Assembly (NCBI RefSeq): GCF_031877795.1
Contig: NC_133937.1
Coordinates: forward strand, 19,247,501 to 19,311,500
Reading direction: 5' to 3'
Length of the DNA stretch: 64,000 nucleotides
Source of the DNA: Strix aluco
Taxonomy: Eukaryota; Chordata; Aves; Strigiformes; Strigidae
The translations under genes and the position numbers were made by a program. Shown here in pieces: positions 1 through 64,000 of the stretch. A model generated the notes under the pieces. That model was given only the letters and a program-made list of their open reading frames with translations. It was not told the DNA's origin and made no database searches. Every line of letters begins with the position of its first letter. Within the stretch, counting starts at the first letter, position 1.

Positions 1-3000
1 CAAAATATTGCTTCTGGCTGAACACCACCTGACAAAGATGACAGAATCACATGAGCAGAAACAGGAAAACCATGCAGAATTCAGGAGGTCAGTTGTTTTA
101 TTCTAGAAAGGGAGGAGTACCAGAGACTTCTGCTTCCAGTGCCACGTGTTGATTTACATGCAATACAGTGGGAAAGGGCAGCACAACTGTCTGCCAAGAA
201 CAGAGCCCACGCACGCAGCACAGCCAGCTGAGCCCAAGCTCATCAGATCGGAGAGACACTGCAGCGACTCTCTGAGGTGTGCCCAGGGCTCCTAAAGTCC
301 TACCTTGGCACTCTCTGGGAGAAGTCCCACCTCTGGACTCTGGGAAACGTGGCAGCAGCTTCCAGGGCATTTTAATGTTCCGTAAAACAGAACACCTAAT
401 CCTACCATGCATTTTTAAAAAGAGCACAGCTTCTGTAACTCAACCTGTTAGCAAACAGGCCCCTCTCCAGTCTTTCAATGAAAGGAAGCAGCTGTGCTTG
501 GAAAGGACAGAGGGTGGGGGAGCCATTGATTTTAAACATGCATTGCCTGTAGGGGCACTAAGTATCCAAGAAGCCTCCCTTCTCCGATACGTAGGCAAAA
601 ACCACAAACTTGACAGACTCTCTGCAAGTTCCCTGTCAGCATTTATATTCCCAGAGACAACATCACCCAGAGCAGTGTAGCCTCTGCACCCAGTAGGAGG
701 GAACTTCACCTAGTGTTTAGAAAAGGTACTGATTCCCTAGATAGCACTGCTCTACCAGCACGGCATTCCCCTTAACAGAGCTGGGCCAGCTCTCCTCAGG
801 CCCTCTTACCTCAACTCCTGTAGCCTTTTACACTTCTATGATAAACTGAGGAACAATGCATTTAAAAGGAGAACTGAGATATAAAGTTACTGACTCCACT
901 TTTAGAGCCAAGGAAACTCTCTATGTTCATAAGCAAAAATACTGGAAGTGGGTCTTGAAGGGCTAAATAAGCTTAAGTCAGCAATGGGACTGTCCCAAAG
1001 AAAACAAAAATCTAGAAATAGTTTCAATTGCAACATTCCCTTTTAAAAGGTGGATGACACAAGATTCACTTTCCTGGATCGTGCTATTATTTTTCTAACC
1101 AAATACCTCCCTTTGCAGCACCAACTACTGTCCAGTCCTCAGGGAAAAGCGTAATAAATGGAGAATACAGAATGTTTCGGGGTGTTTTTCCCCCAACTCT
1201 TCACACATCAGTTACAGAAAAACTCACAGAGCACACTTTAAAGCACAATGTATACTCTGCCTTACATTGTGCACATATAAGAAAATCCCTAGGTGAACAC
1301 CACACATTTTATTTCTATAAACCCTGACCTTAGATGGATGCCGTGACAATGCATTTGACAGGCTGGTTTTGGAAAAACAAACACAAGGAAACCTTCAGTT
1401 CAAGTACAAAAGATATGAACAGTGTAAGCAATAGCAAGATGAAGAAAGATTTGTGCCAGCCGACCGTTCCAAAAACCTCTCACACTCTCAAGTGTAATCT
1501 AGTTTAAATTTTAAAAATACCTCATTTTTGCATTCCTAAACTTAGGGTATAAAAGTCACTTTTGCCTCTGTTTACAAAATGTCAGCACTATAAATAATAT
1601 TGCAGGTCATGTTGAGCTATTTATTTCATAGAAATACATCCAGGTGCGGTTCTGTTGCAGTTTGCAATGATAAACCATAACCTTTGGACTCCTTTCCAGC
1701 TCTGTCTCATCAGTGCTTAGTTGCACACTCCATTATACAGCAATGATAAAAGACTGATGAGTTTACAAACTAGTACTGTAGAAATGCCTAAGACCTTTAA
1801 TTCAGGTGGAAGGCCCACAGACTAAATAGCATGGAGACAGAACATGATACAAAGCTTTCCCTAGCTTATAAAGTGAATGCAGAATGGAAGTGGATGAAGC
1901 AATTCTGTCAAAATCACACAAGACCCATGGCAAGAAAATAAAAGTATCCTATAGTGATAGAGTATATCATGCCTTCATAGTCCCTCTCTGAGAAGCAAAC
2001 AAATCAGGCTCATCTTTGGACCATGTTTGGGAATAGTGAGGTGACAGTCTCTGAGTTCAGAGCAAACATGGGATAGTCGTTTATGGCCATATTGTAAGGT
2101 TCTGATTACCAGTGAAATGGGGAAAGAATACTGTGAGAAGCTGGCATATCAGCTCTGGGTAAGACTACATCTTTCCCACTTAACACTTCCCAAATTTGAA
2201 TCAGATGTTGTCAACTATTATTACCTATTATTTCATTCTACAAGCCAAAAGGTTTGACCTTTTTCAGTTTACAGATCATAAATAATTTTCTATTGTTCTG
2301 GTGGGTCCCATAAAGAAAATTCAGGACCTCTACTAATACACAGCTTTCCTGTGTCATCTTTCACATCCCTAAGTAGATCATGACTTCTCATTGTCCACAA
2401 ACTGGGTAAAAAGCTGACTGACAAATCCTTTACTCGAACTCAGATGATCATATGCAGTAGCAAGCAGATCTATTTTCATCTGCTAGATCAAACCCACCTC
2501 AAATTCTGACTAAATGAAAAAGTGCTACATAGCCTGTTCTCAGTTTACTTTGGGATTTGTGTGTATGGAGGACACACAAATATGGCAATCCAAAACACCA
2601 ATCCTTCATAGAGGGGGATTCACTTCCTCTGAAAGACAATTGCCTATGATATAAATGAAACCCAATCCAAGGTGTCTCAATAATCAAGTTCTTAAAAGAC
2701 AGAGTGCTTCTAAGAGGTGTTAGAAGCTGCTGGTGAGCCATTAACAGAAGTCCTCAGCACTTTTCATATTTCAGTGTCTGAAGTGTGTGTATTTAAGTGA
2801 TGTATGAGGAAACGAATGCACTCTTTGCCCAGCTGGAATGCATAACAAAGTAACAGTGATCACATGCAATAATTATTAACATCCTAGTGAGACCTCTCAC
2901 TTCGGAATAGAAAACGTTTGCTTTATTTAAAGTGCTGCAGACAAGCAAGAGGAAATAGAATCAAAGTAGATAAGTTTTGTGAACCAAATTTCAGTGATAG

Positions 3001-3559
3001 GAACAATAGATTTGCATTATGATATGTGAACCTAAAGTTGTTTTAAGAGTGTCTGTGAAATCACCTTCTGTTTATAAGGAGAAAAGTAGTTTTGCCCACG
3101 AGTCCCCTGAGGCCTCCGTTTAGCTTATTTTTACATCACAAGGAGATACGCTCAGTGAAACACTAACGTTACTTCACACCCTGAAAATGGCACGTTTTTC
3201 CTTTTTTAGATAAAACACGTATACTTCCCTGCAGGGAGGGGAACTTGCAAATTGGGCACTAGCAAGACTTACACAATATGGGCTAAACCCCTCTCCCCCT
3301 GGAGTTCCCAGCTCTATTCTAACCAGCCTGCATATACATTAGCTGTAACATTTTCACTGATGGCAACCTAGCTCAGTTTGATTTGTGATCCTCTGCCACT
3401 GTGGCAAGGGGCATCAGGTCATAGCCAAAAAGGAAGTATGCAAATACAGGGGGATAAAGCAGTATTTAGGAAGAACTGACTTCCCTACAAAACATCACAG
3501 AAAAACATCTAGGTGGTAAAGGCTGAGCAGGGACAGATTCCTCCACAGAATACCCTCCC
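1..3559. other. No recognised gene
   Basis: No exon with a recognisable protein family or a convincing run of splice sites was found on either strand. The open frames here are short and of unbiased composition. The stretch is moderately AT-rich and CpG-poor. Because a minus-strand promoter appears to lie just to its right, it could be the first intron of a minus-strand gene; this is inference from position only. The one structural element noted is a perfect 10-bp inverted repeat at 1243-1272. Confidence 0.5.
1243..1272. repeat. Short perfect inverted repeat (hairpin)
   Basis: The arm GCACAATGTA (1243-1252) is the exact reverse complement of TACATTGTGC (1263-1272), with a 10-base loop between them. 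Pairing does not extend outward, so the stem is too short for a typical microRNA precursor. Function unknown; chance is possible in 64 kb. Confidence 0.5.
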
Positions 3560-3811
3560 TCAGAGCTAGCTGAGCTGCCAACCCGAAGCGCGCTCAAGAC
3601 ACGGGAGAGCTCTGCCAGCACCTGCCCTGAGCTCAAGCAAGAAAAGTCAGAAAGCTCAGCAACCTGGCTGCGAACAGAGGAGCCAGCGCTGCTCTGAAGA
3701 GCCCCGGGGCTCCCCTCACTTCGGGGAAGGGACCCTCCTTCTCCTTTCCCCAGCAGCGGCGCGCCAGGGGCGAGCAGAGCGGCGCAGCAGCACCGGCCCG
3801 CAGGCGGGAGC

Positions 3812-3909
3812 GGGCAGGGAGCCGCGGGCAGGGAGCCGCGGGCAGGGAGCCGCGGGCAGGGAGCCGCGGGCAGGGAGCCGCGGGCAGGGAGCCGCGGGCA
3901 GGGAGCCGC
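3812..3909. repeat. Seven perfect copies of a 14-bp G-rich tandem repeat
   Basis: The unit GGGCAGGGAGCCGC is repeated seven times without a mismatch (98 bp). The + strand has GGG runs separated by loops of 2 and 6 bases, which fits a G-quadruplex-forming pattern. The array lies about 20 bases downstream of the minus-strand donor at 3931, so it would be at the start of intron 1 of the putative minus-strand gene. Identical copies suggest recent expansion or homogenisation and probable length polymorphism. Confidence 0.9.
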
Positions 3910-3931
3910 GCTCCGCTGCCTCCCCGCTTAC

Positions 3932-4095
3932 CGGCACCAAACACGCGGGACAGCTCGCTGCCGGGTTGGGCTGCCGCGGAGAGCCTGGGCTCGTCGGGCT
4001 GAGCGGGGAACAGCACCCGCCCGGCCCCAGCCTGCCCCCGCCGCTGCCCCCGGCTCCCGGGGCGAGCAGCCGCGGCACCTACCGGAGGCCGCCAT
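3932..4095 (-). other. Putative first exon of an unidentified minus-strand gene
   Basis: From the minus-strand ATG at 4095 an open frame runs to a consensus donor (GTAAGC) after base 3932. It starts MAASGRCRGC and is rich in Arg, Ala and Gly. Alternatively, the transcript is spliced earlier at the GTAGGT donor after base 4083, leaving only ATGGCGGCCTCCG. Either form, or a wholly non-coding first exon, is compatible with the sequence. The short peptide matches no family I know, and the next exon would lie beyond the left edge or is unrecognised. The gene identity is therefore left open. Confidence 0.3.
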
Positions 4096-4489
4096 GGACC
4101 GGGGCTGGCGGGGAGGGGGCTGCTCCCCTTCCCTCACATCGCCGGCGGAGCGGAGCGGCGCGTCCCTCCCGCGGCCACTTCCTCGACCCCGTCCGGGCGC
4201 TCCGTCCCGCCGCCCGGCCCCGCCTCCCGCCCCGCCACCGCCCGCCTGCCCGGGGCGGGACGGCGCTCGGCAGCGGGGGGCGGCCTGGCCGGGACGGGAG
4301 GGCGCTCGGCAGCGGCGGCGCGGGGGGCGGCCCGCGACGCCCTCGGCAGCGCCCGGCACAGGGCGGCTGCGTTCGGCCCCGCATCGCCTTCCAGGTACGC
4401 GGCGGGATTCTCCTGCCCTAGGAGGGCCATTCCCTTTTCCAGCTGGCTCCAATCGTGTATTCCATAGGAGGCCGGGGAAAAGAGCGCTA

Positions 4490-7400
4490 CAGTGAGGAAC
4501 GGTGATGCGTTATGGTGATACAGAAACTCCACATCCTTAATCGCTTAGAGCAACGGTTGTGGAGAACAAGCGAGACCTGCTTTGTGCACACCCCTAACTT
4601 AGGCTTCGACTTCTGTCTTCCACGAGCAAGGAGTTTTATTTTTCCCTTGGGGAAAAACAAGTTGTTCCACATGGAATGAAGCCGCTTCATGTTCTGTGTT
4701 TTCCTCTAGAAGATGCTGTCTTTTAACCTCAGTTTACCAGATTCCATATGACTACGCTCATGTTTGAGTACAGAGAAAATAAGCAGTGGAAGGACACTGC
4801 CGGAGTTCAGACAGTAGGACTCAATTTAATTTTGTCTCTGAAGACAAAGCAACAGATTCTGCCTAAATAAGTCGATTCCTTTGCAAACTTGCACTGATTT
4901 GCATTCAGAAACATCTTTGCTGAGAACCAGTGAAGTCTGTCGCAAAGCAAAAGCAAACTCCTTACAGCTGGTTTCCCAGTCAGGACAGTCACTCCCAAGC
5001 AGTCAGAGGACATTCTGTGTGCAGCTTACTTAATGTCACAAACACTTAAGAGTTAGAACAGAGCTGGTTACAAACAATAAGGAACCAACTGTTCCCTACT
5101 AATCAACTCCTATCAAACTCTCCTGTTACCTCCAAACCTTTTCCCAAAACTGACTTTAAGCTTACAAACTGTGTGCCACAGCCTGTCTTCCAAAAACACA
5201 GTGTTTGCTCCCACAATAATAAAGTAGTAGGATAAAAAAAGACTTCCTGATGATACAGCTTTATGAGAAACTCCAGGTATGCAGAGAAGAAACCAGCACT
5301 TTCCCATTGGAATCATCCTGAAAAATGTACAATAGAATAAAAACCACCTGGGCGCTGGAGAAGCATGCAAATATAGAATCTAATTGGGATTTATGTGAGG
5401 GACAAAAATTCACTAGCTGGAAACTAGAGTCTCTAGCCAAATTCTTTGACTATTGTGGAACAATACACATATATTAAGAACTAGTAAAACAGATGGATAA
5501 CCACATATATGATTTTATAATGATTTTTCCACATTATTTCCCTTGTAAAGCTGTTTATCTTCTAACGTTCAGAATAAAAAGTTAAAAACAAAATCATCTC
5601 TCTGATGTTAGATGAGGATTTCAACATGCTCCTTGGAATGAGCTTTTAAATTCTTTTTTTTAAAGCCTTGCAATATCAAAGGGCTAGCAGAGTCAGCTTC
5701 CTGCTTTGTGGGAACCCATGGGGCTTCTCCATATGTAGCAGTGTCACTTAGCACGCTATGTATTTTATTTAATCAATGCAAAGCCCACAGGAAGCCTCTT
5801 TAGGGTTTAAACTTCCTAAGTCACTAAAGTTAAATTAATGTGCCTCCCCAAAGAAGCTTAAGTAAAATAACTGCTAGCATGTTGTTTCAGCAACCTTTAC
5901 AGCACCCTCCACCTAAAAACTTAGATGACAAATTGAGGCAAAAGCCCCTTCACACCCTTGAACATTAGGCTGGCTGAAGGGAGTTAGCTTGTAATGAATT
6001 AAGAACAAAATAGAGGGAGCCTTTCATCCTCCCTGGCTCAAAATTGACTTTACAAGTCAACATTCCTCCCTTCAATTCACTACAGCATGTGAACACAGTT
6101 GTATTTGCAGCATTATTCTCAAGGGTCTGTCTTATCCCTGTCCAAAGAGAAGGACTAGATTGCTCCTTCTGGAGCCATTGCTTTTTTGCTAGGTACTTTT
6201 GAGGGGTAACAAGGAAAGGATTCAGTAAGTGTTTGAATACCCATGCCATCTCTCTTCACTTTTCTTGGACATAAAAAGAATGGGAAAACCACAGAACTCT
6301 CACAGGAATGCTCTGAGGTGAACAGCTCTCCCTGCAGCTTTACCCAAAGAGATACACCAGCCAAGGGGAAGGACTGAAAAGACCTGACGAGTAGGTGAAG
6401 GGAGCAAAGGAATTCACAAGCAGTAGCATAAAACAGTTGCAATTTGCTTGGTTTTTAGATTCCAGGATTTCCCACTACTGCCTTGGGGAATACAAGAATG
6501 AAATAGCTTTCCTTGCACAGTTACTGCCCTACCAGGTCATCTGGACAGTTGCAGGCACAACACAGGGGAACACACCTAGACAGCCACACACCTCTGAAGA
6601 GCAGCAGTCACACAGCATCTGGGAACAGACCTAACTAGCAAAGGCCTGGCACGAGAGGGAGATGCTTACTAATCGGGTGAGAAGCAAAGTGAGCCAGTGA
6701 AGCAAACACAGCTAGTAATTTCCCTGGTTCCTCACAGCAGTTACTTCAGACAGCAGGACTTAAAATAAGGATGGTTTACCAGCAATGGCTGCGTCTCTTC
6801 CTTTCTTACGCAGACAAAAGCACAGAACTTATGCTGAGCTTTGCAGATGAAGCTTGCAGATGTAGCTTACTGTGGATGGAAGCTACAAGAACTGAGAGAA
6901 ATACTGGTTCCTGGAAACAGTTTTCTTTCTGCAATGCAGCCCTGAGTTATTCCACACATAACAGAGGCAGGGCAGACTAGGGGCATCTGAAAACAAAGTA
7001 CACATATTTAACAAGCCCTCAGCTGGACGTGCCTTTTCTACACTACAGGCAACGGCACCTGTATAAAATGACAGAATCTTACAGTACAGTCTACCACTAC
7101 AAGAGCTGCTTTTATTTCCCCAGCAGTGCAAACGTGGCACCTTCCAGAGACAGCAGTAACAGGCGAGCTCTGCTGGGCACAGAGCCTGCCCACAGGGGTG
7201 TTCAGCAAGCACTACTTAACTGCACACAAGGGGAACAGAACCCCTGCACCGCAGGGCACAGCCGTATTTGGAGATGGTTAAGAACAGAGGGCTAGGTAGT
7301 AGAAACGTAAAGAGCATAACACTACCTACCTACTACTGCAGCTGCTTGTTTGACCCTAGCAGCCCTAACTCAGGACTTTTAGCATAGGACTCTCTTCTTT

Positions 7401-8495
7401 CTTTACCCTTATAGGCTTTATAGTACACTCCATTGAAGACAATTTTTTAAAAGCCCCATCACAAAGACAACAAGAACAGAGCACTACATCCATCAGAGCA
7501 AATCCTCTATTTCACAAAGTTCAGTGGAGAAATGACTAATTTAAAGCCGCTGCAATATACAACAGCTGAATGAAATCTCCTCCTTATCAGGATCCTGAGT
7601 ACACTAACAGGCCATGCTTGTCCTCAGCAGCCTCACCCGGGGCTTCCACACCCACCCTTTGCCCATAGGCTCAGGAGCTCTATTTAAGCTCAGGCCTGGG
7701 CCTCCAGTACTTGTCTATCCTATTTCATAGGTATGCTTGTTTTAAGCCTGATCTCTGACCCTACCTCACTGAGGGCCTTCAGACTTCTGTTGTAAGTAAC
7801 CTTACTGTCCCTTCCCTCTCTGGTCCCTTTTGACCCACAGTGTTACTTTTACCCTAGCCCTTCCTCTGGCACCATTCTCCTTTGCTCCCGAATAGATTCC
7901 TCGCTAGACCTGACTCATAGCTCACCTTTCTCGGGACTGCCAGTGAATCTTGTTGCCAACATCTGGCTCTCCCTACCATGTTTAAGCTATGTGAGCCTAC
8001 ACCCTGTCGGTGAGGTCACTGACAGCACTCAGGTTGCCTACAGCTACCAGTTTGTTCTCCTCTATGGAGCAGCCTGGCTTCTTCTGGTCCCTACCATTCT
8101 CCTTTCAGTGATCATACTTAAAACGGATTACAACTATGAGTAGACTGATGGGGGGCGAAGGGGGAGAAGAGTTTAAGTGGACTGAAGTCTTCCCCCTCCA
8201 ACCGTCATATGTCCTAAGTCTCCTTGCAGAAACTGTCCCGGGTTCCCACCTCCTCTCCGCTGTGGGCCCTAAACCTGCCTCTGCACCACAAGCACCTTCC
8301 GCCCCGCCTGTTGCCTTAGCCCAGCCGCGGCGCCACCACTGAGCGGGACCTTTCCAAATCCCCTCACGCCGGCAGGATGGCTGTGCCTCACGGGTCCCTC
8401 CTCTGCGTGCCCGCCCCGCCAGCAGGCCTCTCCTCCTGGCTGCCGCTGCCGAGCACCGAGACCTGCACGCCGAGGCCCGCCTCCCCTACACCGCA
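4490..8495. other. Intergenic region upstream of NOLC1, no recognised gene
   Basis: No protein family or RNA gene was recognised. The open frames are short and lack splice context. The part from about 7.6 to 8.15 kb is pyrimidine-rich and could be an old dispersed repeat, but it cannot be classified by eye. The rightmost part rises in GC toward the NOLC1 promoter. Confidence 0.5.
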
Positions 8496-8674
8496 CCCGG
8501 CGGCTCCTCTTCCCCCCCCGCCCCCGCCCCCGCCCCCCCCCCCCCCGCCGGCCCCTCACAGCCCGACCAACATGGCGGGGAGGGCAGAGCCACAGCGGCG
8601 CGCGCACGTCCGTGCGTGGCGTGGCGTAGCGCGGCGCGCGCGTGCGCGCCGGCGGCACGTGGCGGCGGGGCAGC
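8496..8674 (+). promoter_or_regulatory. NOLC1 CpG-rich promoter and 5' UTR with poly-C tract, E-box and YY1-like sites
   Basis: A cytosine tract with scattered G runs from about 8512 to 8549, followed by AACATGGCGG at 8569-8578, which fits the YY1 promoter motif. Dense CpG follows, then a CACGTG E-box at 8656-8661, just before the start codon. MYC/MAX bind such E-boxes, and ribosome-biogenesis genes such as NOLC1 are commonly MYC-responsive; that link is inference. The ATG at 8572 is out of frame with the NOLC1 start, so if transcribed it would open an overlapping upstream reading frame. Transcription starts are not visible. Confidence 0.6.
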
Positions 8675-8824
8675 ATGGCGGAGTGGCGCGCGGTGCCCAG
8701 CGACCTCTTCCCCTTCGTGCTCGCCTTCCTGCGCGAGAACCGCTTCGAGGGCGCCGCGCGCGCCTTCGCCAGGGAGGCGGCGGCGGTAAGCGGGGGGGGC
8801 GGCCCGGGGGGGGCTGGGTGCTTG

Positions 8825-8856
<32 letters not shown>

Positions 8857-11800
8857 ACGCGGCCTCTCTCTTGGTTTAGAAGGAGCAGGACCCCAACGCA
8901 GCCTCCCTCCTGGACATCTTCAGTTACTGGCTGAAGTAAGTGCCCCTCCGGCGGCGGGGGCCGCGCTTACCGGGCCCGGGGGCGAGGGAAGCTCTATCGC
9001 GCTGCCGGGCTCCCTCCGGCACCAGCCGCCGTCCGGCCCTCGCCTCGTAGTCCCCGGCTCAGCCTTTCTCCCTGTAGGTCTCCAGCGGCCAAGAAGAGAA
9101 AGCTCGTTCCCAACGGCCCCCAGGCGAAGAGGAAGCCGGCCTCCAGCAGCGATGACAGCTCCAGCGAGGAGGACGAGACCCCCCCGGCCAAGAAACCAGG
9201 TGGGGTTTGTGAGCAGCCTTCAGGCAGGCCAGGGTTGTGTTGGACACGGGCTCCTCACCCGGATATAGAGCTCAGCTTCAGCGACTCATTTGAGGGCCTT
9301 CAGCAGCTCTCAGAGACTAGGTTTGTATCGATTGATCTTGTTTGCGGCAGGTCTTTTGCCCGTGGCATGTAAGGTATGTTCATCCTAGCGAAGGGATGAT
9401 CTCTTCATCCAGTTATAATTTAAGTACATCAGGGTTTGTGTCTGCTAGAAGGTTTTAGTCATTCAGTTTGTCTCTTTTGGCTGAGACTGGTGAAGGCATT
9501 GGGCTGTATTGAGTTTTGAAGGGGCTGTTTAAATAGCACCTTAATTTCTTTGTCTATATTGAGGTTCTGCTTTCCAAACACTCACTGATAGGACATCTTG
9601 TCAGAGTTACTACTGCTTTCTTCAGCACATTCGACCTGTGTGTTGATTTAAATATTGAGTGAAATTTGGTTTTGAGTGCATGTAGATTGGGCTGGTACTC
9701 TCTTCATGGGAGGTAGCTACCTCATGATTTGTTTTCTGTGCTATTTTCCAGGGACTCTCAAGTTTCACTGAGAGCTTTAAAGGATGGTTTCCTATCTTGC
9801 TGTTGTAGGAAAACTGATTCAGGTTTTATAAGTGCTTTCACATTTGTTAAAATATGCATAATTTGACGAAACTGCGTGGCTAGGATTTATCAGGCTCCTC
9901 TGTATTGGTGGGCACCGTGACCTGTTTGATGCAGGGCAGTTGTACAGTGTATCCTCGAGTTCCAGAGAAATGCCAAGCATCCTTGCTCACCTGCTGCTTG
10001 TGTGAGGTTGCTACCATCCTTTATCTCAAGCCTGTGTCCTAGTGTTATGAATAAATACGTCCTTTCCCTGCTCTTTGGTATGCGATGAGCTGTATTTTTC
10101 CCTTTTTATCTGGAATTGTTCTTACACCTTGTCTTAATCACAGTGTATGCAAGTTTGTCTATATATAGCAGTAGGCTTGTGGGAGAGACACGGAAAGAAA
10201 ACTGGTCTTCAACTGAGCCATCATAAAGCTGAATTTGAACCTAGATCTGATTTTTATTTGATAAGGACAGCTGCAAATGTAATTTGAGGCAAAATTATTT
10301 CTTTTGCTCCACGTTATTAAAAAGCAGTCAGTAACCAGGAAGGGGCAGATTTGGCTAAAACGTGTTAAGCAAAGTGTCTGGAACTTTAACACAATGTTAC
10401 GGTGGTTCTGTTTGGAAGTCTGCTTTTTCAGCGGGTTTTTTAAGCTGGAAGGTGTGCAGACCCAGTTAATGTTAACTCGGTTTGTGGGGACACTTTCTTT
10501 GTGGGGTGTCCTTTTTGGTGATAGAAATCTGCTCTTCAGTGTGTATGTGACAAAGATAATATCTAGAGTGGGTTTTATCTTGTTGCCTACCCATTTTGGA
10601 GTCTTCTGCCACACCCTGCTCAAGAAACAGTCAGTGATGAACCTCAGTCATGGTTTAATGACTTTAGAATATCCTTTTGCCTTGATACATACTACTGCAG
10701 GATACAGGTTCATGAAAGTTGTGGATTCACATATCATCAATGTGTGCTGTCCCTTATTTGCAGCTAAAGCAGCAGCTGTGCCCAAGTCAAAAACAGTTCC
10801 TCCAGCCAAGAAGGCAGAGAGCAGCAGTGAGGACTCTAGTGATGATTCAGACTCGGAGGAGGAGAAGAAGCCAGCAAAGGTCAGCTTTTCTTTCCAGCAT
10901 CTTTAATGCGTGTTTGACAGTGATGGATAGTAGCAAATTTGACGAGCAGAATTCTCTCTGAAATTGGACTCACCTTTCCTGAACTATGAAGTGCCTAGAC
11001 TGCTGCAGGTACAATGTAAGAATACCTTTCTGTAGTGGGTGGTGTGCCATTTGGACAGGTCCCATGAAAAATTAATTTCATGTCCAGCACTCACTTTGTT
11101 TCATATTCTAGTCTGTTCCTTCTTTTTATCCTAAGTCTGCCAGGGCTTACTTTTTTGCAGAGAAAGATTTATTTACAATTGCTAAAATAAATCTGATCTT
11201 TTTTTTTACATATGTGTATATATAAAGAGACAATCTTCTCTTTCCTTCTTTTTGCTGCAGTCATAGTCTTGATAAGTGATGGGGGGGAGGAATCTTGCAG
11301 TCAGTGTACACTAGAGGAGACCAGCCAGAGTTGCCCAGTCAGTATTTTCAGTCTTCAAACTAGTGTGATCTGGAGAAGGAAGAGAACAGTGCCAGCCCGA
11401 GAGCCACCCCATTTTGAGGATGCAGAACTGGAGACTGGGGTGCAAAGGAAGTCTCCCATGGGCTGCTGGGAGGTTTCCCAGAGCAAAATCGTTATCCAGG
11501 GATTTTCAGGCCCTAACCATTAGGCAGAGTGGTGGTTCCAAGTCAAAATGGTAACCTCTTTGAAAGATGTCTGTTTATACTCTGTATATGTGTGTCTCAC
11601 TTATTAGCCTCCTTTTTTCTTTTCATGGCTAAAAGGGCTAATTAGTTTTCTCTCCTGCTGTTTAGAAAGGCGCAAAACCTGTGGTGAAGCCAGCTGGAAC
11701 CAAAATCCAGCCTCAGAAGAAAGCAGAAAGTTCCAGCTCTGACTCAAGCAGCTCAGATGAAGAAGCACCAAAGAAACAGCCACCAAAACCAACAACACCT

Positions 11801-14800
11801 AAATCGGGTACCTCTTATTGTGTATCATGAGTCAAAGCACAAAACCAATAAAGACAGGGGAGGAGTGATGGGGGCTGTACCTGCACACAAAGGCATATAT
11901 ATTAATATAGCAGTCTGAAAATCTGCTGTCACTGCCATTTGCGCTCCAGTCCAGTCTGCTTCTGACATGGAAGAGGTGAAGAACTGATTGCAAATAAAAC
12001 ATCTGGTTCCCAAATGCTGCATTGCTTGCATAAATAGCTGTAATCAGTAACCTTAAGTTGTGCTTTTGCCAGTGTCTTTCCCTCAGAAAGCAGAGAAGAT
12101 CTTTACTTAGCCTTTAGTCCTGGAACTTCCGATGAGCTAGAAAGGACAGTTTTCTGAAAACTTCCTCTGAGCTTGCAGTAGGATAAAACAACAGTTTTGC
12201 AGTACGGCTTTAATCAGCCCTGTTGGCTTCCTGTGTTTCTTTTCTCTCTATGATACTTTATGCTGAATGTAATTACCCCTCACCTACCATAGCATATTTT
12301 CTAAAGTCTCTTTTTACTTATCTCAAAAGGAAGTAAAGCTGCCCAGGCAGCCACCAAGGTGGTCAATGGAAAAGCAGCAAGCAGTAGCAGCAGTAGTGAA
12401 GATTCTGATGAGGAAAAGACTGCACCAAAGAAGGTAAATTAGACCATGAAAAACTTAATGAACACTGTAGAAGTCTAGTAAAACTGGGTGTATCTCTGTC
12501 TTGCAGGCTTCATGAAATGTGTAGACAAAGGCACAGACTATACAGATGCTGGGCACAGTATTTTTGGCTCTCATACCTCCTTTTCCTTTATACAGTGGGA
12601 TTATGTGTGTTAGCACCTCTCTATGCACTGGCTTTCTTCTTTAATACCTCCTTACCGCTTCCTCTGCTCCTTTTACAGGAAAACATCTCGTTGTGTCATA
12701 ACCATATTGTAGTCTCCATTATATGTTCACTTTTACGTGACGCTTTTGTGCTTAGCTGTCTGTAACTTTGAGTTTTCCACTAGGGAATGTTTAAAAATGT
12801 TTTGTGCAACACAAAAAGAATCATAGTTGTGTTTAGTCAAGTGACAGTTGCTACCATTTCAGTCAGTTCTGTGCCCCTTAGTCAGAGGAGCTCCTCGTTA
12901 GGGATTCACGTGGCAGAAAACAATAGCAGAGTAGCCAGAAAAATCATGATGTTCATGTGTTTCCTAAAATCTGCATGAGAGTCTTTGTTAATCTCTCTCC
13001 CTTTGTCTTCAAAATTTGCTCTCTTAAGTGAGGTGAAGAGTTAAATAAACCACATCCAGTTGTCCCCGCAAGATTCCTGTAACTTCCTCTTTGTGTATTT
13101 CTTTTCTTCTTGTGATAAGGCTGTTCCCAAGAAATCACCTCTGCCGAAACCTGCAGCCACTCAAGCATGTCCAGGGAAAAACAAACGTGCCAAGGAAAGT
13201 TCCAGTAGTGAGGACTCATCTGACAGCTCAGACAGTGAAAAGCCACCTGCAAAACAAAAGCTGAAGTCTGGTAAGTACTAAATACCATTGCTGCTGTGTG
13301 TGGGGATGCTTTTGTTAGTCCCGCTGTCCTGGGAGAAGTGTGTGCAGGGCACAGGCAGGTCTTGCTGCACACAAGTTTCCAGGTGATGCTGGTGGTGGTA
13401 AGCTAAGTTTAGAATTCAGCTCCTCCCTCAGTGAGGGGTGTGTGGAGTGAGAGGTTCTGACAGGTTCTGCTTGGTTTGCTGCATGTCCTCTATTCAGGGA
13501 GCCTTTAAGTATGTTCTTCCTGCAGATTTCCTGTCTGCCAGGATTTGGGAAGTAATTTGTCACTGGTTTGGTTATTCTTTAACTGAAGCAATTTAAGCTT
13601 TTTAAAGTTTTTTGTGAAGTATCCAGGGCTGTGCAGTTGCAGTCCAGCAGTTGGGTTAAATGGGCCTCTGCTCAATATAGTATAGTGCTTTTAGGATTCC
13701 AGTAGAGAGCTGATCTGAGTGGAGGATCAAGCATGGAAACTCAGTCTGATTCTCTAACCAGAGGATTTGAGAAGGCAACAAACAAAAACAATCAACAATT
13801 GACATCTCTATTTTTTCTGGAAAAGTTTGGCGGCACAAGGTCACATTCTTCTAAAAGTGCAGAGAAAACTTCTGCAGAGATGATTGAGTCAGCGGAACCT
13901 TGAGAGGAGAGCTAAACTCACAGTAGAAGGGAGGTAGCACTAGGGTGGGTGTAACCTTTCAAATTATAAGCTAATACCTTTAGTTGTAGATACAGAAGGG
14001 GAATAAATGGAACCAAATAGCAGAAGTGCTTTACTCTAACTACAACAAACATGTCTGGTGCCGCTCGCATTATCATGCGGGCATCTGAATGCTGTGTCTC
14101 CCTTCATAGGTCAATACAGTGCTGTGCCGCCTCCTCAAGCTACGCAGACAAAGAAGGGCCTTGCCAAGGCCCCTACAAAAAAGGCTGAGAGCAGTGACTC
14201 TTCAGACAGTAGTGATGAGGCAGAGCAGGTGCCCCCAAAGGGCGGAGCAGGTATGTTGTGAGAAGAGGAGGCTGCAGAGGAAGTACTACATGGTGTGCAC
14301 AGTATTTTGGTTTTCTTGAAAAAGCCAGTTGACTTTGGTCTGTGTTTCTATTTGCTTCTCTGGAAGCTTCTGAATAATTTGAAGGCACCCCAAACAACGC
14401 TCTGTACAACCTGTGGATCCAAACTGTGCAGGTTGGATTACTTTGCACGTGTTAGTTTGAAAAGTCATCAGAATCTAGTATAGCAGGAATAAGACTGGTC
14501 CTTGATTGACTTCTGGTGTGCTGACTGAATGGCTGGTGCACTGAGAAAGGGAGCTTTTTCACATCTGGAAAGGTTTGGATCTTGGGACAATGGTTTGGTG
14601 TGGATGTGGCCTGTTAATTTTAAACTTGCTTTTGCAGGCAAAGCAGTAGCAGCTAAAACAATCCGTGGCCCCCAAAACAAAGCTGTGACTACCAAGAAGG
14701 CTGAATCAAGTTCTGACAGTGACTCAGGTAATTCACGAAATAAAGTTCTGATTTTTTTGTGTTAATGTCTTTATTGGTCAGGTTGCTGTATAGTGGTGTA

Positions 14801-17800
14801 TCTGCTAAGATCCTTAGCGTATGAGCTCAAAAGCTTCACAGTCTCCATAGCTAACAAGATGTGAAATTGAAAAATGGCAGCCTGCTATGCAGAGAGGAGT
14901 CTGACCATGAGACATCAGTGAGAGCATTGGCAAGTGCAGGAAGGTCTGCATGTTGCTAGATGGAAAGAGTGGGGCATCATGTGTATTGGGTTTCTCTGAG
15001 AAGGTTAATGGTTATACTTTTTTTGAGGATCTGTGTCTTAAGATTTTTGGTTTCTATTATCCCATTGTGTTTGGGAGAAATTTCCACAATAAAAAATGTT
15101 ACTGCCATACCAAGTTCAAAATAGACTCAAAAGAGGCCTTCTCCTAATGTGACCCTAGAAATGGGGGCAGTGTGCTTTGTATCTCCTGTTGATCAGGTTT
15201 AAGGTTTGCAATGCTGTATTTCCCATGTACTAGTTCACGGTGCTTCTGTTGTGTATCTCAACATCTCTGGTGCCACAGCAGGGACTGTAGGTGGCAGCTG
15301 CCTATCTGTCTGCAGACAGCTAGCACTGGACTGTGTGATCCTTCAACAAGTGGCAGGGTTTGTGTGATTTCTGGTTTTGTTGTCTAGTTTCTCACAAATG
15401 GACAAGGTTTTGATTAGTGTTATTAAAGTGTTCAGAAATGTTGGAATAGATCTGGCTTAGCATTCCAGATTGCTGTGACACATGATGCAAAGGCATATTT
15501 GTATGCAGGAGTCTCCAGTCCATCCTCAGACTGCTGCTAAACACATCTGATACAGAAAATAGAAACCTAGAATGAGACACTGTGCTGTTGCTGTCTCAGC
15601 TTTCATGCTTTGCCAATTTTATCTCCTAATTTTTGCCTCTTCTTTGATCTTTACCACATAACTTCTTTTCTTGATGTTTATTCTCCCTGAGTTCTTGGTG
15701 ATACCTGTACTTTCTCCAGTCCCTTATTTTGTACTCCTCTCGAAATACCTGCTTCCTTCTGCATGCATTAGTGAAGAACTTAAACTGTTTGTTTCTACTT
15801 CCTCCCAACAAAGAAGATATATGGAAGGATGAATGCTGTCCCCTGACCATTCCAGTGTTCATCAAATGCTGCTTATTGCCAGTTATCTAGTGGCTCAGCC
15901 TTGGGCCACAACCTGTTTTGATTTTCACTTCCCCGTGAGTTATATACATGTTATTACTAAAGTAACTTGCACCAGAGGCTTATTAACTTAAAGAACATCC
16001 TTTTTTTTTTTTTTTTTGTTTAGATTCTAGCTCTGAGGATGACAAGAAGAAGGTAGGGAGTAAGCTCTCAGCTAAACAACCTGTGATAAAGAATACTTCC
16101 AAACCAGCAAAAGTAGCTGTCAAGCCTGGACAAGCAAAGAAAGACTCCAGTTCCTCCTCAGACAGCTCAGGTATTGGGGTGGGAGGAAAGGAGAATTTCC
16201 ACATGCATGTTGTGCTTACTCAGACCTCTGTGTTTCTAGGCAGGGTATGAGGGTGTAGTTGGACAGGAATACCCATTGCAGTGTTGTTTCAAGCAGCTAA
16301 TGAAGTGCACTGCATATCAACATTGAATCTGTACGTTAGCTTCATGTTAAGGAATGGGGCTTAGCCTTGATTTTTCTTTTCTATTCTAGATTCTGATAGC
16401 TCTGACAAGAAGGCTCCTGTGAAGCCCCCAACTAAAGCAGCAACCCCTGCAACAAAGAAGTCACCAGCTGCCACAAAGAAAGCACAAAGTAGCTCTGATT
16501 CAGATAGCAGCTCCAGCAGCTCTGAGGATGAGAAAAAGAAAAGCACTTTGGCTAAATTAGCTGGCAAAGTGGGTAAGCCGGTGTCCAAACCTTCCACCCC
16601 AGCTCCCAAAGCAGGCACTTCTGACTCTGATAGCTCAAGCAGTGAAGAAGAAAAGAAGCCAGCAGTGAAACAAGCCAGCAAATCTACAGGGGCAGCAAAA
16701 GCAGCTGTGGGGAAGAAGACAGCTGCTTCTAGTAGTAGCAGCAGCTCATCTGATAGTTCCAGCGAAGAGGATGAGAAGCCCAAAAAAGCAGGGAAAGGAG
16801 CACAGAACAGTTCTAAGACCACTGCCTCCAAAGAGAAAGCAAAAGCATCCATACCAGCAGCAAACAACCTGAAATCTAAGCCAGCTGGTGGCAGCAGTGA
16901 AAGCAGCTCTGAAGAAGAGACTGGAAAAGTCAATGGAGGTATCTGCAGTCTGGGAAGTGGGTCTGTCAGGCAATGTTACTGAGCTAAGCATGAATAGGAG
17001 CCTTTCCTAAACAATATTCAGTCTAATCTCTGTGTGCTATTAGATTATGCCATCTGGTGCAGTACTGAGAGGGAATGGTTAGTTTTTAATTTGGTGTGAT
17101 GCTTTTTGTCTGTAGTTTGTATCTGCTGGCAATGAATTTGTGGTAACATGAAGTACATTTCTGTACAGTTGTTGCCAATTGCCATCTGTGCATGCACGAG
17201 ATTGTTAGTGACAGCAAGGCAGACTGCTGGAGGACCTTGTGAGTGGGACACCACAGGTGACGATGCTCCAGTGCACAATCTCAATCTTTATTCCTCCAGG
17301 AGAACAGCTTTGAATGCTCGAGTGATGTGTGCAAATGCATACTGTGCGACTCCAAGAACTGGCGAATTTTAACCGACAGAACTTTGTCAAGTGCACTAAA
17401 TCATTAATATAGAGGTACCCTATTCCACAAAATTGACTTTACCCGTTAGGATAGGATGACAAAATCTTTGCTGAGCCAGAATGGCTATTAGTGTCTGTTA
17501 CAGCAGTCTGCTTTCTGGGTGTGGTAATGCAGGGCCTGATTCTCACACCTGTGTCAACACTGGGTTTGCATTCTGGGGGAGGGATGCCATTACCTTTCCC
17601 AATACTGCAGTTACTACCTTTGAAGTTTTACTGTTGTACATCTAACAGGCATGATCAGGAAGAAACAGAAGAGGGAAGATGTTCAGGAGCCAGAGACACC
17701 ACACAGTAAAAAGGCAAAGATCAAAGCTAAAACACCACACACCGTTCCCAAGGTGAAACGGGTGAGTGAGGGTGGACGGTGGTGACTGGTGGGAGAGGCA

Positions 17801-18669
17801 TCTCTGCCTCATGAAGTAGGCTTGTTTTGGGGGGAGGCTGGGCCCACAGAATTATTTGTATTTTTGCTCCATCCTCAAGCACTTGAACCTTGTCTGGAGA
17901 ACCCTAGGGAGTGCACATACGTGCATAATATTATTCTGGCAAAGGTTGATTGGATATGCTTGCACAGGAGCATCCTTGAGCTGCCTGATCTGAAGAAGGG
18001 AAAGAATTATGAATCTGAGAAACACTTAAAGATTGAGGTGATGTGAACAGCGCTCCTTATTTGCAGAGCAAGGAGGGAAGGAGGTTGTCACTAAGGGAAT
18101 ATCATGTGCCTGTATGTGCTTACTGTATCTCATCTTCTTTAACAGGCAGCCTCTCCATTCCGCCGCGTAAGGGAAGAAGAGATTGAGGTGGATGCCCGTG
18201 TTGCTGATAACTCATTTGAAGCAAAGGTAGGGCTAGGTAGTGCCCAGAGTGGTAACACTAGGCGTCTGCAAATACATGTCAGCAGAGCAGCCTTGGTGTG
18301 CCTGTGGGCAGCCTTTTTGGTGGGAACTTTTTCCACCAGGAGGTGCTGTTAGGAAGTGTGTGAGCACTGGCAGGGGGTGTGTGGGAGAGTGGAATCAGCT
18401 TCAGTGTTATTGTACTGCTGTTTGCTGGGTAGGATGAAGTGCAAAGCCTCGCCTTTACTCTCTTGGGTACTGACCTGCATTTTTTTCTTCTCCCCCTTCA
18501 TCCTTCACAGAAAGGAGCAGCTGGTGACTGGGGTGAGAAGGCTAACAATATCCTGAAATTCACTAAAGGCAAATCTTTCCGCCATGAGAAGACAAAGAAA
18601 AAACGAGGCAGCTACCGTGGGGGCACTATATCGACCCAAGTCAATTCCGTCAAGTTTGAAAGTGACTGA
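8675..18669 (+). CDS. NOLC1, nucleolar and coiled-body phosphoprotein 1 (Nopp140), 14 coding exons
   Basis: Exons: 8675-8785, 8880-8935, 9078-9199, 10764-10879, 11666-11807, 12330-12433, 13120-13270, 14110-14250, 14638-14727, 16024-16170, 16390-16938, 17649-17761, 18146-18226, 18511-18669. All introns are GT-AG and the frame is kept throughout, giving 693 residues (the human protein is about 700). An N-terminal LisH-type dimerisation region (about residues 10-55) is followed by a basic NLS-like cluster (KKRK, 61-64). Then come about a dozen alternating Lys/Ala/Pro-rich linkers and Ser/Asp/Glu blocks such as [15 protein letters not shown]. These are typical casein kinase 2 targets. The last two exons encode the conserved SRP40/Nopp140 C-terminal domain (about 615-693). 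The family protein shuttles between nucleolus and Cajal bodies and chaperones box C/D and H/ACA snoRNPs. The start was chosen at ATG 8675 because [10 protein letters not shown] leads directly into the LisH region. Confidence 0.96.
8823..8856. repeat. (TGCC)8 microsatellite in NOLC1 intron 1
   Basis: Eight uninterrupted TGCC units plus a partial one fill roughly one third of the 94-bp first intron (8786-8879), just upstream of its polypyrimidine tract. Length variation here would change the size of an already minimal intron. Confidence 0.9.
9200..18510 (+). other. NOLC1 introns 3-13, no separate gene recognised
   Basis: The introns longer than 300 bases are 9200-10763, 10880-11665, 11808-12329, 12434-13119, 13271-14109, 14251-14637, 14728-16023, 16939-17648 and 17762-18145. 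Each is bounded by GT and AG. No snoRNA with clear paired C and D boxes, no tRNA and no interspersed repeat was recognised by eye. The acceptor of exon 10 is preceded by an unusually long T run (about 16001-16018). A covariance-model search would be needed to exclude intronic snoRNAs, which would fit a snoRNP-chaperone host gene. Confidence 0.6.
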
Positions 18670-20640
18670 GAATGTTTCCTTTAGAATTCATAAACCACCT
18701 GCTCACCAGAATGGCTTGGATGGGCATGTGGACATTATGGATGTCAACCCTGCCTGGAATGCTACCTCCCCAAGCCCATTGTGGGGCCGGCAGCTCCAGC
18801 GTGGGGATATGGGAGAGTGGTTGGATGTTTCCCCCTTTTACTTCTAATTCTGGTTTAGGCCCTTCTTTTGGAGCCATCCTTGAGCTGGTGTTAGTGGCAC
18901 CACTAGGGTAACCTCCAAGACTTAAATTTTCTACAGTCTTATTTTAAAAGGCTGGCAGGGATTTTTCACTTCAGTTTCCGGCCCATCTGGTAGAAGAAAG
19001 AGAAATCATTTTCCTGTATCTTAACCTCCCACTTCTTTTTCAGCCTCAGATACCTGTGAAATGGCAAGTATTGTAACTTGCCTTTGACCTAGTTACTGTA
19101 AGAGCAACAACTGATTTGAACCCTCTGGCTGTAATCCCCACCTGACATTTCAAGTTCACAGTCGCAGGGTTCCTCTTTACTGTTTCCTTCTTTTATGGTT
19201 TCACCTTGCAATAAATTCCTACCTTCCTCTTCCTTCCACTCCTGTTGAGGCCACTAACCAGAGTACTTAAAGAAGCAGAGTCTGAATAACCTTAGTCGAA
19301 TAACTGTATTGCTTGCAGTTGCAAGTTGGGGGCTTTTATTGGAAAGACCAAGGTCTCTGGTACTGTTGTGGCACTCTTGATAACACTTTCATTGGGAATG
19401 GAGTGGAGATGTGCAGAAACTCTTGACTGCGTGGAGGTTATGATGTTTGGCTCAGTGGGAATGGGTAAGGAGGCAGAGGAGATAAAAGCCCTCTTTTCTA
19501 CCGAGCTCTGCTTTTTCTGTGTTTTTGTTTCAGAGGCTCTGACTGCAGTGTGGCATTGCTCCTTGTTCTTTCAACAGAAAACATGCCAGCTTATGCTTAC
19601 TCCCAGCAATGTGCCATGCAGCTTGTTAGGAGTCAAGATGAATGTATCATTAATGCCTTAAATTTCTGGGTTGGATCAGTTGCTCTTTGAGCTGTTTTCC
19701 ATCTGTTAAATCCCTCTCAAGAAGAAAAATGCCAGTTTTCCCATAGCACTGAGGCAGGTAAACCCTGGTGCTGTAAGGTTTGAAGTGTTAGCTACAAGTA
19801 CATGTTTGGTATGGGAAATTTCAAACAAATTCAGTAACTTGCAGCCTAAACTGAGATTTCATGAGCAACTGAGATAATGTAATGGCCTACTGTTGTTGAG
19901 GGGTCCAGTTGCGTGACTGCCTCCTTATTTCTGGTGTAACTTGCACCTGGTGGAAAATGGTTGTCCCAGCTACTTTTTTTCCCCTGTTAGGTGGGTTAAT
20001 TTAATTTAATTTTAGTTGGTGGAGCAGTCTGCTGAGCCCATAGCTAGTATCAATTGAACAGCGGTAGTGCATGTTTGGGAAACGGGGTAGTGGGCTGTGA
20101 GAACTGCTGACCCCATCTCATGAAACTGCCAGCCACTGAAAGGTTATACAGGGCCTGATTTTCATGTTTCCATTCCCTCCCCAAAGGGTGACAGTGAGAA
20201 GAGCCTTGTTGTTACAAGAAGCTACATTTGTGTGCAAAGCAGTGTCACCTAATTGAGGGTTGGATGAGACTTGATGAGCCACCCCCATATACATGAGCTG
20301 CAACTTGTTCCAATGAGCATTTTTCAGGACTTCCCCTCTGACTTGCACAATCACTCTGGTGCCTGGATTCTAGGTTACAGTGCAGAGGGGCCCAGGAAAC
20401 CACGGTTATTACAAGGAATTAAAGGTTAGAGGCCAAAGGAGGGTGGGAAGAGTGTTTTCTGTCTGGTGATTTGAACATTATCTTGCTTGTGTGATTTCTC
20501 ATTTGCCCTCTTCTGTTTATCAGGAACTTACATTTGGAACTCTTAAATTTTTTTAAAAACTTGTGTTTCGGGGGTATTTTAAGTATGAGAATTTTAATGT
20601 GTTGGAAAATAAAGATTGCTGCCTTTGTAATCTGAGTGGA
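18670..20640 (+). terminator. NOLC1 3' UTR with two polyadenylation signals
   Basis: After the TGA at 18667-18669 there is about 2 kb without further coding exons. AATAAA hexamers lie at 19210-19215 and 20608-20613. The second is followed by a GT-rich stretch (GAGTGGACCTGG..., then GGTGTGG), as expected downstream of a cleavage site. Two transcript lengths, about 0.55 kb and 1.95 kb of UTR, are therefore plausible. Confidence 0.6.
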
Positions 20641-21649
20641 CCTGGTAGTTAAAGGTGTGGAATAGCAGGTGGGAAAAGGGAGGGTATCAGTGCTGGGGGT
20701 GAGGTAGCACTGTCTCTACATCTGTCTACAACCACTTTTTATCTCCATAGTTACACACTTGTGCATGCAACAACCCTTCAGAAGTGAAAGGTGGCCTGTG
20801 CAGCTGGCTGTCAAGTGATTCTGCAAGAAATTTGGATGAAACTCTAGGAGAATATTTGCTTATACTGAGACAAACTGAGGCTGCTTGAGTCCCTTGCCAC
20901 CAGAATATCTGGTTAGCTCTTCTCAAATATTGCTACCAAGTTAGCTGTATGGCAGCTGGCAATATCACTTAGGTAGCAACAGCCTGTGGGAATAAGTAGC
21001 CATAGGCATAACTGAAAAATTATGTATATACCTAGTTAAAAGAAGTAATTTCTGTTTCCCCTTAGATTTCTTCCTCTTCCCCGGTGCAGGGAAAGGAAAT
21101 TTGGTAACAGGTAGGGCCTGGTGGAGGTCTTGTGTGCTGTAATGCTTATTTTTACCCCTTGTGCTATGCCTCAATGGAAAGGTTGGGATGAATTAATCGC
21201 CAGGCGCACGGGGCTGTCAGTTGCTCTGTAACCAAGGCTGACTGCCACAGCCTTCCACCTCGAATGTGATGTTCTACGAGAACGTGTAGCACTATCTGTA
21301 GTTTCAGCAGCAGATGCAAAGAATGCCAGCCTTGATGGAGATCAGCACTAGACTGAGCAAGCACTGAGGGGGAAATGTTTTGTGAGACTCAAAGCTTCCA
21401 TGTGCTTGGCCTTCCTAAGGAAAAACTGCTCCCTTCACAAGCTTTTGCAGCTGCTTGGCAGCCTTAACTACATCTCTGCTCTGTGCTGCTGTCCCGGTGT
21501 AAAGGAAACGCCTCGTGGAGCACTTGAGCCTAGCTTCCCTGGGGATCAGTGGGGCAGGTTCAGCTGTGGTTAATGCTGGAACCGGACTGACAGGACATCC
21601 CCCTCTGGCACGTGCTGTACCCGTATGCGTGCCCTGGAACACCAGCGTC
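20641..21649. other. Intergenic between NOLC1 and the next CpG island
   Basis: No gene, RNA or classified repeat seen. Confidence 0.5.
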
Positions 21650-22660
21650 CCCGTGCCCCGATGCGCCGTCCATTCATTCTGCTGTCCTGACCGCGGCGTG
21701 TGCAGCCCCCTGCCCCATCCTCTCGGGGAGCCCGCGGAGGGGGCCCGGCCCTGCGCGTCCCTGGGGAGCTGCTTGGCCGCCCTTTTGACGCGCTGGCCGA
21801 GCGGGAGCTGCCGGGCGCTGCCCCAGCGGGGGGGCGGCTCTCCGGGTCCCCACCGCCGACTTTCTCGCCCCGCCTCCGGGCCGCCGAGCGCCCGCCGCGG
21901 CCCGGCTCGGCCCGTGGGTGCGGCCCCTGGGCCGGGGCTGCCCCGCCCGGCCCCGCCCGCGCCCGCCGCCGCCCGGCCTGAAAGGGGAAGGCGGGCGGGC
22001 GGCGGCTGCTCCTCTCGCAGCGCCGCGACTCGGGCCGCGCTCCACAGCGGGACGCGCTGCAGGTGGGTGCCGGCACTGCTACCGGCGGGGCGGGCGCGGC
22101 GGGGGGGGGCCCGGGGCGGGCGGTGCCGGAGGAGCCGGCACGGGAGCAGCTGCGGCCGGTGCTCCTCGTTCCCCGTCCCGCCGGGGCGGCTCTCGGCCCC
22201 GCAGGCGCGGCGCTGCCTCCCCGTCGGGGCGCCCACGACCAGCCCTGGGAGCGCCCCGCCGCCGCCGGTGCGAGCACGTCCGAGGGCTGCGGCGTCTGCC
22301 CCGCCGGGGGCCGTCCTGGCCGGCGGCCGTGCAGGGCGGGGGGGTGTCCTTCTACACACACCCCCCCCCGCGGCGCTGGCGGCGGCAGCGGGGCCGGTGG
22401 TCTGCGCGGGCGGGCTGGCCCGCCGGTATGAACTGTGGGCGCGGGCGACGGTGGCACCCGCGGGTCCTGCGCGGCTGCCGGTCGCGCTGTGGGGTGCGCT
22501 GAAGGGCTGGGCTGAGCGGTCTGAGCTCTCGGTAGAGGCACCGGAGTGCTCCTCTGCTGCTGGAAGGAGCGAAGGCAACAGTGTGAGTTCTCAGCTGTCA
22601 GCTTGGGCCTGGCTCTGCCAGGACGCGTGTGAGCAGCCTGGGTGGCTTCAACGGGGCTAC
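21650..22660 (+). promoter_or_regulatory. CpG island, probable promoter of the UGT8-like gene
   Basis: This is about 1 kb of very GC-rich, CG-dense sequence between NOLC1 and the UGT8-like coding exons, with multiple GGGCGG/CCCGCC (Sp1-type) boxes and no TATA box evident. Open frames of over 350 codons occur on both strands only because stop codons are rare at this composition; their conceptual products are Arg/Pro/Ala/Gly strings. The downstream + strand gene whose 5' UTR exon is missing is the UGT8-like gene, which makes it the likely target. Confidence 0.55.
21980..22062 (+). other. Putative non-coding first exon (donor side) of the UGT8-like gene
   Basis: The sequence GCGCTGCAG followed by GTGGGT makes a good donor after base 22062 within the CpG island. 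The UGT8-like start codon lies only 2 bases after a strong acceptor (TCTCTCCTTGCAG, ending 28793), so its transcript must have at least one upstream 5' UTR exon. Joining 22062 to 28794 gives a 6.7-kb first intron. The left edge of this exon is not visible, and the pairing is an inference. Confidence 0.35.
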
Positions 22661-24300
22661 TGAAGGGCACGAGTTAAGCATCTGCTTAACTGTGCAGGAT
22701 CAGAGCCTTGGCACCTGAACAAACGTTCAAAGCGCTTTTGTGTAACTTGCTTCATCTTCCTCTATGAGATTAGATCTCAGGAGTGTCTTCGCTCTCCTTG
22801 TTCTGCCTTCTCTCCCGGTGTATCCCTCCTCAGCCTTTGTTTATGGCAGCTCAGCCAGGTCACATTCCTCTGGTGTGCTCGGAGCCAGGGAGCTGTTTGG
22901 TTTGGTTGTTTTTTTCCTTTTTACGTGAGGGCGTCAATTGTTTTATTGAAGATAAGACTCATCTCTAGCTTCTCTACTGTAATTCTGTCAAATGTGATCA
23001 GACTAGTCTGTCAGGACTTTATCAATCCCCAGTGCTTCCTACACAAGGTTTCACAACCTTCTGGGGTGTTTAATGACTTTTCTTTTAATGTGGTGCTTCT
23101 CTGCAGAAAGAGGATGAAATGTAGGGCAGTAAGTGGAAGACTCTCGTGCCCACCCACCCCTCTTGACCGCTTCTCTAAAGTTTGGTGCACTTGTATCTAT
23201 CCAGTTTTCTTTGCAGTCTCAAGAACTTGTTCAACTTGGCTGTCATACAGACATAACACCTTCTTAAGACCAAAATGTGCATTGAACTGTCATGTGCTTT
23301 CACTTCAAGGTCTATGGCTCACATGAATATTTGGAAATGGCCCCAAGCCTTTCTGTCTCTTGCATCCAGGGATTACAAATAATGTTCTTAAGTGCTTCCA
23401 CACTGCAGACCTGAGACCTCTCACAAGGAGCACAGCCTCACATCAGCTGCTTCTGTCTTGCAACCGTGTTGCAAGCGAGGGGAAAAGGCCATCCAGAAGA
23501 ACTTGCTGTTGCAGAGCACTATGGCGTCACAAACCATCTCTGTCCTTTTCAGAAGACAACCAGGAAGCCTGTGGATATGGAGTGGGGGGAATCTCACTTA
23601 CCACCTAGGCAGATTTAATGTATGATGAGAGGCCGGGTGGGGAAGCAAATGTGTGGTGTTTGACACCATCCCCCAGCTCCATTTCTTGAAGGTGTGTGTA
23701 GTTTCAAATGCCTTGACAAGCTGAGATACAGATCTTTATTTCTCTTCTTGGTTGTTATGGACCACTGTTTTCTTTAGTACCCTGGCTGTGACCTATGGAC
23801 TGCCAACTTCCTGCTGCCCCACAGATTCCTGCCTTGCCTCTAGAGCTTCCTCTGTAAAACGCCAATGAGCCAGGAAGGATGTTGAAGATGGGCCCAAGGC
23901 CCCAAAAGTTTGGAACTGACTGGGGACTTGGGGATTGATTTGGACATCAATCTTTGTCCAAAACGGATGAGGATGAGCAGAGCGCTTCTGATGCCATTGT
24001 GTGGAACCAGTAGCACCTAGTGTGATGCAAAGTGTGAGTTATTCTGATGCTGACCTGATCACTGCTGTGGTTGTTCCCTTTGGTCTTTTGGGGATCTGGG
24101 CTTTCTTCATTCTCTGTGTTTCTTGTGGGCCGCCATGAAGATGTTGAAAGAAAAATGCTAGAAAGGTACGCTGTTTTGAGCGGACCATCTGTGCACTATT
24201 CACTCTGTGTGTGAACAATATTTTAAAAAACTCAAGGCTGTAGGCTGCCTGGGGAGGCTTATAGTTGAAGGAGAGGGTTTTTTCTTGCTCATTGTTTTCT

Positions 24301-24400
24301 ATACTAAAATACTAATACTAGTATTAGTATACTGTAATACTAATCTTAGCATACCATAATACTAATATTAGTATTGTAGTGTTAGTGTTATTTACCCAGG
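24301..24400. repeat. AT-rich cluster of TACTAA-type palindromes
   Basis: Two perfect palindromes occur within 70 bases: 22 bp at 24309-24330 (core CTAATACTAGTATTAG) and 18 bp at 24358-24375 (AATACTAATATTAGTATT). Variants of ATACTAAT lie between and after them. Such sequences can extrude cruciforms and are often unstable. Confidence 0.85.
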
Positions 24401-27400
24401 TGACTCTGGTAAAGCAGAAGTCTGTGATAAACCAGAGCACAGAAGCCCACCAAGAACTGGGTTGGATGTCATTGATGGTTAGACTGTCCTGCTTCAACAT
24501 ATGCTTTATTAACTGTACTTTATACAGCATTGTATCCTGTAGGTTTTTACTAGAAGTTCCCCTGGGCAGCTCCTACTTGTAGTGCGACATCTTCCTGCAG
24601 CGGCAGAATTGCTGTCGGAGCTGCATACCTGACTGCTTGCATGGAGTTTTGGCTTCCATAAATTAGCCACAGCTGGGTTAGCTGCCATCAACTTGATGGT
24701 AGCAGATGGCCCTGTTTTTTCTGGAACATGCGTAACAGATGAGGCAAACTTTGGTTTCTTAGTCCAGGAAGAGTTTTGAGCATTCAAGTGAAGATGCCTT
24801 TTCTGTTTGGCTTCAAATGAATTGTGCTGCTTTGCTAACTCTTGAGAAGTTTGCAGTGAAAACACTTCTTACTGTGAGCAAGAGCTTGATAGGCACTAGG
24901 ATGCAGTAGAGGAAATAATTCAGCCCCATGGATACATGTTTCCTAGTCCTTGGCAGGAACTAGGGAATACAAAGTACTGGAGGAGAGGGAGAGATGCAGA
25001 GGGTGGGGTCCTTGCAAGGGGGTCTGTTCGCAGCCTTTTCTTCGTGGGCTTCTCTGCTTAGACTGCTGGCTGTCAAGAATTTTTAGTACTTCAAGCTAGT
25101 AAAAGGCACCTGAATTAAAGAAACATCTATCTTTAGAGCTGTAGCTGTTCAGTTACTTCACTCAAGTTAAATGGATGTAATCTTACACTGATGTCAAAAT
25201 CATACCCTGTCAAACATGTTAAATAGGGCAAAATCAAGGGACAGATTTTCAGCCCAGTAAGAGGTTTCTCAGGGGAGTTTGAGGGATGTTTTCTCTCTGC
25301 ACCCTTTCTGCTGCCTCCCATTTCAATTTCAGTGCTTTTCTGTGCCTCTGAAAGCAAACTCCCAGCAGCTGATGATGGCCAGACAAGCAGTGCAGGCAGG
25401 GATCCTGCTGCCTGCAGTGGCAGCCACGTGAGGGCTTCTACCTGCCCACCCCTACTACAGCAGGCTCTGGTTCTGGCTCTTACTGAGATGCCTGCTCTGC
25501 CTTATGTGCTGCAGTGGTGAAGCTTCAAGCCTCCGTGGCATGGGCTTTTTTAATGGTTTTCTTGAATGTTGACTTCTGACAGTGTTAATTGTGGTGTTAG
25601 AGGGATTGCTCTGTGTAAATAGGCCAGTTTTCATGGCCTTACTGAGCGCTTCTCATGACAACAGGGAAGGGTATGTTGTCCATTTACAAGCCGCCTTCTT
25701 TCAGTGGCAGTGCTATTTCTTGCAATATTTATCTGATTTAGCCCCTAGCCCAGGACTTCAGACCACAAATGAGGAGGTGGTTCTGTCTGCTCTCGGATTG
25801 GGTGTGGGATCTGTCACATATACTTGGATTTTGCACCTCTGCCGAGGTGCAGGCTGTGAATTCACCTCCCCACAGAATCCTGTTCCTATGCCCAACTATT
25901 TGGATGTTTCTTGAAGACCACCTGCCTGCAGCTCGGCAGTGGGTGCAGGCAGCTGAGCTCCTGTAGCCAGAGGGCTGGGCTGCAGCCAGTGCCCACGCTG
26001 CGGCTGGCGCTGCACTGGCTACAGCACCTGCCCTTGCTGGAGGATCCTGCTGCAAAGCTCGTGGGGCAGTTGTACCTGCATGTTCAGTGTTGGTAAGAGG
26101 AAAAGTGAGGAGGTGAGCAGGTGGATTTTGAGCTTTCCCTCATCTAGCCCTTGTATGCATAAGGTTTAGATCTTCTTTCCCCTTTGCTCTCAGCCCGAGA
26201 TCCTAACGGTGACTAGTTGCTGAACAAGGGATGGAGCCAGCAGAGTGCTGCCCTTTGAGCTGGTAGTTAGGCCTTCATTATATCTCAGAAACACTAAAAG
26301 GCAGGGATGTGCCTGGTTGAAAGCCTGCTTGATGTATCCAGCACAGATCTAGGGCAGGAGCTATGACCAGGGTGCCTATCTAGGCACGGACAGAGCAGAG
26401 ATCAGCTCTGGTGGGATTGAGCTGGGGTAGGAAAAAAGGTCCCTTCCTTCAGCCTGGCATCTTCCCACCCCTTAGGAAGATTTACAGCCTCCCTTGTTGC
26501 CTGGGCAGGGAGAAGGGGTTCCTGAGCCAGCACCTTTAGGGATTGCTCCTGATGTTGGAAGGGATGAAGCAGCCAAGACCAGTCTGCAAGTCTCCTGTGT
26601 CAGCCTCTTTCCCTGGCCTGAGGGCTGAGATTGACCCCTTGCTTGTCATTTGGATTTTGATAGCCCCCAGAGGGTCCTGGCAGAGCTGAGGGTCTCAGCA
26701 GTGGCTGGCACATATGTCCATAGCAGGACATGGTCCTTGCTGAAAATGGGTAACAGGTTTTTTTCCTTCAAATAACTATTCCTTTCACCTGGACTGTTTC
26801 TTCACCTTTTCCATTGCCCAATGAGAAAACGCTCCACATATAAAACCACCTCTTCTGTTCTTCTCATCACACTTATGTGTGTATGACCCACCAGGTGCCC
26901 CAGAACAAGCCTATACCTGTTCTTGTTATGGAGCCTGTCCTGAGATCCCACTGTCCTGGAGGCGGCCAGCAGTATGGGGCTGCCACCCCTCCCTCTGTCC
27001 CCTGGAAGCTGCACGCACCCTGGATCTGCTGTGCAATGTCATAGCCAAATGCTTTACCTTCCTCAGTGTTGAGCAGGATAAATCCCCTTTGGGCCTCTCA
27101 AGTAAGCTGAGAACTAGACCAGCTTCATGGGCTGTAGCTCCCTGGTGGTCAGCGCTGCCAGCATGAGCCAGCCTGTTCCTGCTGGCAGGGAGGAAGGAAG
27201 GATCCTGGGCAGATCCTTACCTTCCTTGCAGGGCTTCTGCTCTCTTCTCTCCAGCCCATCACCTTTGTCTCCGATCTCCTGGAGCTCTTGTTCTGTGGGT
27301 CCAACCACCCCCTTGGTATCTCGTGTTTCTCATCGCTCCTGCAGGCACAGCCACTCAGTTGTCCCTGGGTGGGAAGGGTAGCAGTCCAAGCCCCAGTAGA

Positions 27401-28591
27401 AGTTGCCGTTGAAACAGGGTAGGGTCTCAGCCAGCTGCTGCTCTGTTTCTTTCCCATGTCCATGCCCACATGGGCCAGGAAATCAATGGTGGTGGGGGAA
27501 GAGTATGGTGCTTTTATTCTCCCCTGTCCACACCTACATGCACTGTCTCGGCCCAGAGATATCCAGCTGCTGAGGGGAGTCTGAAGATTGTATTTAGCGG
27601 GATCTTATCCGTGACTTTCTTTCCTGCCTCTTAATTGATCAAGCAATAGTGGAGAGGCTGGCAGAAAATCTTGGACCAAATTCTGCTCTACCACATCCCA
27701 GCAGCCCCCCTGGGGTTTAGCGTGTGAGGCCATCCAAAATCCACTTATAATTGTCCCCATTGTAATTTCTTCCCCTCCCCCTGCCCCTTCCTAGCATGTC
27801 TGAACTGGGTCCTCAGGACATGGCTCTGCTTCTGACTGTTCCCAAATAATTATCATGTAATTCTCCCAAAATAATGTAAGGTGTGGGTGAGGCGCGTTCG
27901 CTTCCAGTGATGTAGCAACATCCCTTACACAACAGAAATGCTGGGTGTTTCACCAGACCGGGAATGGGATGACAGCTGTAGGAGTGTGACTAAGGGGCGT
28001 CAGTGTGCCATGGGTGTTGCACATTATCTCTGGGGCTGCTTTCTGGGTTTGCCTTCTGCCAGTGCATCAGTATCCTGGTGCTTGCTTTCCCTTCCCAGCC
28101 CTTTCCCCTGAGCCTCCCCATCCTCTCACAGCTGATCTGTAGCAGAGCAGCTCTCCATCCAGACCCCTGCTGCGCTGTCTGGGATTGCAGTTCCTCTTGG
28201 AGAGTCCTGCTGTGGCCTGGGCTCACTCCTGCCCTGTCTGTGCTGTGCAAGGTGGCTTGCCAGTGTTGTGAGGGCCAAAGCCGGAGCGTGCCTCTCAGCA
28301 TTCCTATCGGGCTTTGCAGGCCTCCCAGCAAGCTTGCACAGACATCAAGGGCTCAGAGGGAACCAGCCATTCTGGCTGGGCAGAAATAGAAATGAAATCC
28401 AGCTATGCTGGTTCTGTAGCGGTAACCGGGGATTGAGCAGCGAGTGGTGTGCTGGTGCTGTGACCCTGCAGAGCTCCTGAGCTGCTCTCCCTCTCTAACC
28501 TTCTGCAAGTCAGTCTGCTAGTTTTTGAGCCTTAGGAGCACAGAGAGGTTTTGAATTTCTGGAAAACTCCCCTGAATACACCCTGATATCT

Positions 28592-28653
28592 GACTTTTTT
28601 TTTTTCCTTTATTGTTTTTTGTTGGTGGTTGTTCGTTTGTTTGTTTGTTTGTT
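28592..28653. repeat. T-rich / (GTTT)n low-complexity tract
   Basis: A run of T followed by several GTTT units about 150 bases upstream of the UGT8-like first coding exon. It resembles the reverse complement of a poly-A/AAAC tail, but no retroelement body was recognised beside it. Confidence 0.7.
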
Positions 28654-28795
28654 TTCCTGGGGATGAACTCCAGACTGCTCTCCTCTCCCAGCTCATGACT
28701 GTCTGGCTTGTAGGTATGATCCCAGTTGCTAGTTGCCCAAGTACATGACAGAGCATTTCATACTACATTAATGGCATGTTTCTCTCCTTGCAGCG

Positions 28796-31700
28796 ATGAA
28801 GATGATGAAGCTGCTACCATGCCCTGCTGCTCTTCTCTTCCTAGTGGCTGCATTCAGTCCGGAGCCATCTTACTGTGCCAAGGTGCTGATCATGCCCACC
28901 ATAGTCTTTGACAGCCACTTGCGAGTCTTCATGCGAGTGGCAGAGGCACTGACTGACCGGGGCCATGACCCCGTGCTACTTCTTCATGAGGGTCGGGATC
29001 TGGAAACCTACCTGCCCAGCTTCCGCATGCAGAGGTACTGGGGTATCTTCAGCACAGAGAGTGCAGATACCTGGGTGCAGGAGAAGATAAAGCGTGTCTT
29101 CCAAGGGAAGATGACCTCTCTGGAGATGTTTTCCTTTTTGGAGAAGTACCTGGAAAACTGTGACCTAGTGCTGGGAAACTCTACCCTTCTGCAGAAACTC
29201 CAGCATGAACACTTTGACCTGCTGTTGGTGGACCCCAATGAGATGTGTGGCTTTATCCTGGCCCACATTCTCCAGGTCAAATATGCTGTGATCTCCACTG
29301 GTTTCTGGTTTCCAGCGGAGATTGGTGCAACTTCCCCCATTGCCTATGTCCCTGAGTTCAACTCCCTGATGACAGACAGGATGGGCTTCTTTGGTAGGAC
29401 TTGGAATCTCCTGGTCTACATGATCACTCGTGTGGCCACAAAGCTGGTCATCCTGCCCAAGTTTGAACGTCTCATGGAGAAGCACAGTGTGGAGCCAAAG
29501 ACATCCATGTTGGACCTTGTCCATGGAACTAGCCTCTTCTTCCTCTGTAATGATGTGGTGCTGGACTTTCCCCGCCCAACACTCCCCCATGTCATTTTCA
29601 CAGGAGGGATCCTTGCTGAGCCTGCAAAGCCCCTCCCAGTGGTAAGTGCAGGAAAGCTTTGAGCTGCAATTGCACGTTAACCTGGGGAGTTACTAAGTGC
29701 AAATCTGCTTTTGAAGAGCCTTGTAAAGTCTCTAACACCCCAGAAGTCTGGAAAGCTGCTGTGGTTTGGTGCCTTGGTGCAGCAGGGAGACAGGGAGCAC
29801 TGAGGACTGTGAGGTTGCAGGGAGGATGTAGAATTAAGTTGTCCACCCTGATTTAGCTTCACTGTCCATGTAAAATGGTGTGTGGAAGTCCTAAATGGGC
29901 AGTGTTGCCCCTGGGACTTGGTCATGTGTAGCTTGTTTGTTCCTATATTTGAAGCGGAAATGGGAAGAACAATTAGTCTTCATTGCTTCATCACTGATTT
30001 ATGTCAATCCAGAATTTCCTCCTTAATCCTATTTCTTGCAGGGCGTTTCTGCCCTCGAGCTTGTAGTCTTAAGAATCCATAAAGAAGAGGTGTGCTTGTT
30101 CCCTCATCAAATTCAATGTGGAATCCCAAAGTGTACAAAACAAAGTGTGTCATCCCCTTTTTCTCAAGGTCCAGCCTGAGGGAAAACTCCCCAGACATCC
30201 CAGAGGCTTTCTCTGGCCTGTACCTCACTATCCCCAGTAATAAGTTCAGAGGGACAAGCTCTTAAAGCCTTCAACTGAAGACAATATTGGAACAGAGCAG
30301 GACCTGTCTGCCATTCCTCCCATCACCTTACAACTTATACAAATAATGAAGGGAAATAGACCCAGATAATGACACTTGGGCACTCAGGTTGTCCTGGTGT
30401 CCCAACTAAGGGACTGAAAATGAGGTAATATTCAAGTTTCAAATTATTAGAGGCCTGTCAAGATCTCTGATGGCAGCTTTAATAGAGACAATTTTTTGGG
30501 TGTCAATATTTTCTAGTTAAAAGGAAAAAGTGAGGTCAGGTGCTTTAGAACAGAAGTTCTCCAGATGTGTATGGCTGCACATCACCCTTTCCCATGTGGC
30601 ACGGCATGCAGGTAATGCAACACACATAGGGTGCTTCAAAAGCTGTGTCAGAGTGGCTGCCTCACAGCTCTTGCAAAACACTGGCTTGGTCTAATCTGGC
30701 CACGTACACACCTGTCTTATAAAGAAGGGAGTTGTTTGCTGGGGCATTACTCATATGCTTCACAGCTTCCAGAACTGATCCCAAGGCACCTAAGGGAAGA
30801 ATGATGGAGATAAGTCCGGAGCCCTGCAGTTAGGCAGTGGCTGTCATGCTAGTAGGTAGGAATGTCTGTGTCCAGGTATGCCAGCAGAAGAGAGGGCCTC
30901 TGTAGGTCTAGGTGTAGCTTAAGGAATCTCCCATCTGAACTGGAGCAGAGTTATGTAATTGAGGTGTTTATTTCCTCATATTTGAAACACTCTGATTGTG
31001 AGTTCTTCTAATTAGGACTCAGTGAAATAGAGATACATGTTTGAGAGATGGTGAGAACTCTTGGTGGTCAACCATGCTTCTCTAGCAACTTTAATGCTGT
31101 TTCTGAAAGTCAGATGTTAAGTCCCAATTATAATGAATAATGTAAGCATCTGTTTTATGAGTCATTGAACTTTTATTTAGAAAAGTAAAACTAGCACTTT
31201 CTCTTCTTTAGCAGTTTTGGTGGTTGTATTGCTCAAAGGATGTGAAACTCAAGAGAATGAAGGAACCAAAATCCCTTAGTTGAAAACTTTTTGGTTCTTG
31301 GTTGTTGTGTTGTTTTAGGGCTTTTTAAGCATTTCTGCAAAGATAGGTTGAGCCCCTGAAGCATACAACAAAGGACAAATATCCCCAGAGAATAACACTA
31401 AAATGTGCTTTGTAACTTCTTCTGTACTATGATACTCCAACCTGTAGACTACTATTATTAAGATATTCTGAATTAATCATCCTATTTTTCTCCTCTAATA
31501 ACATGAAGAACTTTTTTTTTTTGCCCTTCGTGTACTTCTACAGTGTATATTTCAAGGAAGTATTTGTATTCAAAGGCAGATTTTATGAAACTTCTCTAAA
31601 ATGCTCCTGACTGTGATACATGGGAAACTTGAAGCAGGACAAAATCCATAATGAGAAATAGGCTCAGCTGAGCCTGACATAAAAGGGAATAGGCTGTGTT

Positions 31701-34700
31701 TGCTCCACAGCAGCTGTGGTGGCTGATTTCTTCTCCCTGCAGCCTTCTGGCCCTGGTTGAAAAAAGTATGGACTCTGTTCTAGATACACAACTGTTTACA
31801 TAGCATTACAGGTAGCCTCTAAGTGAAGGACAAACAACTGTGTTTTTTGCTGGAGCTGTAGCTACCTTTCTGCCTAGTGACCAAAAACTAAATCTGCTAC
31901 CTGCAATTAGCTATCAAGGATGGGTAGGTCTCCTGGCAAGATGGCAAAACCTTGTGCCACCTCCAGGACACTTTGAGATTACAGAGTTTGTGGGGGATCT
32001 CCAGCAAGATGTTATACCTGACTCTGCCTGCATGATGTTTCATCTGTTGTATCAGCCTACAGCTAGAGACTCTTGACAGGCCTCCTGCCTTAGTGGTGAT
32101 GGAAAATAGCCTTCCTCTTTTTACTCCAATTTTTTTCTCTGCTCTGGCTGCTCCTATGTGGACCCTATGTTTTCAGAGCTCTCCTTGCCAAAGACTAATT
32201 GTGTTACCTCCAAAGCAGGAGGTAATACTATGAAATGCAAGTTTTGGACACCTCCCTGCAAGCTCCCAAGTCCAGCAGGTGCTCAAGTAATTTCTGAATT
32301 TCTGTCTGGCTGGGTGCAGAAATTATAGCGGTTTTAGAGTTTGCTGCCTGGTGAAAACCATGCAGTTTTGTGCTCCAGGTGGATTTGGCTTTATTCTCTC
32401 CATAGACAACTTTCTACTGGCAGAGGCAACAGTGGGAAGGGCCTTTCTCCAACAAGACTTCAGGGCAGCTCTGTGTGTTTTGCCTGCAGGGTCTGCGTCT
32501 CTGGGTGGAAGCAGCAGATGTGGGTGTTGTTGTTGTCTCCTTTGGCATCGGGATCCGAGCTCTTCCAAGCGATTTGGTGGAGAAGATGGCTGGCGCATTC
32601 GCACGCCTCCCGCAGAGGGTGGTGTGGAGGTGAGAAGGGAATGGAATTCCTTCTAACTCAAGTTGGATGAAAATCAATGTTGAGGGATGATTCATCTCAA
32701 AGCACAGAATTTGCTTTCCATCTCTTGATCTGATTGAATTTATAATTGTTCTTTGTGTGTTTCTTTTCCATTTTTTCCCCTCCTTTATCTCCTCCCATAG
32801 ATACTTTGGGCAGAAGCCAAGAAACCTGGGTGAGAATACACTGATGATGGGGTGGCTGCCCCAGAATGACCTGTTAGGTAAGGCTGGGCTCTGTGTGTGT
32901 GTGTGTGCGTCGCTATCAACATCCCTGGAGTTTAGCCCAAACCACAGCAAAGGCATACAAGGACAACAGCACCTGTGTGGGTCTGAGTCTGTTGCTTGTT
33001 GCAAGTCTGACCTGTACAAAACATGGTCCTCATCTAACATCTGCTTGAAGCTGCATCTTGGCCCTATCTCCCTCCTCCTCCAGGTGCTACTTGGCAAGTT
33101 TCGGGCTGCCAAAAACCAGATGTGTTCCCAAAGGGTAACATCCTCTCTGCTCAGCATGCCTGGTTTTCCCTAAACATACATCAACACTGTGTGTTGAGGA
33201 AGCCACCGGTAGCCCTGTTTCAGCATGGAAGGCACTGACCTCCTGCCATTTCTTTGCTTGCAGGCCATCCCAACGTGAAAGCTTTCGTTAGCCACTGTGG
33301 GATGAATGGTGTATTTGAGGCAATTTATCACGGTGTGCCAGTGGTGGGATTTCCTTTCTATGGGGACCAGTTTGACATTATGACCAGAGTGCAGGCGAAG
33401 GGCATGGGTATCCTCATGGACTGGAGCAGAGTAAAAGAAGAGGATCTTTACCAGGCTGTTGTCACCGTTATCTCTGACCCCAGGTGAGGCATCCAGAAAC
33501 ATCAGGCTCTTCCTTGGTGCAGACTGTATGTAGGGACCAGTGTGTCTTTGTGTTGACTCCTACACAGCCTGTGGTGGCTTCTTGACCAAGCAGAGTTGCA
33601 AGCATTGCTCAACTGGACAGACATGCCTTGAAATGCTGAGATGCGGTCCAGGAGGAGATACTCCAGCATCTGCTGTTGGAGAGCGTGATCTAGTCCTGTT
33701 CGACTGTAATTTTCTTAGAAAGCTTTATGAGATGCTGAGGCACAAACCTCTTCTCCTTTTAATGCCAGCCTGTCATCAGGGAAAGTGAGATCACAGCCTC
33801 ACATTGGGATCTCCCTAGTCTTGTCCAAACAGCTTTCTGTAGAAACAGTTAGTGTAGAGAGTGGACTGCAGGTAATATTCCATCTGTTCCTTCTGACAAT
33901 CAGATGCTCTGCCCTTTCCTAGATCTGCTGCAACACAGTGACACAGGGCTCCCACATTCTAACAGGACACATGCAACTGCTAATGTTTGAAATGCTGTCC
34001 AAGAGCTTGATTTTTTTTTTTTTTTTTTCCCTTCCTTCGTTACCTATTATGAGCTCTCAACAACTTACACTGTCAGTAGGTGTTGCATCTTGGTACCTTG
34101 AAGGATTTGGCTGGTCATCAAGTCTGCAACTGTTGCTTGATGCTGGGTGAGGGCTTTGGGTGTAAACTCCCCTCAGAAAGCAACAATCCACATGAACCCA
34201 CTGAACAGGTACTTGGGAGCTGAAGTGCCAGTCTTGTTAACAAAACACAAAGTAAAATACACTCTGGCTTTTGCTGCCATGGCTAATGATTGCCATCAGA
34301 GTGGCTTTCAGAGGCATATATGAAGAGTATCATGGAGGAAATTTGCCACTCTCCCAAGGTATCATTTGGGACTTGAAAGCACCACTGGACACCTCAGACC
34401 ACTTCTCAGCTATGAAACTCCAGTCAGGAGGATAACTTCTTGTCTTCTTCCCTTGCAGCTACAGAAAAGCAGCCAAACTCATCTCAGCTCTGCACCTGGA
34501 CAGACCAATGCATGCTCTCAATAGGACAGTGTATTGGCTGGAGTACATCCTTCGTCATGATGGGGCACCGTATCTTCGCCCTGCTGTCTATGACCTCTCC
34601 TTATATGAGTACTTCTGCCTGGACATCTTGGCTCTTCTCTTCTTGTGTCTGGCCAGTATTGGATTCATCCTCTACAAATCTGTGATGTGGTGCAGAAGGA

Positions 34701-34774
34701 AAGGTGCCAGTCCTGTGTATCAGAATGGCAATTGCATGAAAGGCCACTTCACAGAAGAGAAGAAATTTCAGTAG
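28796..34774 (+). CDS. UGT8-like UDP-glycosyltransferase (ceramide galactosyltransferase family), 5 coding exons
   Basis: Exons: 28796-29641, 32490-32629, 32801-32877, 33264-33483, 34459-34774. Frame is kept across all GT-AG junctions, giving 532 residues (human UGT8 is 541). Layout: signal peptide (1 to about 28); N-terminal acceptor domain with the family's catalytic His in FDSH (H41) and partner Asp in LLVDPNEMCGF (D146); UGT signature from WLPQNDLL to FYGDQ (347-390); one transmembrane helix (about 480-504); a short basic cytosolic tail ending KKFQ, a KKxx ER-retrieval signal. Possible N-glycosylation sites are N128 and N446. Motifs such as VPEFNSLMTDRM, LDFPRPTLP and TRVQAKGMGIL place it with UGT8 rather than UGT1, UGT2 or UGT3. 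UGT8 transfers galactose from UDP-galactose to ceramide in the ER lumen. Two residues differ from UGT8 as I recall it: Q390 (His in UGT8) and C366 in SHCG (Gly in UGT8). The sugar donor is therefore uncertain. The symbol is provisional. Confidence 0.93.
29642..34458 (+). other. UGT8-like introns between coding exons
   Basis: The four introns are 29642-32489 (2.8 kb), 32630-32800, 32878-33263 and 33484-34458. All are GT-AG. No nested gene was recognised. A short (GT)n run lies near 32893-32907 and a T-run near 34011-34028. An open frame of 247 codons on the minus strand across exons 2 and 3 is a shadow of the coding sequence plus intron, not a gene. Confidence 0.75.
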
Positions 34775-35410
34775 TGGCTCAGTGCGTTCCAGGGCACATC
34801 CCATCACTGTGAAACAAACTGCTGCTGTGCCAAGAAATGTGCGGCACGCAGGCATGGAGACAGGTGAAAGATCAGCAGGTCTGGATGAGAAAGGGGCAGG
34901 GGGTGGGGGGAGTATTGCAGAGGCCTGTGTGCACACCTCTGTGTACAGCACCTGTGGGTGGGGGCATGAATTCAAGTGTGGGTGGAAGCACTTGGCCAGG
35001 ACGCTGGGAATGGGGCATGGGTAGGTAGACTTCCAGGGAGGAGTGCAAGTTGTTCCCTTTGTACTGCACGTTGGTTTAGATGCTGGTGTTGCTCTTCTGG
35101 CTTTTTGGATCTTCCATGGAGGCTCTGGAGATAGGAATAGCATTTTGTGTGTGGCACACACTGTTTCTCCTCTGCCTTGTTACCAAGAGCCCTAGGAGTC
35201 AGGATTCCTTTATGTGCAGGTGAGGACCTGAAGTAGAGCTGTGGACAGGGAAGGGCACTGAAAGTATCATCTACAAGAGAATGGGATTGGTCTGTTTTAA
35301 ATTCTGTGCGTAAATATTGTTCTTCCTGCTTCAATCAACCCTCTGCAATCCTGTTTGTGTTTGAGCTAAATTATTATTTTTTAAAATAAAGTGATATTCT
35401 TTCTTGTGTG
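34775..35410 (+). terminator. UGT8-like 3' UTR and polyadenylation signal
   Basis: The TAG stop ends at 34774. AATAAA at 35385-35390 is followed within 25 bases by the GT-rich TTCTTGTGTGTGG, the usual downstream element. The UTR is therefore about 0.63 kb and the transcript end near 35405. Confidence 0.75.
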
Positions 35411-36479
35411 TGGCAGTTCTCTGGTCTTGGTTTAGTGTGAACCTGTGATCCTTGTAACAGGATGTTGTTCAAGCAAGATTAAAGTGCTTTTTCCTTCTTG
35501 TTACTACTGCTGTGGTCTCCACATACCTCTAGATCCCTATAAACCTCCATCAGCAATTCCTTTTGGTCTTCCCCACAGGGTTTCAGGCAGTGTCTTCCCT
35601 CCTCTGCCAGCATGTGACACACACTCCCACGCCCATGGAGTCTCCAAACGTGATAAAAGAAGAATTTGGAACAGATGCAAGTGCCAGAAGAGCAAACAGT
35701 AGCTCGGAGAGCTGCTCTTAGGCAATGGGACATATAGCACATTTATAGATGTAACAAACTCTGTTTTTTCTGAAGAAAACAGAAATGCCTGCTCCTTTCA
35801 ATGTGAACAGGCATAGTCTTGCCCCACTTGGGGACATGGTATGGAATGATATGTATGTATTTCTACTCATCCTGGGCTCTAAGGCAAACCCACAGTTGGG
35901 TGCAATTGCACAACGCACCTGCAACATTGGCTGATGGTTCAACTGGCAATGCCCCACACTGAAGATCAAGGGCTCATCTCTGTGCTCTCAGCTGGAGTTA
36001 TTGTAGCGCTGGCACAAGCTGGAGAGTAACCTCATTGCCACAGCTGCCTTCGCTGGTGTTTCCAGGGTCTGTTCTTGCCTTCTACTGCATGTGTTTCTCT
36101 TTCCAGATGAAAGGTCTGTTCCCACATGCAACCTAGCGAACAGCAGTTGGGTTGGGGCAGTGCCTGGCTCTGACTCAGAGGAGCCACTGAGGCTGGGCAG
36201 TGCTGCCTTCCCTCCCCAACCCTCAGCTTGCAGAGAGGATGTAGTGAAGAAGGCTTTGGATGAGAATCTCATTTGCCATCAAGGACAGATGAGAAGAGCC
36301 CATGGACATAAGCTGGGACTTGTTAACTATCCCATGGCAGACGTTGCTCTTCCTAGAGTTTCTTGCTGCCTCCTGGGTTGCCCAAGCCTGACTATGTTCA
36401 GTGGTGGGCATGGCAATCCATCGGTCTTGCTCTGTAGCAACCCTGCAGTCAGCTCTGGGGCCCCCAACATAAGGAGGAT
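35411..36479. other. Intergenic, nothing recognised
   Basis: No coding exon, RNA gene or classified repeat could be supported. Confidence 0.5.
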
Positions 36480-36952
36480 ATGGACCTGTCAGAGCGATCC
36501 CAGAGTTGGGCCACGAAGATGATCGGGGGCTGGAGCACCTCCCTTGATGAGGACAGCCTGAGAGAGTTGGGGTGGTTCAGCCTGGAGAGGAGAAGGCTTC
36601 AGGGAGACCCTTGCTGCAGCCTTCTAGTACTTAAAGGGGGCCTGCAGGAAAGATGGGGAGGGACTCTTTATCAGGGAGTGTAGTGATAGGATGAAGGGTA
36701 ATGGTTTTAAACAGAAAGGGGTTAGATACAGATGAGATACAAGGAAGAAATCCTTCACAGTGAGGGTGGTGTGACACTGGAACAGGTTGCCCGGAGAGGC
36801 TGTGGATGCTCCCTCCCTGTCAGTGTTCAAGGTCAGGTTGGACGGGGATTTGAGCAACCTGGTCTAGTGGAAGGTGTCCCTGCCCATGGCAGGGGGTTGG
36901 AGCTAGATGATCTTTAAGGTCCCTTCCAACCCAACCCATTCTATGTGGCTTT
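36480..36952 (+). mobile_element. CR1 LINE 3' fragment, 5'-truncated
   Basis: The stretch carries CR1 hallmarks in order: the C-terminal reverse-transcriptase-ORF segment (leu-rich LRELGWFSLERRRLQG-like coding), then the phrase equivalent to TGGAACAGGTTGCCC, then GAGCAACCTGGTCTAG and GATGATCTTTAAGGTCCCTTCC, ending at ATTCTATG near 36945. It is decayed by frameshifts and stops. Only the last 470 bp of a 4-kb element remain, which is the typical outcome of incomplete target-primed reverse transcription. Confidence 0.9.
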
Positions 36953-39900
36953 GTGTCCTCTGAGCTGAGGATGTGGAGTCTAATTGTCCCCAGTGAGGGG
37001 TGGGGGACATCAGAGCAAGGTGAGCTGCTAACAGATAGTAGGGGATAAAAAGGGATTGTAAGTGAGTGCTAGAAACACTGGCCATATGACACCCTTCTGC
37101 CTGCAAGTTGAAATTTAAAGGTTGATAGGGTTTAGGGGATTTTTTGGGAAAAAAGATATTGTCACAAGTTTTGCAGCATGCCTTCCCATTGCCAGTTGCA
37201 CTATGGTGACTTTCTTGTCATCTAGCAAATGAGTGTGGACAAAGGGGGTGGAAGTGGGACATCTTGCTCAGTTCTTTATCATCTCTGGAGTGGAAAGGGA
37301 GATCATTACTGCTATCTATATGAGTTTGGCTATTTTGATTAGGCTGAACATAGCAAGCGAGTTGGAAAGTTTGTGGCTTGGTGACAGCATTGGATTGCTT
37401 TAAACCTAAAGAGTAGAAAAGACAGCGAGAGGAGAAATGCACCATGTTTGCAAACTGATGCTCCAGCGGAGTGGCTTATCTCCATCCTCCACAGCCCAGC
37501 CATGTGGCAAAACACGGTGGAGGTGAGGGGCTACTTCAGTTTGGCTGTGCCCTGCAGTAGTCATCTCTGGCCTCAAAGGAGCTGCAGGAGAGGGTACCAG
37601 TATCAGCCTTGCCCAGCAAAATCCTCCAGGCCAGATGTGAATCACCAGTGCTAGCACCACAGAGGAAACAGGGGCACCATGGCCTCATGGGGCCAGACAA
37701 CTGCACATTGTTTTGCTTGCAAGTAAAAGAGCAGAGAGAAATGTTTGAGACATAAAGAGCTTGTGTGGGCTTACAAGGATGAGAGTCTATTTTCCAGCTT
37801 TGTGAGGATGCTGCCACCTTGCTGTTCACAATTTCAGAAGTTCAAACCAGCACCACGTGCAGCATTAGCATGTTGCCTCCTATCAGATACGTACTTAAAC
37901 TCCTTGAGCTTTTTGTAACTGCTTTAATTTCCAGATGTATAGCAGAGTTAGGAGACATGTCTACTTAGGGAGTCCAAATATAGATAGTGTATTAAAAAAT
38001 GATTCAACAATTTGCTGAGAACTACTTCTAATGGAGTGAAGCACAAACCTGCCCAAGGATCCTGTGAGTAAGACGCAGACATTCAAAAAGCACCCCTGAA
38101 GTGAAGAGTCTTCCACAGGAAAAGCTGTGTACAGGCTTAGAAACTGTCAGGAGTCATTCTTTGAGTTATGGGGTGATTTTCTGGAAGTATTTAGATATAT
38201 TCATTAAAGATGAGGGCTCCTCTATTTTTTCCAGCTTTATTCCCATCCTCTGTAAATCTTTTCCTATTAAACGCGAAGCTTTCTCTCTTTACTTTTCTCC
38301 TTGTTATTCTTTCAGTATTGAACACAGAAGGAAAGTATAACAAAGCCTTAAGCTAGTTATTAAGTTCAATTATGAATAATGAGTAGCTTGTCACGCACAT
38401 TAAAAGCCTTGGTGGAGAAAGGGATGTAGGTGAGCTTTATCCTTCAGTCAGCTCTGCCTTCAGCTTGGTACTAGATCTCTGGGCAAGGTGCCTCTCAGTT
38501 ACCATGTGCCCTCCCCTGTCACAGGCACTGAGGTGGGCAGGTAACTTAGGAAATTAAAACTATGTTTTATGAGGCAGCAAGCAAGGAACAAGCCTTTTTC
38601 ATTCCCCACCCCCCGTCCCCCCGTCCCCCAAGGAGAAGTAGGGCATGAGTCAATACTTTTTGGAGGGATGAAGAAGCCTTACCCAGGAGCTGCAACCCCA
38701 GTTGAGCCCTGTGCAGTGCAAAGCTGCCTTCTGCCCCTCTGTCTTGCTCTTGGCAAGGCACAGGGGAGCCTGAGCCTTATGCCGAAATGCCAGCAGCCTC
38801 ACTACTGTGTGCAAAACTCCCTGTGAGGGCCCTGAGTGGCTCTGCGGGCAGGAAGGTGTTTGGGGCACACATGAGCCAGCTTTTCAGGTTCACCCAGCTC
38901 TGGCAGCTCCTCACAAACCTGCTCTATGCTTGAGGCACAGTAGCCCTGCAAGTAGCAGCCGTTCCAGTGTTTGAGACACCCTGGGTTTGCAAATGAACAT
39001 GTTTTCCAGGTGATGGCTATGCAGCTCTGCCCAAACCCTGGGCTGGGGGCAGCATTTCTGCTGGGAGCAGCTCCTTGCTGGGGACAGGGATAGGGTGAAG
39101 CCCCACGCTCAGGCTGCTCCTGTTGCGACACCTCTCTTAGCCCAGTGGCCATACCACTGCTGGAGCATACAGCGGGGCCTGGCACTGCCTCAAATGCTGC
39201 TCTCCTGCAGGACTTTGCAAACAGCTAATAAGCTACTGCTGCTTCATCCCCAGTAATTCTGTATGTGGGAGGGTCCTCGCATACCCCCTCGCAGCATCTC
39301 TACAGGAGAGCCTGGTCGTGGGCTGCAGCAAAGCCACGTCAGCTCTGCGGCTGGTTTTTCCAGCCTGGTAAGGTGGCGGCACCAAACTGTGTCAACAAAA
39401 TTTGGCTAATAAGGAGGAGCCATCTCCCTCTGCAGGCCAGTATGAAATCACTCCAGCTGTGAGAGGAAAGGCTGGAGGACAGGCTCCTCTGAGACGATGA
39501 TTTTGACTCACGCCACCATTAAATGACAGTGAGCAAAGAGCACCTCCATGCCAGGAACCCCTTCTCTTTGACTGATGCAGGGGCCTGTGCGTGGTTCAGC
39601 CCCAGCCACTTGTCCCTGACAGGTAGGGTCTGCCTGTGCACCTCTTTGAGGCTCTTGAGATCACAGGCAACGCCAAGCTCTGTGGATGTTCAGTCCCCAG
39701 AAGTGGCCATTTGCCATCAAGACCACTGTTGGAGCAGGAAAGTCCCCCTGTCCCTGCAGGGACCTCTCTGGGGCTGTCACAGCAGGTGGAGCTGCACAGC
39801 AGGGATTGCTCCTGATACCTATAACCACCCTTGCTCCCAGAAGCAGGGAATTATCAGATTGGTGCAAAGGTCCCAACCCTGATTTATTTGAGGAAGGAGG

Positions 39901-42900
39901 TTTCCACAGGGGGACGAGCTGTATTTCAGTGGTGGGGATTACCTGGCTCACCAGCTATGTTGCTGGGGCTGGAGTCTTTCAGGCTTCTGGAGTTACAAGT
40001 CATCTCCAGGCAGTAACTATTTGCCACTGTAGTGTCAGCCCAAGGGGCAATGTGCAGGAAGGGATATTCCAAAATAAAGCACCATTCTCCCCTGCACCAG
40101 TCTGCAGATTGCTATTCCTCATTCCTGGCAGAGAAAAGCCAGCTGCAAAGCTGGGGGCACAAGCTTGGGAGGTGTATAAGGAACAATATGACACAAGCTA
40201 CCAGTGGTACCAGACAGGAATACTCCCATGTCCTGCCTAGGCAGTGGTGTCAGGCAGGGATGGGAGATGGAGGTAAGCTGCAGAGCAGCAGCAGACATGG
40301 TGGCACGGTGCGGGGGAGGCTCCTCTACAGCTGGCTTACAGCAAAAGACAGCAAAAGATTGTGTGGAGACCCTGCAGCAGCAGCTCCTCAGATGGTCTGT
40401 GCCCTCTCCTGGTACTGGAAGTGAAAGAATTCCACCTGTAAATAGGGCAAAACTTCTGGACAGCAAGGTGATGAATTTTTGGCAGGCTTTAATGGATGCA
40501 TGACACTTCTGGGCTTGTAAATCAGATTTGGTGCCTTTCAGAGAGGAGGGATGTAGCATAAATCACAGGCCACAACATGCATCACCCTAGGGATGCAGGG
40601 GGGTATGTGAATGGGCTAGTCCTTGTTGTGGTGCAGAAAGGACCAGCTGATCTCTGAGGCTCAGAGAGCCCAGTGTGATGGCAAGGTCAGCAGGGTAGCA
40701 CCTCCCTGCCAGGGCTAGTCAAACTGCAGGATGGAGGAAGCTCGTGTAGGGCCCTGACACTCATAGCAGCCCCTGATCACCTGGAGAGCGAAGGAAGACA
40801 GTCCTGAAGGCAATGCAATGGAAAGCAGCTGTTCTCCCAGATGCTCAGACAAGGCATGATCTCAAACAACAGAAAGACCCATGGTACCTCCCAAGCTGTG
40901 CTTTGGAAGGGTTCCCCAATGGCTTGCAAGCACCAGAGAGACATTACACATGCCTTGGGTGCTCCTGCACCACCCAGCCGGCTGGGAGGTGGGCACGATG
41001 CCTTTCAGGACAGCTGAGGGCAGTCAATTACTCCAAATAGCTGGCGCGTCTGTTGGGGTTCAGGAAGTCCTCCTTCCTCTCTTGGCCTCTTTCCTCTTGC
41101 TCAGTGACTGCTGCTGAGTAAGATACCTCTCACCCTCCAGCTAAGCCTGTTTACCCCCAGCAGGGCCACTCTGTCTGCTGCTATAAGAGACTCTAGACAG
41201 AAAACAGCTGGGGCTAGTTCCTTCTCAGCTTCTCACAGTTACCCTCAGTAGTGTCTGTAGTAGGAATAGCTGTATAGCAATCTTCTTAAGGAAAACTTTT
41301 TAATTATTATTTAATAATAAATTTGTACCCGTGTTATGGTAGTGATGCTGTTGACTAACATAATACCTGTCTCCCTTGAATTCAGTTATATATGTTCTTG
41401 TAAGGCAAGCTCTTCTGAGATCAAACCATGTGCTGATGTAAAACTTGACAATCTCAGTAAAGAGCTTTGCAGAGTTGAGTTTTCTTCTCTTATTGGTAAT
41501 CCTGGAAGACAAGAGTGATCCTGCTTGACTGTGAAAAGGTGAGTGTGCTCAAAGTGATATATATAACCATTTAGCAGTAGCTCAAAGGAAACAAGATGAC
41601 TTTTTGTCTTTATGAAATCTGAGAGAGCAAGGAAGTTTGGATGAGTTACTGAAAACAGAATGATGGCATTCACAAGGGTAAGGGCAGCCCCATATATCTA
41701 ATATCTGCTCTTAGAAAAGTATGTCAATTAACAGAAGAATAACAGTTAAACCATGCTTGAAGGCAACACAGATTAACCTGTGTATCTTGCCAAAAAAGAG
41801 AAAAAAAATAGAAACATTACATGCTCTGCAAGTGGTAAACTCAGTGTTATAATTCCAATGATAAGAGTTCAGCAGAGGCTTTAAAGGAGGAGTTAAACTT
41901 CAGTGCCCTTCATGCAAAGCTTTGGGTGAGGTGATCTATCAGTTCAAGCAGTGGTAACGCTGGATTTTGGACTCTGGGCAGGGAAACATTAACAGCTGTG
42001 CCCTGAACCCACCAGCAAAGTGCATGGACTGCTATTAAGGCCAGTCTTTTAAAAACCTAAACTAACTGGGAAGAAGGGTTGAATAGTTAATTTTCATTAA
42101 AACTAAACTGGCAAGAAGCTAAGGGCCTCAGCAATAACAAAGGACAGAGATTGGTAAAAAGTGATCTTAAAAATTAATTGCTTTGCTCTCTTTTCTCTTG
42201 TACTTGCCCCCTGGATCAGCAGAGTGAGGGATGGTGCTAAAGACATATTTTGGCAGGAGGTGAATGAACAAAGCTGGGAGTAACTACAGATAGTAAAAAA
42301 GTGACTGAATTAGGATCAGGCCTAGAGACATCTCAGGGGATGTGTGGCTGGAATGGGAAGTTACAAGTAGCACAGAGCTGGAGCTGGTGGGGAGGAGGGC
42401 CCTTCAAGCTGTGCGTGGGCCTGTGTGCTGTGCTGCTGCCGCTGGCTTCCACTGCCTGCAACCACCTAACAGTAAAAACACCCCCCTTCTTGTCCCAGGT
42501 CTGGCTGAGGTAACCTTCAGGGCCACGTTCTGTTTCAGAAGAAACACATTTTTATAATACCCCCACCTCCAGACCTGTGTGCATTCCCTTAGGCCTTGGC
42601 TCTGGATGCAAAGCTGCTATCTCATTCAGCCTTAGCTCCTCTGAGTCAAATGGCCCATCCTTTCCCTGCCTATAATTTGGGTTAGGAAGTGGGGAGGAGC
42701 TGAAGAAACAACTGCAGACCTTTTGGGGAGCACACAGACACCTTCCACAATTTGGTGTTTGGATTACAACCCATCCACAGTTTGTCAGGGCTGCCCAGTA
42801 ACAAATGGAGCACCTATATTGTAAGAAGAGGTTGAGTCTGATCAAGGAAGTTGTATTATAGTAAGCCTTGCACTGAATGGGTTGAAAAAAATTCCAAATG

Positions 42901-45665
42901 TTGAACCAAAGGCTTGAAGACTCCTCCTTTGCATGTCATACCTTGCCAATCAAGGAGTCCTCTGACTCTATTAGTTCAGTGCCAGAGGAAGGAGCCTGGG
43001 CTCTTGTTAGCAGGACTTTCCAAAGACATTTCACGAGGGGTTCTCAAACAGGCTGCAAAAAAGAAGGCAAGTAGCTGGCAGTGGTGTGCAAAGCTTTACC
43101 AGGGATCAAAATAGTCCCGAGACAGGATCAAGTAGGATGAATGCTGATTATTTTATTTTATTTTAGTTTAGTTTACTTTATTTTATTTTAATTTATTTTA
43201 ATTTACTTTTTAATATTTATTTTTATTTTAATTTAATTTATTATTATTTTTTTTATTTTATTTTTGTGAAAAGGCAGAAACAAGCACTTTCTGCTCTGGT
43301 TACAGGAATAGGATTTTAGTGTCACTTCTGGAGCCAGCAGGTTTTACAAAGCAAAGTGCTCAACTTTCATTTTGCTGTCTCAACTTTGCCTGGGATTGGC
43401 AAACAGACCAAGACACTGCAGCTCTGATAGACTTCAGCTGGAGGAAAGAGGTGATGTTTTGTGTGTGTCTGGTGTTGGTGTAATTTCTACTAACTATAAC
43501 TGCAGACAACTTAATTGGGCTTTGGAGCAGGAGAAGGATGAAGTGGAGAGGAGCCAACATAGAGCCATTGGCAAGGTCTGGCTGCATGAATGGCCTTGGG
43601 GCTATTCTGTTCGGCTTAGCAAAGGAGAAGGTGCTTTGTATGTTTGAGAATGCAGGGTGGAGAGCTGTTGCACACCATAACCAATGTAGGCAGCAGTTCA
43701 CGATGGCAATTTGGTTAATGCAATAATGTTATTGTGTCGGTTTATTTTACTCTTGTTTAAAGCACTGGACCTGTTCTGGCTGAGAAATTCTGCATGTTGT
43801 TTTGTACAAAGTCTCTAATAGTTCAAAAAACACAAATAGGTACATGCATGGATGCCTGTAGATGTTCTTAAACTCAGCCTGAGCTTTGAGACTTCTGTGT
43901 CAAAGATGTAGCTGATCAGGTTGCTTAAAGGACACCTTCGATCTTAATCACAAGTCCTTCAATAGGATTTTTGTACATGCATTTGTTCAAGAACTTGTTA
44001 GGTAGTAACTGGTCTCCTTCAGCCTCTAAATTTTCAACTGTGAAAACAGACACCGATGAATTAAATTGGCAAATTCTCCGCTAATCTCAGGTTCTCCAGC
44101 TTCTGCATGTGTATTCAACTGTTTTCAGAACTAAGTTTGAAGACATAGCAACTCTAGGCAAAAGCCCAGCTGCTCACTTAATCACTGTTTCCAAACACCA
44201 GTGGGCGTACTTACAGGCTTTAAAGAACAAAAGGTTTTGTAAATGGTACATGCTACCACAAAACCAACAAGAGAGCTCCTTAGAGGTGATTTTCATCATT
44301 GGTGTTTCATATGGGATTTGTAACCCTTAGCTTAGAGCCATGATAGCATTCATCCAAAGGGTGATTGCAGATTATGACATCTTTGGGTTAATAGTTCTTG
44401 ATGTCACCATCATTTTGTTTAATCCTTAGGACATTAGGTATCCCTCACGTTATTTTCTCTTTGGAGATGTTTCACAGTGGTAAGAGCAACTAGGTCAGAG
44501 AGCAAGAAATAACTTGGAGCACTAGTAAGGACTCCAAGTAGTCCCTTCTGAGAGGCCTTATCTTCCCATTCAGTGGCTCTGCTTTGGTTTTGTCCTGTTT
44601 GGGAAATGCTGTCTTGCCTGGCAGGAAGGCAGTCCTATCCAGTGTGGTCCCTAGAAACCATCTTTTAGAGTATGTATGCATCAAAGGACAACACTTTGTC
44701 TAGCTCTATGCAAAATTGTTCTCAAATGCCCAACTTTCTCAGTCATCACATACATCCTTCAGAAGGACCATGCCCAAATGCTGTGCAGTGAGGATGTGAT
44801 ACAGACACAAAGGCTGCTGCTTATGGCTGTATCTTCTCAGGGTAAAGAAGAGACGTTATTGCTGAGCTGTGTCTCTTAATGACTGCCAGTCAAATGCCAT
44901 TCAGGGAGCTGCAAGGAAGGACTGTTTCCTCTGGTACTGTGCAGATGTTAAACCCCAAACTCTTTGTATCAGCCTATTTGGGTGACTCTTGCAAGGCAAT
45001 GCAGCTGACCTGAGACTGGGGAAGCAGAAGGAAGACAGATAGACTGCTAGCAAGGAGCAGGGGATCCTCTCTTCTCCCTGGGCCTGAGGGCTCTGCTTTT
45101 CCAGGGTAGGACAGCTAACAGCTCAGGAGTCTCAGGAAGGAGCATAGCCAGCCTCCTGCCTGCTCTTGCTTTTGGGGATTGAAGAGCTCTGCTCAGTGGG
45201 TGACTCCTCCCCGCAATTTTGTGGGCTTTTGCTCCCCTCTAATGGCCAAAGAGCTGAGAGCCCCTTTGCTGGAGACAATGATGTCACGGGCTCTGGTGAC
45301 TGGTGCCAGAGGGTGCCCCTGTGCTAGCAGACCTGTGAGGCACCAAGATGACTTCAGCTCCAGGCAGGCTCACGGTTACCCAGCACTGTGTTGGGGATGA
45401 GGATGGGATCTCCCCCAGCTCTCCCTGCAGCTCTAATTGCTAGATTTTACCCTCCTTATTTTCTGTTCCACCTCCCAAGAAATGCAGCTGTGTCATGGTG
45501 GCTGGGGGGAAGGGTTACAACTAAACTTGGGAAAGAGAGGCAATGCAGGCAAATTAGTAAATCTGCACAGATCTCAGAGTCTTCCTTGAGTCAGCACCTA
45601 CTCCTACCTAAACCACTAACTGAAGCTCTCCACCTTTGACACCTGCACTGCAGCTCTTCCCTCTC
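36953..45665. other. Long intergenic region between the UGT8-like gene and the CR1 pair
   Basis: No gene recognised on either strand. Open frames of up to 184 codons (for example about 39.7-40.2 kb) show no family resemblance and no splice context. The only clear element is the AT-rich tract at 43142-43268. Regulatory elements for the flanking lipid genes could lie here, but the sequence alone does not show them. Confidence 0.5.
43142..43268. repeat. (ATTTT)n-like A/T low-complexity tract
   Basis: About 127 bases of imperfect TTTTA and TTTAA units with almost no G or C. Degenerate units indicate an old, slippage-grown microsatellite. Confidence 0.9.
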
Positions 45666-47543
45666 GCCCAATCTAGCCTTGAACACTGCCAGGGAGGGGG
45701 CATCCACAACTTCTCTGGGCAACCTGTTCCAGTGTCTCACCACCCTCACTGTAATGGATTTCTTCCTTATATCTAATCTAAATCTGCCCTCTTTCAGTTT
45801 AAAACTGTCACCCCTCATCCTATCACTCCACTCCTTGATAAAGAGTCCCTCCCCATCTTTCCTGCAGGCCCCCCTGAAGTACTGGAAGGCTGAAATAAGG
45901 TGTCCTTGGAGCTTTCTCTTCTCCAGGCTGAACAACCCCAACTCTCTCAGCCTCTCTTCACAGGGGAGGTTCTCCAGCCCCCTGATCATCTTCATGGCCC
46001 TCCTTTCGACCTGCTCAAGCAGGTCCATGTCTTTCTTATGTTGGGGGCCCCAGAGTTGGACACAGTTCTCCAGGTGGGGTCTCATGAGAGCAGAGTGGAG
46101 GGGGAGAATCCCCTCCCTCGACCTGCTGGCCACACTTCTCTTGATGCAGCCCAGGACATGATTGGCTTTCTGGGCTGAGAGCGCACATTGCTGACTCACA
46201 GTCAGTTTTCCATCCACTACTACTCCCAAGTCCTTCTCCATGGGGCTGCTCTCAATCCACTCTTTGCCCAGCCTGTATTTGTGCTTGGGGTTGCCCTGAC
46301 CCATGTGCAGGACCTTGCACTTGGTGTTGTTGAACTTCATGAGGTTTGCACAGGCCCACCTCTCCAGCCTGTCCAGGTCCCTCTGGATGGCACATCCCTT
46401 CCCTCCAGCGTGTCAGCCGCACCACACAGCTTGGTGTCATCAGCAAATTTGCTGAGGGTGCACTCGATCCCACTGTCCATGTCACCAACAAAGATGTTAA
46501 ACAGCACTGATCCCAGCACCGATCCCTGAGGAACACCACTCGTCACTGCTCTCCACTTGGACATTGAGCCGTTGACCGCAACTCTTTGAGTGCAACCATC
46601 CAGCCAATTCCTTATCCACCAAGTGGTCCGTCCATCAGATCCATGTCTCTCCAATTTAGAGACAAGGATGTTGTGCAGGACAGTGTCAAATGCTTTGCAC
46701 AAGTCCAGGTAGATGATGTCAGTTGCTCTTCCCTTATCCACCAGTGCTGTAGCCCCGTTGTAGAAGGCTGCCAAGTTCATCAGGCACGATTTGCCCTTAG
46801 TGAAGCTGTGTTGGCTGTTACCAGTCACCTCCTTATTTTCCATGTGCCCTAGCATAGTTTCCAAGAGGATCCGTTCCATGATCTTGCCAGGTACAGAGAT
46901 GAGACTGACTGGCCTGTAGTTCCCTGGGACTTCCTTTTTTCCTTTTTTGAAAATGGGGGTTATGCTTCCCCTTTTCCAGTCAGTGGGAACTTCACTGGAC
47001 TGCCACGACTTCTCAAATATGATGCACAGTGGCTTAGCCACTTCATCCGTCAGTTCTCTCAGGACCCGTGGATGCATCTCATCAGGTCCCATGGACTTGT
47101 GCACCTTCAGGTTCCTTAGATGGTCTCGAACCTGATCTTCTCCTACAGTGTGAGGTTCCTCATTCTCCCAGTCCCTGCCTTTGCCTTCTGCGTCTTGGGC
47201 AGTGTGGCTGTCGGTGAAGACTGAGGCAAAAAAGTCATTGAGTACCTCAGCCTTCTCCATATCCCAGGTAACCAGGTCTCCCATTTCATTCCAGAGAGTG
47301 TTCACATTTTCCCTAGTATTCCTTTTATCACCAACATACCTATAGAAGCTTTTCTTGTTGCCCTTGATGTCCCTTGCCAGATTTAATTCTATCAGGGCTT
47401 TGGTTTTCCTAACCTGATCCCTGGCTGCTCAGACAATTTCTCTGCATTCCTCCCAGGCTACCAGTCCTTACTTCCACCCTCTTTAGGCTTCCTTTTTGTG
47501 TTTGAATATCTTGTTTTGCATCAGCTTTTGCATCTAGGTATTA
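45666..47543 (-). mobile_element. CR1 LINE copy with much of the reverse-transcriptase ORF, inactive
   Basis: Reading the minus strand from 47543 downward, the coding sequence of the CR1 second ORF is recognisable. It includes NYRPVSL, the [11 protein letters not shown] motif, [10 protein letters not shown] and the catalytic FADD, then the C-terminal region up to the LAVFKARLG segment near 45670. One open frame covers 47305-46337 and the next 46340-45591. A one-step frame change near 46390 separates them, and an in-frame TGA (47431-47429) looks like a CGA-to-TGA CpG decay. The endonuclease part is missing (5' truncation), and the usual 3' tail repeat is absent, so the 3' end is also cut. The element cannot be autonomous. 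Confidence 0.93.
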
Positions 47544-47740
47544 TCATAGAATTATAGAATAGTTTAGGTTGGAGGTGACCTTTAAAGGTCATCCAGTCCC
47601 AAGCCCACTGCAATAAGCAGGGGCATCTTCAACTAGATCAAGTTGCTCAGAGCTCCGTCCAACTGAACCTTGAATGTTTTCACAAATGGGATGTCTACCA
47701 CCTCTCTGGGTAACCTGTTCCAGTGTTTCACCACTTAAGT
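47544..47740 (-). mobile_element. Second CR1 LINE 3' fragment, abutting the first
   Basis: On the minus strand this ends with the CR1 tail (reverse complement of TCATAGAATTATAGAATAG at 47544-47563) preceded by the family's GGTTGGAGGTGACCTTTAAAGG-type segment, read here in the opposite direction, and CTGTTCCAGTG. It is about 200 bp, truncated near 47740. Its tail meets the truncated 5' end of the larger copy directly. Confidence 0.88.
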
Positions 47741-50700
47741 GGGCATAAGCTTTGTGTTAGCTGAACATAAGCCTGACAGCCCAGGGTAAAGTATCTTCTG
47801 TCGAGCTCTTTGCTGCAATATGTGTTAAACCTAGGTTGCTTTCCAAAGTTAGGGAGTCAACAAGGAGAGAAAGTTTGTTTCCTTACCCTTACCATTTCTG
47901 CCCTCCTCTTAAACCTACTTAAACCAAACTGCAGTATGTGTAACAAAATCATGGCTTACCTGCCATGCCACCTCTGTTGGCATCAAAAGGGTTAAAAGAT
48001 ATTTTGATCAAGAACACCAAGATTGTTCTTTGTTTTTGTAGTGAGGTCAGTGTGGTGGAGAAGCTGCCCCTGGGAGGGCCCATGTATGAAATCATAATCT
48101 CTGCAGTCAAGAGGGACATACGGAATCAGGGCATTATCCTAAACTTTAATGAAAGCTTGCAGTGCTTGTGCAAGGAGATCCCTCAATGGCTTCCACTGTG
48201 CTCTGATGTGTAAACCTCAAATAACGATCACAGGCAGTATGACAAGCTGATTTGGAGGTGGTTATGTGCCATCTTGGCCTGCTCACCCTTGCCTCCTGTG
48301 CAGAAAACTGACTGTCCTCTGCACTGGAGGGATGGCAGCGTAGCTCAGACCAGCATGAGTCTGTCTGAGCAAGGCTGGCTCTGTGTGCGCTCTCTCTTGT
48401 TCTGCAGAGACGGTCAGGGCTCTCTTATTTAAGGCCAGCCTGAACTTGCATAGCCTACCTGGAATTAAAATAAATAAATAAAATCATTTTTAAAAAATCA
48501 ACTATTCTGCCTCCTTGTTTCCATGTCCCCACCTGTGTGGAGCAGGTAGGTAACTGATGTGACAGTGCAGCTACAGAGTCAGCTAGCCATTGAACAAGAG
48601 AAGACATTGGTGGCCACACTGCCCCTGTCCCGTACACTGATAATGTTTTATCACTGTCCTAGCTAGTGTAGCTGCTTTCTTGTCTCCCCCTACATATCCA
48701 TTGTGTTTAAGTCCTTCTACAGACTGCTCGGTACAGCCTCTTTTGTGCCACTTGCTACAGAAGTGATTGATCTTCAAGGCCAGGGAGCCATAGATGCTTA
48801 TCATTCTTTACTTTTCCCAAAGTATAGTTTTTGGTAATTTGTCTGTCAGATTCTTAGGAAAGAGGTTACCTTCCTAGAAACCACTTCCTGGACTTTGTAT
48901 CCTACCAGGATTTGGTATGCTGTTAGTATCTGGAGTCTTCCACAAACACCTATGTGCTCTTCAGACTTGGCAGAAATCAAATGTGCTATCTACCAGCAAA
49001 GTAGTCAATTTGTGGCTTATGGTCTTGATGGAGGGAATTGTTTAAGACTCAGGGTACAGTATGCAATATTTGGGCAAATATCAATTTCTTGTAGTCTTGA
49101 CCACAGGGCAAATGATACTACAGTCACTGTATCAGAAAGTAGTCCTCCCTCCACATGTACTAGTGAAAAAGTGACTCTTTACCAGAAAACTGAAACTCTT
49201 GTTGCAAATAGCAATTTGAGTTTTAAATGAGCACTTAATGTATTTACAGCTACCTCAGATAAGATTTATTTCTGGAATGCTGTAGAAGCAATCTAATGGG
49301 AAACCCCCTCTCCAGAAGGATCCACAGCCTTATTTCATGGTCCTCAGGAAATTGTCCTTTCTCTTTCAGGTCCTACCTAGCCATCATGGGCTCAGATTAA
49401 AGACATGGAGATTTCTGCTCCATAGGGTCTCTGTCTCCTCCCCACTCCTCTGGAGGACAGAAGTATAAAGTCCTCTCCCACTGATTCAGGATTGCAGCCC
49501 TGATGTTCCTGAATGAGAACAGCTGTGTGTGAAGTGTTGCTGGGGTTGTGCTTCCTCATCTGCATCAGATGAGCTCTGTGCAACTCACTGTGATGTGTGG
49601 AAATAAGCTCAGCTATTTATTTACAAATCACTTAGATTGGTCTACATTGCATGTCAGCTTCTCAACCATCCTGAGTCCAACAGTGGTTCTGAGCAGAGTG
49701 CCAGTGACCAGGCACTGGACTTGGCAGCTGTCTGCATGGTAGCCCACCCAGAGCTGGGAGTGCAGACAGGTATATTTGGTATCGGGGAGGAAAGAGGATA
49801 ATGGGAATGTCGTAGCTGTATCTGGATTGTTCAGGTGAGCTTTCAGCCTGTCAAAGAGAAATCTCTGCCTTACTAGCCAAGTCAGGTATCTCAGAGGATG
49901 CTGAGGACCTCATCCCTGCTGTCTGCTTCTCTTCTTTGCATGTGTTGCTCTTGTTCCCATCTGCCAAGGAGGCATCTGGGGAGGGCTGCCGACTGCCTGC
50001 TCAGGTGTTACTAAACAGCTGCAAGCACAAGCTGCTGCATCTTAACTGAACACCTAAGAGACAGATGGACAGACAGACCTGCTCTAGCAGAGGCATGGTT
50101 CTTGTTCATGTGGCATAAAGCAATTTCAAAATGAAAAATTTCACTACTGATCCCAGGTCTAGGTTAAGAATAAGAAATTATGTCAACATCAGCACCTTTT
50201 CTACTCAGCTAATCCAACTCGCTCTTCTATCTCCCAAGGGGTATTTAGAGACTTTTCCTCTTGCAATATGGTGTCTTACACAAAGGAGGTCTTGTTTAAC
50301 AATTGTTAAAGCATACGTCAAACAAGCAGGTATTTTGTACTTGTAGTCCATCAAGCAGCTAACCACTGTACTCCATTTAAGAATGGTAAATCCAGAGGGA
50401 ATACTCAGGCAAAGGAGTCAGCAACAGTGAAACCATTATCCGGAGCATGGGGAGGGATAATTTATAAGGTGCCCAACATGGCTTTGCTGCTGAATGATGA
50501 AACTGAATGTCAACTTTTGTGCATTAGAAGCTGGAGCAAAAAATAACCTACTTATGTTAACATGCTGTCTGTGTTCTGCTCTTATCCTTGGTTTTATTGG
50601 TGGCTGCACCTAGCCTTTCAGTGTGCAGAGGCCAGATGAAAGTTGCCTTCAGCATGTATCTGTGGTGTTGGTGTTCTGCTTGGTGATGCTACTGCCCAAA

Positions 50701-52540
50701 GTGGGGGATAAAAAATGAAATACAAGTGGCCTGACCTTTCCAGAGAGTTCTCTAACTCATGCTGGATGGCTGCTGAGCTACAGGGACTGAAGGTGGGAAT
50801 GTGAGATCTTCAAACACTTGTTGCTCTCTACAATTTCTTTTTTCTGTGTCTACTAATGCAGTCTTTTTATGTGCCTCTTTCACATGCTGGGTGACCCCTG
50901 TTACAAATTCTGTTCTGTAAAAGTCTGTTGCTGAAACAAATAGGACATTTTCTCTGATTGTTTGTAGGTCATGACCATGCTACTCTGGCTGTAAAACTGC
51001 TGTAAACTACAGCAGAGCCTCTCTAGAAAGTCTTTGCTTAGGCAAGGGAACAAGCTTCCCTGTATGTACAGGAATTCCCCTTTGAGAGTAGTTGACCATA
51101 GTCAGAGGTAGATAGTAAAGGTATTAATAGTTCACAATTAATAAATTAGAAAAATGTCTGCTGATAAGCAGGAAAAATATATATTAAAATACACTGTTAA
51201 GGATGGAGGGTATAATCTTGGAAATATTCTTCCTCGGGTGAAATGTTAAGGAAAGTTGTTGTAAGGAATAGTAGAACGAAAAAAAGTATCACGCTTTTTC
51301 CTCGTTTTAAGAAACTACAGGAAACACTCTTGGAAAGATAACCTGAAAGATAACCTTGACCCTTTGCTAGTGTAACTTCAGGGCATCTACTCACAGCATG
51401 CTCCACGGCCAACAAGACTGAATCTGGTAACGTTCCCTTTACAGCTCAAAGAGGAGCCTTGTAGAAATGTATGGCTGCAATCTCATTGCCCATACTTCAT
51501 TTAAGGATGAATAAGGCCACTGCTGTTAGAGGGAAATGATCTTGGAGTGACCTATGTGGAGTGGAGGACTTTAAAGAATATAGTGATTTCAGCATAGGGC
51601 CTGTGTAGCAGCAAATTAATGGACAGCAATTTCTGCTCTGTCCTTTCATGTCACACGCTAACAAGGGCTTTTCTTCTGAAAATGGTAGTATAACTGCCAA
51701 AAAAAAAAAAAAAAAAGTTAAAAATTTTTTACCAGGGCAGCTGAAGATTGGAGTGCAGGAAAACTCAACAAAGCATTGCAGCTTGCTTTTGCAAAGGATG
51801 CAAGCAGGATGATAAGGAAAGAGCGTTGGGATGGAGACTCTGGGAAGTCCTTGAGCTTCAGTCCTCTGGTCAGGGCAGGACCTCCTGGGACTGGGAACAC
51901 TGAGGTGAGAGCTGTGCAAGGCACAGTGGGAGCCCATGCTGTGTGCAGGGTGTTCTCCCTGTGCAGGGTATGGCAAAACCACTGCTGTTAAGAAACGTGT
52001 AAGCTGGCCTTTCTGAAGAAACTTTCAAGTGCTCTGGAAAATGGGGAGTGTAAGTCAGGGATGGTGCAAAAATCACTAAGGGCTTCTCATTTGTGCATGT
52101 CAGACTCTTTCCTGATTACCTCCCACCGCTGCATTGTCAAACACAGAGCAAATGTCTCACCCAGGCAAATGTTTGCCTCCTGTTTGAAGAGGCAGCAGTT
52201 AAGCAGGTGACTTGTGTACAGGTGCAGTGATGTCTGCATGAGGCAAAACCCTCCCCAAGTCTGTGAACTTTGTGGGATGTTCCTGTTGCACACATGTAAA
52301 ACACCAAGTTGAGTGAAGTGACTGGAGGGTGCAATGAGATATGCTGTGCTCAGGGGATTTTGACTATGCCATGGCCATTTTCAGCTGCATGAACTTAATT
52401 AGGGGATTCCTCATGGCCCATCTAGTCTCCACCAGCAGCGGCCAGATGCTTCAGTCTACGGTGAAGAGAAGACACAACAGCTAACCGCAGCCAGGGTAAG
52501 GGTATTTCTGCCTGCTGTTGATGACGGCGTTGGAAACACC
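47741..52540. other. Intergenic region upstream of ELOVL3
   Basis: No coding exon or RNA gene recognised. Features of low information are an A/T stretch near 48.47 kb (AAATAAATAAATAAAA) and an 18-base A run at 51699-51716. The latter could be the tail of an old retrocopy, although no source sequence is apparent. Proximal regulatory elements of ELOVL3 presumably lie in the last part. Confidence 0.45.
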
Positions 52541-52782
52541 CTGCTCATCTACTGGGGGGCAAGCTGGGCTGGATGGGGCTGGTACCCAGCAGGCGGCAGG
52601 ACCCCCCAGCCCGACGGGGCGACCGGAGCCTCCCTCTCTGTGTCCACCGCCCCGTCGGGCCAGGCGGCTCCCGGTCCCGCCCCCCTGGTCCGATGCCGGG
52701 GCGGAGCGCATCCCCGGGACTGTATCTGCCGGTGCGGGCTGGGGCAGCGGCTCGTTTCGGCTCGCTCCCGGGGGTGCTCGAC
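52541..52782 (+). promoter_or_regulatory. ELOVL3 GC-rich promoter and 5' UTR
   Basis: A CpG-rich block of about 380 bp begins near 52545 and runs across the first coding exon to about 52920, in contrast with AT-rich upstream sequence. No TATA box is evident. The frame of ELOVL3 stays open upstream to an ATG at 52573, but that extension is Arg/Pro-rich and unlike any ELOVL N-terminus, so it is more likely 5' UTR. Confidence 0.6.
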
Positions 52783-55700
52783 ATGGAGCTGGACTTTGAC
52801 CCGTCGGAGCTGCAGCCGCATGACTTCGAGAAGAACTTCAACGATCAGAAAGCTAGAGAATGGATGCGGAACAATTGGTGAGAGGAGAGGAGACTCTGGT
52901 GCATCCCGGACCCCGGGTAGCCCTGTCGGGTCCTGCTGTTGCTAGCAGAGCGGGCGTGGGGTCCTCAGCCCCGAGGATGAGGAAGTTAGGGGGTTCTGGT
53001 TGCTCACTGTGGCTGTTGGGGAAGGGCTGCGGTAGCACATGGGGCAGAGCAAACGGTGGTCGAGGTCGTGCTGCAGCACGTGGGGAGGTTGTGATGTGGA
53101 AAGAGGGCAAGGAGCAGCCACGGATGGCCACGGCAGTCCTTGCACCCGCAGACAGGGCGCTCAGCCCTGCCGCGCTACCCTGAAGCCTTGGAAAGGGGTG
53201 GGACATAACACATGGCCCTTGAGCCTCTAGCTTTCTCGTGCAACCAGCCTCTTCAGGCAAAGAGCGTCCTCTGCCTATAGGGTCTCATGTGTAAGTGGAT
53301 AAAACGCATTGATGTGTTTGCTTGGGATCCTGCTCACAGATTACCAGATCCTGCCTCATCCCATCAAGGTTCTGTGGAAATCTCCACGATGTAACAGCTC
53401 ACTTTCTTTTCTGCAGTCCCCAGGGTTTTTTGTCGCCAGCTCTGCTCACTGTCAGGGTAGGCTTCTTGTGACCAAGCCCAACCTTAACATGAGAGTGGGA
53501 GATCTTTTGTTTCTTGGTGAGAACACTCTGTTGGGGCTACAGAAGTGCAGCTAGAAATAGATCAGTCTGGGTCTTTTCATGACTGTTCCCTCTCCTCTGC
53601 TTGCAGGCACATGTCTTTATATTTTGCTGTGGCTTATCTGGTCCTGATCTTTGGAATCCAGCATCTCATGAAGGAACGGAGAGCCTACAACCTGCGCCCA
53701 GCACTGACCTTGTGGTCCCTCAGTCTGGCCTTGTTCAGGTAAAAGCTTTTGCTAAAGCTGAAGACAGCTGTAGGCCTTCCCTCAGGACTGGACTGATAGG
53801 AAGTCCAGGGTATCTACTATGTCGTTAGAGAAATAAATGTTTTTTTCCCCTTGGAGGCTCTGTCCCATAAGGGGAAGTGAGATACTCATACAGGTCATTG
53901 GTTCCCCACCAGAAATACTTCAGCAAGTTAAATGAGTTACAGAAGGACCCCTGGGTACTGTGCTTGAAAATCACTAGTGCGTAGATTTAAACGTGAAGTC
54001 TGCAAGAGCAGAGATCCACATTCAAAGGGTGCCTGACAATTATAAGTTTGATTTATTCTTTAAGATGGAGGTGATTTTTTTTCTCCCACCTTTTTTAATT
54101 CTGTTGTGTAGGAGGGGAGGAAAATTCTGGTATGCTCACAGAAGAACCTTTCTTACTGTAAATCTAAAGAAGAGTATGAATGAGGCTGGGAGGTGCACTC
54201 CGGACAGTAACATAAACTAGTTGAATGTATCAGAGTTGCTGATAATCACCAATCCTTGGGTTGTCTTTCCAGTATGCTTTGATACAGGGGAAAAAAGAAA
54301 AAAGTACGAGGAGTTGCAATGACAGAATGATGGTCCAAAGAGAGGGTTATTTTGCTGCCCACTTTTTAGAGATACATTTTAAGAACAGCCTGGTACTACT
54401 CTTGATTTTTTTCCCCAGCCATGCAAGATGTGAAGATCAATCTAAAATACCTGTTTTCAAACTGTCCAGTCTTACAGTACTGGTTTTCAGCCCATGCTCT
54501 GTAATTAAATAAGCAGATGTCAATTTTCCAACATTTCCTTCATCTCCACACCTTTTCAGTGTTTGGTGGGAGAGAGCAAAACTAGACTACTGCCTCTGTA
54601 ACTCCAGAGGAGTGCCTCTGCTTATGTGCACAAGTTGGCTTTGGTCAAGTCTAAGGGATGCTGGTTGCCCTCTGTGAGGGTAGGGCATGGCAGTGGTCTG
54701 TAAAATCACAAGTTTTGGGAAAGGGGGCATCAGGGGATGACTGTTCACGGTCTATTCAGAGATGAGCTGATGCAAATGGAATGTGTAGGTTGATAACAAA
54801 GAAAAAGGGATATTTCTTCTCATAAGCTGTAGAAATTGCCTGCCACATGAGGTTGTAAATGCTCCCTGGGTATGCACTGTTGGCTCCTGTCAGGAGATGG
54901 GACACCAGGACAATTGTCCCACTTTTCTGACCAGACATGGCAGCTCTTACTCTTGAGTGCCTCTTCAAGCAGTGGAAGCTGGGGCTGTACGAGGGAGCAT
55001 TCTTTACTGCTCAGACCTTGGCTGCTGCCATCCTCCAGGAGCTGCTACATGGCACCAGGCGAGCCAAAGGGCCGTGTTGGTGGCTCACAACCTACTTACT
55101 CCTTGTGCCTTGCTGTTGTTCTGGTGTGAGCAGCAGCCCTTCCCTGCTCTGTTTTGCAGAAATATGTGTGTTTGAAATCCTGGCCAAGAGGTCTTGGGCA
55201 AGCCTGTGCACAGCAAATGGGGGGCTGAAACTTGTGTGGAAGTCTAAGATGAAAACAGTTTGTTCAGATGTCCCCAAGACTGCCCTGGGCACTGAGATGG
55301 AGTTAGCTGAATATTCTTGGGTTGCAGAGCTGTCGGAGGCTCTGGTGAGGCCCTGGACACAGTGTTCAGCTCTCCTCTGGTTTTCTTGCAGTGCCACTGG
55401 AGCAATTAGGGTCTGGAAAGTAATGGCCTTCATCATCTCTACTAAGGGATTTAAGCAATCAGTGTGTAGTCAATCCTTCCTCGTCCACCCCATCTTCCAG
55501 TTTTGGGGCTATTTATTTGTGCTGAGCAAACTCCTGGAACTGGGTGAGTCTGAAACTTCTACTTATCCCATGTGTTCATAACTCCTTTGCTTTTACAAGC
55601 AGGTTTTTTTACAGGTCTCTGTCCAAATGTTATTCAGAGAACAGGGCTGTCTAGCCTTGCACATGTCACTCATTTTCTCACTCCCTATTGCTCAACCCAG

Positions 55701-56524
55701 GGTTGCAGCCTGATGTTATTGGTCTGGTTTGATCCCCAAGCCAGCACCTGAACTAGGCAATTCTGCACTGTGATGACTGCAGCAAGAGGGTGGCGGGTAG
55801 GCAGCGGAGAGTTGGGCTTTCCACCCAGTTTCCATCCAAAAAAGTACAGAAGAGCTGGTCTGAAGTGCTGTGTAGGTAGATCTAGGTAAGCAAGCCTGGG
55901 GCAGGGAACTCTTGTACCACAAATGTGCCAGCAGGTAGGTGAGCTTTATCAATACAGACAATTCCAATGGGAACCTAGGTTTTGGTGGGATCAACCCATA
56001 TAATGGTTTCAGCTTGCAGCTCACTCGTTCTGCCTCCCGTGAAAACTTGCGCAACTGCCGTGCTTTTACCTGACTAATGATGCACCTCTCCTCCAACCCA
56101 AGGTGACACCGTGTTCATTGTTCTCCAGAAAAAGAAGCTCATCTTCCTCCACTGGTACCATCACACTACCACGCTGATCATCAGCTGGTATGCCTGTGAT
56201 GATCTGGCGGCTGGTGGTGGCTGGTCTGCAGCTGTGAACTACAGTGTCCATGCTATCATGTACTCCTACTACGCTGTGCGAGCCGCAGGCTTCCAGGTAT
56301 CCCGCTTCATTGCCATGACAATCACCACTATACAGATGGTGCAGATAGTGGGATATATAATAATGAATGTCTTGATCATCATCTGGATGAAGGATAACGT
56401 CTGCCCCACCAGCTGGACAGTTATTTTCATTTCATCCGTGTTGTATGTCAGTTACCTGGTGCTCTTCGGCAACTACTTCTTCCAGACTTACCTGAGGAGC
56501 TCTCAGAAATCAAAGAGGGAATAA
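52783..56524 (+). CDS. ELOVL3, very-long-chain fatty acid elongase 3, 4 coding exons
   Basis: Exons: 52783-52877, 53607-53738, 55392-55543, 56103-56524. GT-AG introns keep the frame, giving 266 residues (ELOVL3 and ELOVL6 are about 265-270). All ELO family signatures are present: KLLELGDT (K122 to T129), the catalytic histidine box HWYHH (143-147), NYSVHAIMYSYY (172-183) and TTIQMVQ (201-207). Several hydrophobic segments fit a seven-helix ER membrane protein. The C-terminus KSKRE is a KxKxx ER-retrieval signal. The enzyme condenses malonyl-CoA with saturated and monounsaturated long-chain acyl-CoAs, the first step of elongation. ELOVL3 and ELOVL6 are close paralogues; position next to NOLC1, as in human, decides for ELOVL3. 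The start gives MELDFDPSEL, matching the family's usual length. Confidence 0.93.
52878..56102 (+). other. ELOVL3 introns
   Basis: Introns are 52878-53606, 53739-55391 and 55544-56102, all GT-AG. An open frame that runs into exon 3 from 54937 is intron read-through. No nested gene or classified repeat seen. Confidence 0.75.
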
Positions 56525-58575
56525 AACCAGGGAGGGAAGAAGAGACTGGGGTGGAGGCGGGGAGAGGGAAAGGGGAAACTTTTCACTCCTGTCTAGAGCT
56601 CGGGTGCCTGATGGGATGGGTGTGGTGGGGGTTAGGAGGAGGTCACTCTGGTTAACAGCCTTCAGATTAACTTGCACATTGGCCTTTGGTGTGTCTGCCT
56701 TGCAGTGAGCGGCATGCCAGAGTGAGGTGTGGGTTGTCGCAAGCTGATAGCAGGAGAGGGGAGATGCCAGGGGCTGGAGACCTTGGAGCTGTGGTTCTGC
56801 TTTTTCTTCTTCTCTGCATCACTTTGGGTTTGCCTTGTGCCTCAGCTCCTTCCCAGGGACTGCCTGGATCCTGCATGTGCCAAGTCTCTCCTTGGGGAAA
56901 AGTAGGGAAACTCCTCCCAAAACAGCACCTCCCCCTCCATGTTCCCAAATTCTGGGGGAGAGCAGGAGAGCAGAGCACAAACCTGCTGCTACTCTGTGTG
57001 TGGGGCAGCCCTCCTAGGTTGGCAGTGGGAACAGCACTGAACTGGAAAATCCCTGCTGTTTTTTAAGGTTGTGTAGGGAGGGGAAACAGGAATGTCTTTT
57101 TCATCCTTGAATCAAACTTTTAAGACTCCTTCAGAGCTGCTCTTCCTCTTCCAAACAGCAGCTTCTTCTGGCCAATACGATGCTGTCTGGTTTTAGGCTC
57201 GCCCAGCTAACGTAGGGAGAGGATGAACCATTCCATACCTCATCCGGTGCCCCTCTCAGTTCTGTCCTGGGCCATGGTGAAGATCTTGCTCTGCCTCTGT
57301 ACACTGGTACTAGGAGGGCAGGATGTGGGCCAAGGCACTCACATGCCCTGGGACCAACCTTGTCACACGTTTGTACCGTGGCCTTGAACAAGTCCTTTCT
57401 TCCATCTCTGCGCTTCAGCTTCTTCTCTTATCTTGGAGTAGCACTGACCCCTTTGTACCAATCTGTGGGGGCAGGGGCTGCTTAAGGAGCATTTTGTGGC
57501 CAAATGCTGCACAGACATTTAGTGCTGTGCAGTGCTCACAGCTCAACATGCCCAGGGCAGGCAGAACCTGAGCTGGCTTCATGTCCTTTTTCCACCCAGG
57601 CCAGAGGGGTGACACCTTCCCCCTTGTGTCATCTTCCAACCCCAAAAGTAACCTGTGTCCTCAAACGGGGAAGCAGAGCATGTGAGTCTCAAGTTTGTTG
57701 GCTAGCAGGCGAAACCCTGTTGGGATGCTTCCCTTCCCTAGTTTACACCAGTTTGGGCTTTACCAGTGTAGCAGTGATGCTGACCTTCAGTCCCTACCCC
57801 TCCTTCAGCTCCCTTCCCCTGGGGCTGGGGTAAATGCTGTTCCCACTGGCATCTGCCTGGGCTGAGCTGGTAGCAGAAGGCTGACAGGACCCCTTGGCGG
57901 GGGAGTGGAGGGGGTGGGGTGTGTGCTTGTGACCCATAGCTCCAGGAGCGGCTCAGTGGGGTCCTTCCCAAGTGCCTTTCTTGGAGCTCCCCAGGAGGGG
58001 CCTGGAAGAGGAGATGAGTGGTGGTGCCTCCTGCAGCCAAATCGCAGCTGCTGCTCATAAGAGCACAAAATGTACAGCTGGAAAAGCAACACCAAGACTG
58101 TGAACTGAGCCCAAGCAATGACCTGACTAACGCCTTACCTGATCTGCTGTAAATGCTGAACTGGCAGACACAGGTTTAAATGTTACCCCCCATACTGGTG
58201 ATCCAGCTGAAAGGAGCTTCTGGGTGATGGGGTTATCCAATGAGACATGAGGGTCTTTGCCTGGGCAATCCCTTCTCCTCTGTGGTGCAAGGAACTGAAT
58301 CCTATGAATTTTAATGACTGTTATCCTGAGTGTGCCCCTTGTATGATATTAAGCAATCTATTTAACCTGACTAGCTACTGCCTCAGACCCTGGGAGCTGA
58401 GCAGGGCTCAGCTCTGCCCTGCAGAGCGTGTGATGCATTGCCTACGTTCTCAGTCCAGGGCCAGCCCTGTGGGCTGGAGGCAGAAGGGTCCTATAGCCAG
58501 CTCCTCTCAGGGTGCATCTGCCACTGTGTCATGTGTAAAAATGACTAATAAATGCTGTCATGTATGGATTGATTT
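56525..58575 (+). terminator. ELOVL3 3' UTR with polyadenylation signal
   Basis: After the TAA ending at 56524 there is a long GC-moderate stretch without coding signal. AATAAA at 58547-58552 is the first + strand consensus signal, giving a UTR of about 2 kb. A second AATAAA at 59885-59890 could serve a longer form. Confidence 0.55.
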
Positions 58576-61500
58576 ATTGGATGCCTTTTTCATACCTGAC
58601 CTTCGTTCTGAACTGTGAGAGAAGCATTGCTTTCTCCATCTTGATCCTGTGTCTTCCTGAGGGTTAGCAACACCAAGGTGTCTGACAGGCTCTGTTCCTC
58701 TGTGCTTCCTCCTTCTACAGTCATCAACAGCTGGTCCTGCTGCCCGAGCCCCTTTGCTTACCACCAGCGAACTAGAAATGTGAGGGAGTTGATGTTTCAT
58801 CATCTGAACTAAGCTTGTGGCTTCTTGAAGGCACTGTGCTTGATAAAGCCAAGACTAGCCTCAGAGCCTGAGCCTGGCCAGGAGCACCCCAGGGTCAGAG
58901 CCTCTGGGTGGATGCTGGCTCCTACCTGGTGAATGGAATTTGGCCCTTCGAGGCAGTGGGCTGGAAAGCTACCGCAGGACTGTGGGCTGCGGTGGCAGGG
59001 AGGTGGCAGCAGCCTGGGCCCTGCCCAGCCTCCCCTGCTGAGCAGGGCCTCTGCTCTGGACTTCACAGCATGGTGGGTAAGAACTGAGCAGCACCTTCCC
59101 CGGCTTTGGGAAATGCAGAAGCAGGCAGCCAAGGTGATGGTGTTTGGGAAGAGGAATAAACTGGCCTCCATGTTTGGGAGCTCTCTTTAGAGAGGAGTGA
59201 ATGGTGAACACATGGGACAAATGGGGTAACCTCTCCCCTGCATGGCACTGTTTGGGGCACTTTCTGTGACAGCCATGGTCCCAGTGAGGCAGCCACTAGC
59301 TCCCCCCACACACATGCCCATGGCTGCCCCCACGGAGTGCTCCCTCAACTGCGCCAGGCATCCCCGCAAGCGCAAGAGCATTGGAGAAGTGTGTTTCCAC
59401 AGTTGCTCTTTTCTGCCTAAACTGCCTTACGTGCTCTTGGTGCTTCAGAGGGGGTGCTCTGTGGGATGAGGTCAACTGCCCTCGCTCTGCCAGCACTGCC
59501 TCCGTCAGCGGTGCAGAGCAGGGCACTGGAGGTAGGGCTCTGCAGCTCCAGAAGGCTTCACCTCTGGAAGAGCTCTTTGCTGCCGGTCCATCCATGCAGG
59601 CTTCTGGGGTCAGAAGTACTATTCATGGGGCAGGAATCACCCCATCAGAAGAGGGTTTGCTGAGAGTGTCTTGCAGGGAGGGACCCTCTCTCCTCCTCGA
59701 AGAGGCATTGCAGCCTTTTAAACGGCCACATCCCTCCTCACAGAATGAGGGTACTCCCTTTCCAACGCTGCCAGAAGGGGTCACCTTACCCTGCCTGCCC
59801 TACACCCACCCCAGGGAATGCATGCCGTGGGCCCAGCATCAGCCCCTTCGCCCTGCTGTTCTCTCTGGATAAACAAGAAATAACAATAAATTGCCCAGAC
59901 CTAGGCAGGGGAAGACTTTGATTTCTCCTGTGTTTTATATTGCTGCTGCTGCTGCTTTTTGGCAAGTTGTCTGGAGTGCTGAGCTGCGGGTGTGAGGAAA
60001 GCGGTGGTGCTTGCTGGGGCTCTAGGAGCTAATAATGGTGTCCTTCTTCCCCAGACCAGTGCTATTTCCCTGAAGCTTTGTGAAAATGACTCCTCCTGGT
60101 ACTCTGTGAAGAAAAATCCTTCTTATGTGTGAGCTGAAATAGCCAGCAGGGGACGTGTCTTGAGATTTTGTCTATTTTGGTTCTTTTTTACTTTGGGGGC
60201 ACAGACAGCAATTAGTTGCCTCTCTCGTGGGGGAGTCATTGCTCAGGGGGAGCCATGATCCCTGCTGAAGGAGCCTTTGGGGACCGCTGTGCAGCTGGAG
60301 CAGCTTGGTTTAGGGATGGCCAGAGGGATGTGGGTAGGATGTGCAGTGCAGGGGAGCAGCCCTGCAGCTCTGGCACAGGTGGGGCAGGGGACATGCTGCA
60401 GAGAGGAGGACTTCAAGGGCAGAAGGAGACTGAGTCGCAGGTTGCAGAGGCAGTGAAGCAGGGCTGGAGAGCTGGCAGGGACTGGGAGAGACAAAGGATT
60501 TGCCCGGAGGCTTTTCCTGTCCTCTGGGCACAGGCAGGAGCGCAGCATCCCCCATCACTGTGCTGCCTGGTAAGAAGAGTACCCCTGCCCCAGCCCATCC
60601 TGTGCCTGGCTGCAACCAGGCCCTCAAAGGCAGTTAAGATGGAACTTAGACCCACCTCTTACAACTATCTGCCTACCTGAGCCCAGTTTTTAATATCTCC
60701 AGTAGAAGCCTGGATGTTCATATCCAGTCTGCAGTTTGGAGCTCTATTGAGAGACCATGGTAAAAGCTAGCATGCAGCAAGTGAGAGATGTCAGAAAACA
60801 AGTCTCCATTGTATTAACAGTAAGAGACTAACCAAGGATGGTGCTGTGCTGCTTTTCGGTAGACAGAGGAAATACTGACAGCAGCCACTGAGGAGACCCA
60901 ACTGTTTGGTGCACTTTGCATTAGCCTTCAGGTAAAGACAGCTATGGGGAAATGAATAGCACAAGCCATGCCAGCAGTGAGGGCTAAAAGTCTGGCCTTG
61001 AATAAGGAAATCACAAGTAAGAGAGTATTTAGATAAATGGGAATTTTTCAGACCATCTGGGCATGGTGAACTTCATGCAAAGCAGTCCCAGATATATTTG
61101 CTGTTATCTATGAGAACTACTGGGGGACAGTGAGGCATGGAAAGACTGTAAAATGCAAGCTTTGTAACCCTCCCTTCAAAATGGCGACTGGGGTCAAACC
61201 CCAGGAACTGCTGACAGTTAAATCCCCTCACCCACCCACTGCTCAAATAATGCTGGAACAAATAATCTCACTAGTTGTAATCAGTGGAGAAGAGCAGGAG
61301 CCATACAGACCTGTCAAGAACAGAATATGGTCAAAATAATCTGATTTTCCTCTCTGACAAGGTAAGGGCATGGTGAAGAAGAGCTCTAGCTGCCATTTAA
61401 GTGGCTCTTAAGGCTGATATAGATGAGATGTTGCATAGGTACAAAACCCATTGGATGATTATACCCAGAGAGTTATCTACAGTTCACTGTTGAAAAGGAG

Positions 61501-64000
61501 GGGGTCTGTTGAGTGAAGTTGAGAGACATGTGTTCCAGGTCTGGTTTTGTTCAGCATTTCCATTAATGACCTGGATGATGGAGAAGAATGTGCACTTGCT
61601 AAATCTGCAGATTGGGAAGTATCCAGTGACAAAGTTACTTGCCTAACAGGTGTTTTGAATAAACAGGACCCTGCTAAAAAACACCTGCTTGGGTTGCAGT
61701 AGCGGGGAGATACAACTAGGGAGGTACTGGGGATTTGTGAGAAAGAGAGGTCCTGGAGAAGATTTGTAGGACCCTGCTGTATTTGTGCTGGACCAGAAAG
61801 CATGATGGCTATGTCCTGGCCCCATGGGGAGGGAGTCAAATGTGGGAGGCTATACTGACTCAGCTGCCTCAGGAAGGCAGGTGGCATTTGGAAAGCAGGG
61901 GACCTCTCCCAGAGCTCTCTGCTGCCAACGTGCTCACTTTGTTATTTTACTGTTGGCCATCTCTGGTGTCTGCAGATTTTAAGGTTTTCCTGAGATTGTG
62001 TCAGTTATTTGGTGTCATTGTACAAAGCACTCTCAGCTCAGAGCTGGTGTGTTGTTTGCCATCTGGTCTGGATCCTTCATGGTGCAATACCTCTGACTGC
62101 AGAAACAGACCCCACCATCTTCTCTGTACAGGATTGGGAAGGAGAAACTTGAATCAATTAGCCAGCCTGCAGAGCCACTGGCCACACACTTGCATGCACC
62201 AGTTGCCTGATGTGGGACTGACTGAGTCTGTCCTGCTGAGGAATCAAACTGGTCTGGCATAACGTTAATTGAAATGACTGCATGGAAAACCTCAGGCTGA
62301 AAAACCAGTACTTAAACTAGGTCTTGACTTTTCTCCACTGGCTCCAACAAGAGATTATGAGAACCATGTGCTGGAGCTGGCCTTCTGCTCTGTATGTTTG
62401 ATCATATTTTTCATCAGCTGAATTCTGCAACACTCAGCAGCAGCCAGCCTTGTACACCCTCACCTTAACCAAACTTCATCTTCTCTGTGGGACAAGGATC
62501 TTCACAACCATCATAGCAACATGAAGAACAACCAAAGCTGCACAGAAGCTGCTCAAGGAAAAGCACAGCTGCTAGAGCAGGTTAAAAGGGAAGTAGAAGC
62601 TCATGTTATTCTTGGCTTCAGCTGGGGAGAAGAGAAGGGAGAATTTTCTTTCCTTCCAGAGACACATCACCCAAGTGAAAGGGAAGCTGGGTCTCCCTTC
62701 AATTTCTTCTCCAGGCAAAGCTGCGTCTTCATGAGAGACGGTTATTCTGGCTTTGCCGTGTTCTCACCTGTGCTTGAGATCAGCACAGGGTGGAGGGGCA
62801 GGGTGTGTTGAAAGGGTGTAAGGGCAGGACCAGGTGTTTAAAGAGCTCAGCCCCTTCATCAAGGAATAGGAGAGAATTGTGGCACTACCTGGCTTGGGTT
62901 ATCAGGGAGAGGAGTTGGACTCAACTGTGAGTCAGGCTCAGTAGAGGAGAGGGTATTAGAGAGAAGCCCAGGCCCTTCTTTCTTCCTTTAGGGGGAAGAG
63001 TCATGGCAGAGGAGTTAAGCACAGCAGCACCAAGACTGGGCATGTGTTTGGTAGGAAGGCTGCTGGATTGAGGCCTCAGCACTGAATGGAGACTAATCAC
63101 TGAAGCTGCTTCAGCAGCACTGGTGCCCAGAAGCAAGGTAGGATCTGGGTTACAATGAGTGGTCATGACTTGGATGTGCTACATCTATGTTTCAGATGTT
63201 TACGCTTGATCTTTGAATGTATGTTGCAGATAGGGTTGTGCTTCCAGTGATAACTGTTTCAGTGCAGGGTGACTTGGTTCCCTCATTTTGGATTAGCTCA
63301 GAGCAAATAATTTTGTTACAGTGAAGTTGGGCTGACATCTGTGACTGCTTTCAGCATTTGCTCACCAATAGCTTAAACAGCAGCTGCTCCCTGTGGAATA
63401 GGCTTTGGCAAAGACTGAGTAGTTCATATGCTTTGCCTGTGAGGGGTGTCTTACTATGTTCTATTGAGGATCCCTTATTAGCAAAGAACTTGCTTCCTCT
63501 CTGCATACTAACAACATTACAGAAACCTGGTTTATGTCAGGTTTTTCTGTCCCATTCATCTAAGTAAGGTTGTGGTGGCAGGGGTTTTGGTTTTTGCTAA
63601 GAGAAAAGTAAAATATCGTGGTTGTGCTTTTCCCTTGGAGCACGTGCCTGACAAAGGGAAAGGAGGCTGTACTGGGTAGGGATGTCCTGCTCCCTCCCCT
63701 GCTGCACATGGAGCTTCCCTGGGCCCTTGGAGGAGCCCTCTGCATCCCTCTACATTGGCTAAAGCAGCAGGTCCCCCTGGTGCACGTACATCTCAGGACA
63801 GCCACCTCTGTTACAGCTTTCCCAACAGAAACTGCGCAGGGGCAGGCTAGCAGGGCAGGTTGCTGCAGGCAGCCTCTCCCCCGGGAACTGCTGTTTGGAG
63901 CAAGAGTGCTTGGAAGGGCTCCCCCGCCCTGCACTGCCAGGAGCCCAAAGGTACTGGCCCCATCTAGCACAACGGCGAAGCCTGAGCCAAGAGAGGCTTG
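58576..64000. other. Region downstream of ELOVL3, no recognised gene
   Basis: Neither strand shows a recognised exon. In particular, no PITX3 homeodomain or C-terminal OAR motif, which would be expected next in the human order, was found, so the neighbour must start beyond the right edge. The only element suggested is a decayed CR1-like fragment near 61.5 kb. Confidence 0.5.
61470..61650 (+). mobile_element. Highly decayed CR1-like reverse-transcriptase remnant
   Basis: A + strand frame reads LFSISINDLDDGEECALAKSAD, close in order to the [23 protein letters not shown] stretch that surrounds the CR1 catalytic box. The FADD core itself is degraded to SAD. Boundaries are uncertain and no 3' tail is visible. 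Confidence 0.5.

Follow-up and report, generated by a model that had tools for sequence, protein, structure and literature searches.

A UGT8-family gene between NOLC1 and ELOVL3 in Strix aluco, a probable ohnologue of UGT8

The Strix aluco genome contains, between NOLC1 and ELOVL3 on contig C7 (NC_133937.1), a UDP-glycosyltransferase (UGT) gene that closely resembles UGT8 (ceramide galactosyltransferase), which raises the question of whether this is UGT8 itself, a copy of it, or a separate and older member of the same family. The human UGT families are UGT1, UGT2, UGT3A, and UGT8, and mammals are not known to have a second UGT8 gene. The initial annotation of the window (the whole stretch of 64,000 nucleotides analyzed here, C7:19247501-19311500) had proposed a separate, older gene that mammals either lost or never acquired at this locus.

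The gene runs exactly from ATG to stop over positions 28796-34774 of the window (plus strand), and its description as an intact five-exon UGT8-type gene is borne out by our analysis: five coding exons, separated by four introns that are all GT-AG, encode a UDP-glycosyltransferase of 532 aa with one terminal stop (Table 1). The Pfam UDPGT profile matches the protein over residues 29-509 (E = 2e-111; 373.7 bits, against a cut-off of 19.5), placing it in the UGT superfamily (GT1); at the level of sequence, this score and the 53.3% identity to UGT8 with agreement of introns (see below) exclude a chance origin of the match. The UGT signature (PS00375) is found at residues 347-390, a hydrophobic anchor peaks at residues 481-499, and the protein terminates in KKFQ; the regions around His41 (FDSHL) and the catalytic Asp (LLLVDP) can be aligned with those of the remaining UGTs in the genome. 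The catalytic His and Asp, signature, membrane anchor, and KKxx tail noted earlier are thus all present, and a candidate signal peptide was assigned by eye. Among the best 60 of 123 matches to solved structures, the highest are C-terminal halves of human UGT2B (five, E down to 2.1e-47), the rest are glycosyltransferases of other kinds, and no entry of these 60 bears the label UGT8. When viral contigs were scanned with exon 1, four pattern matches and no relative were returned, as expected. A check of intron 3 for a simple GT repeat had no bearing on the interpretation.

Table 1. Features of the window and members of five gene families on the paired segments. Positions are those of the window unless a contig is given.
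Feature	Position	Strand	Remarks
NOLC1 C-terminal SRP40_C match	18508..18657 (C7:19266008-19266157)	+	upstream neighbor
CpG island	21501..22700	.	1.2 kb, GC 0.76, CpG o/e 0.86; between NOLC1 SRP40_C exon and UGT coding start
UGT exon 1	28796..29641	+	846 nt; N-terminal hydrophobic stretch, acceptor-side domain, FDSHL and LLLVDP regions
UGT exon 2	32490..32629	+	140 nt; followed by the UGT8-type phase-2 intron
UGT exon 3	32801..32877	+	77 nt, length as in UGT8; UGT signature begins
UGT exon 4	33264..33483	+	220 nt; bulk of UGT signature, GDQ (Gln390) at end
UGT exon 5	34459..34774	+	316 nt including stop; membrane anchor, KKFQ tail
ELOVL3 ELO-domain exon	56102..56512	+	downstream neighbor; name from position
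PITX-type homeobox/OAR exon	~1.3 kb beyond window end, in C7:19311501-19321500	-	profile match, read
ELO family	C4:59.48 and C7:19.30 Mb		
PITX-type OAR	C4:59.71 and C7:19.31 Mb		third on C13:3.72 Mb; shared homeobox end and OAR read
RHD (NFKB)	C4:56.63 and C7:19.47 Mb		
NDST	C4:68.46, C4:69.70, and C7:18.19 Mb		also C13:6.83 Mb
CAMK2	C4:67.89 and C7:18.05 Mb		also C13:6.72 and C28:1.29 Mb

The flanking genes are NOLC1 and ELOVL3, as first annotated, and a PITX-type gene follows just beyond the end of the window. The ATG of the window gene follows an AG resembling a splice acceptor by 2 nt, an arrangement identical in the UGT8-like gene on contig C4, so a noncoding exon upstream of the coding start is likely in each; the CpG island between NOLC1 and the coding start, to which no other gene is assigned, is the likely candidate for the promoter or noncoding first exon of the window gene. 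Another CpG island (window 3601-4650; 1.05 kb, GC 0.72), likewise assigned to no gene, lies upstream of an island at 8201-9250. Reading frames on the minus strand (45591-47428, with an RVT_1 match within 46337-47428) resemble a CR1 LINE.

A UDPGT profile search of the genome (1.41 Gb, 202 contigs) identified 31 matches in four places: a UGT1 cluster on C6 (15), a UGT2 cluster at C4:60.56 Mb (eight), a UGT8-like gene at C4:68.34 Mb (five), and the window gene (three). The UGT1 cluster contains ten open first exons and the UGT2 locus three, the number also found in chicken and zebra finch (PMC2819257). No UGT3, UGT5, or other further UGT locus was detected at the sensitivity of this genome-wide search; UGT3 is reported to be absent in chicken, turkey, and zebra finch (PMC6209164). 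The UGT1 cluster has at its edge a UGT1-like first-exon fragment with an in-frame stop (C6:42705369-42705650).

The C4 gene (C4:68334956-68363337, its end computed from the model) encodes a protein of 541 aa with a KKVK tail and a DH donor motif at residues 382-383. NDST-family matches on the opposite strand begin 100 kb downstream (68.463-68.509 Mb), in the position of NDST4, and others on the plus strand (C4:69.67-69.70 Mb) are in the position of NDST3; in vertebrates with both NDST genes, NDST4 faces UGT8 with 20-150 kb between the 3' ends (PMC4359090). The C4 gene, complete and facing NDST4, is the canonical UGT8, so the window gene is a separate gene and something else. The search of the same genome for a second locus thus upholds the separateness claimed in the initial annotation, which had named the lack of any other UGT8 as part of the result that would tell against it. 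The interval from the NDST4 to the NDST3 position contains a pair of weak NDST-like matches in minus orientation (C4:68962632-68966982), one of them with two stops, which are possibly an NDST remnant.

The window gene was compared with UGT8 and with one UGT2 and two UGT1 models from the clusters; where the UGT1 and UGT2 genes allowed alternative splice models, one per gene was kept, chosen by its consensus splice sites and by how it aligned to the other UGTs. The window protein is identical to UGT8 at 278 of 522 positions (53.3%), in contrast to 32.9% and 31.6% for the two UGT1 proteins and 33.5% for UGT2. The window gene has all four coding introns at the same places and in the same phases as UGT8. 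Three of the four are also found in UGT1 and UGT2, and UGT2 has one extra; the second intron of UGT1 and UGT2 falls at alignment column 352 in phase 0, in contrast to column 356 in phase 2 in the window gene and UGT8 (a family feature noticed here, not a published definition). UGT1 and UGT2 also lie in clusters elsewhere in the genome; they are like the window gene in the UDPGT domain, UGT signature, and DQ donor motif. A stray UGT1 or UGT2 gene is ruled out by the low identity, a retrocopy by the retained introns, and a recent copy of UGT8 by the 53% identity.

UGT nomenclature sets thresholds of 45% identity for a family and 60% for a subfamily (PMC8010143). The observed 53.3% falls between the two, so the window gene belongs to the UGT8 family, in agreement with its second intron, and lies outside the subfamily of canonical UGT8. 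It shares with UGT8 the spacing of the start codon from the preceding AG and the KKxx tail, and differs in having GDQ for GDH and HCG for HGG, in a coding span of 6 kb against 28 kb, and in lying on another chromosome with other neighbors, not facing NDST4. The canonical subfamily is named UGT8A.

Tajima-type relative-rate counts for the window gene and UGT8 are balanced (48 v 51, 45 v 47, and 46 v 44; p = 0.84, 0.92, and 0.92), the first two tests not being independent in that their UGT1 outgroups share constant exons. The balance is imperfect, since a five-protein maximum-likelihood tree gives the window gene a branch longer by one third (0.49 against 0.37 for UGT8), and somewhat faster evolution of the window gene is possible. 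Between the two genes pN is 0.30 and pS 0.81, with dS saturated, which in this single genome fits long constraint. Identity is 52.9% in exon 1 and 44% in the last exon.

The chromosomal setting of the two genes suggests how they are related. Five families (ELOVL, PITX, NFKB, NDST, and CAMK2), chosen for having human paralogues on 4q and 10q and so not a random sample, are all represented on both C4:56.6-69.7 Mb and C7:18.05-19.47 Mb (Table 1), so UGT8 and the window gene lie in paired segments; location in paired paralogous segments, here for five of five families so chosen, is a mark of ohnologues from the two rounds of vertebrate genome duplication (2R). The names of the individual members (NFKB1, PITX2, and so on) are presumptive ones, given by position. 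On C4, UGT8 lies between CAMK2D and NDST4; on C7, ELOVL3, PITX3, and NFKB2 are 20-190 kb from the window gene, and NDST2 and CAMK2G 1.1-1.2 Mb. The C7 stretch (1.42 Mb) is only 0.1% of the 1.41-Gb genome, which makes it unlikely that the window gene came to lie there by chance. Over 139 aa of their last exon, the ELO genes of the two segments have 51% identity, similar to the 53% between the window protein and UGT8. The claim that the gene is old is therefore sustained by three features: 53% identity, balanced relative-rate counts, and a place in the paired segment. The third segment, on C13, gave no UDPGT match in the genome-wide search, and among the papers listed for the paralogon there was nothing on point. 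OAR matches at C40:70513 (near the contig start) and C41:96984831 (~97 Mb) have an identical score and open-frame length, and are possibly a region common to two sex chromosomes.

The window protein lacks the residue that has been tied to the use of galactose by UGT8, a difference that the initial annotation leaves unmentioned. The signature of the window protein ends in DQ (Gln390) and that of UGT8 in DH (His383); in this genome Gln occupies this position in UGT1 and UGT2 as well, so the His of UGT8 is most simply taken as the derived state. In mammals, too, the last residue of the UGT8 signature is His383, with Gln in other UGTs; in mouse Ugt8, H358 is needed, and an H383Q enzyme raised MGDG and hexosylceramide (HexCer) like wild type (PMC11795506), so the DQ motif alone leaves the donor undecided. 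A human UGT8 His-to-Gln mutant accepts UDP-glucose or UDP-galactose (PMC10932239). The DQ motif of the window protein is thus predicted, from the sequence, to go with relaxed, altered, or glucose-leaning use of UDP-sugars. His365 (equivalent to UGT8 His358) and the Asp-Gln pair are kept, and the HGG motif reads HCG (Cys366); plant UGTs have HCGWNS. At 21 positions the window protein differs where UGT1, UGT2, and UGT8 are conserved, and at 22 positions UGT8 differs where UGT1, UGT2, and the window protein are conserved. The 52.9% identity of exon 1 allows a guess that the acceptor may be UGT8-like.

On this evidence the window gene is probably a functional UGT8-family gene ("UGT8L"), present once in the genome, that is the ohnologue of UGT8 and was later lost in mammals. 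In the early genome duplications of vertebrates, one ancestral gene would have been copied along with the chromosome segment around it; UGT8 would have been kept on the CAMK2D-NDST4-PITX2 segment and the window gene on the CAMK2G-NDST2-PITX3 segment, the latter then disappearing from mammals. Of the two histories first offered for the mammalian locus, the data favor loss over a gene never gained, given that mammals are not known to have it. The predicted product is a GT-B-fold, type I membrane protein of the ER, in which the N-terminal half would take a lipid-like acceptor and the C-terminal half a UDP-sugar, and the KKFQ tail would serve in ER retention. We infer an active enzyme whose acceptors may be UGT8-like (of ceramide, diacylglycerol, or bile-acid type) and for which UDP-glucose may serve as donor, either alongside UDP-galactose or in its place; the split from UGT8 would date from the early vertebrate duplications. 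Rather doubtful, though conceivable, is the further proposal that DQ is the ancestral donor site, kept in the ohnologue of non-mammalian amniotes and perhaps of most vertebrates, that this enzyme may glucosylate or hexosylate ceramide, diacylglycerol, and bile-acid type lipids in the ER, and that the galactose preference of UGT8 arose after the duplication, the glucose-capable sister being lost in mammals.

Some of the same observations could have arisen otherwise. A later, small-scale copy of UGT8 in the reptile-bird line, settled near ELOVL3 by chance and diverged through faster evolution, would agree with the longer branch of the window gene and with the fact that its occurrences in the literature passages (quail, chicken, and turtle, see below) are all sauropsid; such a copy would, however, have had to land inside the small C7 stretch that pairs with the UGT8 segment, and the balanced relative-rate counts, along with a comparable divergence between the ELO genes of that segment pair, also argue against it, so we regard it as unlikely. 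The absence of UGT3 reported for three birds leaves room for a hidden copy, and the DQ motif of the window gene is not that of UGT8, so that a displaced UGT3-family gene might be considered; but UGT3 is a family apart from UGT8, and its proteins are expected to be less than 45% identical to UGT8, a line that the window protein exceeds, and this origin seems very improbable. That the gene is UGT8 itself, moved, would account for the UGT8-type intron and the KKxx tail, yet a complete 541-aa UGT8 faces NDST4 on C4 in the usual vertebrate arrangement, which leaves this reading next to no credence.

The remaining alternative concerns activity rather than origin, and holds that the gene is catalytically dead or decaying. 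The Cys in the HGG motif, the 21 changed positions, and the 44% identity of the last exon could be read in this way, but UGT8 has 22 such changes of its own, and plant UGTs carry Cys in the same motif. Further, 1.6 kb of coding sequence is free of stops and frameshifts, the splice sites are intact, and both the Asp-Gln pair and the His that UGT8 needs for activity are kept; a dead gene is accordingly quite improbable, if less remote than a displaced UGT3.

Genes that may correspond to this probable UGT8 ohnologue have appeared in other sauropsids. Quail LOC107315928 lies within 100 kb of a candidate region for white eggshell on chromosome 6 which includes part of PITX3, and in the uterus of white-eggshell mutants this gene is expressed at less than about 70% of its level in wild type (PMC8912178); "UGT8L" is listed in an expression table for snapping turtle (PMC8420019), and for chicken granulosa cells it appears together with UGT8 in a set of predicted lncRNA targets (PMC7900633). 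These names are consistent with a second UGT8, and orthology to the window gene is indicated by position in quail and by name only in chicken and turtle. A gene of this kind is therefore not private to this assembly; it is already annotated elsewhere and is transcribed in quail. In the part of the literature examined, there is no dedicated study of UGT8L, no treatment of it as a UGT8 ohnologue, and no discussion of its donor motif.

At the level of a review, birds are counted as having three UGT families, UGT1, UGT2, and UGT8 (PMC6209164). That count stands, with the UGT8 family here comprising two members that are different enough for two subfamilies and that differ in donor motif. The window gene is a naturally occurring counterpart of the His-to-Gln mutant of UGT8 made in the laboratory and would make the origin of the galactose preference of UGT8 testable; it is also a little-studied lipid-enzyme candidate beside PITX3, adjoining the region mapped for white eggshell in quail.
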